This document shows positions 1-64,000 of a stretch of DNA of 64,000 nt, piece by piece. The notes under the pieces were generated by a model. The model saw only the letters and a program-made list of their open reading frames with translations. It was not told where the DNA came from and searched no databases. Both the position numbers and the translations under genes were made by a program. Source of the stretch: Rugalucina vietnamica (taxonomy: Eukaryota > Mollusca > Bivalvia > Lucinida > Lucinidae); the NCBI GenBank assembly GCA_964017185.1, contig OZ024870.1, positions 22,405,621-22,469,620 on the forward strand, read 5' to 3'. Numbering within the stretch: position 1 is the first letter of the stretch; each line of letters starts with the position of its first letter.

Positions 1-194
1 AGTTCTGACACAAACCGGCCTGTACAGCTACAGAAGCAGGCTAGAAGCTTGCAATTTTGGAGTTAAGTAGAGGAGGAATTGTACTATCCGAGTAGCGAAA
101 ACAAAGGCGCTGATCAGCTTCGCGGTTACCGCGAAGCTGATCTGCGTCTTTGTTTTCGCCTATGCAGATTGTTGGTTTTCCCATGAGGCGGCTC
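1..194 (+). mobile_element. GAGCCGC-type hairpin MITE, left end cut by the window
   Basis: The right half of a small inverted-repeat element ends in GGCGGCTC followed by AAAT. A strong central hairpin runs from 95 to 159, with arms GCGAAAACAAAGGCGCTGAT and its complement meeting at GGTTACC. The same hairpin and termini recur at 23488-24033 and 63684-63918. There is no coding capacity, so it would have been moved by a transposase encoded elsewhere. Confidence 0.7.
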
Positions 195-520
195 AAATAA
201 GATTGAATCATTATATAGACATGCTAGTGGTCTTAGTACGCTTAAAGTCACCAGGCCCATCTTAGAACTATTTAAATGTACATGCACCTTCTATCTTATC
301 AAGACCATGCACACAAGTGTTACTTGTGTCTTTGGTTGACCAGTCGGATTCATGGAAACAATGTTTGAAGTGGTTTACATGGGTGAGAGATCGTAGCTAT
401 GGTACTTTCTACGCTAGCAAATGGTACTTGCTATCCCCAATTTACTTACCTACTGTGTGTCATTCTTTCGGTAAAAGTATGCTACTAATCATTTTGAACA
501 AATTTTGTTCTGCATAATAT

Positions 521-756
521 GAGCCGCGAAGTGAGAAAACCGTTTTTTGTGTTTCCGACCAAGTCTGACACAAACCAAACTGTGCACCTACAGACGATGG
601 CTAAATTGAAGCTTGAAATTTTGGATTAAGGAAGCAGGAGAATTGTAATAAACGTGAAGCAAAAACAAAGGTCTGATCAGCTGTGCAGTCACTGCACAAC
701 TGATTTGGGCCTTTGTTTTCGCATAGGCAACACTCCGGGTGCTCTTATGTCGCGGC
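521..756 (+). mobile_element. GAGCCGC-type hairpin MITE, diverged copy
   Basis: The left terminus GAGCCGCGAAGTGAGAAAAC is clear. The right terminus (ending CGCGGC) is degraded. A central hairpin of the same family (CAAAGGTCTGATCAGCTGTG and partner) lies at about 657-726. The copy at 22349-22593 is the corresponding insertion in U2, so this insertion predates the unit duplication. Confidence 0.6.
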
Positions 757-1317
757 AAAAACACATTATTAATGCCAACATTAGATGTGATAATCTGATT
801 TTGTGAGCAAGGGGCCAAGAAAATTTCGCAAACATATCGCATGCAACGCATTAAATGTTTCTATACAAATAATCGAAAAGGAATATATCACCTCGGGACA
901 CGTCTCATATTATTCTGGAAAACAGGAAACCTTTAGTAGCTTAAGGTAAAGATGCATCTATATTATACCTAAATTATTTGTAAACATGTTGTCTAGAATT
1001 GGCGAGTGCGAAATTAGGAGTCTTTGAAGCAGTAGATTCCAGACATAATCTTGTTCCATAAGGCGAAATATATTCCTTATCTAATTACTTGATATGTCGG
1101 GGTAGGTTTGTGAAATGGTGCCTTGAAAAACACACTGCACTTGATAAAGAAAATACGCCCATGCATTTTCCTTAGAATTGTTGTTAAAAGTAAAAAGTTT
1201 CAGTTATTTTGTTTTTCTATGTTTCTTCAAAATACTGATGGTGGTTAAACGTTTTACCCGTCGAACAAGTTCCCAAGATCTGTTTTTGAAGCAAAATTAA
1301 GAAAAATGCATACCCCT

Positions 1318-1530
1318 GTTTTGATAATTCTAGTCTTTGTATTGACTACCCTGTTGAAAATTTCAAATTTACTGTAATTCACTTTGGATCCATGTTGCCA
1401 AATCTAAAGGGTCACTGAAGAGGTTTGAGCATCCGAAACCGCGGTATGGCCCATCACTTTCCTCATTAATGTGCTCGCTGCGCTTAAAGGATCTCAGTTT
1501 TATTTTTATTCCCTGTATACTCTAGGCTTA
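1318..1530 (+). repeat. Direct repeat, copy 1 (unclassified)
   Basis: A stretch containing CATGTTGCCAAATCTAAAGG and CCGCGGTATGGCCCATCAC, followed by CTTAAAGGATCTCAGTTTTA. It recurs in the same orientation at 3957-4135. I see no terminal repeats and no ORF, so its class is unknown. Confidence 0.55.
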
Positions 1531-1639
1531 CTTTATGTAAATAAAAGTGGGGCGAAGAGAGAATTTCATTTTACCAACATATTGTTTCTGATTTACATGA
1601 TTGTGTCATTTACACATGTATATGAAGAGGATAAAAAAG

Positions 1640-3242
1640 CACAAGTAGGCAATGAAAAGGAAAAGGCGCAATCAGAAAGTATTCACACTCCAAAAGCCGA
1701 GGTTGAAAAAACTAAATTGGCACTAAGGTACTTAGGTAACATATAGTAAGCCAAGTGAGCAGCTATAACCCAATATGCGGCCACTCAGTTATCCGAACTT
1801 AACTAAAACTATAAGGTTCAAACAGAACAAAAATCAACTCCAAACAAAACATAAAGCAACTAAAACCACAGCAGAAGTATAGCCTTGGAACGATCAGTAA
1901 TATAAAATTACTTGGGGGCTTAAATCGATTTTAAAGGGCCCTAACCTGTTTCTCATCTTCTGCAGTGGTTTTACAACATTTAATCAGCTGTTCGGTCTTC
2001 CTGGTGAATCTCTAACTAGTCAATGAATCATCAAGGACAAACAAATAAATCAGGATAACCACAATGATTAATCAAAAATGAGGACTCACAGATTCAGTTA
2101 GCTGCCCGACGATGGACAATAAATTACTGACATCCGGAGCAAACGAAGAACGCCAGTTGAATCCCGGTGGGCCAAGCATCAGACAAGAAGCTCCGGTCCC
2201 AACCAACAAAAATGAATAGCTTTACGCCAGGGCCATCATAGAGTCTGACGCCCGACCCACCGGCGTGTAATTAAAGAAGGCAGCATAGTTATCTACCGCG
2301 ACTGTGTTAAAAATTAAGCATGCAGACTGTCTCATAACATCAAGTTATACCCTGTTCGTCTTTAAGGTGTACTGAATTTTCTGAACTGAAATCAACAATT
2401 ATTTTTTCCTATTAGTTCCTTAAATTCAAAAACCAAGTCACCATAAATCTCAGGTTCCGAATGGCCCTCAGGTAAAAACGTCTTTAGCCCAGCATTAAAT
2501 TTGGAAATCAATTCATAGTATCTGCGATAAAATTTAGAAACTGTTTTTCGGAGTTTATGATACCGACAGCCCTGCTGGAGAAGTTTGCCTGTTAAACATT
2601 TATTTAGCGCGTTGAAGTCCCCAACATGATTGCAGGCTCTAGCAAACCTAATAAGTTGCGAAATGAATACACCATAATAAGCACGGCGAGGAACGTCACC
2701 ATCCAAAAACGGAAAGTTTAAAAAATAAAATTCATCGCGTTTATCTTAAGTCCGATGTAGATCTAAAAAGGGGGCTCCGGTATTTGTGGTGTCGGCTTTA
2801 TTCAAATGTAGTTCAAGTGGATAAATATGATTGACCATGCCTTCAAAACAAGGATTGTCAATGTTCAAAAGGTCATCGAGGTACCTAGAAGTCGATAAAA
2901 GCCTCGATAACATCAGCTTGATTGTCATGGTTAAAAGGATCCATGAAATCTCTTTCATAGCAGTATAAAAATAAATCAGCAACCAGAAGGGCGCAACTTG
3001 TACCCATCGTAATTCCAACAATTTGTCTGAATATCTTGGATCCGAATCTAATATAAATATTATCTAGGACATAGGATAAGGCGTCGCATACATTCAGGCA
3101 TGATTAAGGTGGATATCAACTTTGGTCAGAGGAAGTGAAAAAAGATTTACTGTCATTACAGGCCATAGTAAAAAATGATGTTTTGAAGGTCAACTCTATC
3201 AAATCGAGTAGTTCTTCTTTAATCAGATTATGTGGCAATGTT
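1640..3242 (-). mobile_element. Penelope-like element (Naiad type), old 5'-truncated copy
   Basis: Minus-strand PLE copy. Its 3' terminus (family end GCCTACTTGTACC) lies at the left edge, and the 3' UTR runs to about 2255 with the family landmarks AACTAGTCAATGAATCATCA and CTGCAGTGG. The reverse transcriptase remnant follows to 3242, where homology to better copies stops, so the 5' part is missing. It is more diverged than the copies at 39-45 kb. Confidence 0.8.
2256..3242 (-). pseudogene. Reverse transcriptase remnant of a Penelope-like element
   Basis: On the minus strand, broken frames match the C-terminal half of the family RT. Recognisable pieces are the catalytic region RYLDDLLNIDNPCFEGMVN (within 2746-3021) and the C-terminal piece DGDVPRRAYYGVFISQLIRF...LLQQGCRYHKLRKTVSKFYRR (2392-2706). 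The region upstream of the fingers/palm is missing, as are the linker and the GIY-YIG nuclease. Several frameshifts separate the pieces, so this is a dead copy. Confidence 0.8.
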
Positions 3243-3956
3243 CTTTTCTGTGCCGAGCCCAAAAGCCATAATATGTTACAGCTCACCCCGAAGCATCATA
3301 AAGCATACAATACAGAACAACGTTATTTTTATAATAATTGTCAGGCAATATTCGACAGTTTAGCCACGTCCTGACTAGATCAAAATAAAGTGTTGTTTAG
3401 CTTGTCATTTCTCCAGAAACACGGTGACATGCGTCTGGACTGGCACAAGTTTATCTTATTCAGTTTGATCTCTGTGATAAGTTCAGTGACGATTTATGTT
3501 TGCTGGACTGTTGATTTATGGTCTTAGGTCTCTCAGTTATAAGAATGGCCATCATCATTTATTGAGTAAGGTACATGTGTGCTGTTGAGTTCTAAGATGA
3601 CTTACTAAGCCAAATCTAGCTCTGAGCCATCGCGTTTGTGTTCTAGATATCTTACAGATGTGCCCGCCTGATACATGGTCGTCATCACAGTAGCACGTAC
3701 TGAATAGTTAGTGTAAACAATATAGGTTTCTGACTGCTGACTGCTCTTAAAGGATCTCAGTTTTATTTTTATTTGCTATTACTGCAGCTGGTGTTGTGCC
3801 GTGTGGCGGCCCTAAAATGTCTCCCCGTACATCATCCATAGTGCAGATTATATTTTCCTTTTGGTCCTTTGAGATCAGTGAGGATAGTTTGAGAAATCAG
3901 AAAATTATTATCGGTTTAGATTCATATTCTAACCAACGTTCAATATATTTGGCCTC
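3243..3956. other. No recognisable gene
   Basis: AT-rich sequence between two repeats. The short plus ORF at 3135-3374 overlaps the antisense of the RT remnant. I see no element boundary or RNA gene. Confidence 0.4.
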
Positions 3957-4135
3957 ATTTTGATTATACTAGTCTTTGTATCGACTAGCCTGCTGAAAGT
4001 TGAAAAATTACTGTAACTCTCTTTGGCTCCATGTTGCCAAATCTAAAGGGTCACTGACGAGGCTTGAATAGCCCAAACCGCGGTATGGCCCATCACCTTT
4101 CTCGAAAATATGCTGACTGCTCTTAAAGTATCTGT
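3957..4135 (+). repeat. Direct repeat, copy 2 (unclassified)
   Basis: Second copy of the repeat at 1318-1530, sharing CATGTTGCCAAATCTAAAGG, GGGTCACTGA and CCGCGGTATGGCCCATCAC. The two copies flank the old PLE copy at 1640-3242. Confidence 0.55.
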
Positions 4136-4303
4136 TTTTTTCTGCAGCATATTGGATTGTTTGTAACATGGAACCGATAGCGATTGTGCCCATTGGTACA
4201 TTGTCGAATGTACCCTTGGTACGTTGAAATAATCTTGCACGGTTTGGGTTTAGTTAACAAGTTGAATCTAAACGCAGTAAAGAAGCCTTTTGTAGGATTC
4301 AGT

Positions 4304-4750
4304 TTATTTGTAGCATGAATGCTTATATCGAAAGAATCCCAAGAATTTGATGCAGTGGATGTTCTTGGTGCACTCCGAAGCGCTCGTGGTCAAATATTCC
4401 TCCTTACTGTCATCATGTTTAAACTCAAAAGAAGAGTTTGTTATGTTACTCCACCATTTTCTGTCGCGTCTTGACAAAATAAATCCAAGCATGAGCCACA
4501 CATACTGCACGAATATTTTGTTGGGCTTTCATGAGGTTGAGACAGGTCATGATTTTCTTTATGTCAACCTGGATAACGGGGTAATGTTTGAATTTTGAAT
4601 CGGATTCCCTACACGCACATAGCTTTTACACCGGGCCTCAAACATCTTATTGGTCTGCAAGAATCCCTTGTGAACATGAATATTCATTGATCTAGACACA
4701 TAATGTTCGCAAACATTGCATAGCGGATGGGGGCAGCGCTTTTTTGCCAC
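4304..4750 (-). pseudogene. Decayed coding fragment with a Cys/His-rich start (unidentified)
   Basis: On the minus strand two open stretches share one frame: 4559-4750, beginning MAKKRCPHPLCNVCEHYVS with a C-x4-C-x2-C and later H/C residues, and 4304-4510, beginning with an aromatic-rich run and containing RRDRKWWSNITNSSFEF. Three in-frame stops lie between them. The Cys/His spacing suggests a small zinc-binding module, but I cannot name a family. It could be a piece of a transposon protein or of a host gene. It may also be chance. Confidence 0.25.
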
Positions 4751-4918
4751 TTTTCGTGCGTACTTTTAGCAAACAATTTCAATGGCGCAGGTGGATGCTA
4801 AACTTGGCTCGGTCTCAGCTACGTTGGTGTCTAGGTTTCGTTTAATCTGCCATGATTCTGAAACATTCAAAAAGGAAATTTACATATTTAACCATGTAAT
4901 TGCAACAAGATCTGGAAA

Positions 4919-6630
4919 GGTACAAGTAGGCAAAGATCAGGAAAAGGCGCAATCAGAAAAAGATTCCCACTCCAAAAACCCAGTTGGGAAAAAACAAACT
5001 AACAGTCGAATGAGCAGCTATTTTCCCAATAGGTGGCCACTCAGTTACCTTAACTTAACTAAAACTATGAAAACACACATAAGGCGCCAACAGCACAAAA
5101 AAATTAAACACCAAGACATAAAACAAAAAGAACCACCACAGAAGTATCGCCTTGGAACGATCAGTTACACAAAGTTACTGGCGGGCTTAAACCGGTTTTA
5201 CAGGCGCCTAGCCTCACCCTCAGCTTCTGCAGTGGTTCATAACATTTAGTTAGTTCTTCGGTCCTCGTAGTGAATCTCTAACTAGTCAATGAATCATCAA
5301 GAACAAACATATAAATCAAGATAAACATCCTGATGAATCAAAACCGAGGACTCACAGATTGAGTAAGCTGCCCGACGATGGAGATCCCTAGGCGCCAAAT
5401 AACCTACTAACTCCGGAGCAAAAGAAAAACACCAGTTGGACCCCGGTGGGCCAAGCAACAGACAAGAAGCTCCGGCCCCAACCAACTAAAATGAATAGCT
5501 TTAAGTCGGGGCCATCATAGCGTCTGACGCCCGACCCACCGGCGTGCAATTAAAGAAGGCAGCATAGTTATCAACCATGATTGGGTTAAAAACTAAGCAT
5601 GTAGACTGTCGCATAACATTCAAGTTATAACCTATACGTCTGTAACGTGTTATGATTTTTCTGAATTGAAAAGAAAAATCATTAATTCCTATAAGTTTCT
5701 TAAATTTGTAAACCAAGTCACCATAAAATTCAGGTTCCGAAAGGCCCTCACTTAAAAGCGTCTTTAACTCAACATTATATTTGGAAATCAATTCATAGTG
5801 TCTACGATAAAATTTAGAAAAGGTTTTTCGAAGTTTATGATACCGATAGCCCTGTTGGAGAAGTTTTGCCGTTAAACATTTATTTCGAGTATTGAAGTCT
5901 GTAACACGATTGCAAACTCTAGCAAACGTAATAAGTTTCAAAATGTATACACCATAAGAAGCACGACGGGGAACGTCACCATCCAAAAAAGGAAAAATTA
6001 CTATATCAAAATCAAAGTCATCGCGCTTATCATAAATTTTAGAAGAAACAAATCCATTTACAACAGAAAGATGTAGATCTAAAAAGGGGCCTTCAGTATC
6101 TGAGATATTGGCTTTGTTCAACTGTAGTTCAGGTGGATAAATTTGATTGACCATGCCTTCAAAATAAGGGTTGTCAATGTTCAAAAGGTCATCGAGGTAC
6201 CTAGATGTGGAATTGAAAGCCTCGATAACATCAGCTTGATTGTCATGGTTAAGAGAATCCATGAAATCTCTTTCATAATGCTTATTTTTAGCATTATAAA
6301 TATAAATCAGCTACGAGAGGTGCGCAATTTGTACCCATCGGAATTCCAACAATTTGTCTGTATAACTTGGTCCCAAATCTAATATAAATATTATCAAGGA
6401 GATAGGACAAGGCGTCGCACACATTCTGACATGACCAAAGTGTATACCGACTTTGGTCAGAGGAAGTGAAAAAAGCCTTTCTGTCATTACATGCCAAATA
6501 AAGTGAACCATATTTTAATGCCCTTTTGAAGGTCCACTCTATCAAATCCAGAAGTTTTTCTTTTATTAGATTATGTGGTAATGTTGTATACAAAATAGAA
6601 AAATCATATGTGGACAAGCTTGTCGCACGG
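4919..6630 (-). mobile_element. Penelope-like element (Naiad type), 5'-truncated copy
   Basis: Minus-strand copy with its 3' end at the left edge (GGTACAAGTAGGCAAAGATC) and a complete 3' UTR to 5500. The RT follows and stops abruptly inside the fingers region at 6630. After a 180-bp spacer a plus-strand PLE tail follows at 6812-7243, so the two form an inverted pair with 3' ends pointing outward, the arrangement described as typical of PLE insertions. Confidence 0.85.
5501..6630 (-). pseudogene. Penelope-like reverse transcriptase, C-terminal two thirds
   Basis: Two frames cover the RT: 6294-6617 (STYDFSILYTTLPHN motif A, GIPMGTNCAPLVADLYL motif B) and 5501-6262 (RYLDDLLNIDN catalytic YLDD motif through the C-terminus ending MMAPT and a TAA stop). 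They are separated by a local rearrangement near 6280-6300 that creates the small palindrome TAATGC...GCATTA and shifts the frame. The nuclease and linker are absent because of 5' truncation. The catalytic aspartates are intact. The stop codon sits in the same SECIS-like hairpin as in the copy at 43.5 kb. Confidence 0.85.
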
Positions 6631-6811
6631 ATCCCATATTCGGCAAAAATTCCCTATTGATTGTAACTGTAAATTATCCTGGAATAACAGTTAGATTTTT
6701 TAAGTTAAGTTTTAATTTAACGGTAAAGTTTTATTTTTATTCATTAAGAATGACTTATTTTATATTCTATGAAAAAAAAAGGAAAACAGAAAGAAACAAT
6801 TTCACCGAAAC

Positions 6812-7243
6812 ATGATGATTCATTGACTAGTTAGAGATTCATCACGAGGACCGAACAACTCACTAAATGTTGTGAAACACTGCAGAAGTTGAGGGTGAGG
6901 TTAGGTACCTGTAAAACCGGTTTAAGCCCACCAGAAATTTCATAATACTGATCGTTCCAAGGTGATACTTCTGTGGTGGTTCTTACTGCTTTATGTCTTG
7001 GCGTTTAAAATTTCTTTGTGCTGTTGGCGCCTTATGTATGTTATCATATTTTTGGTTAAGTTTAGGTAACTGAGTGGCCACCTATTGGGAAAATAGCTGC
7101 ACATTCGGCTTACGATATGTTTTCACGGTATAAGTACCGGTACAAGTACTTCATTGTTAATTTAGTTTTTTCCCACCTTGGGTTTTGGAGTGGGAATCTT
7201 TTTCCGATTGCGCCTTTTCCTGATCGTTGCCTACTTGTACCTT
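6812..7243 (+). mobile_element. Penelope-like element 3' UTR fragment, plus orientation
   Basis: Plus-strand 3' UTR from TGATTCATTGACTAGTTAGA to the family 3' end GCCTACTTGTACC. It has no RT sequence and forms an inverted pair with the minus copy at 4919-6630. Confidence 0.8.
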
Positions 7244-7259
7244 TTTTGTATGTAACATT

Positions 7260-8470
7260 CACCCATCATACTTCACAGAACTTATGACTCTGGATTGGCT
7301 TTGACCTTGTTTACGTGAAGGTCACATTGGGTCTACATGCTATACGCTTTTCGATTGGAAAACGTCTAATTATTGGAATTTTAATGATGTTTTGCAGTCT
7401 GTGAACAGTGAGTAGATACAGACAACTAATTGAGGTAACGAATTTGTGCCAGTATTCAAGGTCAATGCTATTTCTTGACCTTTGTTAAAGGGCATTTTAC
7501 ATATTGGAATTAAAACTTAGTTTACCCACAAACCACTTAGCTAAATTTTGAATTTCAGCTAAGATACAAGTATCATTCAAGTAAATGAAATTGCTTAGAT
7601 GTATGTATGCATCAATCGAAAGAGCTGACCTATTTTATGTATCATTAGGACGTATGCATACATTTAAATTGTAACCTTGAATTAACATTGAAATGATGGC
7701 AAGATGAATTTGTGGATTTTCTTAAACATTCCACCACAAGCCCTTGTATTAAGTGAAGTTGATTTAATTTTATTTATTTTTATTATATTTTATTTTATTT
7801 ATTTATTATATTTGAAATTGTTAATATAGCCGAGAATGATCAGGTATTTCAAGTAGGCAAGTCAGACAGAAATTTTGGACATTGACTCAATAGATTTCGA
7901 CGATATTCCTAAATACCAAATTTCAAGTGTGGGGTTTCAGGACAATTAGTCATTTTTTTGTTATTTATTGGTCAATTTGAAAACGGTATATGTTTGCATC
8001 TGAATTAGACATATTCCTATAAACTTAATAAAGCTATCGTCGCCGGTTCATAAAGGGTCACTGATGAGGGTTCAGTACCGGAAATTGCGCAATATGTTTC
8101 ATACTAGATCACTTTGAACGTTTTTACTAATTCTAAAGGATCGAACTTTTATATTTTATTTATCATAAGTTTCTGATTTGATAAACTTAGGTCTTTCCCA
8201 CTTGACACAAAATTTCCATATCCGCGGATTTCTTCATTAACCTATTGCATAATAATCATACAATTTTGTATCAGGTTTATGAATTTTAATTGGGATTAGA
8301 TTTCTCCAGGGTATGTATTGGCATATTATTATTTACCACGAAACTGTGTGCATCGTATGCTTGCTGTAAAGCAAAAACACAATTATCTCTGATACGTGTC
8401 TGGTGTTAGAAAAAGATCGTTATCGGTGCTTATTAAAGTAAATCCTTTGAGATTCTGAGCAATGTTACTT
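7260..8470 (+). repeat. Backbone segment shared with U3
   Basis: Parts align with 36460-37060 (the GACCTTTG/GTCAAGG-rich stretch) and 24240-24400 (TAATCATACA and GGATTTCTCCAGGG). No gene or element is recognised. Confidence 0.45.
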
Positions 8471-8474
8471 AAGA

Positions 8475-8650
8475 AATAGATCAGCTCTTGTAGTGAATTG
8501 TTGGGTAATATACCACTGTTTTGGGGTCAGTTGTAAATCAGAGCAAATCACGAGCGCGCAGCACGAGTGATTTATCTGCGTACAACTTACCGACAAACAG
8601 TGATGTATTACTCAACCATTCACGTACTAGATCTGATCTATTTCGATTCT
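8475..8650. repeat. Large imperfect hairpin, copy 1
   Basis: Inverted repeat with arms GATCAGCTCTTGTAGTGAAT ... ATTCACGTACTAGATCTGATC and inner arms around GAGCGCGCAGCACGAGTG. The same design recurs at 9397-9560. It is probably a MITE. It has no ORF. Confidence 0.6.
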
Positions 8651-8904
8651 AACACACAATAAACGGAATGAAATCATGTTAAACCTTCAGTTTCTTTAAC
8701 TTTTCCACCATTGCACCGAAGAAATCCCGCCAAACTTTCGACGGTACCGCAAATGTTTACATATGTTTGTTACGTTTTTAACGCGTTGAAATGACGTTAC
8801 ACCGTCTAACGTGAAGGTAACGTGACTTATGGGATAGCTGACGTCATAATTTAATCAAAATGGCGTCAAAACAGCGCAAAGTAACGTCACGCTAATCCGC
8901 CCAG

Positions 8905-8960
8905 TGATATATCAATCAATATATCACTTTATATATATCACTCAATATATCACTGCACTA
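8905..8960. repeat. AT-rich tandem repeat around ATATATCACT
   Basis: Several imperfect copies of ATATATCACT in direct order, sitting between the two hairpins. Confidence 0.6.
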
Positions 8961-9396
8961 TACCATTGGCTTTTATAGAATTGTAATCAATATGATATTC
9001 AAGACTGTAAATAAATTCAAAATTCGTCACGTAATCATGCTGGGCAGAAATCCTACGGCGACTATTTTGTTTATTTGCTGTCAAAAAGTACCAAAGATGC
9101 TGTCATAGAGATTTAAAAAAAAGAGATACATCTTATAGTTGTGTGTGCAGCCACCATTTGACGACAACAGTACTGTCATCAGTATCTCATTAACCACATA
9201 TACACTGCACATCTGTATGCATACGACAGGAAAGAGATGGATCACCTTTGCAATTTGATGGCAAACTTTTGATCATTGCCAACATCTACTTTGAATAGTT
9301 CTTTTAAAACTTTTAACATTTACTATTAATCAGAATTGGTAGTATCCAAATTAAGTAAATGGCAATCAAGAAAACAGCTCTGCGGCAGTGATTTAT

Positions 9397-9560
9397 CGAG
9401 TAGGCTACTACTTCTCTGTTGAGAGGTCGGTTGTAAAAAAGATCAAATCGCGAGCGCGTAGCGCGGATGAATTATATTCTTACAACTGACCGACGAACTA
9501 TTAAGTGAATTATTTCTTCACAAATCACTGCTGCTGAGCTGATCTATTTCGATTCCAACA
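9397..9560. repeat. Large imperfect hairpin, copy 2
   Basis: Second copy of the hairpin at 8475-8650, with centre CGCGAGCGCGTAGCGCG and flanks ending in GATCTATTTCGATTC, shared with copy 1. Confidence 0.55.
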
Positions 9561-9797
9561 CACAACTAACGGAATAAACCTGCAATCCAGACCAGAAGCG
9601 GACACTTTATTTACAAACACGTTATCAGATTTTTACTTGAATATGTGTGCACACTGTTCATAAGACTCAACAAAGTGTCAAAGACAGTAAGCGTTATCTA
9701 AATAAACCTTATTTGTGTGAGAATACAACACAAATGCATGTATATAATGAAAGGGAAATTGGTTCTTATATATTTTGCCAATCAAACAAATAAAAAA

Positions 9798-10557
9798 GGT
9801 ACAAGTAGGCAATGATCAGGAAAAGGCGCAATCAAAAAGAAATTCCCACTCAAAAAACCGAGGTGGGAAAAACTAAATCGACAATTACATGTAGGTACAT
9901 GTACTTATACTTAGAAAATATATCGTAAGCCCAGTATGCAGCTTTTTCCCAATAGGCGGCCACTAAGTTACCCGAACTTAACTAAAAATATCAAGTAAAA
10001 AATTCGACTCCAAAACACAAAACGAATGGAACCACAACAGAAACATCACCTTCGAACGATCAGTAATATAAAATTACTGGCGGGCTTTAACCGGTTTTAC
10101 AGGCGCTAACCCCACCCCCATCCCCTCGTGGTGAATTTCTAACTGGTCAATGAATCATCATGGAAAAAAAAACAAATACAGCATGATAACCACCGTGATG
10201 AATCAAAAACGAGGACTCAACAGATTCAGTAAGGTACCCGACGATGGAGAACCTGGGCGCCAAAAAGCATACTGAAACCCACAGCAATTAAAAAACACCA
10301 AGTCACCCTAGTGGGCCAAGCAAAAGACAAGAAGATCCGGCCCCTACCAACTCAAGTGAATAGCTTTATGTCGTGGCCTTTATAAAGTCTGATGCCCGAC
10401 CCACCCGTGTGCAATTAAAGAAGGCAGCATAGTTATAAACCATGATTGGGTTAAAACTAAGCATGCAGACTGTCGCATAACTTTCAAGTTATAACCTATA
10501 CGTCTGATGCATGTTATGATGGTTCAGAAAAGAAAAAAATCATTCCATCCTGTAAGC
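9798..10557 (-). mobile_element. Penelope-like element 3' end, minus orientation
   Basis: It starts with GGTACAAGTAGGCAATGATC and carries the full 3' UTR and the last ~50 codons of the RT, heavily mutated, ending at 10557. It is a short 5'-truncated copy with no functional coding. Confidence 0.8.
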
Positions 10558-12252
10558 TTTTTGTTTCACCTTAATGAACCGGAAATAAAACGCTTTAAAC
10601 ATTCAGACAGACTTTGCCTTGGCAGATCTGTAGGTTGACGTTGGTTGAGCTGCGGATTTTATTCGAAACGCGGTCTTGAATATTCATACAAACCATGTCC
10701 TTAGGATGACCTTGACCTATTGAATGCAAGGCCATTCTTTGTTGCCCATAACTAAGCTTAAAGTCACAACAACAGAGAAAGCCAAATATAATCATCATTA
10801 TGTTTGTTGCGAGATCAAACAAGGGTCACTTCCTATTTGAAAAATCAAAACCATGCTTGCTAGACTGTAAACAGTTCTTTTATCAAAGGCACAACCTGTT
10901 TTGAAAAAAAAAAAAAACATGTTTTTGTTGCAATATATTCTTTTCATTTAGGTGAGGCTGCTAACTAATTAATGCCATGTGGTTGATATCGACACTAACC
11001 TCCATCACAAAAGCTTTAGTTCTTTACTTGGATGGTTAATTCAAAGCACATTTCGGATGTCATGGCATTCTCAGTGTTGGTAGAAGTCCCGAAAAATGGA
11101 GGCAACGTCCCTGAATGACCATAGCTCTTGTCTTGGACGAAAAGCAACTATTCACACAAACAAATAATAACGTTGATCACGTGGCTAAGTGACGCTATGT
11201 TCCTGATAACAAACAATTTATGAGTACCATAAATTGATAGTGTATAGCATACGAGTTGAATTAACAAAGTTTGAAACTAGCTGTATATAATACTTAATCC
11301 TGCAAAGAAATCAACTGTTTCATTAGTTCGTGTTTCCTGGTCTTTGCATGAACAAGTGAATAAGGGTTTTTTATAATAAGCGAATCTCTTCGAGTTATTC
11401 TAGACTAGCGTTACTTAAGAATCTAAAACATCCTAATTTGAATATGCGAAGGCTTGTTTCGGTATTGGAAATGACATACTGTTCATCAAACTAATAACAT
11501 GATTTACGAGTCTTGGTTATTACATTCTTAACAAGATAGCATTTTCATAGACAGCCCATTTGAACCTTGCAAAGATAGCAAAACCACATCATAAGCAAAT
11601 ACGCCTATGTAATTTATGAAACAGCGCATGCCTTAAATTACTGAATCTACTAAAGTGGTGGTTCTGTTGTGGTATTAACGTAATACTATACCTTTCTTTA
11701 GACCATATGGTACTTTTTGCAATGCTGCGACTAAGACTCTTTCGGGTCATCGGATGTGTGATGTATCAATGACATTGGATACGTGTTTCAAATTTTTCGC
11801 AATGTGTCATTCAGAAGACCTGGCCAAGGCTCACAGGCAGAAAAAATATTTATATAATTTGTGTTTGCGATAGCATAAGCCATAAATATATCATTATCAG
11901 GAAATTGTTGTTTATACTGCCTTTTGCACAAGTAACACTTTGGCTCACCTAAATGAACCGGAAATACTGCTATGTAAGAAGGGGTGTTATTTACTTATAT
12001 AAATGATTAAGAATGTCATCGCCAGACATTTTTGTTTTCACAGTTTATGCTTTTTGACAATTTATTCCCTTAACATTGCTTTCTCTCGGAAATGAATAGA
12101 CCAGTACACTTTACATGAAGGTCTCTCTGGCTTGCATTGTAATTGTCTGGCTTGCAGTGAGCCCAGTTATGAGTAAATATGTCCTCTAGAATGCCTACCA
12201 TATCCGTCACCTGTCTGAACTGGCAACGAAAAAGGGTAGAAAGTATGGAATT

Positions 12253-12256
<4 letters not shown>

Positions 12257-12286
<30 letters not shown>
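12257..12286 (+). repeat. Poly(A) run of 30
   Basis: An uninterrupted A run between sequence matching U2 near 28800 and sequence matching U2 near 29930. It could be the tail of an old retroposition or a slippage tract. Confidence 0.8.
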
Positions 12287-12290
<4 letters not shown>

Positions 12291-12477
12291 CAAGAGAGCA
12301 TGTAGTAATGAAGCACAAATCTGTAATCGTAGAGACTGTCTGATATGTCATTTTTGTAAGATTTTTCAACCCATTTATGACAAAGGGAATGTATACCAGG
12401 ATTGAATCTTTTAATGGGTTTTTAGCTCACCTGAGCCGAAGGCTCACAGGTGAGCTTATAGGATAGGTAGGCACCCG

Positions 12478-12541
12478 GCGTCCGTCCGTCGTCGTCCGTC
12501 CGTCGTCGTCCGTCCGTCGTCCGTCCGTCCGTCCGTCGTCC
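12478..12541. repeat. GTCC/GTC microsatellite
   Basis: Runs of GTCCGTCCGTC and GTCGTC at the start of the CTCACCTGAG repeat, typical for this family. Confidence 0.85.
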
Positions 12542-14036
12542 ACCATTTTCAAAGATCTTCTTCTCTCAAACCCCTTGGCCAATCAAAGCCAAATTTTATA
12601 TGAAGCATCTATAGGAAGGGAGAACCAATGTGTATATAAGAAATCCAGATCACATGACCAAGATGGCCGCCATGCTCATATATGGTAAAAACCCATCAAA
12701 AATCTTCTTCTCCCGAACCGGTGGACCGATTTCAACAAAACTTTGCATGAAGCATTGATAGCTCAAGCACTACAATGTGTATATAAATCATGACCCTGTG
12801 CTGACTTTGACCTATTTTACGGCAAGGTCAACATAGGTCGCCAATACATTTGAATGGGGAAAACTTTTAAAATGTCATTTAAAGTGAACGTCTTGCAGGA
12901 AATGGGCAGTAGGACTGAATTTTAATGATTCTGAAAGAAATTGGACCCCAGGGGCTCATATGCCCCACCCCGGGGCAATATACATGTACATTACCATAAT
13001 ATTCAAACATCATCTCCTCTGAAACCGCATGACCAATCAAAGCCAAATATTATGTGAAGCATCAATAGGAAGGGGTAACCAATGTATATATAAATAATCT
13101 AGGTCACATGACCAAGATGGCCGCCATGCCCATATATGGTTAAAACCCTTGAAAAATCTTCTTCTCCGGAACCGGTGTACCGATTTCAATGAAACTTGGC
13201 ATGAAGTATTAATGACTCAAGTACTACAATGTGTATATAAATCATAACGCTGTGATGACCTTGACCTTTTTTATGGCAAGGTCAACATAGGTCGCCAATG
13301 CATTTGAATGGGGAAAGCTTTAAAAATGTCATTTAAAGTGAAAGTCTTGCAGGAAATGGGCAATAGGACTGAATATTAATGATTCTGAAAAAATTGGACC
13401 CTAGGGGCTCATCTGCCCCCATCCCGGGGCATAATACATCTATATTACCATAATATTCAAACATCTTCTCCTCTGAAACTGCTTGGCCAATCGAAGCCAA
13501 ATTTTATGTGAAGCATCAATAGAATGGGGGAATCAGTGTGTATATAAATAATCTAGTTCACATGACCAAGATGGCCGCCATGCCCATATATGGTAAAAAC
13601 ACTTCAAAAATCTTCATCTCCGAAACAGGTGGACCGATTTCAAAGAAACTTGGCATGAAGCATCCATGGCTAAAGTGCTACAATGTATATATAAATCATT
13701 ACCCTATGGTGACCTTGACCTATTTTACGACAAGGTCAACATAGGTCGCCAATGCATTTGAATGGGAAATACTTTTAAAAAGTCATTTGAGGTAAAAATC
13801 TTGCAGGAAATGGGCAGTAGGACTGAATATTAGTGATTCTGAAAAAAAAATGGACCCAAGGGCTCATATGCCCCCACCCCGGGGCAATATACATGTATAT
13901 TACCATAATATTCAAACATCTTCTCCTCTGAAACCACTTGGCCAATTAAAGCCAAATTTTATGTGAAGCATGTATAGGATAGGGGAACCAATGTGTATAT
14001 TAATAATCTAGGTCACATGACCAAGTTGGCCGCCAT

Positions 14037-14290
14037 TCTATCTACATATTGATTTGAAGACAATTATGTTTTCTAAATCCACACAGGCTCTGTTAAGTTA
14101 TTTAATTACAGTGGCAAAGTATTATATATATAAAAGTAAATTCTACTCAAAAAATCTATGCATAAAAGGCTTTGAATCTTTTCTTAGACAGAAATTTATA
14201 AATGAAATGTATATTTCAAAACTAAAAGGTACATACGATAAGTTTTTAGGGAAATGGTCGAGTCTTTACAATTATATGTCAAAACTTTAA
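14037..14290 (+). pseudogene. LINE ORF2 C-terminal fragment
   Basis: Open from the truncation point to a TAA at 14288-14290. The fragment contains TVAKYYIYKSKFYSKNLCIK and KFINEMYISKLKGTYDKFLG, which resembles the C-terminal tail (AKYYIYKxK...F...EKYIA...DKFxxKW) seen after the RT in L1/Tx1-type elements of molluscs and fishes. The catalytic RT and endonuclease domains are absent through 5' truncation. I assign the family from motif memory only. Confidence 0.6.
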
Positions 14291-15007
14291 CCTGGTAACA
14301 GTATGTCTTTTGCAAATTTTGCAAATATTTTAACATTTAGGTATGTACGAGGTTAGCATGTGTTGTTTTGGCAAACTAATATATTATAAGTAATACCTAT
14401 AAAAGATTAGAGATTTTATTAAATATCAATCAGGAATTTAGTCTTTTTTTTTAGCCGAGTCCAGTTTCCGGGAAAATAAATAGAATAGGGGAAACGATTT
14501 AATAGATAGAAAATTAAAAATTCTACGTCTAGCATTCCTGAATTGTAAGTGTAGATCTATATGTACCTTAAAATTTTTGTATAGAGTGGGTGGTGAGGGA
14601 TTCGGCTTCAGACAAGGCATGCTATAGATATGTTTTGAAAGTGCAAGTATTATATACGTATTACGAATATTAGAATGCAATAAAATTTTACGATGTAGGT
14701 TTGTCATCCCGTGTCAACAGTTTTTTGACTCGGGAGGACAGGCCTGCATACCCGAAAACCCATTTCTTTCTTTTAGATTTAGCATGCTTTGTCGGAGCTT
14801 TCAAAGCACATCCTCATAAATATCACGGAAACAAACACTTATAAATTGCACTTCTATCTAAACACCACTTTCTTCAGGGATGCTTGCTTAGTACTTTCTA
14901 TTAATTACAAACTTAGTTGTATATGTATAAGTAATATTTAACTGTACATGCATGTTTTCTATGTTGTTTCATTGGAATCAAATAAACCAGAAGAAAAGTT
15001 AAAAAAA
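14037..15007 (+). mobile_element. 5'-truncated non-LTR retrotransposon (L1/Tx1-like) insertion
   Basis: A 971-bp insertion inside the tandem repeat, flanked by a perfect 14-bp target-site duplication AAGTTGGCCGCCAT (14023-14036 and 15008-15021) and ending in a short poly(A). It holds the last ~80 codons of a LINE ORF2 followed by about 700 bp of 3' UTR. Poly(A), a long TSD and 5' truncation are the signature of target-primed reverse transcription. The intact target sequence occurs in the neighbouring tandem units. Confidence 0.85.
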
Positions 15008-15602
15008 AAGTTGGCCGCCATGCCCACATATGGTACAGACCCTTCAAAAATCTTCTTCTCTGAAACCAAAAGACGGATTTCCATGAAACTTGGAGTGAAG
15101 CATTGATGGCTAAAGTACTACAATGTGTATACAAAATCGTGACCCTGTGATGACCGTGACCCAGTTTATGGCAAGGTCAACATGGGTTGCCAATGCATTT
15201 GAATGGGAAAAACTGTTAAAATGTCATTTGAAGGGAAAAGCCAGCAGGAAATTGGCAAATTGACATAATATTGATTATTCTGAAAAAAGAAAATAGCCCA
15301 AGGGCTTCATCTGCCCCTGCACTGGGGTTAAATACCATAATATTCAAACAAGTTTTATTGGTATATGCAGCAGATCTCAGGTGAACGTTTACAGGACCAT
15401 TGGGCCTCTGGTTTCATTCTTAATGTATCTTTTGGATGAATTTTCTCTGACCTTATAGGTTTTGACTCCGGATTTAGCGGCCTCAAAACTGCGGATAAAC
15501 CGTTGACCTAATAGATTGCCCCTCTAAGAGGGCACCGCGCTTATGTGGGTTATATTCGTTTGTCACAGCACACACGATCGTGCAACGATAATGGACATTA
15601 AT

Positions 15603-16857
15603 GAGGGTCTGGATGGGGGGTCCTGGTATTCACTAATCACTAAATATTTAACCATTTATTCACTGTCATTAAAATTTTGGCTTATTCATTAAAATTAGCT
15701 CGATTATTCATTAAAATATGATAATTACTAGAACCGCCTTCTTCACCCAGCTAATTTCTAATAGCAAATATAGGTATTCCCCACCTAAGGCATCCCTTAT
15801 CTAAAGCCACAAAGACTAGTTCTATGATACTTAATTGTAGACTGCTGAGTGCAACCTTGATTTTAACATCTTGAGAGAAGCATATATTATCTGCTAGACC
15901 ACAAAGCCTCATAGAAACTTTCCAAAATAGTTAACTGATTTTTTAGCAAATCCTCTTTTAAATCTGTTGGGAATATAATCACCTCCAAACTGTATACTGA
16001 ATATGCCCTGAGTTTCACCATGAATCTTTCTCTTCAATTATGCATATCAAAGGTTAATTTAAAAAAATATTGTAACTTCAGGGGTAAAAGTTATAATAAA
16101 AAGCTGTTGTTTTTATTTAGTTAACTAGTAAGCATAGGAGTACTATGTGAAGTATGATTTTGTGCTTTGTGCCTGATTGTACAAAACATTTTATAAATGT
16201 CTTAAATACCGAGCGAGCGAAGCGAGCGAGGAAAAAATTATGTAGCGCCATATAAACTGCCAGTTAGATTTGCATTAACGTTCTTAGTACTGGCTTGTTT
16301 CTGATTGCAAAAGTCACCATAATTATGCTCTGTCATATAAAAATGCAAAGTGATGTCGGTCCTCAGAAAAGATTATCATTATAGGATTGGAACATACATA
16401 ATAAGGACAAAGTGGGGTAACAGAATAAAAAGAAAATACATATACATAAGCAAACAAAACAGTGAAATAGTATCTGACTCAGGAAATGACACATTTTTTA
16501 AAAGATTCATGAAGTGAGTCCCTACATGCTATGTCTTTCCAAACATTCAAAGATTTCAGAAATACAACTATAACATTTAAGCTAAATCGGGTCTGGGGGC
16601 GAAAACAATGAAATTCTGGAATGTCAGGAAGGCCATCTAAGACAATTCCATAGCCAAATTTAGCATATTCATTATTCTTTAAAATGTTATTATTCACTAT
16701 TCATTATATTATTCTGCTATTCATTAAATTTTTTCATTTATTCATTATTTTTTAGGACCTACTTATTCACTAATCATTAAATTTTTGGCTCTTTATTCAC
16801 TCTCATTAAATTTTTTAGGCCATTATTCTTTAATCATTATACCCCATCCAGACCCTC
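15603..16857. mobile_element. Non-autonomous TIR transposon, 1.26 kb
   Basis: Perfect 16-bp terminal inverted repeats GAGGGTCTGGATGGGG ... CCCCATCCAGACCCTC are flanked by ATTAAT on both sides (15597-15602 and 16858-16863). Because the flank is palindromic, the duplication could instead be read as TTAA (piggyBac-like) or a 3-bp target. Subterminal regions on both sides are full of TTCATTAAA/TTCACTAATC motifs. The U2 counterpart near 30207 lacks the element. No transposase is seen; a 72-codon minus ORF at 16479-16697 is not recognised. Confidence 0.8.
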
Positions 16858-17285
16858 ATTAATTCAAGACCAGAATCAACACTAATTGAGTTTTAAAATA
16901 TCAAATTAAGAATCACAAGGAAGGCTTTATTTAACCAGATCTTTTATTTGATGAATTTGACGTAACCACGAAAAATGTTGGACATGCATTCTGAAAATAG
17001 CAAGCTAGTGTCGGTTTTATACTTCATTAAAACAATCATGAGGTATTATTTCCGATATTTCTGTGACAAATCAGTATAAAAGACTATTACATAATTCGGT
17101 TTCGTACGATTCTCAATCGCAATTACAAGTTTCTAAAGAAACACGCTTTGCTGTTGATGCAAAAATAGGCACAAACATATAAACATTCATCAGTTTCATA
17201 TTATGGTTTTATTATTCATAATGAAAGAAAATCTTTGTTTGTTCAAATTGAGGCTTAAAGTCTGGGTCAAAATGTTGAATGGTTC

Positions 17286-17363
17286 AATTACTGGAGTGGG
17301 GAGGCTTCAAGTTAACCAGTTTTACAGGACCCCAACCTCGCCCTCAGTTTCTGCAGTGGTTCA
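17286..17363 (-). mobile_element. PLE 3' UTR fragment, minus orientation
   Basis: Short match to the family 3' UTR (AACCAGTTTTACAGG, CTCAGTTTCTGCAGTGG). Confidence 0.6.
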
Positions 17364-17718
17364 AATAAACAAGAAATAAGGTGAATTTTGTTAAGAAAAT
17401 TATAACATATAAGTACCAACAAAACCGTCATGTGACATGTACATGTATAACACGGGTGGGCATCAGGGGAGCAACCTCGAAAACGTGTTAACGAAATTTT
17501 TTCCCACGCCACTTCCGGGAACTGTCGAGATAGTGGAAATCCCCATATTTTGATAAATACACAAAGGTGAGCTCTCGCTTTTTTGGTTTTTCTTTCAAAG
17601 AGCGCATTACTTAGCGTTTGAATGACCTGTCTGTTTCAACTGGTCAAATTCATATTGCGATTACATTTATAACGGTTAATATGTTACTTCAGACTATTGA
17701 TTATATGTTATTTCGAGC

Positions 17719-17862
17719 CAGGGAAATAGCTGCTGACTCTTTTTACGATATGTTTTCTTAGTATAAGTACCTAATTGTCAATTAATTATTCCCATCTCGG
17801 TTTTGGAGTTGGATTTTCTTTCTGATTGCGCCATTTTCCGATCATTGCCTACTTGTACCTTT
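17719..17862 (+). mobile_element. PLE 3' terminal fragment, plus orientation
   Basis: From GGGAAATAGCTGCTGACTC to the family end GCCTACTTGTACC. A second similar tail follows at 18266-18430. Confidence 0.7.
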
Positions 17863-17884
17863 CGGTACTTAAGCGACCACTTTG

Positions 17885-18100
17885 TCAATGTAATAAGGGG
17901 TCTGTGAAGCACAGTGGATAAAATACTCGATGCCACTTCTGCCTTCTAGATTCAAATCAATGTGATGGCATGTGGTAAGGTAAAGGTCGCCCACCCGAGG
18001 TCCCCGGGTTCTCCGGTTTCCTACACCACGTTTGACCACATGACGCCGAGATCCTGGCCTTCCATACGCGTATATTCGTATATGTTTCAGTAGTGTATGC
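17885..18100 (+). mobile_element. tRNA-derived SINE, diverged
   Basis: The head has a box-A-like TGAAGCACAGTGG and a box-B-like AGATTCAAATC at tRNA spacing, followed by a body with GTCCCCGGGTTCTCCGGTTT, a motif I know from invertebrate SINEs. The exact ends are unclear. Confidence 0.5.
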
Positions 18101-18265
18101 ATACATGTAATCGATGTAAAATAAATAATGCTTAAAGTAATCAGGTCCCACGGAATAATAAATGCATACAGACACGAGTACATGTAAGCCTTGCAAAAGT
18201 CTTGGTAATGGAAAAATTTCTCTTTTTTTAACTTTTTTTCTTTTCAATCTCTGTAGGCTCTATAG

Positions 18266-18430
18266 TTTTTCATAGTTTTAGTTTTCGGGTAACTGAGTGG
18301 CAGCCTGTTGGGAAATAGCTGCTCACTCGCCTTACGATATAACATTACTGTCAATTTATTTTTCCCACCTCAGTTTATGGAGTGGAAATTTCTTTCTGAT
18401 TGCACCTTTTCCTGATCATTGCCTACTTGT
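18266..18430 (+). mobile_element. PLE 3' terminal fragment, plus orientation
   Basis: GGTAACTGAGTGGCAGCCTG to GCCTACTTGT, a diverged copy of the last ~165 bp of the PLE family. Confidence 0.7.
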
Positions 18431-19859
18431 TATTTTTTTTTTTCATACATGTATTGCTTGAGTTCCAATTTCGTGTATTCATTCCGTCAACGCTACTGCA
18501 GAATTCTTCATATTAACTTTACAGGACTCTGGATTTAATTTTCAATATTTGAAAACAACCAAGAATGAAAAAAATCATTTCGCAATATGTTTTACAATGT
18601 ATGACTTGTTGCTAGTCTGTCCACCTGTCCATCTTGTCGCCCACCACGTGATTCATTTTAGTCAACTACCACCAACAGTGATTCCCGATTCTTCAGAAAT
18701 CGCTGTACCTTGATACGTGATAACAGTGATTTTATTCTTTTCTATGAGATTTCATTTTCAATTAATTTTCGTTTTATGAATACTGTTTTAAAAAGCATCC
18801 TTTCATAGTACTTAATATTGAAATAATCCCTCAGCTGTTATTGTTTTGATGCATTCTACCGCGATAGAGTCAGAAAAGGAAAAAAAATCTCTAAGCTTTT
18901 AATTAATTCTGTCTTAGCGTTGCTTATGAATATAAAATAGTATAATTTGAATATAGGAAGGCTTGTTGCGGTATTGGAAATGACATCTTTTTTTATCAAA
19001 ATAAAGACATGATTTAGCAGTCTTGAATACAAGATACATAAATTCATATGTGCTAAAAAGTATATTCGTTGATGCAAACTCTGAAGTTGGAACTTTAAGT
19101 ATATTGGGCTCTTCGGAATTTTGCGATTGTAGGTTCTTTCATAGACCTGTGCATCGTTAGTGTTTACTTTTATTTATAATTCTGAAGAAAATGACAAGCG
19201 GTGAAATCAACATAATCCCAACGAAATTTCGTTGTTTAAGCTCAATTTGCATATAAATGTATATGACAACGACCTCTAAACGAAGTCGTTGCAGCATGGT
19301 CAATCAGTAACTTCATCCAGTACCTGTTCTTCGTAAGTGCGTAATGAGAGGGAATGGCCACACTATGTTTGCCTTCTGGTCTACATGTAAGTGAAAACTG
19401 TTCCCAATGCGTTTATGATATTATTAGTGGTCATGCGCTAGCCCCTTATTCACATGGAAAGATAAAACGATGCACTCCGAAGCTAAGTGTTGAAAACCGA
19501 CAGCAGATGATTCGAGACACATAATGGAAAAGTAAAGTGTGTTTTCTGCAAAAGCAGCTAGCTGTTTAAATTTTGTCGCATAAAAGCTGAAGTGAGCATA
19601 AAATCTCAGGGTCTGACTGCGTACAAGAAATCATGTCATTGGAGTTTCAAAGAGTGTGCACTTTTCGTATTAAGAGAAATCATGTGTCCCTCATTTCACA
19701 GAAATATGTTTCCAGAAACTGCAATATAAGTTTAATTTTATTTTATAATATGTACTTTACACAATGGTCAGTAAGCCAAGTCCACCGAAAATTTGCTGAA
19801 GCAACAAATCGAAACTTCTAATTTGTAAAAAGGTGAACCTTAACCATGAACAAGTTTTT

Positions 19860-19904
19860 GATTTTTTTTTTTTTCTTTTTCTTTTTTTTTTTTTTTTTTT
19901 TTTG
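19860..19904. repeat. Poly(T)-rich tract
   Basis: About 45 bases of nearly pure T interrupted by C. U4 has a PLE 3' UTR (56012-56452) at about the same backbone position. Confidence 0.8.
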
Positions 19905-20053
19905 TTTCCTTAATTTTCTGAAATGACCGATATTTGTCGAGTGATCGAGTGATTATTTCATATTTTTAAATTGTAGAATAAGGGGCGTATGGCGAAGACA
20001 CGTCGACGTTTAAATGTACATTGCAGGTCTACCGGTTTGTCAGCTTTAGTGAG

Positions 20054-20448
20054 TGTGTAACAGGTAAAAAAATGCTATTCACCTTTTTGCCCCGGCCGAG
20101 AATCGAACCAGGATCTCTTGCGTGCTAATCCAACACTCTACCGCGTCGCTGTAAAAGAAATACCTAGCACTACTACATATTGACCCTCCATTTTAGATTC
20201 GTCCCCGAATCTCAATTAGACATTCACGAACCTAAATTCGACACAGATGTGCTCCGAACCATTGGATAGGTCATTTTACGTTGGGCGCCAAATGTAACAG
20301 GTGCAAAAAATGCTATTCACCTCTTTGCCCCGGCCGAGGATCGAACCAGGATCCCTTGCGTACTAATCCAACACTCTACCGAGTCGCTGTAAAAGCCGGC
20401 TTGAACCGCAAGGCGATACAAGTGTGTATTATACCTATCACTTCTACA
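20054..20448. mobile_element. 395-bp insertion with two tRNA-like modules
   Basis: The insertion is flanked by a perfect 6-bp duplication AGTGAG (20048-20053 and 20449-20454). U3 near 33280 has the uninterrupted site. It contains two direct copies of TGTAACAGG...AAATGCTATTCACC followed, on the minus strand, by a tRNA-like module with GGTTCGATTCTCGGCCGGGG (T-arm) and GCGGTAGAGTGTTGGATTAG (D-arm and start of the anticodon arm). The first copy is followed by CGTTGGGCGCCAAATGTAAC, which looks like an LTR/primer-site junction. It could be a miniature LTR (TRIM) or a dimeric SINE. Confidence 0.65.
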
Positions 20449-22348
20449 AGTGAGAAAAGTGTAGTTCAGTTTTCTAACTCTTATACCAGTAACTATGAAG
20501 CGAAGCACTTACTAGCAACAATTGAATCAAATTAAAATATGACAAATCGTTTAAATTAATCATACTTTCTGTGTGCGTTTAGACAATCAGATTACATGTG
20601 CACGTTTACGACATCAAGTCGGAAGCAATGCGAGACAATGAATAATAACATAAATATCTAATACATTATATTGCATCCATAAATTTCCAATTTGTGTTTG
20701 TAGTGACATCGTTCGTATCTGGAGTTGATTCTTATAGACATGTAAATCGAATGAGTGGAAAAATATGCACTGGACATTGATTTTGTTTATTTTTGTTCCA
20801 GCCTAGTCACATCGAGTTAATGCAACTCAAACAGATGCCAACTGCATATCGCATACTTTTAGTTGAACATTCAACATTTACAGAACATCAAAGAATAAAC
20901 TGTTGCCAATTCTTCGCTCAAACATCGTGTCTAAAATCTCGATCGCTACAATAAGATTCAGATTTATTTACATGCAATCGAAACCAATGTTAAAACGCTT
21001 ACATCTTAATCTTCCCAAGATCATGAATATTCATAAAAAATATTTGAGTGCTGTAGTTTTTTTGCGAAACATTGCAGTATACAGAACTTACAATACATAC
21101 GAATGTTTTGTCAGAGAATACACATGCAGAAACCGCGATTGTCGTATTTTCAAAAAGTGACTTATTTATGCAGTTGCTATAAAGCTATATCTAAACAATG
21201 AAATTTTCCTTGCAATAGGGAGAAACTGCTTGTTATTCTTTTGTCTTTGGTGGATTATAATTACCACTGAACAAACATATAAAACATACAACAAATGTCA
21301 ACACTTTCGGCAACTCCGGACGACATCCGCTTACCGAACGATGACAAAATGTTTTATTCGCTGCGTATCAGTCATATTACGATGTAGCCATGTTCCGATG
21401 CGAATCATATTCAGAATTGTTTAGTAGTTAAACGAAAGTTTCAGATCTGGTGGCGCCATGATTAACCCGGAAAACATCAGTAAACGTTGTAAGAGAATTA
21501 TTCATCGAAAGAACTTGAGCAAACTCATAACGATTCTTCGTACACTACTGTTGCGTATCCGACTGCGTACCTGATTTCGTGTATGCATAACGAATAATAT
21601 GATTTTTGACTGCGTACGTGTTTATTTGATTGGTCACGGCCGCATGTATTCGATGCACTGTAAAAGCAGACAGTGATTTCGCAAAGTAATAAATAAAATA
21701 AAGATTAGACCAACTGATTACTGTAATAGTGGCGCACATTCTGCAAGCGACATGCAATACATCCAATTTTGTTTTATTGCAAATTGCGCCGTCGTTTTTT
21801 GTCTTGATAACTTAGGACTGAAATTCTTTCTTGTATGATTAGGCAAATCAGTACTTCGGTTAATCGAAAAATCATTCTGATGTGTCTATTTCATTCTTAA
21901 CGTTCATTATGTACGAACATTGTCATTCTGATTTCTTTAGATGTTTCCACTTTAAAGATCGTGGGATTAAATAAACAAAAAACATCTAGGAGTCACATGT
22001 TCACATGTAAAGATAGACCCCCAATCTGACAAGAAGGCAACAGCTGCCGAAATAGAATTATGCTTTAAGCAGATAGCAGGCCCATCTTAGAACTATTTAC
22101 GTGTACATGTACCTTCTATCGTATCAAGAACAGTGCACACAAGTGTTAACTGTGTTTTCGGTTGACCAGGCGGATTCATGTAAACAATGTTTGAAGTGGT
22201 TTACATGAATGAGTGATCGTAGCTATGGTACTATCTACCCTAGCAAATGGAACTTGCTATCCCCACGTTCCTTACCTGCTGTGTGTCCTTGTTTCGGTAA
22301 ATGAACAGCTACTTATCATTTTGAACAATTTTTTTTTCTGCATAATAT

Positions 22349-22593
22349 GAGCCGCGACGTGAGAAAACCGTTTTTTTGGATTTCCGACACAAACCAGCCT
22401 TTGCACCTACAGAAGATGGCTAGATTGAAGCTTAAAATTTTGGATTAAGGAAGCAGAAGATTTGTACTTAACGTGAAGCGAAAACAAAAGTGCTGATCAG
22501 CTGTGCAGTTACTGAGCTGTGCAGTTACTGCACAGCTGATCTGCGCTTTTGTTTTCGCACAGGCAACACTCCGGGTGTTCGTATGACACGGCC
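22349..22593 (+). mobile_element. GAGCCGC-type hairpin MITE, diverged copy
   Basis: U2 counterpart of the copy at 521-756, with left end GAGCCGCGACGTGAGAAAAC. The central hairpin here has a duplicated segment (AGCTGTGCAGTTACTG twice), which explains the extra length. The right terminus is degraded. Confidence 0.6.
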
Positions 22594-23013
22594 CAAATAC
22601 ATTGTTGATTCCAACATTAGATGTGATAATTATGTCAGCAAGGGGCCAAGATACACTTTCGCAAACATATCGTATGCAACGCGTTGAATGTTTCCATACA
22701 AATATTAAGTGAAAAGGCATATTACCTCGGGACACGTCTCATATTAATCGTGAAAACATTTACGATAGTAGCTTAAGGCAAAGATGCATCTATATTATAC
22801 CTAAAAATATTGTCCAGAATTGGCATGTGTGAAATAAGGAGACTTCGAAGCAGTAGATTTCAGACATAATCTTGTTTCAGAAGTCGAAATATATTCCTTA
22901 TCTAATTACTTCATATGTCGAGGTAGGTTTGTGAAATGTTGCCTTGAAAAACACTCGACACTTTATAGTACGCCCATGCATTTTCTTAAAGTAACTGTTG
23001 ATAAATTAGCTTT

Positions 23014-23284
23014 CGGGAAAAAAAACAAACTAACAATAAGGTACTAAGACCATGAATACATTTAGTAAGCCGAATGAGCAGCTATTTCCAAATAGGTGGC
23101 CAGTTAACTAAACTTAACTAAAATATGATAACATACATCAGGCGCCAACAGCACAAAAAATTAAACACCAAGACATAAAACAATAAGAACCACAACAGAA
23201 GTATCGCCTTGGAACAATCAGTAATGTAAAAATACTGGCGGGCTTAAACCGGTTTTACAGGATCCTAACCTCACCCTAAGCTTC
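23014..23284 (-). mobile_element. PLE 3' UTR fragment, minus orientation
   Basis: Matches the family 3' UTR from AACAAACTAACAATAAGGTA to TTTTACAGGATCCTAACCTC. Both the extreme 3' end and the RT are missing. Confidence 0.75.
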
Positions 23285-23487
23285 AATGAGTCATGTGACC
23301 AAGCTGGCCGATTTCGACGAGACTTTTTATGTAGTATTAGGACTTGTACACAAGTTGTCAAATTTGCTACCCTTGGATCAAATTAAAAATGACCAGGTGA
23401 AATATTTATATTTTAAATGTATTCCACGAACATGTAAATTTGTTAATACAGCTACCAATTTATTCCATGTAGATTGTTAGGAAATTT

Positions 23488-24033
23488 GAGCCGCCTCGTG
23501 GGAAAACCAACAGTATGGTTTCCGACCAGGTCCGACACAAACCGACCTGTACAGCTACAGAAAAGAGCTAGAATCTTGAAATTTCGGATATAAGTAGAAG
23601 AGGAACTGTACTATCGGAGTAGAGAAAACAAAGGCGCTGATCAGCTTCGCAGTTACTGGGGTTAGTAACTCGAAGGCATCTTAAGTTCCCCTTCTTACGA
23701 CATACTTACGATGGTCTTAAGATGACCACCATAAATTTTACGCGCTTGCTATCCCAGTTACTCTAAGCTATCGTAACTTTTTGGAATGAAAGGTGTCACT
23801 TCGTAAGATAAGACTACGCCAAGGTGGGCTTGAATTGTCTGTAAAGTTACGATGCTTTGAAGTTGTAACCATAAATTAAGGTCCTTTGCAGTTATTCTCC
23901 ATAATCCCTAAGAGATACTTAAATTGGTCGTAAGATGATCTTAAGCTTAAGATGGCTTTGAGTTATTAACCCCTGAACTGCGCCTTTGTTTTCGCCGCCT
24001 AGGCAGACTGTTGGTTTTCCCATGTTGCGGCTC
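23488..24033 (+). mobile_element. GAGCCGC-type hairpin MITE, complete, carrying a nested MITE
   Basis: Terminal inverted repeats GAGCCGCCTCGTGGGAAAAC and GTTTTCCC..GCGGCTC are flanked by the 4-bp duplication ATTT (23484-23487 and 24034-24037). U3 near 36980 has the empty site. The central hairpin, which reads GAAAACAAAGGCGCTGATCA as in the other copies, is interrupted at its tip by another element (23659-23972). Confidence 0.8.
23659..23972. mobile_element. 314-bp PIF/Harbinger-like MITE nested in the hairpin MITE
   Basis: Inverted termini GGGTTAGTAACTCGAAGGCA and the complement of GGGTTAATAACTCAAAGCCA are flanked by a 3-bp CTG duplication (23656-23658 and 23973-23975). Further inside, the element continues as an imperfect palindrome (CATCTTAAG ... 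CTTAAGATG). A 3-bp CWG or TWA target and a GG-starting terminus fit PIF/Harbinger. There is no ORF. Confidence 0.7.
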
Positions 24034-24929
24034 ATTTGCTTAATAGAATTCAACAATATTTTAAAGTGAACGCTTTCCTGGTAATTGATTCTCTTGCTTT
24101 TATTAATATTTTCAATTCGAAAGGGGTATTTGCTTTTATTTGAATTGGACTGCTTTTTATTAACTTTTTTTTTTTTATAACCTTTGGTCTTTCCCAAATT
24201 AAACCAATTTAGCTTAGTAAGCCCAGAATTTTTATTGACGTAATGCATAATAATCATACAGTTTAGCATTATGGTTATGCATTTTACTTGGGATTGGATT
24301 TCTCCAGGGCATGCATTGACTTAGTTTTATTTACAACGAAACTGTGTGCATTGTATGGCGGTTTGCTGCTTGCCATTATCTGTTGTTCGTGTCTCGTGAT
24401 AGAAAAAAAGTTCAGACGTTAACAATGCTAATTTAAATGAATCCTTTGAGATTTTGAAAAATGTTACTTGTCATGAAAATAATATTCAGTGCAGTAAATA
24501 AATACAACATTTGTCACGTAATCATGCGGGAAGAAATCCTCAGGAGACAATAATGTTGTTCACCCTGTTGTTGAAAGTTGACAACAATACTGTCGTAGAG
24601 TTCAAGTCGTCGGTATACAGATTATAGTATTCATATATTCAGCTCACTTTCGTTAAGAGAAGTTAGATCTACGCGATTCGTGTCACATTTTTGTGTCCGC
24701 ACCCGTATTACACACACAGGTAGACATCACCTTTGACAATATAATGGCGAACTTTTGATTAAATGTTTCGTTTTAAACTGAAAAACCATTAGTATCAATG
24801 TTTGATAGAGTCCAATAAAATCGAGGCAACGTCCCTACATGACCATAGCTGTTGACTCGGACGTAAAGCAATTCAAACAAATTCAAACAAACAAATAATA
24901 ACGGCGAACAAGCGGTCAAGTTAGTGAGG

Positions 24930-25080
24930 GGTAGAATGGTTGACTCCGGTCCCAGAGGTCTCGGATTCAATCCTCAGCCGGGCGCCTTTCGTTGTGGCCT
25001 TGAGCAAATCGCATTTCCACAGCTCCTGAGGTAATGGTCAGAAATTGATCGACTCATTAAGCAGTAAAAAATAGGCAGCG
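24930..25080 (+). mobile_element. tRNA-derived SINE-like segment
   Basis: GGGGTAGAATGGTTGACTCC and GGTCTCGGATTCAATCCTCA give box-A-like and box-B-like elements at tRNA spacing, followed by GTGGCCTTGAGCAAATCGC, reminiscent of SINE central domains. The segment is absent from the U3 counterpart near 38090. The right boundary is not clear; foreign-looking sequence continues to about 25985. Confidence 0.45.
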
Positions 25081-26868
25081 GTCTGCGAAATTTCATCACA
25101 ATCCCTTCATCCGTTATTTAATTACAGTGAAATGAAAACACCCACTTTCACCATCACGGAGCAGTCTGATGACATCAGTGACGTCGACGCAAAAACAACG
25201 ATTTTTGAACCACAAAATGTGTTTTTGCAGGATCTGAGTTTTACATTTTCACTGCTCAAAGTATGTTAAAACGTGTCATCTATAGAAGCATGATTTAAAT
25301 TACCAATCTGTATAAAAAAACATTAATGCATTACCTTGATTTGAGAATAAGTTTGGACTGAGTAGATTGATGTTGATTTTGAACATTATGGTTAAGACGT
25401 TGGAAAATTTTAAATGACGGATATGAACGTCTGAAATTTATTTGGGCACTATTTGTTCAAAAATTCATGCAATGTTTTGATTTGTAATGTATTACAAAAT
25501 GTCATTGAAGTTTTACCGGCAAATGCGAAATTAGAGTTTGTTTCAAGGGGAATTGTACAAAATTGACGGTTGATCAAAGTTGCATGAAGTTCAGATGCCG
25601 TTTAAACAATTTGAAAAAGCAAACATGCAGGCCTTAGCAAAACAACATAGGTGCACAAACGGTCCATGAAAAGTTTTGAGCAAGCATAAAATGATTTGAA
25701 ATGGATTCATTAAGACACATGACACTTTTTGCTGTAATCTGCAAAATGGTTTTGAAGAAAACGCGAAAGAAATGCGATAATGCAATGCTAAGCTTAACGT
25801 CATTTCTGACGCGCTCCCTGATGGTGTGGATGGGTTAAGTAAAATCATCACTTCCTGGCAATAAAACACATTTAATGAACCAAACTTTCAGAATTGATCG
25901 GATTTAAGCAAGTTTATCGTCAGCTGAAATTTGACTATGTTTGCCTGAATCGTTATCAAGTTATGTGAAAAGTCCACGTAACTTTTGATAATCCCTCGTA
26001 TAGCATATCTTATCCACAATGTTTAAAGCCAGTTGTGTTGAACACTTTATTGTGCTAAGTAATTATATAGCTTTCTTAATAAAGTTTATCTTGGTCTATG
26101 CATGAACGAGTGAATCTGTACCTCTTATAATCAGAAAATATCAAAGCTTCGAGCAATTTTACTTCAGCGTTACTTATGAATATAAACATCCGAATAGCTT
26201 GTTTCTGTATTCGAAATGACACATTTTTCATCAAAATAATGACAATATTTATGAGTCTTTGTTATACCGTTCTAAAAATGCGTTTTTAAAGACAATCTAT
26301 TAACTGACCCTTGCAAAGAAGGCAAATCTAATAAGGGCAGAGTCCTGTAATTTTCGTTCCCATAGACATCCTAAAAAAAGTTTGTAATTTACCCGAAACA
26401 GGACTTATTAATATGCCTCACAACTCTTAGTGGACTCAAACTCATTCAGCAGACGAGCTTACATCCAAGGACGGTATTTTCCGATGATTAGGCCCACCCC
26501 AAAATAGCTCAACAAAGAAAATTGATCATTCATAAATCACTACATCCGAAATTTTGCCATTTTGTGGCAAAATAGCAGCAGATCAAATTACACAATATAG
26601 CAAATTATTTAAGAATGGCAACACTCTCATATGGCAAAGACGGTAGATAGAAACGCATTTATGACCAATCGATTGTAGCCTGGCGTCATATTTACTATGG
26701 TTTCTCTGTCCACACTATTTGCCATCGCTTGTAACGTTTTAATTAGAGGTCTGTGCCCTAAAGACACACACTATTTCATTTATTTTTACAAGATATTGCA
26801 ACCAAACAATAAAGAGTCCTCTAACAATAACATCGATGCTGTTTGATGCTTTGTTAAATGTATCATAG

Positions 26869-27101
26869 GGCGCCCCCCGTGAACGAGCGGTTCAAAGAGC
26901 TAATATTTCATTACCGCGCTTAATCATTCGATCATCTCACCGCTGTGTCTGGTGTGGACGGGGCATATGAAACAAGTCAAGTTTTACTAGAGGGTGTGCT
27001 AGGTGGTTTTTTTCTCGGGGTTCGCCCCATCTACTGGTTGGCCCGTCTCAAATGAGCTGAGCTAATCTTAAAAGAGACGTAAAACTGAATAAAAAAAGAA
27101 A
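26869..27101 (+). mobile_element. tRNA-derived SINE (family with GACGTAAAACT tail)
   Basis: Flanked by a 12-bp duplication AATGTATCATAG (26857-26868 and 27102-27113). The tRNA-like head is degenerate, with GTGAACGAGCGGTTC for box A. The body CTCGGGGTTCGCCCC and tail AGACGTAAAACTGAAT match the better copy at 37550-37816. The same insertion occurs in U3 at 45297-45517, so it predates the unit duplication. Confidence 0.8.
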
Positions 27102-27594
27102 AATGTATCATAGTCAAAAAGTCAACCAACCTCCAACTTCAATAAGCCCAAAAAGACAATTTCGCCTCTCTACATTGTAAAGTTACGGCCACTGAATTAA
27201 TCTAAACCATTGGCGCACCACAACTGGTATCTAATTGTTAAGTAATATTATAGGAAAGGATAAATTTAGGCGATGACCCTGACCTTTGACTTTCTGGTCT
27301 TTATGATAATCACAGTTTGCACTTAAAAATTGATTTTTGCAACAAATTGACGTATTTTTGACAAAGTAACGGGTAAAAGCTGTGACCTTGACCTTCAATT
27401 TGTCTGTGTTGTATATTTTTTCTTTTCATTTTACCATTATGATGCACTTTCTTGGTAAACTTAACCTTATTCCGTCAGAAAACGGGAAAGTATGAAAATC
27501 ATTTAATTTAATGTTTACCATATAAATTATAGGGGTCATAACTGCGCCTTGTTGACTTTCCAAAGGTACTGGGAACCCCTACTGAGACACAGGG

Positions 27595-27755
27595 CGAGGT
27601 TGGGTCCATTAAAGGCAACAGTAGGCAATACTCAGGAATGCCCTATCAGAAAGAAATTCCCACTCCAAAAACTGAGGTGGGATAAAACAAAATTAAAAAT
27701 CAGGTACATATACGGAGAAAACATATCGTCAGCCGAGTGAGCAATTAATTTCCTT
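27595..27755 (-). mobile_element. PLE 3' terminal fragment, minus orientation (U2 copy)
   Basis: GGCAACAGTAGGCAATACTC through GAAATTCCCACTCC and CATATCGTCAGCCGAGTGAG is the last ~160 bp of a PLE. The identical arrangement at 46012-46165 in U3 shows that it inserted before the duplication. Confidence 0.7.
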
Positions 27756-28994
27756 GGTTCCTGCAAATGCAGTTTCATTCTAGTGTAGAAAAAGAAGCAC
27801 GACTAAAGATGATATTCTCTTTCGGGCAGAGACCTGTAATTATCGTTCACATAGACTCTTATTGTATTTTGCCCTAAAACAAGACTCGTACATATGCTTC
27901 TGTGGACCCCCAACACATTCAGCAGACGAAAAACACCGTATGCGAGTGCAGCAAAAATAAGGTGTTAGCCACCATCCAAGGACGGTATTTTCCGCTGTTT
28001 AGGGCACCCAACCTTACATCTTAAATTAACTGCGGTAGTTCCGTTTATACGAGGGGCGTTCAAAAAGTTCAAGGGAAAGTGCTGCCAAATATTTGATTTT
28101 CATGGAAAAATCACGTTCTCTATACATGTTGTAAATTAACATATAATTAACATATTAACAACATTTGAATAACATCGGGTGAAAAATAAACAAATTCACG
28201 TGTCTAGGGATCTCTAGTGTAACAACAGTAAATCTATGTTTTGGATCAAAATTAAGAAAAATAGGTGTGCCACTGCTAACCCCTTTTTAACTATATAAAA
28301 GTGGGGGTTAAGGGGGGTACTTATTGCCCGGACATATTAGCATGATATATGACATCGGATACCCATCAGTGTGTCATTCACATGACGGACAATTTGTGTT
28401 TGCGACAGCATAAACCATAAATATATCATTATCAGGAAATTGTTGTTTATACTGCCCTTTGCACAAATAACCATTTTGCTCACCTAAATGAACCGGAAAT
28501 ACTGCGATGTAAGAAGGGTTTTCATTTGCGTATGGACATTGGTCAGAATGTCATAGCCATACACTTTTTCACAGTTTACGCATTTTGCCAATTTATTCTC
28601 GTAACATTGTGGGGTTTTTTTCTAGGAAAAGAATTGACCAATATCACTATTAGATGCGAACACGTTAAATGTAGGTAACTCTTGCTTGTGTTATGTATCT
28701 ACATATGTATATTGAGCCCCGTTATAAGAACATATGTCTTCGGGAGTGCCTATCAGATTTGGCACAACACCTGTCTGACATGGCAAAGAAGAAGGCTAGA
28801 AAGGTTAAGTTTTACATAAAGGCGAAAACCGTGGATTGTCTTATAACGATCAACGCCAATAATGCACGGTGGACAGTATTGACGACTGTTTTTCATGCTA
28901 AATACATAGTGCATTGTCTTCCTTAAATAGAGTTTAGTAGTATTAATTAAAATTATTTAAATTCTTTAATAAATGGCGTAAATGACTATTTTGC

Positions 28995-29434
28995 AAGGCA
29001 ATGATCAGGAAAAGGCGCAATCAGAAATAAATTCCCACTCCAAAAACCAAGGTGGGAAAAACAAAAATTGGTGCTTACGAGTAGATGTATAGTTAGAAAA
29101 CTTTGGCCGAGTTAGCAGCTATTTCCCAAAAGGCGACCACACAGTTACCCCAAATTAAATAAAAATATGAAAACGTACATAAGGTTCAGAAAGCACAGAA
29201 ATGCGACTCCAAATATAGAACGCACAGAAGTATCGCCTTGGAACGATCAGTAGTATCAAACTACTGGGGGGGGGGCTTAGACCGGTTTTACAGGCGCCTA
29301 ACTTCACCCTCATCTTCTGCAGTGGTTCACAACATTCAGTTAGTTGTTCGGTCCTTGTGGTGAATCTCTAACAAGTCAATGAATCGTCAAACAAATAAAT
29401 CATGATAACCACTATAATCAATCAAAATCGAGGA
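28995..29434 (-). mobile_element. PLE 3' UTR, minus orientation
   Basis: Starts GGCAATGATCAGGAAAAGGC and covers most of the 3' UTR to AATCGAGGACA, where homology to other copies ends. A G run (GGGGGGGG) near 29268 is a local expansion. Confidence 0.8.
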
Positions 29435-29760
29435 CAAACAGAAAAACGTTATGTCCCAGTGGAAACGTCACCATTCCAGTGCGATTATTTGTGGCACACA
29501 TTCTGTTTATTCTGTCTGCCTCATTGTTGTTATTGTTGCCTTTTTGTTGAGACTAGCTGGATGGCTGCTTTGATGGCAGGAGACTTGTCGTCTTGCTCTC
29601 CGGGTGTTTTGTCGGGAAGGGTGTATTGTGTTGATTTCCTTCCCACCTGTCGTCTATGTTGGGCTTTCAAATTGTATTGCATCGATTCCTTGTCCCTCTC
29701 TTCTTACTTTCCAAACTCAAATAAATGAGTAAGGGACTCGTTCTATGCCAAAATACCTCT
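29435..29760. other. Unidentified 325-bp segment
   Basis: It lies between two PLE tails in opposite orientation. It differs in composition from its surroundings, with C/T-rich cysteine codons on the plus strand (an ORF spans 29402-29728) and a purine-rich opposite strand. I do not recognise it. It could be the filler of an inverted PLE pair. Confidence 0.3.
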
Positions 29761-29802
29761 AAATGCATCGAGTCCAAAACTCTGCAATAAAAAGATCAAA
29801 GT

Positions 29803-29897
29803 ATGCAATGACCAGGAAAAGAACTTGTTAATTTAGTTTTATCCCACCTCTGTTTTTGAAGGGGGGGGGGGGGATTTCTATTGCCTAATTGTACCTT
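29803..29897 (+). mobile_element. PLE 3' terminal fragments around a G run
   Basis: TATGCAATGACCAGGAAAAG (minus tail) runs directly into TTAATTTAGTTTTATCCCAC ... GCCTAATTGTACCTT (plus tail), with an expanded run of 14 G. It is an inverted junction of two PLE termini. Confidence 0.6.
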
Positions 29898-30727
29898 CAA
29901 ATACATCATGATGCTATCCGATATTGGAACATAAATCTGTCATCGTTAAGAGTTGGTATGGCATTTCTGTAAGATTTTCAACCCATTTATTACAAATGGA
30001 CTTGCACATGATTCAGTGACTTTTTTGTTTTAATTTTAAACTCATTTTACGTTGTTTCCTTCCGACGACTGAATTCCTTTGATCTCATATTTTTTCCGAG
30101 TTCTGCAACGTCACATTTGGGGTTATACAGTTGTCCTATCTCCTTAGATAGCGTCATGGGTTAAAGTTATTTTGTCTTGGTATATGCGATCGTGCAACGC
30201 TAATAGTCGTTAATGCAAGACCAGAATCAACACAAATTGAGTTTTAAAGTATCAAATTAAATTCACCAGGAAGGCTTTATTTAAACCAGATCTTTTATTT
30301 GATGAGTTTGACGTAACAGAGAAAAAATGCCGGATCGTATTATGACTTGCAGTCTGAAAATAGCAAGAAAGTGTCGGTTTTTTTACTACATTTAAGCAAT
30401 CATACGATATGATTTCCGATATTTCTGTGACAAATCAAGATAAAAGACAATTACATAATTCTTAATTCAGATTCGTGAGATTCTTAATTACATTTGCTAG
30501 TTCAAACGCAACATGCTTTGCTGTAAAAAACTGATAAATTGATAGGTACAGACAAGTGTTTTCAGTAGAGCATTTTAGTTTTATACTACTTCATTAATGG
30601 GAGAATATCTTTGTTTGTTCAAGTTGATGCTTATCGTCTGGGTAAAAGTGTTACATGTAAGTAATTCTAGGACGGTTCACTGTTTTATTTAGTCCTAGGT
30701 CAAACTAGCACTTACAATGTACCTACG

Positions 30728-30897
30728 CTGCGGACGCAACGGACGCTGCGGATAGGGCTTCCGTATCTGTCCGTCCTATCCGTAACGATTCGTATCTTAT
30801 CCGTAATGTCCGTACCTGTACGTGTATAAGATACGAATTGTTACGGATATAACGGATAGATATAGATAACTTAACCGCAGCGTCTGTCGCATCCGTA
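30728..30897. repeat. CG-containing palindrome
   Basis: Nested inverted repeats: inner arms ATCCGTAACGATTCGTATCT ... AGATACGAATTGTTACGGAT, outer arms ACGGACGCTGCGGATA ... TTAACCGCAGCGTCTGTCGC. The downstream flank (30900-31230) is shared with U4-proximal sequence at 54040-54420, which keeps only the right outer arm. It is probably a terminus of a MITE. Confidence 0.6.
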
Positions 30898-31301
30898 TGT
30901 GCTGGTGTGACTGTACTTTAACAATAATCAGCGGCTGCTTACATCAAATTGCACCGTTTTATACGCACGAGTGTAATATCACGTATCTTAAGATGTCCGT
31001 AAAAGATGGTACCGAAAACAATGTAGTCAAGTATCGCTTTCGTAGTATGCATCTGAATATATCCGCAACCCAGATCCAATGACGCAACCATCCTGAACGT
31101 GTTCGCATTGATAGGTAATTATAACAAGTAAATTCATTTAGAACAATTAGTCCCGCCCACAAATATCGACGGATTGCTACGTAAAGTATACAGAACTATC
31201 TGCAGCATCCGTAAGAGTAAGTGTGACCCAGTCATAACCAGTACTCCTAAATAAACGACAAACGTGTCTTTCTGTAGGTCGCGGGTAAATTTAAATACTG
31301 T

Positions 31302-32248
31302 CATATATACACATGGAAATAAGTTAGGGAACACCTGTAATGATGTGACTACCAAACGTTGGACTGTATATATCCTTCTTTGTAAGAATTATGAAGAATG
31401 TTTTGACAACTTGACGGAATCTGAAGTATCAAAAGTTGTTTCTTTGTGAAAATGGTAAGCATCAAACATAAACTGCGGCGGACAGCGGCCATCTTTAATT
31501 CAGAAATTTTTCGCTAGATTTACGGAACGCGCTGATATTCTTTACTATAACTTCATTCTGTGAACTCGCATTGTCATAATTTTTCTTAAGCATCAAGTCG
31601 AGAACTTGCCTGTGGATTGGATATCATTGATTCTTTATTTTCTGACCGACTGTCGGCGGTAGATCCATACTTTTCCGGGGTTAGGTTTCATGACCACGTT
31701 TTGTTCTTTTTCTATACATTTTGCAGGTTGTAAACGTTGGGCCAGATATTCGATATGACACTTTGAATTTAAACATGCACGGTCTGGTCATAGCGCCATA
31801 GCGGAATTATTCTTTTACGGCTTTATTTGCAAAAATTCCAACAATTTTGCTTTCCATAGAAATCAATGAAAACTGCAGATTTTGTATGATTAGTTGGTTT
31901 GAAGATGAAACGTGAATTTTTAGATCAGAAGTCGTGTAATCATTGAGAACGATCAGATGCAACACTCTATTCCTGTTTCGCATTCAAAAGTTGAGTTTTG
32001 CGGATTGCAGAAGGAAAAGGGCAAAACCGTATTCAGTAAAAGTGGAGTTTTTCATATATGGCACATTGTGTCCTCCGTAGCACAAGGACAAAATGTTGTG
32101 AATGTCCATGATTTGGCCTATCGCTAGGCCAAGGTATGAAATTCATGTGATAAAAATTTCAGTATCGCCAAAAAATAGGAAAATGGATTTTTGAAACATT
32201 TCCCAAGAGCTAAAAGTGTTCCCCAACTTATTTCTATGTGTATATATG
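31302..32248. mobile_element. Tc1/mariner-like non-autonomous element, 0.95 kb
   Basis: Long inverted termini of about 33 bp: CATATATACACATGGAAATA at the left and its near-perfect complement ending TATTTCTATGTGTATATATG at the right, both continuing into AGTTrGGGAACAC. The target contains TA. The core is not recognisably coding; the small ORF at 31264-31449 crosses the left end and is probably meaningless. I infer Tc1/mariner from TA and the terminus style. Confidence 0.7.
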
Positions 32249-33067
32249 CTTGTGTCGTCCCTTTCGTAATCAAATGACTGATAACTTGATACGTGATAAC
32301 GGTGATTGATTTTGTCTTTAGTACAAGATTTTATTTTCGGTTGATTTCTCTTTTTATGTATACTCTACAATTTCAAAAATCTTCCCTTCCTTCATCGTAC
32401 ACATATTGAACTCATCCCTCCGCTGTTATTATTTTGATGCATTATACCGCGAGTGAATCAGAGAAAGAAAAGAAATCTCTAAGCTTTGCGATAATTCTGT
32501 CTTTTAAGTTAGCGTTGCTTATGAATATAAAATAAAATAGCATTTCTGTGAAGGCTTGTTGTGGTATTGTAAATGACATCTTTTTTTTATCAAAATTTAG
32601 ACATGATAAACGAGTCTTGCTTCCACCATACATAAATGTATATGTGCTAAAAAGTATTTTTGTGTATGAAATCTCTTAATCTTGAACTTTGTGTATACTG
32701 GATTCTACAGCATTTTGTGTTCATTGTAGGTTCTGTAATAGAACTGGGCATCGTTAGTGTTTACCTTTATTTATAAATCTGAACAAATTGACAAGAGGTG
32801 AAATAAACATAATTTCAAAGAAATTTCGATTTTTGAGCTCAATTTGCGTATAAATATGACAACGACCTTTAAACGAAATCGTTGCAGCATGGTCAGAAAC
32901 TTCATCCAGTACGTGTTCTTCCTAAGTGCGTACTGATTTTTGTGATCATGCGCTGGCCTCTTGTTCAGTTGCATTACGAAGACTTGCCCATGCAATATAC
33001 AGAGATTATTTGAACTTTAAAAATTGAAAATTTTCAGCTGAAAAATGTTGTTATTTTCCTTATATTT

Positions 33068-33151
33068 GCTCAAAACATAGATTGTGGGTACACGTTAGAA
33101 CCGCCTCGCCGAGGCGGGTCTAACGAGTACCCACAATCTATGTTATGGAGC
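33068..33151. repeat. Near-perfect hairpin CATAGATTGTGGGTAC...
   Basis: Arms of about 41 bases, GCTCAAAACATAGATTGTGG ... CCACAATCTATGTTATGGAGC, meet at CGCCTCGCCGAGGCG. Related decayed halves occur near 35445, 35975 and 60190, next to the same 'AAGAAAAATAGG...CCCC' flank. It is a MITE-like foldback without an ORF. Confidence 0.7.
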
Positions 33152-33661
33152 AAAAATAAGAAAAATAGGTAAACCCCTGCATACCCCAGTTTTTTCTATA
33201 TAAATTGTAGAATAAGGGGCGTATGGAAAATAGACGTCGACGTTTACATGTACAGTGCAGTACTGGTATATCAGCTTTGATGAGTGAAAAACGTGTGGTT
33301 CAGTTTTTGGATTTTTATACCAGCAACTATGCAGGGAAGCACTTACAAGCAACAATTGAATCTTACTAAAATTTAACAAAATCGTTTGAATGAATCAGAC
33401 TTTCTGTGTGCGTTTAGACAATCAGATTGCATGACTGTACACGTTTACGACATCAAGTCGGAAGCAAGACGGGACAATAAATAATAAAATAAACATCTAA
33501 TTCATTTTATTGCATCAATAAATTTCCAATTCGTGTTTGTAGTGACATCGTTCGTAACTTAAGTTGATTCTTATAGACATGTCAACCGAATCAGTGGAAA
33601 AATATGCATTGGACATTGATTTTGTTTATTTTTTATTCCAGCCTAGTCACATCGAGTTACT

Positions 33662-33699
33662 GCAACCCAAAAAGATGCCGGCAACCCAAAAAGATGCCA
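33662..33699 (+). repeat. 19-bp tandem duplication
   Basis: GCAACCCAAAAAGATGCCG occurs twice head to tail in U3. U2 and U4 have one copy, so this is a recent duplication. Confidence 0.8.
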
Positions 33700-36600
33700 A
33701 CTGTCATATACTTTTAGTGAAACATTCATCCTTTACCGAAGATCAAAGAACAAATTTTTGCCAATTCTTCACACAAACTTCGTGTCTAAAATCTCGATCG
33801 CTACAATATGATTTAGATTTATTTACATGCTATCGAAACCAATGTTAAAACGCTTACATCTTAATCAATCATCCGAAGAGCATGAATATTCATAAAATAT
33901 ATTCTAGCGCTGTAGTTTTTGTGAAACATTGCAACATACAGAACTTACAATACATACGAATGTTTTGTAAGCAGAATATACATGCAGAAACCGCGATTGT
34001 CGTATTGTCAAAAAGCGTCCTATTTATAAATTACTTTGCAGTTGCAATTAAGCTATATTAAAACAAAGAAGTTTTCTTTCCTATATGTTCTCGCAGCAAG
34101 AAATTGTTTTTCTTTTGTCCATGGTGGATTATAATGACCACTGATCAAACTTATCAAAACATACACCAGAATGTCAACGCTCTCGGCAACGCCGGCCGAC
34201 ATCCACATACCATAAGAATTCGATATGGGTATCAGTCATATAAACACGTAGTTATATTCCGATGCCAATCATATTCAGGATTGGTTAGTAATGAAACGAA
34301 ACATTTAATTGAATAATTATCAGAACAGGTGGCATTAACCCGGAAAAGAAAAATCAGTAGACGTTGTAAGAAAATTAGTCGTCGATAGACCTTGAGCAAA
34401 CTTAAATGCTTCTGTTCTACTGTTGCGTATCCGATACTGCGTACCTGATTTTGTGTATGCATAACGCATAGTATGATTTATTTGACTGCATACGTATTAA
34501 TTTCTTTAAGTCGCGGCCGTCTGTATTCGATGCCCTGTCAAAGCAGACAGTGATTTCGCAAAGTAAAGAATACAATACAGATAAGACAAACTGATTACAT
34601 TAGTGGCGCACATTCTGCAAGCGACATGCAATACATCCAATTTCGTTTTATTGCAATTGCGCCGTCGTTTCTTGTCTTGATAACTTGGAACTGAATTTCT
34701 TTACAGCATGATTAGGCAAATCAGTACTTCGGTTAATCGAAAAATCATTTATGTTGTGTTTATTTCAGTCTGAGCGTTGATTATGCACACGTATTGTTAT
34801 TCCTCCGATTTTTCCACTTAAAACTTTACTGTAAGGATCGTGGGTTTAAATAAAATTAAACCCTCCAGAATTCGCAATCTTTATCATCTTTAAAAGGTTA
34901 GCCGCTTATATTTCATATGCCAGAAAGCAACATGTTCTGAAGAAGGATTGTACCTTTTTATGCTTTAAATTATCATATTGTCATAGTAGGCCTACAGTTT
35001 CAAGGTGCATCTTAGAACAATTTACCTTCTCTCTCGTCAAGAAAATTCCACACACATGTAAACTGTGTCTTCGGTCGCATTTATCGAAACCGTGTTTGAA
35101 ATGGATTTAATACTAACAAACATGGATGAGTGATCGTAGCTATGGTACTATCTACGCTAGGAAAGGGTACTTACTATACCCACTTAAATGTCTATTCTGT
35201 GTGTCCCTGTTTCGGTAAAGTGATAGCTACTTTTCATTTAGATCAAATTTCGTTCTGCAATAATTATGTTAAATTAACGCCAACATTAAGTTTGGTAAAT
35301 TAATGTTGTGACCATGGAGCTAGGATACATTTTTGCAAATATCATTACGAAAACTACCCGATGAATTATATGGGGTTAGTTTTAGCTATAAAAGTAAGAA
35401 AAAAATGTAGATAAACTTTGATATTTTTAATAGTTTTGCTCCAAACATCGATTGCGGTTTCACGTTAGAACCGCCCTAAGAAAAATAGGAATACCCCTTC
35501 ATGCCCCAGGTTTATTATATGGAAGTGGGGGTTATGGGGTTTTCATTGCACGGACATGTTAACCTGGTGTATCTTACGCAACACATTAAGTGTTTCTAGA
35601 CTAATAAAAGACATATCACACTGACACGCGTTTCATATTGTTCTGGAAAACAGGAAACCTATAGTAGCTTAAAGCAAAGATGCATCTATATAATACCTAA
35701 ATTATTTGTAAACCTATTGTCTAGAATTGGCGAGTGTGAAATTAGGAGACTTAGAAGCATTAGTCTCTAGACATAATCTTGTTTCAGAAGGCGAAATATA
35801 TTCCTTATCTAATTACTTGATATGTCGAGGTAAGTTTGTGAAATCACGCCTTGAAAACTTCATTTCAATTCCTTAAGAAAATACGGCCATGCATTTTCTG
35901 ATAGTGCCGGTTGATACATTAAAATGTACTTTTTGAAAACTTTAATATTTTGTCTTATATTTGCACAATTCAAATAACATGTGTTCACGTTAGAACCGTC
36001 TCACCACAGGTAACTGTTTAAACAATCGGGTGTAGATAGTGTACATTTCACGGACATTCTATTATGAATAAATGAGTGGTGTATAATTTTTGAATGTATC
36101 AAACTGTCAATGTGAAACTGAGACGATGATACATGTAGAACCTGGCTTGTAAGCTGGACCCTTAATGCATACTAGCTGACATTAAGAATAGGCTCACTAG
36201 GAGTGAGCATATGTATTTAGGATAGGAATCCTCTGGCTTCCATCGTCATCGTCGTTAGTCATACGCAGTCGACGATTTCAGCATTTGGTCGAATTCAAAT
36301 TGGAGCCTCTTTGGACTGAGGGCGAAATTTCATTAAATGGTCCAGATCACATACTAAACTGATCGGTAAGTCAAGATATGGTGAAAATACTCCAATATTC
36401 GTCTTCTTTTGAACCAGTGGGCCCATTTCACAAGTACAATTCGGGGGCTCTGACCTATCATTCCATCCATCATTCATGAATCTGGACTGACCTCAACCTA
36501 TTTCATGTGACGTACATGTAGTTGACTTTTCAATGAAAACACCGTGTAAACATAGGCCTCTTCAGAAACTTTTGTAGCCTGTGACCTAAGCGTTGGTAGA

Positions 36601-37037
36601 TAAGACAACTAAACGAAATAATGAAGTTGTGTCAGTATTTTTAAAGATCAAGGTTAATTTTTGACTTTAGTCAAAGGTCATTTATTACTTAAATTACAAT
36701 CATTTTGTTTACTCAAAAAGCTGGGCTATTTATTCAGTTTGAATGTACGTTAAGGTTGCTATGACTATTTCTATGTATGGGTTACGTGACCAAGCTGGCC
36801 GATTTCGACGAGATGTTTTATGTAGTATTAGGACTTGTATACAAATTGTTAATGTTTTACCCTTGGATTAAAGTTGAAAATGACCAGGTGAAATATTCAT
36901 ATTTTTAAATGTATTCCACGAAGTTCAACATGTAAATTTATAAATGCAGCTACCAATTTATTTCATGTAGACAAATCAGATTGTTAGGATATTTGCTTAA
37001 TATCATTCAACAATATTCCTAGATATATAGAGGATAT

Positions 37038-37183
37038 TTACTTTTTTGAGGTGAATGCCAAATATATTTCATCGAGTGAGTTGAAAACATCCAAATTTTC
37101 ACCAGTGCGTAGCACGAGTGAGAATTTAGATGTTTTCAAGTCACGACATGAAATATATTTGGTATTTACCGATAAAAAGTAAA
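37038..37183. repeat. Large hairpin centred on GTGCGTAGCACGAGTG
   Basis: Arms TTTACTTTTTTGAGGTGAAT ... ATTTACCGATAAAAAGTAAA with inner arms CCAAATATATTTCAT ... ATGAAATATATTTGG. It has the same centre style as the hairpins at 8475 and 9397. Confidence 0.65.
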
Positions 37184-37549
37184 TTTTCTTTTTATTTTAT
37201 ACAATACACGGCCATTTTTCTATTCACAAAGCAGGCGGTGAAAATGCAAAAACCAAACATTTTTGAAAACACAAGTAATTTTGGTACCACATTGTTCCTA
37301 ACGTTCTAACTAAGAAAATGAATACCCATACTTTATGTTTTCGTTCGTAAATAACGGAGTGACAACAATGCCGTTGTAGAGTTCCAGTCCTCGGTATACT
37401 GATTTTAGTATTCATATATTCGACTCACTCATTATAAGAGAAGTTAGATTTACGGATTTACGCGATTCGTGTCGCATTTTTTGGTCCGCACACACACGGG
37501 TAGACATCACCTTTGACAACCTAATGGCGAACTTTTGATTTAATGTTTC

Positions 37550-37816
37550 TTTTTTTTTTTTTTTTTTCTTTTTTTTTTTTTTTAATTCAGTTTTACGTCC
37601 CTTTCAAGATTATTTCAGCTCATATGAGACGGGCCAATCAGTAGGTGGGGCGAAAACGGGAGAACCCCGAGAAAAACCACCTGACACACCCGCAAACAGA
37701 ACTTGGCTTGTCTCACATGTGGCCAGAGCGGGGCTCGAACCCACACCAGACACAGCGGTGACATGATCGAGTGATTAAGAGACAGCGCTCTTAACCGCTC
37801 GGCCACGGGGGCCGCC
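37550..37816 (-). mobile_element. tRNA-derived SINE, best copy
   Basis: Minus-strand SINE. The head GTGGCCGAGCGGTTAAGAGC is a clear box A and GTGTGGGTTCGAGCCCCGCT a clear box B, resembling tRNA-Leu/Ser type sequences. The body GGGTGTGTCAGGTGGTTTTT and tail GGGACGTAAAACTGAATT end in a long A tract (T on plus). It is flanked by ATTTAATGTTTC (37538-37549) and ATTAAATGTTTC (37817-37828). U2 at about 24757-24770 has the empty site, so this SINE inserted after the unit duplication. Confidence 0.9.
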
Positions 37817-38776
37817 ATTAAATGTTTCGTTTTAAACTGAAACCCTTTAGTTTAGTTCTTTTACAGTTAAGCAGATTTAATAGTATCCTAAATTTATGAT
37901 TCAAGCCTCAGTTGTTTTCTTGGGTGGTTATCTTCAAAGCACATTTCGGATGCCATGAGATCCTCAACCTCAATGTTCGGTAGAATTCCCATAAAATTGA
38001 GGAAACGTTCCTACATAATCATCGCTATTGACTCTGACGTAACGCAATAATTCAAACAAACAAAAAACTAACGTCGAACAAGTTGTCAAGTTACGATGAT
38101 TGCCGGAACACAAGCAGGATCATAAATTGCTGACGTATAGCATATCTAATCCACAATGTTTAAAGCCAGTTGTGTTCAACACTTCATTTTGCCAAGTAAC
38201 TATATAGCTCTCTTTATAAAGTTTATCTTGGTCTATGCATGAACGAGTGAATCTGTTCCTCTTATAATCAGAAAATCTCAAAGCTTCGAGTAATTTTCAC
38301 TTCAGCGTGGCTTGTTTCTGTATTCAAAATGACATCTTTTTTATCAAACTAATGACAGAATTTACGAGTCTTGGTTATACCGTTCTTAAAAATTGCGGTT
38401 TTCAAAGACAATCTATTAACTAACTGACCCTTGCAAAGAAGGCAAATTCTAATAAGGGTAGAGACCTGCAATTTTCGTTTCCATAGACACCCTTTGTAAT
38501 CTACCCTATAACAATACTTATTCATATGATTCACAACTCTTAGTGGACTCAAACTCATTCAGTAGACGAGAGAACGGCCCATGCCGTATGCAAGTGCAGC
38601 AATAAATTATGGTGTTAGCCAGAATCCAAGAACGGTATTTTCCGCTGAAAAGGCACACCCCAAAACATCTCAACAATGAAAAATGATCATTCATAAATCA
38701 CTACATCTGAAATTTGGCCATTGTGTGGCAAAACAGCAGCTGATCAAATTACACAAGATAGCAAAATATTTAAAGA

Positions 38777-40676
38777 GGTACAAGTAGGCAAAGATCAGGA
38801 AAAGACGCAATCAGAAAAAGATTCCCACTCTAAAAACCGAGGTGGGAAAAAACCAAACTAACAATCAGGTACTTATACCATGAAACATATCGTAAGCCGA
38901 ATGAGCAGCTATTTTCCCAATAGGTGTCCACTCAGTTACCTTAACTTAACTAAAACTATGAAAACACGCATAAGGCGCCAACAGCACAAAAAAATTTTAA
39001 ACACCAAGACATAAAACAAAAAGAACCACCACAGAAGTATCGCCTTGGAACGATCAGTAACACAAAGTTACTGGCGGGCTTAAACCGGTTTTACAGGCGC
39101 CAAACCTCACCCTCAGCTTCTGCAGTGGTTCATAACATTACGTTAGTTCTTCGGTCCTCGTGGTGAATCTCTAACTAGTCAATGAATCATCAAGAACAAA
39201 CATATAAATCAAGATAAACATCCTGATGAATCAAAACCCAGGACTCACAGATTGAGTAACCTACTAACTCCGGAGCAAAAGAAAAACACCATTTGGACCC
39301 CGGTTGGCCAAGCAACAGACAAGAAGCTCCGGCCCCAACCAACTAAAATGAATAGCTTTAAGTCGGGGCCATCATAGAGTCTGACGCCCGACCCACCGGC
39401 GTGCAATTAAAGAAGGCAGCATAGTTATCAGCCATGATTGGGTTAAAAACTAAGCATGCAGACTGTCGCATAACATTCAAGTTATAACCTATACGTCTGT
39501 AACGTGTTATGATTTTTCTGAATTGAAAAGAAAAAAATCATTAATTCCTATAAGATTCTTAAATTTGTAGACCAAGTCACCATAAAATTCAGGTTCCGAA
39601 AGGCCCTCACTTAAAAGCGTCTTTAACCCAGCATTATATTTGGAAATCAGTTCATAGTGTCTACGATAAAATTTAGAAAAGGTTTTTCGAAGTTTATGTT
39701 ACCGATAGCCCTGTTGGAGAAGTTTTGCCGTTAAACATTTATTACGGGCGTTGAAGTCTGTAACATGATTGCAGACTCTAGCAAACCTAATAAGTTGCGA
39801 AATGTATACTTCATAAGAAGCACGACGAGGAACGTCACCATCCAAAAATGGAAAATTTACTATATCAAAATCAAAGTCATCGCGCTTATCATAAATTTTA
39901 GAAGAAACAAATCCATTTGCAACAGAAAGATGTAGATCTAAAAAGGGGGCTTCGGTATCTGAGATATTGGCTTTGTTCAACTGTAGTTCAGGTGGATAAA
40001 TTTGATTGACCATACCTTCAAAATAAGGGTTGTCAATGTTCAAAAGGTGGTCGAGGTACCTAGATGTGGAATTGAAAGCCTCGATAACATCAGCTTGATT
40101 ATCATGGTTAAGAGAATCCATGAAATCTCTTTCGTAGCAGTATAAAAATAAATCAGCTACGAGAGGAGTGCAATTTGTACCCATCGGAATTCCAACAATT
40201 TGTCTGTATAACTTGGTCCCAAATCTAATATAAATATTATCAAGGAGATAGGACAAGGCGTCGCACACATTCTGACATGACCAAAGTGTATACCGACTTT
40301 GGTCAGAGGAAGTGAAAAAAGCCTTTCTTTCATTACATGCCAAATAAAGTGAACCATAGTTTTTTAATGCCCTTTTGAAGGTCCAAGCTATCAAATCCAG
40401 AAGTTTTTCTGTTATTATATTATGTGGAAATGTTGTATACAAAGTAGAAAAATCATTTGTGGACAAGCTCGTCGCACGGAACCTTCTACACTTTAATTTA
40501 CTGAACACCTCACCAGAATTATTTATTGACCAAAACCAATTTTTATTTGAAGTTTCATACACTGTCTCACAGTATCTTATAACATGAGATTTGATAGCAG
40601 TAAGACAGGAAGTTAATAATTTAGAAAGTTCAGTGGTAGTACAAGAGCTAGAATTTGCAAGAAATCTAGCTTTGTA
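38777..40676 (-). mobile_element. Outer Penelope-like element, 3' part (minus strand)
   Basis: This is the 3' half of a minus-strand PLE that continues at 44117-45037 beyond an inserted second PLE. Its 3' end (GGTACAAGTAGGCAAAGATC) follows the flank TTTAAAGA (38769-38776). Its 5' end joins TTTTAAGA at 45038-45045. U2 has the matching empty site TTTAAGA at 26608-26614. The 3' UTR runs from 38777 to 39357 and has lost a piece near 39258 compared with other copies. Confidence 0.9.
39358..40676 (-). pseudogene. RT of the outer PLE, C-terminal part
   Basis: Minus-strand RT, open from the junction at 40676 to a nonsense codon at about 39699 (a TAT to TAA change, GYR then stop). The sense frame then continues to the natural stop at 39358-39360. 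Motif A (DFSTLYTTFPHN) and motif B (GIPMGTNCTPLVADLFL) are intact, but the catalytic YLDD reads YLDH (RYLDHLLNID), so the second catalytic aspartate is lost. The N-terminal part of this gene lies at 44117-45037. It was split by the inner PLE between the codons for KRPYK and ARF. Confidence 0.9.
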
Positions 40677-40677
40677 G

Positions 40678-43501
40678 CTTGTATATGTTCTTACTTGAAA
40701 TACAAACAATTGTAGGATGCAATATGTTGGACAAACTTGTCGAACTTTGCAAAAACGATTTGGTGAGCACTATCGTAGAATCAGAAAGCCCAAAAATAAT
40801 GATACCTTTCTGTACCAGCATTTTAAGCGCACTGGTCATTCTCCCAATGATGTTAAAGTTCAACCAGTGGAGAAAATCTCATATGATGAAAATTCTTCAG
40901 TTAGATTCAAAAATATTAAACGATTTGAAACTGAACTTAAATGGATAAAATTACTGCAAACACCCTTTCCACTGGGATTTAACGACAACATTTACCATGA
41001 AGGCAATATTTCCAAAATGCCCGATTTTGATGTACTTACACTTTCAGAGTCTCGTAAACGTAAATCTAGATCTCATGGTATACGGAAAAGGGGTAATGAC
41101 AAACGTAAACGGTGCGCTGCATTGAAATTGAACATTTCCCTTAATGATTTAGCTGTTAAACTAAGGATTCACGGTCGACATCCAATGCTGTCTTATCTTA
41201 GTTCTCTACCTATTGCTGCATTACGTTCCCTGGACACAGAGGCTAATAGATTTTACGATAGAAATCATCAAATGTATGACGCTGCACTGTTAACAAGATG
41301 TTATACTCAGCATGCTCTTCGTCCATTTATCGATTCCGAATCTAATCACATTAGAAGTTTTATTAAAATTCCTTTCATCAATAAAGGAATTGACTTTATT
41401 GATTTATCAAGCATATTCCAGGATAAATCAGTGATACAGTCTATACCTACCTACTTCCAAAATTCAGAACCTCCTATTATTTGTTACAAATATAACAAAC
41501 CAATCAGAAATACTATTTTTAATTTCAATAAACTTGTTTCTGATCTTGATATCCATGCTAATACTCCTAAGTCTTGAGATTGTAAAGATTCAAAATATGT
41601 TTACCAACCAGCTGGACATATAGTTACTGGAAATTTAAAAATAATTTCGGATTCTAGAATTCGCAAAATTGTTTCTAAAGGTCCGAAATATAGATTCCCT
41701 TCCTACATTAATTTCGACAAATGTAGAGAGGAGATTGCATCTGCATTAAATGATTTCGGTAATCGATGGTGTAAACGAGAGGGTGTTGAGGATAATGCTC
41801 TTAAAGAATGGAAAAGAAGTATCTTCACTATCGTGGATAAACGTATTAAGTTTTATTCACAAAATACTAATCTTTTACCTCCTAAACCCAAATCGTCATT
41901 TAGGCATTTGAAGCAGGGTATCCAAGAATTTCATAGAAAGTATGTCTTTGTTCCGGCAGATAAAGCCGCAAACAATGTTGTTGTCGTTTGTAGACTTCAC
42001 TACGTTAACACCTTAAAACAGGAGCTTGATGGTACCAGGGCTTATCTGGAGACAGATACTGATGAGGTGTCTGTAGTAAATGCCCACTTAAACGATTTAC
42101 CTGTTAAGTTTTCTGTTTGTGTCAATGAAGGCCAAGACAAACTTCCTACGATGTATTGGTTACCTAAGCTTCACAAAAGACCATACAAAGCTAGATTTAT
42201 TGCAAATTCTAGCTCTTGTACTACCACTGAACTTTCTAAATTATTAACTTCTTGTCTTACTGCTATCAAATCTCATGTTATAAGATACTGTGAGACAGTG
42301 TATGAAACTTCAAATAAAAATTGGTTTTGGTCAATAAAAAATTCTGGTGAGGTGCTCAGTAAATTGAAGTGTAGAGGGTTCCGTGCGACAAGCTTGTCCA
42401 CATATGATTTTTCTACTCTGTATACAACATTACCACATAATCTAATTAAAGAAAAACTTCTGGATTTGATAGAGTGGACCTTCAAAAGGGCATTAAAAAA
42501 CTATGGTTCACTTTATTTGGCATGTAATGACAGAAAGGCTTTTTTCACTTCCTCTGACCAAAGTCGGTATACCCTTTGGTCATGTCAGAATGTGTGCGAC
42601 GCCTTATCCTATCTCCTTGATAATATTTATATTAGATTTGGGACCAAGTTATACAGACAAATTGTTGGAATTCCGATGGGTACAAATTGCGCACCTCTCG
42701 TAGCTGATTTATTTTTATACTGCTACGAAAGAGATTTCATGGATTCTCTTAACCATGATAATCAAGCTGATGTTATCGAGGCTTTTAATTCCACATCTAG
42801 GTACCTCGATGACCTTTTGAACATTGACAACCCTTATTTTGAAGGTATGGTCAATCAAATTTATCCACCTGAACTTCAGTTGAACAAAGCTAATATCTCA
42901 GATACCGAAGCCCCCTTTTTAGATCTACATCTTTCTGTTGCAAATGGATTTGTTTCTTCTAAAAATTTATGATAAGCGCGATGACTTTGATTTTGATATA
43001 GTAAATTTTCCATTTTTGGATGGTGACGTTCCTCGTCGTGCTTCTTATGGTGTATACATTTCGCAACTTATTAGGTTTGCTAGAGTCTGCAATCATGTTA
43101 CAGACTTCAACGCTCGAAATAAATGTTTAACGGCAAAACTTCTCCAACAGGGCTATCGGTATCATAAACTTCGAAAAACCTTTTCTAAATTTTATCGTAG
43201 ACACTATGAATTGATTTCCAAATATAATGTTGGGTTAAAGACACTTTTAAGTGAGGGCCTTTCGGAACCTGAATTTTATGGTGACTTGGTTTACAAATTA
43301 AAGGAACTTAAAGGAATAAATGATTTTTCTCTTCAGTTCGGAAAAATCATAACACGTTACAGACGTATAGGTTATAACTTGAATGTTATGCGACAGTCTG
43401 CATGCTTAGTTTTTAACCCAATCATGGTTGATAACTATGCTGCCTTCTTTAATTGCACGCCGGTGGGTCGGGCGTCAGACTCTATGATGGCCCCGACTTA
43501 A
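40678..43501 (+). CDS. GIY-YIG endonuclease / reverse transcriptase of a Naiad-type PLE, with in-frame UGA (selenocysteine) codons and one frameshift
   Basis: A single long frame of about 940 codons. It opens LVYVLT-UGA-NTNNC-RM-QYVGQTCRTLQKRFGEHYRRI: the GIY-YIG core (VY...YVG) with catalytic R and E/H residues. The UGA at 40696-40698 stands where the first Cys of the CCHH set is expected; the two His are in RFGEHY and FLYQHF. After a basic region (ESRKRKSRS) comes the linker, NTPKS-UGA-DCKDSKY (UGA at 41575-41577), i.e. U-D-C instead of CxC, followed by QPAGHIVTGNLKI. The RT runs from about 41780: YDFSTLYTTLPHN (motif A), GIPMGTNCAPLVADLF (B), RYLDDLLNID (YLDD, C), and a C-terminus ending MMAPT, TAA. 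Apart from the UGAs, the only break is one extra A in AAAAA at 42961-42965 (other copies have four), shifting the frame for the last ~180 codons. I infer selenocysteine at both UGAs; the alternative is two nonsense mutations. Confidence 0.85.
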
Positions 43502-43559
43502 AGCTATTCATTTTAGTTGGTTGGGGCCGGAGCTTCTTGTCTGTTGCTTGGCCCACCGG
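43460..43559 (+). promoter_or_regulatory. Putative SECIS element overlapping the RT stop codon
   Basis: A long hairpin whose outer stem is CCGGTGGG (43460-43467) with CCCACCGG (43552-43559), then CAGAC (43476-43480) with GTCTG (43539-43543). ATGA follows at 43484-43487, then the inner stem GGCCCCGACT with GGTTGGGGCC, and GGAG at 43529-43532. AAA at 43500-43502 lies at the start of the apical loop, 12 nt after ATGA. This is the order of a eukaryotic SECIS: AUGA, helix, AAR loop, GA. The TAA stop (43499-43501) lies inside it. The sequence is well kept in the copies near 5460-5570 and 39300-39400, and partly in older ones. Confidence 0.6.
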
Positions 43560-44116
43560 GTTCCAACTGGTGTTTTTCTTTTGCTCCGGAGTTAGTAGGT
43601 TATTCGGCGCCCAGGGATCTCCATCGTCGGGCAGCTTACTCAATCTGTGAGTCCTGGTTTTTGATTCATCAGGATGTTTATCATGATTTATTTGTTTGTT
43701 CTTGATGATTCATTGACTAGTTAGAGATTCACCACGAGGACCGAAGAACTAACTAAATGTTGTGAACCACTGCAGAAGCTGAGGGTGAGGTTAGGTACCT
43801 GTAAAACCGGTTTAAGCCCGCCAGTAACTTTGTGTTACTGATCGTTCCAAGTCGATACTTCTGTAGTGGTTCTTTTTGTTTTATGTCTTGGTGTTTAAAA
43901 TTTTTTGTGCTGTTGGCGCCTTATGTATGTTTTCATATTTTTAGTTAAGTTAAGGTAACTGAGTGGCCACCTATTGGGAAAATAGCTGCTCATTCGGCTT
44001 ACGATATGTTTCATGGTAATAGTACCTGATTGTTAGTTTGGTTTTTTCCCACCTCGGTTTTTGGAGTGGGAATCTTTTTCTGATTGCGCCTTTTCCTGAT
44101 CTTTGCCTACTTGTAC
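43502..44116 (+). other. 3' UTR of the inner PLE
   Basis: 615 bp after the stop, ending in TTTGCCTACTTGTAC. Landmarks shared by every PLE tail in the window are ATTCATTGACTAGTTAGAGA, AAACCGGTTTAAGCCCGCCA, TTACTGATCGTTCCAAG, GGCCACCTATTGGGAAAATA and the short inverted motif CCCACCTCGG/CCAAAAACCG. The tail alone is found many times in both orientations, so most insertions here are extreme 5' truncations. Confidence 0.85.
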
Positions 44117-45037
44117 CTTTGTACGGTCTTTTGTTAAGCTTAGGTAACCAATACATCGTAGGAAGTTTGTCTTGGCCTTCATTGACACAAACAGAAAACT
44201 TGACAGGTAAATCGATTTAGTGGGCATTAACTACAGACACTTCATCAGTATCTGTCTCCAGATAAGCCCTGGTACCATCAAGCTCCTGTTTTAAGCTGTT
44301 AATGTAGTGAAGCCTACAAACGACAACAACATTGTTTGCGGCTTTGTCTGCCGGAACCAAGACATACTTTCTATGAAATTCTTGGATACCCTGCTTCAAA
44401 TGCCCAAATGACGATTTGGGTTTAGGAGGTAAAAGATTAGTATTTTGTGAATAAAACTTAATACGTTTATCCACGATAGTGAAGCTACTTCTTTTCCATT
44501 CTTTAAGAGCATTATCTTCTTTTATCTCCTCTCGTTTACACCATCGATTACTGAAATCATTTAATCCAGATGCAATCTCCTCTCTACATTTGTCGAAATT
44601 AATGTAGGATAGGAATCTATATTTCGGACCTTTTGAAACAATTTTGCGAATTCTAGAATCCGAAATTATTTTTAAATTTCCAGTTACTATATGTCCGGCT
44701 GGTTGACAAACATATTTTGAATCTTTACAATCTCAAGACTTAGGAGTATTAGCATGGATATCAAGATCAGAAACAAGTTTATTGAAATTAAAAATAGTAT
44801 TTCTGATTGGTTTGTTATATTTGTAACAAATAATAGGAGGTTCTGAATTTTGGAAGTAGGTAGGTATAGACTGTATCACTGATTTATCCTGGAATATGCT
44901 TGGTAAATCAATAAAGTCAATTCCTTTATTAATGAAAGGAATTTTAATAAGACTTCTAATGTGATTAGATTCGGAATCGACAAATGGACGAAGAGCATGC
45001 TGAGTATAACATCTTGTTAACAGTGCAGCTTCATACA
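44117..45037 (-). pseudogene. Outer PLE, N-terminal remainder: linker and RT start
   Basis: Minus strand. It starts at 45037 inside the nuclease-linker spacer (at MYEAALLTRC), so the GIY-YIG domain is missing. It reads NKLVSDLDIHANTPKS, then UGA (44733-44735), then DCKDSKYVCQPAGH: the same UGA-x-Cys as the inner copy. The RT N-terminal region follows (44217-44474, DKRIKFYSQNTNLLPPKPKS) with a TAA after VVNAH and at least one frameshift between 44475 and 44730, then LPTMYWLPKLNKRPYK, where the inner PLE is inserted. The rest is at 39358-40676. Confidence 0.88.
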
Positions 45038-45296
45038 TTTTAAGAATGGTTACACTCTCATATGGCAAAGACGGTAGATAGAAACGCATTTATGACCAAA
45101 TGTTGGTAGCCTGACATCATATTTACTACTGTCACTCTGCCCACACTCTGGGCAAATCGTTTGTAACGTTTTAATTAGAGGTATCTGCCCTTAACACACA
45201 AACTGTTTCATTTATTTTGACAAGATATTGCAACCAAATAATAAAGAAGTCTCTTACAATAACATTGATGCTGTTTGATGCTTTGTTAAATGTATC

Positions 45297-45517
45297 GGTG
45301 GGCGAACCCCGTTGACTAGCGGTTCATTCGATTATCCCCCCCCCCCGCTTTGTCTGGTGTGGGTTTCAACTCCACATGGGGCATATGAAACAAGTCAAGT
45401 TTTTCTAGAGGCTGTGCCAGGTGTTTTTTTCTGAGGGTTCGCCTCACCTACTGATTGGCTCATCTCATATGAGCTGAACTAATCTTGAAAGGAACGTAAA
45501 ACTGTATAAAAAAAAAC
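45297..45517 (+). mobile_element. tRNA-derived SINE (U3 counterpart of 26869-27101)
   Basis: Same insertion point after AAATGTATC and the same tail (GAACGTAAAACTGTAT, A run, ATGTATCATAG) as in U2. A C run (CCCCCCCCCC near 45340) has expanded. Shared position means it was inserted before the units duplicated. Confidence 0.8.
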
Positions 45518-46011
45518 ATGTATCATAGTCAAAAAGACAACCGACCCACAACTTCAATAAGCCCAAAAATACAAATTTGCCTCTCTACATGTAAAGTTTT
45601 GGCCACTGAACTAACTTAAAACATTGGTGCACCACAAATTCTGGTATCTAATTGTTACGGAATATTACAGAAAAGGTTAAATAAGGCGATCAGTCGACCT
45701 TTGACTTTCTGACCTTTATGATAATCAAAATTTGCGATCAAAAATGGATTTTTGCACCAAATTGACGTATTTATGACAAAGTAACGGGTAAAAGCTGTGA
45801 CCTTGACCTTCAGTTTGTCTGTGTTGTATATTTTTCTTTTCATTTTACCATTATGATGCACTGCCATGGTGAACTCAACCTTATTCCGTCAAAAATGGGA
45901 AAAAGTATGAAAATCATTAATGTGTACAATATACGTTATAGGGGTCATAACTGCGCCTTGTTGACTTTCCAAAGGTGCTGGGAACCACTGCTGAGACGAA
46001 GGGTGAGGTTG

Positions 46012-46165
46012 GATACAGTCAAGGCAACAGTAGGCAATAATCAGGAAATGCCCTTTCAGAAAGAAATTCCCACTACAAAAACCGAGGTGGGAAAAAACTA
46101 AATTAACAATCAGGTACATATACAAAGAAAACATATCGTCAGCCAGGTGAGCAGCTAATTTCCTC
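46012..46165 (-). mobile_element. PLE 3' terminal fragment, minus orientation (U3 copy)
   Basis: U3 counterpart of 27595-27755 (GGCAACAGTAGGCAATAATC ... CATATCGTCAGCCAGGTGAG). Confidence 0.7.
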
Positions 46166-46631
46166 GGTTCCTGCAAATGCATTTTCATTCTAGTTTCGAA
46201 AAAGAAGCACGCCTGAAGATGATATTCTCTTTTGGGCACAGACCTTGAATTATAGTTCCCATAGACTCCCATTGTATTTTGTTCTAAATATGCTTCACGA
46301 CTCTGAGTGGACCCCCAACTCATCCAGCAGACGAGAAAACGCCGTATGCAAGTGCAGCAAAAATAAGGTGTTAGCCCCCATCCAAGGACGGTATTTTCTG
46401 CCGTTTAGGGTACCCAGCCTTACATCTTAAATTTACTGCGGTAGCTCCGTTTATACAAGGGGCGTTCACAAAGTTCAAGGAAAAGCGCTGCCAAATGTTT
46501 AATTTTCAAGGACAATTCACGTTCTCTATGCATGTTGTAAATTAACATACACGTATAATTAACATATTCACAACATTTGAATCAAATCGGGTGAAAATTA
46601 AGTTTAAATTCACGTGTCAACAGTAAATCTA

Positions 46632-47672
46632 CACTGAAAAAAAGTTATAAGAGGCCACTTTTCAAACTCATTTTTTGTAACTAAGCCATGTTCAAAATTG
46701 CACGATTTTTAGTCTAAAGACGTGTCTTTCAAGTAAGTAAAGTTCCAAAGTGTTCAGAAATAATTTTCTTTCACTTAACGCGATTTTGGAGTAAAAATGC
46801 AAAAATCAATGTTTTTGAATAAAAAATTTGATAAAGCACAACATGAATTGAAATTTTGAGCTGGTGTCATCAAAGGGGCCCTCCCGGCTTGGAAAAACAT
46901 CAAACATTCGAATTTTCTCTAATAGTAGACTTTCTGCGCATTTTTAAAAATCGCTAATTTTGAGATTTTTTGAAAATTCATCAATGTGCCTCTTAAACAT
47001 GTTAACCGCTATAAAATTCACTTGATGAAGCCTGGAAATGAGAGATATAGCCCGAGTGAGCTATTTTAGACTATTTTCGAGGACAAACAGGTCACGGCTG
47101 ACGCACACTTCCGGTTTCAATGCCAATTTTTAACGAACAAAATAACGAAATTTATAGACGATTTTTTAAATTTTCAAAGTTTATCAGAGTCTAGTATTAT
47201 ACCTAATACTCGCTGAAAATTTCAATTCCATACTGCTGATAATAATGCAACCAGAGATGAACAAACTTTGTATGCAAATTGCATACAAAAAGCTGAATTC
47301 ATGTTATTCATGTTGCTGTCTTCTTGCATGTACAAAACAGAAACGTAGATTCTTATTGCAGCAACACATCTGACTTAATTTTATCTTGCATCATGGTAGA
47401 CAGTAGCACTTTCAAATAAATTAAAATGTAAAACACAACGTCATAATATGACATTTAATTTGATGATAATAAAGTGTGATTTTCGGAAAGACGGTACCTT
47501 TACGCATGCTTCGACTGCGTGAGACATATCACGCATTTTGGAATGCAGACACTCTCAGAGCCACTGTTAGACATTGGTTTATTAATTTGATCATGAATTT
47601 TAATTAATCGTAATTTACTTTCTGAACTAGAAGAAAAAATATGAGGTGGCATCTTATAACTTTTTTTCAGTG
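46632..47672. mobile_element. Mariner-like MITE, 1.04 kb
   Basis: Inverted termini CACTGAAAAAAAGTTATAAG ... CTTATAACTTTTTTTCAGTG, continuing to about 27 bp, are flanked by TA on both sides (46630-46631 and 47673-47674). U2 near 28237 has the empty site (AAATCTATGTTTTGG). No ORF of note. The TA target and CACTG terminus suggest Tc1/mariner. Confidence 0.85.
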
Positions 47673-48196
47673 TATGTTTTGGATCAAACTTAAGAAAAAT
47701 AGGTGTACCACTGCAAACCCATTTCTACTATATAAAAGTGGGGTTTAAGGGGGTTCTTAATGCACGGACATGTTAGCATGATGTATGACATTAGATACTC
47801 ATCACTGTGTCATTCAGAAGACGGGCAACTGGTAATAGATAGAAAGAATATTTATCTAATTTGTGTTTGCGACAGCATAAACCATAAATATATCATTATC
47901 AGGAAATTGTTGTTTACCATTTTGGTAATTACCATTACCATTTTGCTCACCTAAATGAACCAAATTACCATTTTGCTCACCTAAATGAACCGGAAATATT
48001 GCGATGTAAGAAGCGTTTTTATTAGCGTATGGACATGGATCAGAATGTCATCGCCAGATACTTTTTTCACAGTTTACGCATTTTGACAATTTATTCCCGT
48101 AACATTAATTTTTCATGGAAATGAATTGACCAATATCACTATTAGATGCGTATACGTTAAATGCAGGTAAACTATTGCTTGTATTCTGTATTTATA

Positions 48197-51100
48197 CTCC
48201 GTGGGCCAGTAGGGCTTACCATGCACCCCCATAAGGATCCTCTTGGAGTGGTATAACATTGTTCATAGGACCCCCCTGATTAAGAATCAAAATGTTAACA
48301 CTCTATATCCTCATTCCGACCCGCCATTTTGGACGGTTTTCAAGATGGCCGCCATGCAAAAATGGAAAAGCGCATGTAAAATATAATAAAACTCTTAAAA
48401 CTTCTAATCTGCTCACTTTTATGTGCAGAATATGCACATATAAATATCTTCACTCTATTTCTGATATAAGTTTATCAAAATTAGGTCTTTAAATGATGGC
48501 ATACAAGATGGCCGCCACATTGAAAAGCATTTTTTGCGATTTTTGTTACCCCCCCCCCCCTTCCCCCAAAAAAGCTTTTTGTTCACTTTTACTAAAGACT
48601 ATGATGTTTTAGTCATTAAGAGAGATGAAGCTATTATTTTCATGATAATTCAACCACTGTTCTGACCTACCATTTTGGACTGTTTTCAATATGGCCGCCA
48701 TGCAAAAATGGCAAAGTGCATGTTTAGTACTCAGAAACTTCTAATCTGCTTACTTTTATGAGCAGAACATGCACGTGTTAGTGTCAAAACTCTAATTTTG
48801 ATGTAAATTAACCAACATTAGGTCTTCAAATGATGGCATACAAGATGGCCGCTACATTCAAAAGCATATTTTGTGATTATTGTGAATGTTCCCCCATAAA
48901 AGCTTTTTTTTATTCAGTTTCACTTAAATCTATGTTGTTTGGGTCATACTCATAGATGCAGATATTATTTTTATGCTAAGTCAACCATAACAATCTGATA
49001 TAAGTGTATTTTAGTACAAGTGTATAATCTGCAATTTGTCAGAAAAGCTGGCTGACATAATTTAAAAAGCCATATGAAAGCTACATTTGTTACCTTTAAT
49101 ACTTTTTTCCCTAAAATCGCTTTCTGATAACATGATTAGGCAAGAAACATCCACATAAGTCTGATTCTTTTTGATGTTTGATAGTCTTAAATTATTTTAT
49201 GTAGTATGGCATCAAAAAAGACTGTCATACATTAATATAGGATAAAAAGGACAAACTGGTTAAAATATGCCCTTACCTTGTATGACCAAAAAGATTAATG
49301 CATTTGTCAGGTATGTACCAGGTGTGACTAGCTGTATCAATCATTAGCAGACAAAAGAAGAGTAAGTCTGACACAGAGACAAAGTTTTAGTTCTGATACT
49401 TGTGGTGGAGATGCAACATTGAATTCACTATCCCAGATGTAAAAAATTAAGATCCCATCATTTTGCTTTCAAACAGTCAAAATCTGATGGGCATCTTCAG
49501 AAGCTAATTGTAATTCGCATGCCTTTACTGTTAAAACCAATAAAACAACAAAAAAGAACATGCATCGATATCACAAATATTTTTATTAGCAATTCACTGA
49601 AAATATAACCCGTCCATAAACATCTATCTTAGAGGAGCAACCAGCTAACATGACCTAGGGCAAAATCATTTGCTGAGAAACACTCTATAACTAGAATGTA
49701 TTTTAGCAGAAGGTTAAGAAATGTAGTTGTGGACAATATTTGATTATAGTAGAGATGACAAAATACTTCAAACAGCTGAAAAAGTTAACAACGGTTCTAT
49801 TCTTAGAAAAATCTAAGGTTATGATTTGATTGCATGTGATCATCATTATCCTCAAAGAGAGACACTGATAAAACATTTTAGGTTAATCTCACTAGATACA
49901 GCCTTCCCGTTGAATCAACAACCTAGATGATAAACAATTAACTAATGTTTATCAAGTTAAAAATCCCGCAGTGACTATCACTAACTTATTTTGTAGAAAC
50001 TTAACTCTATCCCCTTTTCCAGGCCAGTTAAATTTTGCAAAATATTCACGATGCTTAGTGTCCCATGTGTTTTAGATGCAAATTCAAGCCTCTTTAATCT
50101 ATATTGATAGTTAGACAGTCCACGATGTCCAAAATGCCTATTTACCTTAAAGTTTCTTTGTTTTGAATAAAGACAATCCTTGTTGATTCAATCATGGAGA
50201 GTGTTCCAGGACACAGTGTGCACAGTTACAATTGTTTCGGACCCTAAGCAACCTTCTACTCTGTCTGGGGTGAAAGGTAATTTAGGGTATGACGGTGCAA
50301 ATTACACAGTATTGAAATAACTGCGGTCATTATGCAAATTAGTTTGCCGAACTGTCTTGTGATTGTTTGCGAATAATCTGTATCTTTAAACTGCACATTT
50401 TACACATTACTTCAGTATAATGTAAATCTTCCTAATTGTCTGAACATTTTGAATCAAGTTGCATCTTTGATAATTTTTTTGTGTGCAGTATTAACAATTT
50501 TGCACCTCGCTGAAAGTAGTCATTTACTTAGCAAGGTCAGCAAATTGTCGGGCATAATGAGGATTATAGGCTTCTTCTTTACACAAATACAAGATTGGTA
50601 TGGTTGAATTAGCATGAAAATAAAAGCTACATCTCTGTTTATGACTCAAACAACAGATATTTAAGTGAAACGGATAAAAAAACTTTTAGGGAGGGGGTGG
50701 GGGTAACAAAAATGGCAAAATATACTTTTCAATGTGGCGACCATCTTGTATACCATAATTTAAAGACGTAACTTTGTTAAATACACATAAGAAAGGGAAT
50801 TTAAGCACTTATACATCAATTTTGTGCTCATAAAAGTAAGCAGATTAAAACTTAAAAGAGTTTTGCTATACTAAACATGCACATATATTTGAGTGAAACT
50901 AAAAAAACAAGTTTTTTGGTGGTGGGGGGTAGGAAGTAACAAAAATCGCAAAATATGCTTTTAAATGTGGTGGCCATCTTGTATGTTATCATTTGAAGAC
51001 CTAATTGTGATCAAAATGTGAGACACTAACACTAGCATGTTCTGCTCATAAAAATAAGCAGATTAGAAGTTTTTAAGAGGTCTATTATACTATATATGCA

Positions 51101-51614
51101 TTTTGCCATTTTCGCATGGCGGCCATCTTGAAAACCACCCAAAATGGCGGGTCAGAAGAGTGGTTGAATTATCATGAAAATAATAGCTGCATCTCTTCTA
51201 ATGACTCAAACAAAATAGATTTTAGTGAAAGGGGGAAAAGGTAACAAAAATCGCAAAAAGGTAACAAAAATCGCAAAAACATGTTTTTCAATGTGGCGGC
51301 CATCTTGTATGACATCATTTTAAGACCTAATTTTGATAAACTTACATCAGAAATGGAGTGTAGACATATATACGTGCATTTCCTGCTAATAAAAGTAAGC
51401 AGATTAGAAGTTTTAAGAGTTCTAATATATCTTACATGCGCTTTTCCATTTTTGCAGGGTGGCCATCTTGAAAACCGTCCAAAATGGCGGGTCGGAATGA
51501 GGATATCAAGTGTTAACATCTTGATTCATAATCAGGGAGGTCCTATGAACAATGTTATACCACGTCAAGAGGATCCTTAGGGGGGTGCATGGTAAGCCCT
51601 CCTGGCCCACGGAG
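48197..51614. mobile_element. Foldback-type transposon with long, internally repeated TIRs
   Basis: 3.4 kb. Outer termini CTCCGTGGGCCAGTAGGGCT and the complement AGCCCTCCTGGCCCACGGAG are flanked by TA (48195-48196 and 51615-51616). The inverted arms run on through GGATCCTCTTGGAGTGGTAT, CATTGTTCATAGGACC and then tandem modules of roughly 350 bp containing CATTTTGGACGGTTTTCAAG, ATGGCCGCCATGCAAAAATG and ACAAGATGGCCGCCACATTG. The left arm has about two modules and the right arm about three. The middle (about 48950-50650) is unique and has no recognisable transposase. U2 near 28697 has the uninserted sequence. Confidence 0.8.
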
Positions 51615-52055
51615 TATTACACATGTATATTGAGCCCCGTTATGAGAAAATATGTTTTCGGAAGCGCATATCAGATTTGGCACAGCACCTGTCTGACATG
51701 GCAAAGAAGAAGGCTAGAAAGGTTAAGGTTTGCATTAAGGCGAAAACCGTGGATTGTCTTTTAACGATCAACCCCAAAAATGCCCGGTGGACAGTATTGA
51801 CGACTGGATTCCATGCTAAATACGTAGTGCATTGTCTTTCTTAAAGTTTAGTAGTAGTAGTAGAAGAAGTAGTAGTTCACAGTTCGAGTTATATACAAAT
51901 TCCAGAATTATCGTAATTTCCTGCTTAAAGTTTTGATGTTTTGTCTTTGTGAAATATGTGTGCGCCAGTTGAGCATCATGTATGTTTTTCTTTTAATTTC
52001 TTTAATTAAAATCATTTAAATTATTTAATAAATGGCGTACGTTGGACGATTAAAG

Positions 52056-52143
52056 CATGCAATGATCAGGAAAGGGCGCATTCGGAAAGAAGGCCCACTC
52101 CAAAAACCGAGGTGGGAAAAAACAAATGGACAATAAGGTATTT
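52056..52143 (-). mobile_element. PLE 3' terminal fragment, minus orientation
   Basis: GCAATGATCAGGAAAGGGCG ... AAAAACCGAGGTGGGAAAAA, about 90 bp only. It lies just upstream of the plus-strand copy at 52415. Confidence 0.65.
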
Positions 52144-52414
52144 GTAGTGGAGGTACAACTCAAGGTTACAGGAAGTGCACTTCTAGTGCACATTCTTTGA
52201 GAGACAAGTGCACTTAGGTTAGAGCGACATCAGAACACGATGTGCACAACGAATTGGACTGCTGGTGCACCTTAGTCTAAAATTGCGCTGTATTTAGAGT
52301 GACATCTAAATACATTATCAGATTCTTAATTTTCTTGCAATTTTGAACTTCATGTGTTTAATCTATAATTATATTCAACTTTTGAGAACAATTTGTGGAT
52401 AGCAGTCGCTCAAT
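52144..52414. other. Spacer between inverted PLE pieces
   Basis: Contains repeated GTGCAC-type words (AAGTGCACTTCTAGTGCACA, GGTGCACC). No gene is recognised. Confidence 0.4.
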
Positions 52415-53639
52415 TTCCTACGATGTATTGGTTACCTAAGCTTCACAAAAGACCGTATACGGCTAACTTTATTGCAAATTCTAGTTCTTGTACTACCACT
52501 AAACTTTCTAAATTATTAACTTCCTCTCTTACTGCTATCAAATCTCATGTCATACGATACTGCGAGACGGTGTATGAAACTTCAAATAAAAACTGGCTTT
52601 GGTCAATAAAACATTCTGGCGAGGTGCTCAGTAAACTAAAGTGAAGAGGGTTCCGTGCGACGAGCTTGTCCACATACCGTATTTCTACTTTGTATACCAC
52701 ATTGCCACATAATCTGGTTAAAGAAAAACATCTCGATTTGATAGGGTGACTTTCAATTAAAAAAACTATGGTTCACTTAATTTGGCCTGTAATTACAGAA
52801 AAGCTTTTTTCACTTCCTCTGACCAAAGTCGATATACACTTTGGTCATGTCAGAATGTATGCGATGCCTTATCCTATCTCCTGAATAATATTTATATTAG
52901 ATTCGGAACCAAGTTATACAAACAAATTGTTGTAATTCTGATGGTAACAAATTGAGCCCCTCTCGTAGCTGATTTATTTTTATTCTGCTACGAAAGAGAT
53001 TTCATGGAGTCTCTTAATCATGATTATCAAGCTGATGTTTTCGAGGCCTTCAATTCGACTTTTAGGTACCTCGATGACCTTTTGAACATTGACAATCCTT
53101 ATTTGGAAGGCATAGTCAATCAAATTTATCCATCTGAACTACAGCCAACACCACAGATATTGAAGCCCCCTTTTAGGATTTACATCTTTCTATTGCAAAT
53201 GGATTTATTTATGATAAACGCGATGAATTTCATTTTGATATAGTAAATATCCGTTTTTGTTATGGTGGCGTTCCTCGCCATGCTTCGTATGGTGTATAAA
53301 TGTCTGCATTCATGTAGCGGACTTAAACGCAAGAAATAAATGTTTAACAGCCAAACTTCTCCAGCAGGGCTATTGGTATCATACACTTCGAAAAATATTT
53401 GCTAAATTTTATCGCAGACACTATGAGTTGATTTCCAAATGTTAGGCTGAAGATGCTTTTAAGTGAGGGCCTTTCGGAACCAGAAATTTATGGTGACTTG
53501 GCTCACAAATTTAAGAAACGGATAGGAAGAAATGATTTTTTTCTTTTCATTACATGGTTAATAACTATGCTGGCTTCTTTAATGCACGCCGGTGGATCGG
53601 GCGTCAGACTCTATGATTGCCCCGACATAAAGCTATTCA
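52415..53639 (+). pseudogene. Decayed PLE reverse transcriptase with UGA at two cysteine codons
   Basis: Recognisable from MYWLPKLHKRPYTANFIANS to a C-terminus near 53635. The catalytic FRYLDDLLNID is kept (53062-53094). In 52415-53100 the frame meets three UGAs and no UAA or UAG: at KLK-UGA-RGFRA (other copies have Cys), at LIG-UGA-LS (others have Trp, next to small indels), and at VTN-UGA-APLVADLF (others have Cys). Frameshifts follow from about 53140 on. Either this subfamily used more selenocysteines, or these are chance Cys-to-stop changes in a dead copy. Confidence 0.75.
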
Positions 53640-54004
53640 TTTAGTTGGTTAGGGCCGGAGCTTCTGGTCTGTTGCTTGGCCCACGGGGATTCAATTTGTG
53701 TTTTTCTTTTGCTCCGGGTTTCAGTAAGTTATTCGGTGCCCAGGGATCTCCATCGCAGGCAGCTTACTGAATCTGTTGTCCTCGTTTTTTGATTCACCAG
53801 GGTGGTTATCATGATTTATTTGTTTGTCCTTGATGATTCATTGACTAGTTAGAGATTCGCCACGAGGATCGAACAACTAGTAACTAAATGTTGTGAACCA
53901 ATGCAGAAGATGAGGGAGAGGTTAGGCGCCTGTAAAACCGGTTTAAGCCCCCAGTAGTTTTATATAACTGATCGTTCCAAGGCGATACTTCTGTTGTGGT
54001 TTCT
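52415..54004 (+). mobile_element. Penelope-like element, 5'-truncated and decayed copy
   Basis: Plus strand, starting within the RT at FPTMYWLPKLHKRPY and running through a decayed RT and 3' UTR to about 54004. There the family tail stops early (TGTTGTGGTTTCTTTTACGT) and joins the sequence shared with 30860-31230. The final ~200 bp of the tail are therefore missing. Confidence 0.85.
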
Positions 54005-54599
54005 TTTACGTAATATGTTTTGAATAGATATGGATAACTTGTCCGCAGCGTCTGTTGCATCCGTTTGTTTTGGTGTGACTGTACTTTAACAAAAAACGGT
54101 GGTTGCTTACATCAAATCGCACCGTTTTATATGCAAGAGAGTGTAATATCACGTATCTGAAGATTTCCGTAAAAGATGGTACCACAAATAATGTAGTCAA
54201 GTATATGTATCTCTTTAGTATGCATCTGAATATATCCAAAAACGTTATTTTGAATTCGAGCAGCAACCATCTTGAATGTGCTCGCATTTATATGTAATTA
54301 CATGTATAATACGTAAATTCATTAAGAACAATTAGTCCCGCCCACAAATATCGACGGACTGCTACGTATAGTATCCGCAACTATCCGCAGCATCTGTAAG
54401 AGTAAGTGTGACCCAGCTCTAACCAGTACTCCTAAATGAGCAACAAACATGTCTTTATGTAGGACGCGATGTTAATTTATTATAAATAGATCCATATAGC
54501 CTAAAAATTCTAAAATTTGATAAACTTTTGCTTTTGCTTCGGCCTACGATGTGTTCTCTAAGTATATGTGCATGTAACTGATCGTCACTTTTCTTTGTT

Positions 54600-54660
54600 C
54601 CCAACATTTTTTATTTGGATTTCCTTCTGATTTCCTGATCATTGCCTAGTTTTACCTTTT
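54600..54660 (+). mobile_element. PLE 3' terminal fragment, plus orientation
   Basis: Very diverged tail: TTTCCTGATCATTGCCTAG then TTTTACCTTT. Confidence 0.45.
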
Positions 54661-56011
54661 TATTTTTAAAACCTTTTTTCAATCTCTTTGGTTACTCTAA
54701 ATACACAGTATGTTCCCCATTTTCAAGAATTCTGCCAACGCTACTGTAGGACACTTCATTTATAGACTTACTACTATCTGCAATCATATTTATTATAGGA
54801 AAACTATTAAGATGAAAAACATAATTTCGCAATAATTATGTTTCATAGACTAGTAGCTAGTCTATCCACCAGTGTGTCCTGTCGGTCGATAGTAATTCCC
54901 GGTTCATAATAAAATGACTGATAACTTGATACATGATAACAGTGATTTATTTTATCTAAACTACAAGATTTCATTTTCGGTTGATTTTTCTTTTTATGTA
55001 CGCTCTACAATTTCAAAAGTCATCCCTCCATAGTACTTATATTGAACTCATCCCTCAGCTGCTATTATTTTGATGCATTATACCGCGAAGGAATCAGAAA
55101 AAGAAAAGAAATCTCTAAGCTTTGAGTTAATTCCGTCTTATATAGCGTTGCTTATAATATAAAATAGCATAATTTGAATCTGCGAAGGCTTGTTGCGGTA
55201 TTGGAAATGACATCTTTTTCATCAAAATAAAGACATGATTTACGAGTCTTGCTTACAACATACATAAATGTATACAATATGTGCTAAAAGGTATTTTTTG
55301 TGTATGCAATCTCTTAAAGTATGTTTGAACTTTGTGTATATTTGACTCCTCAGTATTTTGCGATCATTGTAGGTTCTGTAATAGACCTGGGCATCGTTAG
55401 TGTTTACCTTTATATATAAATCCGAACAAAATGACAAGCGGTGAAATCAACATAATCCCAACGAAATTTCGTTTTTTCAGCTCCATGTGCATATAAATGA
55501 CAACGAAATCTAAATGAAATCGTTGCAGCATGGTCAGTAAATTCGTCCAGTTCGTGTTCTTCTTAGTGCGTGATGATTATTGTGATCATGCGCTGGCCTC
55601 TTGTTCACCTGGAAAGATGAAAGGATGGACTCAAAAACTGATAGCAGATGATTCGAGACATGTATAGTAAAAAAGTTTGATCTTTGCATAAGCAATTTAA
55701 TATTTGTCCCATGACAGCTGAGGTGAGCATAAAAACTCGGGGTCTGATTGACTGCGTACGATAAATCATGTCATTCGAGTTTCAAAGAGTGTACATTTTT
55801 CTTAAGAGAAATCATAGGTCCCTTATTTCACACAAATATGTTTCCAGAAACTGCAATATAAGTGTAACTTTATTTGTTAATATGTATTGTACAGTGTACA
55901 CAATGATCAGTAAGCCAAGTTCACAGAAAATGTGCTGGAGCAACAAATCAAAACTACTAATTTCTAAAAAGGTGAACCATAACCGAACAAAATATAACAT
56001 GAAATAACTTT

Positions 56012-56452
56012 TGAAGTTGTCGGGCAGCTTACTGAATCTATGAGTCTTCGTTTTTGATTTATCATGGTGGTTATCCTGATTTATGTGTTTGTCCTTGATG
56101 ATTCATTGACTAGTTAGAGATGCACCACGAGGACCGAACAATTAACTAAATGTTGTAAACCACTGCAGAAGCTGAGGATGATGTTATGGCCCTGTAAAAT
56201 CGTTTTCAGCCAGCCAGTAATTTTGTGTTACTGATCATTCCAATGCTATACTTCTGAGGTGGTTCTTATTGTTTTATCTTTTGGTGTTGAATTTTTGTGC
56301 TGTTAGCACCTTATGTATGTTTTCATATTATTAGTAAAGTTTGGGTAACTGAGTGGCCACCTAATGGGTAAATGGCTGCTCATTCGGCTTACAATATGTT
56401 TTCTAAGTACCTGATTTTTCCCACCTCGGTTTTTGGAGTAGGAATTACTTTT
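56012..56452 (+). mobile_element. PLE 3' UTR fragment, plus orientation
   Basis: From TTGTCGGGCAGCTTACTGAA through GATTCATTGACTAGTTAGAG to TTCCCACCTCGGTTTTTGGA. It is placed in U4 where U2 has the poly(T) tract at 19860-19904, just before TTAATTTTCTGAAATGAC. Confidence 0.8.
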
Positions 56453-58270
56453 TGTTACCTTAATTTTCTGAAATGACTGATTTGTCGAGTGATCGAGTGA
56501 TGTCAAAGACAAGCATAAGGGGCGAATGACGAAGAGACGTCGACGTTTACGTGTACAGTGAAGGTCTTCCGGTCTTTCAACTTTGTTGAGTGAAAAAAAG
56601 TGTCTGATTTTTATACTAGCAACTATGAAGCGAAGCACTTAGTAGCAACAATTGAATCAAATTAAAATATGACAACATCGTTAAAAGGAATCAGATTTCC
56701 TGTGTGCATTAAAACAATTAAATTACATATGCACGTTTACGACATCAAGTCGGAAGCAAGGCGGGACAATAAATAATAAAATAGATATCTAATACATTAT
56801 AGTGTATCCATAAATTTCCAATTCGTGTTTGAAGAGACATCGTTCGTAACTTGAGTTGATTCTTATAGACATGTCAACCGAATCAGTGGAAAAATATGCA
56901 TTGGACATTGATTTTGTTTATTTTTATTCCAGCCTAGTCACATCGAGTTAATACAACCCATTAAGATGCCAACTGTCATATACTTTTAGTGAAACATTCA
57001 TCCTTTACAGAAGATTAAAGATCAAATTGTTGCCAATTCTTCACACAAACTTCGTGTCTAAAATCTCGATCGCTACAATATGAATCAGATTTATTTACAC
57101 TACTGTATTCATTTGCCATTAAAAAGGCATCATTTTCCCATTAAAATGACATGAAAATAACTAAACCCATTAATTCTTGCCATTAATCCTTGTTGAAATA
57201 TTTTTAATGGGATTTTGCTATACCATTAAAATAGCATTATATTCATGTACACATGCCTTTAAACTAACAAACAAAAATGTTCCCGGTAATGTTGAAACTT
57301 TCATGGCCATTAAAAGTCAGTTAATTCTTGTTAAGAATTGTTTTAATGGCACATTAAAGGGGGTTACTTTAATGGTGAGTATCATTAAAGTAATGGGCAA
57401 TGCTGTCCAAGTTGATGTTCAAATTTTCATGGCCATAAAAATGCCAGTTTATTCCTTTAGGGAGTTGTTTTCATGGCAAATTAAAGGGGCTTAATCCAAT
57501 GGAAAAAAATTAAAGACATTTAAAATAATGGCCAATTTTATGTTAAGACTTTCAGGGCCATAAAAAACTTGTTAAATCTTGTAGAAAGCTGTTTTCATGG
57601 CAAATTAAGGGGAATTAATTTAATGGTGTAAAATTTAATGACATATAAAATAACGGCCCAGTTGATGTTCAAACTTTCATGGCCATAAAAAACTAGTTAA
57701 CTCCCGTAGAAAGTTGTTTTCATGGCAAATTAAATAAGATTAATTTAATGGTAAAAATAATGATATTCAAAGTAATGACCACAAAATTGGAAAACTATTT
57801 TAAAGTCCTTCAGTTAAACAGTGGAATTAACTCTGCTGTCATTAAAATAACAAACAAAACTAGTCTAGTTCATGTTAAAACTATCATGGCTATTAAAAAT
57901 CTGTTAAATCTAGAAAGGAATTAGTCACATGAAGGGGTTTTGTTCGAAGGTTATAGAACTCTTGCATTTTCGAGACGAGCTTTAATTTTTTGCGTGTAAG
58001 GTTAGGGTTTGGTGCAACCAGTCCTTGAGCTTGGAAGTTTAGTTTGGGTCCTTCACAATTTTAAGCAGGTGCTTAAATGTAATTGGTCAACTAAAGGTAA
58101 TAAAATGATAATAAAACAGTAAAATAAAATTTCACCTTTAGCCCTACCCAGAGGCATGGACCCTGCATTCAGATCCGGGATTCAGATGTCATGGAATGAA
58201 GGTTATAACTCTATTAGGTACCAATGGTCCAAGTATAGACAGCTTCTTATTAGTGTTTGCAGGATATGAA

Positions 58271-58646
58271 CCCCGGGGGAGTGGGGTACTCACATACTGG
58301 GACAGTGCAGGTATGTTCCCCACTAAAGCCCCCCGTCCTCTTTTTTTTGACATTTTGTGCTCTTAAAGGCCCCTCTTTTTCATGAAAACTACGTTTTAAA
58401 GGTTTCCACTTTTACAGAAATCCAGGTACTTCGTCGATTTCCCACTCTTAAAGACCCCTCTTTTTCAAACAAATAAGTTCATAAAGCTCCCTCTTTTACA
58501 GAAATCCAGGTACTTTGTCAGCTTTTTGCCAAAAAATGTAAATTTCAGGATTAAATCTTTGTTAGTCTGATGAGCTCTGAAAGCTCCCCTATTTTCAGTA
58601 CGGGGGCATATATACCAGTTTCATATGTATGTACCCCACTCCCGGG
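58271..58646. mobile_element. 376-bp MITE nested in the CACTA element
   Basis: Inverted ends CCCCGGGGGAGTGGGGTACT and the complement of GTACCCCACTCCCGGG are flanked by ATATGAA / ATATGGA. Inside are tandem phrases of CCCTCTTTTTC and AGAAATCCAGGTACTT. I recall similar CCCGGG-ended MITEs in other marine invertebrates. Confidence 0.7.
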
Positions 58647-59345
58647 ATATGGACATAAAAAATATGAATTCGGTAAATTGCATATTTGATAAATTGGCCT
58701 AAATTTTGACCTCCAGCCCATCTTCAGCATAGACCTTGAGGTCCCATATCATGGAATAAAGCTGGCATATAGGAAACATATGGCCCAATTATCAATTATG
58801 ATACTTTCTGATAAGTGGTTGTCAAGATAATGACAGTGAGAGAATAGCCTGTATACAATAAATTGTACATTTTAAAGGTTGCTTACATGTTCCAGTATAG
58901 TCCCATCCCCATGCACAGACCCTGGTATTCTCCGATCCCCAGGCACGGAGCTTGGTATCCGACCTTATTTAATGGAAATACAGTTAGGAGTAACATTCTG
59001 AAGTAGCCTATTCTAAGTAGACCGAGTTGACATGGACCTAATTGTTTTAACCAAAGTGTCTATAATCAACAATGTACTAAGAAATATGCAAACTAAACTT
59101 ACACATATTGCAGGTAACTGAAGGGTATCACAGATCTTCCTGGGTTTACCCTTGTAATTTTAAGTAAAGTAGCTCTGCAATATCTGCTGGTTGCGGGACT
59201 ACCTTGATAACATGCTTCTTATTTATATGTGATTCATATGCTACTATGTGGTGGCCCATAATTGGAAATAAGTTTATTCTATTCTATTCTATTTCTTTAC
59301 ACAAGTACGAATTTTCTCCCTTTCTGGTGCAATTTCAAAATGCAG

Positions 59346-59443
59346 GCGGTCAGTTTCAAAAAGATGAAAATAGATCAGAGAACTTTGGTTATACTCTTTG
59401 AAATGGAACATTCAGTGGTTGATATGATCATAAAAGACTTCAG
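59346..59443 (+). other. Candidate exon in the CACTA core (unidentified protein)
   Basis: An open 98-bp stretch between a pyrimidine-rich tract ending TGCAG and a CAG|GTATTG donor, reading KMKIDQRTLVILFEMEHSVV and ending IIKDF. It has no recognised domain. Its phase does not join directly to the next candidate exon. Confidence 0.3.
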
Positions 59444-59570
59444 GTATTGTTTTATTGTGGTGCACTCATCTATATTTGTAAAACTTTGAAATGTCAACAA
59501 AGCTTTTGAAAAGTACTGGCTTTTTAGAAAACCAAATTTTCAGACTTTGTGAAATTTATTATTAATTTAG

Positions 59571-59914
59571 CTGATTTGTGTCTTTGCCACTCAATGATGC
59601 TACTGAAGAAGTGTGTTTATTATAAAAAGGTATGTAAGGTAGATAATTAAATAGTCCAGTAAGCTGGTTCGTTGGTTGGTTGCTTGGTTGTAGTCAAGTC
59701 CTAATTGTCCCTAGTGGTCTGTCGGCGTGGTGTCTCTCTGTATTATTTTCTCTCTGAGTATAACTTCATACATGTTATACTTTAGGTGGTGCGCTTGTGT
59801 TCTGAATTTGATATAGCTGTAAGTCCAATTATCCAGTCACTGACAGTCCAAGATGATCTTGTAAACCTGTTAAACGTAGTGGTTATGATGCCTGATTTTG
59901 AACTTGGTGATCAG
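59571..59914 (+). other. Two further candidate exons (59571-59629 and 59786-59914)
   Basis: The first lies between TTAATTTAG and AAAAAG|GTATGTAAGG, a near-perfect donor. The second lies between ATACTTTAG and GATCAG|GTAAAT. They join in phase 0 and read CHSMMLLKKCVYYKK then VVRLCSEFDIAVSPIIQSLT and on to MMPDFELGDQ without a stop. No family is recognised. They may be a captured host gene fragment or remains of a transposon gene. Confidence 0.35.
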
Positions 59915-61980
59915 GTAAATTCGCTCTCACTCAGTTCGTGCTCACTCAGTTCGTGATTATGAGATATGACAGCTGATTTGGAACGGTCTGACTTCAACCC
60001 AGCTATCCCAAAGGAGGTGGTGGTTGTTACTCTCAGATACTTTCTCTTTATCAGTGTTGGGGGGGTCAAAATTTACATTGATCAGGATGACATGTAGAAC
60101 ATGTATACCCCTATTAGGCTGAAACCCCACTTTCGTACATGTATGTAAAATTTGGGTTTACAGGGGTATACCTATTCTTCTTTTGCTGTTAAACAAAAAT
60201 TGTGGGTACTTGTTAGAACCACTTCAGTATGTACACACAATCTATGTTTTGAGCAAAATAGGAAAATTTCATTTTTTTTTTCACTAGGAAATTTTCATTT
60301 TTACAGCTATAAAAAACATTTGAAATTGCAGCGGCGTGTTTTCGTAATGTTGAAATTTGTTGATATTTGTGTATGATTTAAAATTAGTTATTTGGTCAGG
60401 GAGCGACCATTTGATTGGTGTGTGTGTGTGGGGGGGGGGGGGGGTCCAAGATATTCAGGACTGGGAAAATTCTATTGTACACTTCGTATTATATGCAATA
60501 AAAAAGACATATATATATTTTGGTATGCTAAAAATCGATCCCAGAAAGGGTGTGTAGTCTGTCAGCCCCGTTATTTTGGGGGCACAGAGTAGATGCTGGA
60601 TCGAAGGTATATACAAGCAAAATCTCGGAGTACCCCACTGGGCAAAATTCCTTATATTTATGGGGTAGTGTGTCATACCTGATATTTTGGGACTTGGGTA
60701 CAGGTTAGGAGGTTGAGCTTATGTACATGTAAAGGCAAAATCTCCAGGCACCCCCAGGACCCCTGGGCTGGTGATCCGGTTTCGCATACAGCTCTGGGCA
60801 TTCGATTGGAAGTTTTAATATACTGCCCTTTATTTCTCTTCCTTAGTAATAGAAACCCAAACCCAGAATGCATGGTCTGTGGAGAAATAACTGAATTAAG
60901 ACAAAAATAGTACATGTATTATCATCTACTTTATTATCAAACACAGTGCATAAGAAATGTTCCCCCAATGCTTTTTGCGTAATGGCAATATATCACTGTT
61001 TGGCTATTATAGCCTGGTTGTGCATCAAGATAAACTGTAGTTACTTATTTTGCTCTGTTTGCAGTCATTTTAATGGCATATCACAATTAACATAAGGGTG
61101 CCATTAACTTATTAATGGTATTGCTAATCATTAAGTTAATGGGCTAGATTTACTGTTAAATTAATGACATACAAAAGTAAATCTTGACCATTAAATTATT
61201 AATGGTAATTACTCTTGGGTGATTAATGGGGTTTGTTTGTGGTGAAATTAATGGCATACAGAAAAAGATTATACCATCAATTTAAGGTGGCCATTAAATC
61301 CAGTGCCATTAAAAATCATTAAAAAGGCTCTTAATGTATAGCATTTTCATGGGGCCATTAAAAATATTAATGGAAATTAAATGGGAAATTAATGGTCCTT
61401 AAAGCTACATTAAATTAAAGATTCAATGCATTTTAATGCTTATGAAAATACCTTAAAAATGTGGCTCTAGAAAAGTAACTGTCCCATTAAATTGACATTA
61501 ATTGTAATGGCTGATATTTAATGGATATTTCAGACTCATTAATTTGCTTTTAAAATGTGAATTTAAGTGGCTTTAATTTGCTTTTAAAATGACAGTATAA
61601 AAATTAATGGTCCCATTAAAATGCTATACATTAAGAGCTTTTTAAGAAGTTTTTAATGCTGATGGATACCATTAAATATTTTAATGGTACCTTTACTTTA
61701 AGGGGGGGGACTTATTTTAGGGCCTGAATTTAACAGATTTTAATTGTCATAAAATTAATGGAAATTTAACAATGCCTTTAACCTAATGGCATTTTCATGT
61801 TGTTTTAATGACTCTTAATGTATAGCATTTTAATGAGATATTTAATCCTCTTTTAACAAGCTTTTCATGGGGGGAATCTTTGAAAATGCTCTTAAATTTA
61901 ATTGATTATTTTTATGCCTTTTTAATTGATATTTAACGGGGATGTGTGCAGTAGTGTTACATGCCATCGAAACCAATGTT

Positions 61981-63000
61981 ATTATATACTTAGAAAAACA
62001 ATTAAGGGATATGGTTTTTGTTTCGATTTCATTCCTAAAGGTATAATTTTTTCTATCGAAATAATTAATAGATATGTAGCAGAACCATCACTGTGCAAGG
62101 ATTCCATAAAATTTTCGCGTTGCCTGGAAGCGCTTCTCGCAGACTTGCAGAAATGATGGAACACCCCTAAAATTAAAGTTATCACTGCTCCCTACCCTAT
62201 CCCAATCTTTCATTCACCCCCTCTTACTGGTTCATCCAAATGCAAAACTGTTTTGATAATCAAAATGGCGACACTTTTATGTCTAAAACGCACTTTTGGG
62301 AAATTTCAGAAATCTGTGATTTTTGGTAAAAAAAAAACACATTTTTTAACCAAAATTTTCTTTTTCGTTTAAAATGTTTTCCTTTGCACTGTGAGTATGA
62401 AACTGAAATCCGTTTTGGAATGTGCGCTCTGGTTTTCTCAAAACAGCGTTTTTTAAAATGTGTTGACAATTTTTTAATCTCGTAATGCAAATTCCCATCA
62501 AGGTAATGTTCAGTTCTTTAGCAAATGTTTTGAAACGCTGTAAAATCTAAACTAATGCCCGTAGCTCAAATCAGTTTTCTGTACCAAACTCGCAGCTTAA
62601 AGGGCAACGTTTTAAGCGAAAAAAAAATTTTGGTAAAAAATCGTGTTTTTAACCAAAAATCACAGATTTCTGAAATTTTTCCAATATGCATTTTAGACAT
62701 AAAAGTACCGGCATTTCGATTATCAAAACAGTTTTGCAGTTGAATGAACCAGTAAGAGGAGAGGAATGGCAGAATTGGGTAGGGTAGGCAACAGTTGGAA
62801 CTTCAATTTCAGGGGTGTTCCAACGTTTCTGCAAGTCTGCGAGAAGCGCTTCCAGGCAACGGGAAAATTTTATTGAATCTTTGCACAGTGATGGTTCTGC
62901 TACATATCTATTAATTATTTGGGTAGAAAAAATTATACCATTAACAATGAAATCGAAACAAAAACCATATCCCTCAATTGTTTTTCTAAGTATATATAAT
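61981..63000. mobile_element. 1-kb palindromic foldback element
   Basis: Arms of about 490 bp: ATTATATACTTAGAAAAACA at the left and its complement ending TATATATAAT at the right. Matching internal blocks include CTGGAAGCGCTTCTCGCAGA / TCTGCGAGAAGCGCTTCCAG and AATTTCAGAAATCTGTGATT / ATCACAGATTTCTGAAATTT. The centre is near 62490. It is inserted in the U4 backbone between CCAATGTT and AAAACGCTTAC, probably at TA. The ORFs within are mirror images of each other and not evidence of genes. Confidence 0.8.
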
Positions 63001-63107
63001 AAAACGCTTACATCTTAATCAATCATCCGAAGGGCATGAATATTCCTAAAAATATTCTAGCGCTGTAGTTTTTGTTTGTGTGAAAGATTGCAACATATAG
63101 AAATTAC

Positions 63108-63570
63108 AATACTACTACTGACAATCACGTGGCATTGTTTACAAATCGATAAATGATCGGTGACATACACTACAATTGAATCAGAAGTTGAGGTTAGATA
63201 CGCAATGTATTATTTGAGTTTTCTCCTATAACGTGTAAACTACTGAAAAAAGATGGGTGCAGAAATTGAACATTTATTGAAAGATAATAACATAAGAAAT
63301 CCTGGTTATTTTGTTTTCGCAAACACGTCAATATTATTGTGTTGGAAACACTATATATATGCTCATGGTGCGGATGTATTTGTGAAAACGAAATAGTCTG
63401 GATTTCTTATGTTACTTTCATTCAATAAATGTCCAATTTTTTGCATAGACTGTGCCTATCTATCAGTCAATAGAGTAAACGGTATAGGAGAAAATTCGAA
63501 CGTTTCATCTAAACGTCGATCGGAATTGCATTGTGCGTCACCCATTCCATACCACGTGTTTTTCAGCTGT
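63108..63570. mobile_element. Hairpin MITE, about 460 bp
   Basis: Imperfect inverted repeat over nearly its whole length: AATCACGTGGCATTG ... CATACCACGTGTTTTT outside, TTTTCTCCTATAACGTGTAA / TAAACGGTATAGGAGAAAAT further in, and AATAACATAAGAAATCCTGG / TCTGGATTTCTTATGTTACT near the centre at about 63345. U3 near 33949 lacks it (TTACAATACATACGAATG). Confidence 0.75.
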
Positions 63571-63683
63571 GAATACATACGAATGTTTTGTAAGCAGAAT
63601 GTACATGCAGAAACCGCGGTTGTCGTATTTTCAAAAAGCATCCTATTTATGAATTACTTTGCAGTTGCAATTATGCTATAATT

Positions 63684-63918
63684 GAGCCTGTGCATGAGAA
63701 AAACAACAATTGGCATAGGCGAAAACAAAGCCGCAGATCAGCTTCGCGGTAACCGCGAAGCTGATCAGCGCCTTTGTTTTCGCTACATGGATAGTACAAT
63801 CCCTCTTCTACTTAAATACAAAATTTCCAGCCTCTAACCATCTTCTGTGACTGTACAGCCCAGTTTGTGTCAGACCTGGTCGGAACCCCAAATTGTTGGT
63901 TTTCTCACGCACAGGCTC
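63684..63918 (+). mobile_element. GAGCCGC-type hairpin MITE, complete copy
   Basis: 235 bp with termini GAGCCTGTGCATGAGAAAAA and the complement of GAGCCTGTGCGTGAGAAAAC, flanked by a 4-bp AATT duplication (63680-63683 and 63919-63922). The central hairpin at 63718-63784 is nearly perfect over 33-34 bases per arm, meeting at CGCGGTAACCGCG. The 4-bp target agrees with the copy at 23488. Confidence 0.85.
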
Positions 63919-64000
63919 AATTATTAAAATTAATAAGTTTTCTTTCCTACATATTCTCGCAGCAAGAAATGTTTTGTTTGTCCATGGTGGATTATAATTA

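What the first reader, a model, noticed from the sequence alone, without database searches (positions are those of the whole stretch)
40696..41577. Retrotransposon frame read through two UGA codons that sit on conserved cysteines (candidate selenoprotein)
Seen: the frame of the inner PLE is open from 40678 to 42972 except for UGA at 40696-40698 and 41575-41577. The first stands where PLE nucleases have the first Cys of CCHH, four residues before the next Cys. The second gives U-D-C where Naiad-type elements have CxC. The outer copy has the same linker UGA (44733-44735) followed by the same Asp-Cys. Random nonsense would not be expected to hit two Cys sites and be shared between copies. Known: multi-selenocysteine Naiads have been published from clams and spiders. 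Inferred: both UGAs encode Sec here.
Basis: partly seen in the sequence, partly recalled or inferred. Interest (0 to 1): 0.85.

Follow-up and report, generated by a model that had tools for sequence, protein, structure and literature searches.

The report
Retrotransposon encoding three selenocysteines
A jumping gene with very many copies in this animal's genome appears to read three stop codons as the rare amino acid selenocysteine, each where its relatives use cysteine; such elements have been reported before in clams and spiders, so this is a strong further case rather than a new phenomenon.

Summary
The element at 40677-44116 is a 5'-truncated, frameshifted copy of a Naiad-type Penelope-like retroelement nested in an older copy. 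Longer copies elsewhere in the genome carry a 1101-codon frame, ended by UAA, with exactly three internal UGAs (codons 157, 168, 461); the window copy is cut off just after the first. UGA stands at 168 and 461 in 30 of 30 copies fetched and at 157 in 29 of 29; the best 46 places for a full-length Cys-type query all have three internal stops, all UGA. In homologues these sites are Cys or Trp (Trp taken as UGA; inferred), while neighbouring cysteines 173 and 463 are always Cys. A fourth site, codon 599, is Cys here and UGA-like in relatives. A SECIS lies at 43476-43543 and at the matching place in 29 of 29 other copies; the element's own stop codon lies inside it. The genome has two tRNA-Sec(UCA) genes and eEFSec; SepSecS was not found. 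Selenocysteine recoding is by far the best explanation; protein-level proof is missing. Multi-selenocysteine Naiads from clams and spiders are in print (recalled), so this is a new member of a known kind.

The parts
40677..44116 (+). inner Naiad-type PLE copy, 5'-truncated at about codon 162, frameshifted near 42965
   Evidence: flanked by a 7-bp direct repeat CTTTGTA (40670-40676 and 44117-44123)
40696..40698 (+). UGA, codon 168 of the full frame: Cys site of the nuclease cysteine/histidine motif, five positions before invariant Cys173
41575..41577 (+). UGA, codon 461: first Cys of the CxC linker (U-D-C)
41989..41991 (+). TGT Cys, codon 599, the fourth site: UGA-like in related families, Cys here
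43476..43543 (+). SECIS element (Rfam RF00031 SECIS_1, 39 bits, cut-off 35); larger hairpin 43460-43560, -60.5 kcal/mol, z -7.7
43499..43501 (+). UAA that ends the frame in intact copies; lies inside the SECIS and overlaps its apical adenosines
44114..45040 (-). outer PLE copy, 5' part
38776..40676 (-). outer PLE copy, 3' part, with its own SECIS
44733..44735 (-). UGA of the outer copy at the codon-461 site, followed by Asp-Cys
39316..39383 (-). SECIS of the outer copy (39 bits)
4916..6635 (-). another 3' fragment of the same family (94% identical)
5459..5526 (-). SECIS of that fragment (38 bits)

Best explanation
It is a Naiad-type Penelope-like retroelement whose single protein (N-terminal GIY-YIG nuclease, CxC linker, telomerase-like reverse transcriptase) is a selenoprotein. 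Ribosomes on the element's RNA insert selenocysteine at three UGAs: codons 157 and 168 in the nuclease's cysteine motif and 461 in the linker CxC. One SECIS hairpin at the 3' end, about 1.9 to 2.8 kb downstream, would recruit the host's SECIS-binding protein, eEFSec and tRNA-Sec. Sec stands in for conserved, probably metal-binding, cysteines. Shown by sequence: the frame, the UGAs, the Cys homology, the SECIS match, tRNA-Sec and eEFSec. Inferred: actual Sec insertion, that one SECIS serves all three UGAs, metal binding, enzyme activity.
For: 19 of 30 fetched copies have a 1101-codon frame with exactly three internal UGAs. The best 46 places (of 17,767 first-look candidates) for the full-length Cys-type query P0062 all have three internal stops, all TGA; the best 54 (of 23,020) for P0026 have TGA only, 52 with one and 2 with two. 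Homologues, pairwise: site 157 C34/W4, 168 C38/W3, 461 C66/W13; neighbouring Cys173 C 44 of 44, Cys463 C 81 of 81. W at all three sites in P0083 (75% identity), P0047 (69%) and P0094 (40%). Fourth site 599: C92/W17/R1, and 10 more homologues end exactly one residue before it. On a 98-row tree the C/UGA-like state changes at least 2, 2, 2 and 5 times at the four sites. SECIS_1 at the matching place in 29 of 29 other copies L002-L030, 26 over the cut-off; hairpin z -7.7, 0 of 200 shuffles as good. Two tRNA-Sec genes over the cut-off (79 and 71.2 bits), called tRNA-Sec with anticodon TCA by ARAGORN; eEFSec domain 138.5 bits, 0 of 14 control genomes. Variant codons among 21 near-identical copies: 55 nonsynonymous, 29 synonymous, 1 to a stop, against a neutral N:S of 2.6-3.4.
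Against: No peptide, ribosome-profiling or selenium-label data. W in homologues, and the stop behind the proteins that end at 598 or 460, are taken to be UGA; their DNA was not seen. One homologue aligns with L at 157 in the multiple alignment (P0011, whose N-terminus looks unrelated) and one has R at 599 (P0050). P0099 has W at 157 alone within a Cys lineage. SepSecS was not found with TIGR03531 (a gene split into exons could be missed), SBP2 was not tested. No compensatory base change in the SECIS among six window copies. One SECIS-bearing old copy has lost the core. A direct Pfam scan of the protein finds neither nuclease nor RT. The window copy is broken, and the 30 copies are near-identical, hence not independent.
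Confidence: 0.93

Rival explanations
1. The UGAs are ordinary nonsense mutations of one master copy that was amplified by intact relatives acting in trans.
For: Copies are near-identical, so one ancestor's mutations would be shared. Many old fragments are in the window. Private extra TGAs do occur (L042, L043).
Against: All three stops are UGA and on conserved Cys, in a 1101-codon frame; the sites are UGA-like in lineages down to 40% identity; a SECIS sits at the 3' end. Two Cys-type queries returned only UGA-type copies among the best-scoring places, so no Cys-type helper was seen, though only the best places were scored.
Confidence: 0.03
2. UGA is read through as another amino acid (for example Trp), not Sec.
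For: Database proteins with W at these sites run on through them.
Against: Relatives without W have Cys at the sites; a SECIS and tRNA-Sec are present.
Confidence: 0.02
3. The UGAs split the element into separately started proteins, nuclease and reverse transcriptase made apart.
For: Long open frames follow the UGAs (292 and 464 codons in the window copy).
Against: Explains neither why the stops are UGA and on Cys nor the SECIS; the UGAs at 157 and 168 are only 11 codons apart; Cys-type homologues are single proteins with both domains.
Confidence: 0.02

Closest known systems
Naiad N-terminal-endonuclease Penelope-like elements of spiders and clams (Craig et al. 2021, Mol Biol Evol 38:5005, doi 10.1093/molbev/msab225)
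   Same: Nuclease - CxC linker - RT order, several selenocysteines, tandem copies. This content is recalled from the abstract; the paper is not held and only its title was seen, in a reference list.
   Different: Which UGA sites and SECIS positions were published could not be checked. Here: three UGAs at 157/168/461, Cys at the fourth site 599, stop codon inside the SECIS.
Cys-type homologues (P0062, P0067, P0123; 36-38% identical)
   Same: Same domain order and the same conserved cysteines.
   Different: Cys at all four sites; Cys-x2-Cys spacing instead of x4.
Selenoprotein P
   Same: Several Sec residues in one animal protein.
   Different: SelP has two SECIS elements in its 3' UTR (PMC2397514, passage); here one SECIS was found, overlapping the end of the coding frame, in a mobile element.

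Membership tests
Naiad-type (N-terminal EN) PLE | GIY-YIG nuclease N-terminal to the RT | tested here: met
   By homology: P0123 has GIY-YIG 107-195 and RVT_1 625-826 and aligns along the element. A direct Pfam scan of the element finds neither.
Naiad-type (N-terminal EN) PLE | CxC motif in the linker | tested here: met
   U461-D-C463; C463 invariant in the 49-row alignment. Met if Sec counts as Cys.
Naiad-type (N-terminal EN) PLE | CCHH motif in the nuclease | tested here: met
   U168, C173, H192, H209; the last three invariant in the 7-row alignment. That these are the CCHH residues is my reading, the motif recalled.
Naiad-type (N-terminal EN) PLE | telomerase-like RT | tested here: met
Naiad-type (N-terminal EN) PLE | insertion-in-fingers domain in the RT | not tested
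   recalled feature; not examined
Naiad-type (N-terminal EN) PLE | tandem copies (pseudo-LTRs) | tested here: met
   Head-to-tail matches 4228 bp apart on C1 and C16, 4231 bp on C13 (coordinates). Pseudo-LTR ends were not mapped.
Naiad-type (N-terminal EN) PLE | tree position among named Naiads | not testable with these tools
   No named Naiad sequences were at hand; homologues are unnamed but for one MAG label.
Eukaryotic selenoprotein gene | in-frame UGA where homologues have Cys | tested here: met
Eukaryotic selenoprotein gene | SECIS downstream of the UGAs | tested here: met
Eukaryotic selenoprotein gene | Sec machinery in the host | tested here: inconclusive
   tRNA-Sec x2 and eEFSec found; SepSecS not found; SBP2 not tested.
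Eukaryotic selenoprotein gene | Sec in the protein | not testable with these tools
   needs mass spectrometry, selenium labelling or reporters

The most novel reading that the evidence does not exclude
The element's stop codon is built into its own SECIS. Ribosomes that have decoded all three UGAs must enter and melt the SECIS to terminate, which would transiently switch off recoding for the ribosomes behind them. With three UGAs in series this would make the yield of full-length protein self-limiting and dependent on the host's selenium supply: a selenium-gated retrotransposon. The C-terminal residues DSMMAPT would exist because the SECIS 5' arm is translated.
Probability: 0.15. Interest if true: 0.75.

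Novelty: new member of a known kind. Interest (0 to 1): 0.52.

Why it matters
A retrotransposon whose linker site occurs at 1,473 places in one genome (within 3 mismatches) appears to depend on selenocysteine. Its relatives show Cys/UGA-like exchange at four sites, a natural experiment on how proteins gain and lose Sec, and one in which Sec seems to stand in for structural or metal-binding cysteines. The stop codon inside the SECIS is a testable oddity: how far does SECIS function tolerate translation into it?

Tried and rejected
Covariation in the SECIS: six window copies gave no compensatory pair; they are young or decayed, so this says little. Related DNA outside the genome: viral contigs and genome contigs gave no relative, so the codons behind W in homologues could not be read; one search was rejected because the alignment had no conserved enough stretch. 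Cys-type copies in the same genome: two Cys-type queries returned only the UGA family among the best places. Searches with P0094 and with an 81% identical window fragment, meant to find diverged subfamilies, and with PF05889 (SepSecS) did not complete. SepSecS by TIGR03531: no match. Species: COX1 best hit 87% but unnamed; the other listed hits (best 120 of 7,999 scored) are 66-69% and come from insects, harvestmen, crustaceans, Panopea, chitons, Phoronopsis and others, so the species is not identified. A bivalve is suggested, weakly, by a host-like 80% identical protein in a MAG of Candidatus Thiodiazotropha (P0056; that this symbiont lives in lucinid clams is recalled), and by listed copies lying on contigs C1-C17 only, compared with Tridacna gigas, 1,175.9 Mb in 17 chromosomes (PMC11116938, search listing). 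Sequence search of solved structures gave one chance-level match. Structure comparison covers the RT part; the nuclease was not folded or searched by itself. Rfam found no hammerhead; below-threshold matches to FopS and twister-P1 were taken as chance. Papers on PLE with selenocysteine or selenoprotein: none in the held library (wider searches), which lacks the key paper, so this says nothing about what is in print.

Full report
WHAT IS THERE. The window lies in an unnamed 1.09-Gb genome, G000:C2:22405621-22469620. At 40677-44116 (+) is a copy of a Penelope-like retroelement inserted into an older, opposite-strand copy (38776-40676 and 44114-45040), with a 7-bp direct repeat CTTTGTA on both sides. 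The copy is 5'-truncated and has lost register near 42965, so its TGA at 42970 is only a frameshift stop.

OTHER COPIES. A search of the genome with the window's 2295 bases gave 42 places, 40 of them over the whole query at about 100% identity; 40 of 2756 first-look candidates were scored, so this is a lower bound. Of the 30 copies fetched (one is the window's), codons 168 and 461 are TGA in 30 of 30, and codon 157 is TGA in 29 of 29, the window copy lacking it. 19 of the 30 have a 1101-codon frame with exactly three internal TGAs, ending at TAA. One more has a longer frame with an extra upstream TGA. The other 10, the window's included, are shorter by truncation, frameshift or an early stop, and two of these have extra TGAs. 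With the full-length Cys-type homologue P0062 as query, the best 46 places (of 17,767 candidates) carry three internal stops, all TGA, in open frames of 993-1146. With P0026, Cys-type at 461 and 599, the best 54 (of 23,020) carry TGA only, 52 one and 2 two. The extra TGAs of those two are private, one at a Trp and one at a poorly conserved Cys (L042, L043). The context of codon 461 occurs at 1473 places within 3 mismatches, against 0 for the reversed control; of the 100 listed, all without mismatch, 98 have TGA, 1 TAA and 1 AGA.

HOMOLOGUES. 133 proteins came from two searches (192 hits, best 120 listed; 29 hits). Some of the near-identical ones may be from this same species. Pairwise to the element: site 157, C34 W4; site 168, C38 W3; site 461, C66 W13; Cys173 is C in 44 of 44 and Cys463 in 81 of 81. 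In the 49-row multiple alignment one row, P0011, shows L at 157; its N-terminus looks unrelated. W at the sites is most simply UGA read by a code with UGA=Trp; the DNA was not seen. Ten proteins end exactly at residue 598 and two at 460, as translation stopped at those codons would give (which stop is unknown). Site 599, in the RT, is C92 W17 R1; in the window it is TGT. A tree of 98 rows on 134 columns puts the element in a starred clade of 26 rows in which site 461 is UGA-like wherever known; site 599 there is UGA-like in 13 rows, Cys in 11 (the element's own 8-row group and P0017-P0019) and unknown in 2. A looser set of relatives is UGA-like at 599 but Cys at 461. At least 2, 2, 2 and 5 changes are needed at sites 157, 168, 461 and 599 (few columns, many forks open, direction not inferred). 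So Cys and UGA-like states have been exchanged repeatedly at the same positions, which is what Sec predicts.

SECIS. Rfam reports three matches in the 64-kb window above threshold, all SECIS_1 and all in copies of this family: 43476-43543, 39316-39383 and 5459-5526. Core AUGA, apical AAA and 3' GGA are present. The larger hairpin folds at -60.5 kcal/mol, z -7.7, with 0 of 200 shuffles as good. Of 29 other copies, L002-L030, 29 have the match at the corresponding place, 26 above the cut-off and L004, L014 and L028 at 33.5, 31.2 and 31.2 bits below it. Two of the more diverged window copies keep AUGA and AAA, and one old copy has lost AUGA; there is no covariation. The TAA that ends the frame (43499-43501) lies inside the SECIS and overlaps its apical adenosines, so the last residues are encoded by the SECIS 5' arm. 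Homologues P0006 and P0027, 73% identical, end with SDSMMVPT against SDSMMAPT here, which suggests that the arrangement is older than this family. That SECIS elements in coding regions can work is the title of Mix et al. 2007, seen in the reference list of PMC2397514.

HOST. Two matches to the tRNA-Sec model are over its cut-off and are called tRNA-Sec, anticodon TCA, by ARAGORN; the other 22 matches are below the cut-off, and the one of them checked is a tRNA-Ser. The model also rings below the cut-off in many control genomes, so only the two count. The eEFSec domain is present, 138.5 bits. SepSecS was not found by one model. Species not identified.

MECHANISM. UGAs 157 and 168 stand just before and at the first strand of the nuclease and, with Cys173, His192 and His209, make up its cysteine/histidine motif; UGA 461 is the first residue of the CxC linker. 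The predicted model, with Cys for Sec, has mean pLDDT 80.7, and from about residue 433 on it matches telomerase reverse transcriptase. I infer that Sec replaces probably metal-binding cysteines without changing the kind of enzyme, and that one SECIS serves all three UGAs. Whether this is an advantage or near-neutral drift between Cys and Sec is open; the repeated exchange at site 599 leans towards near-neutrality.

KNOWN OR NEW. Multi-selenocysteine Naiads from clams and spiders are in print (Craig et al. 2021; title seen, content recalled, paper not held). This is therefore a well-supported further member. The stop codon inside the SECIS and the switch at site 599 may be new details, but could not be compared with that paper.

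Noticed in passing
window 1632-3242, 4916-7244, 9795-10556, 17314-18430, 23016-23284, 27611-29442, 46021-46163, 52053-56453: More 3' fragments of the same or related PLEs, 76-94% identical, lie in this 64-kb stretch, which suggests several waves of insertion.
   Followed up: partly
window 10311-10405: An old copy whose SECIS core reads ATAA in place of ATGA while much of the hairpin persists.
   Followed up: no
window 12548-14036: Tandem array of a 454-bp unit, 3.3 copies, 88% matches, next to a CGTC microsatellite.
   Followed up: no
window 57289-57757: Tandem array of a 125-bp unit, 3.7 copies, 76% matches.
   Followed up: no
G000 C1:28935502-28946251, C16:28607175-28613696, C13:44463211-44469735: Head-to-tail copies of the element at 4228-bp (C1, C16) or 4231-bp (C13) spacing.
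   Followed up: partly
P0056: A protein labelled as from a MAG of Candidatus Thiodiazotropha endolucinida is 80% identical to this element over 39% of the query: probably host DNA in a symbiont bin.
   Followed up: no
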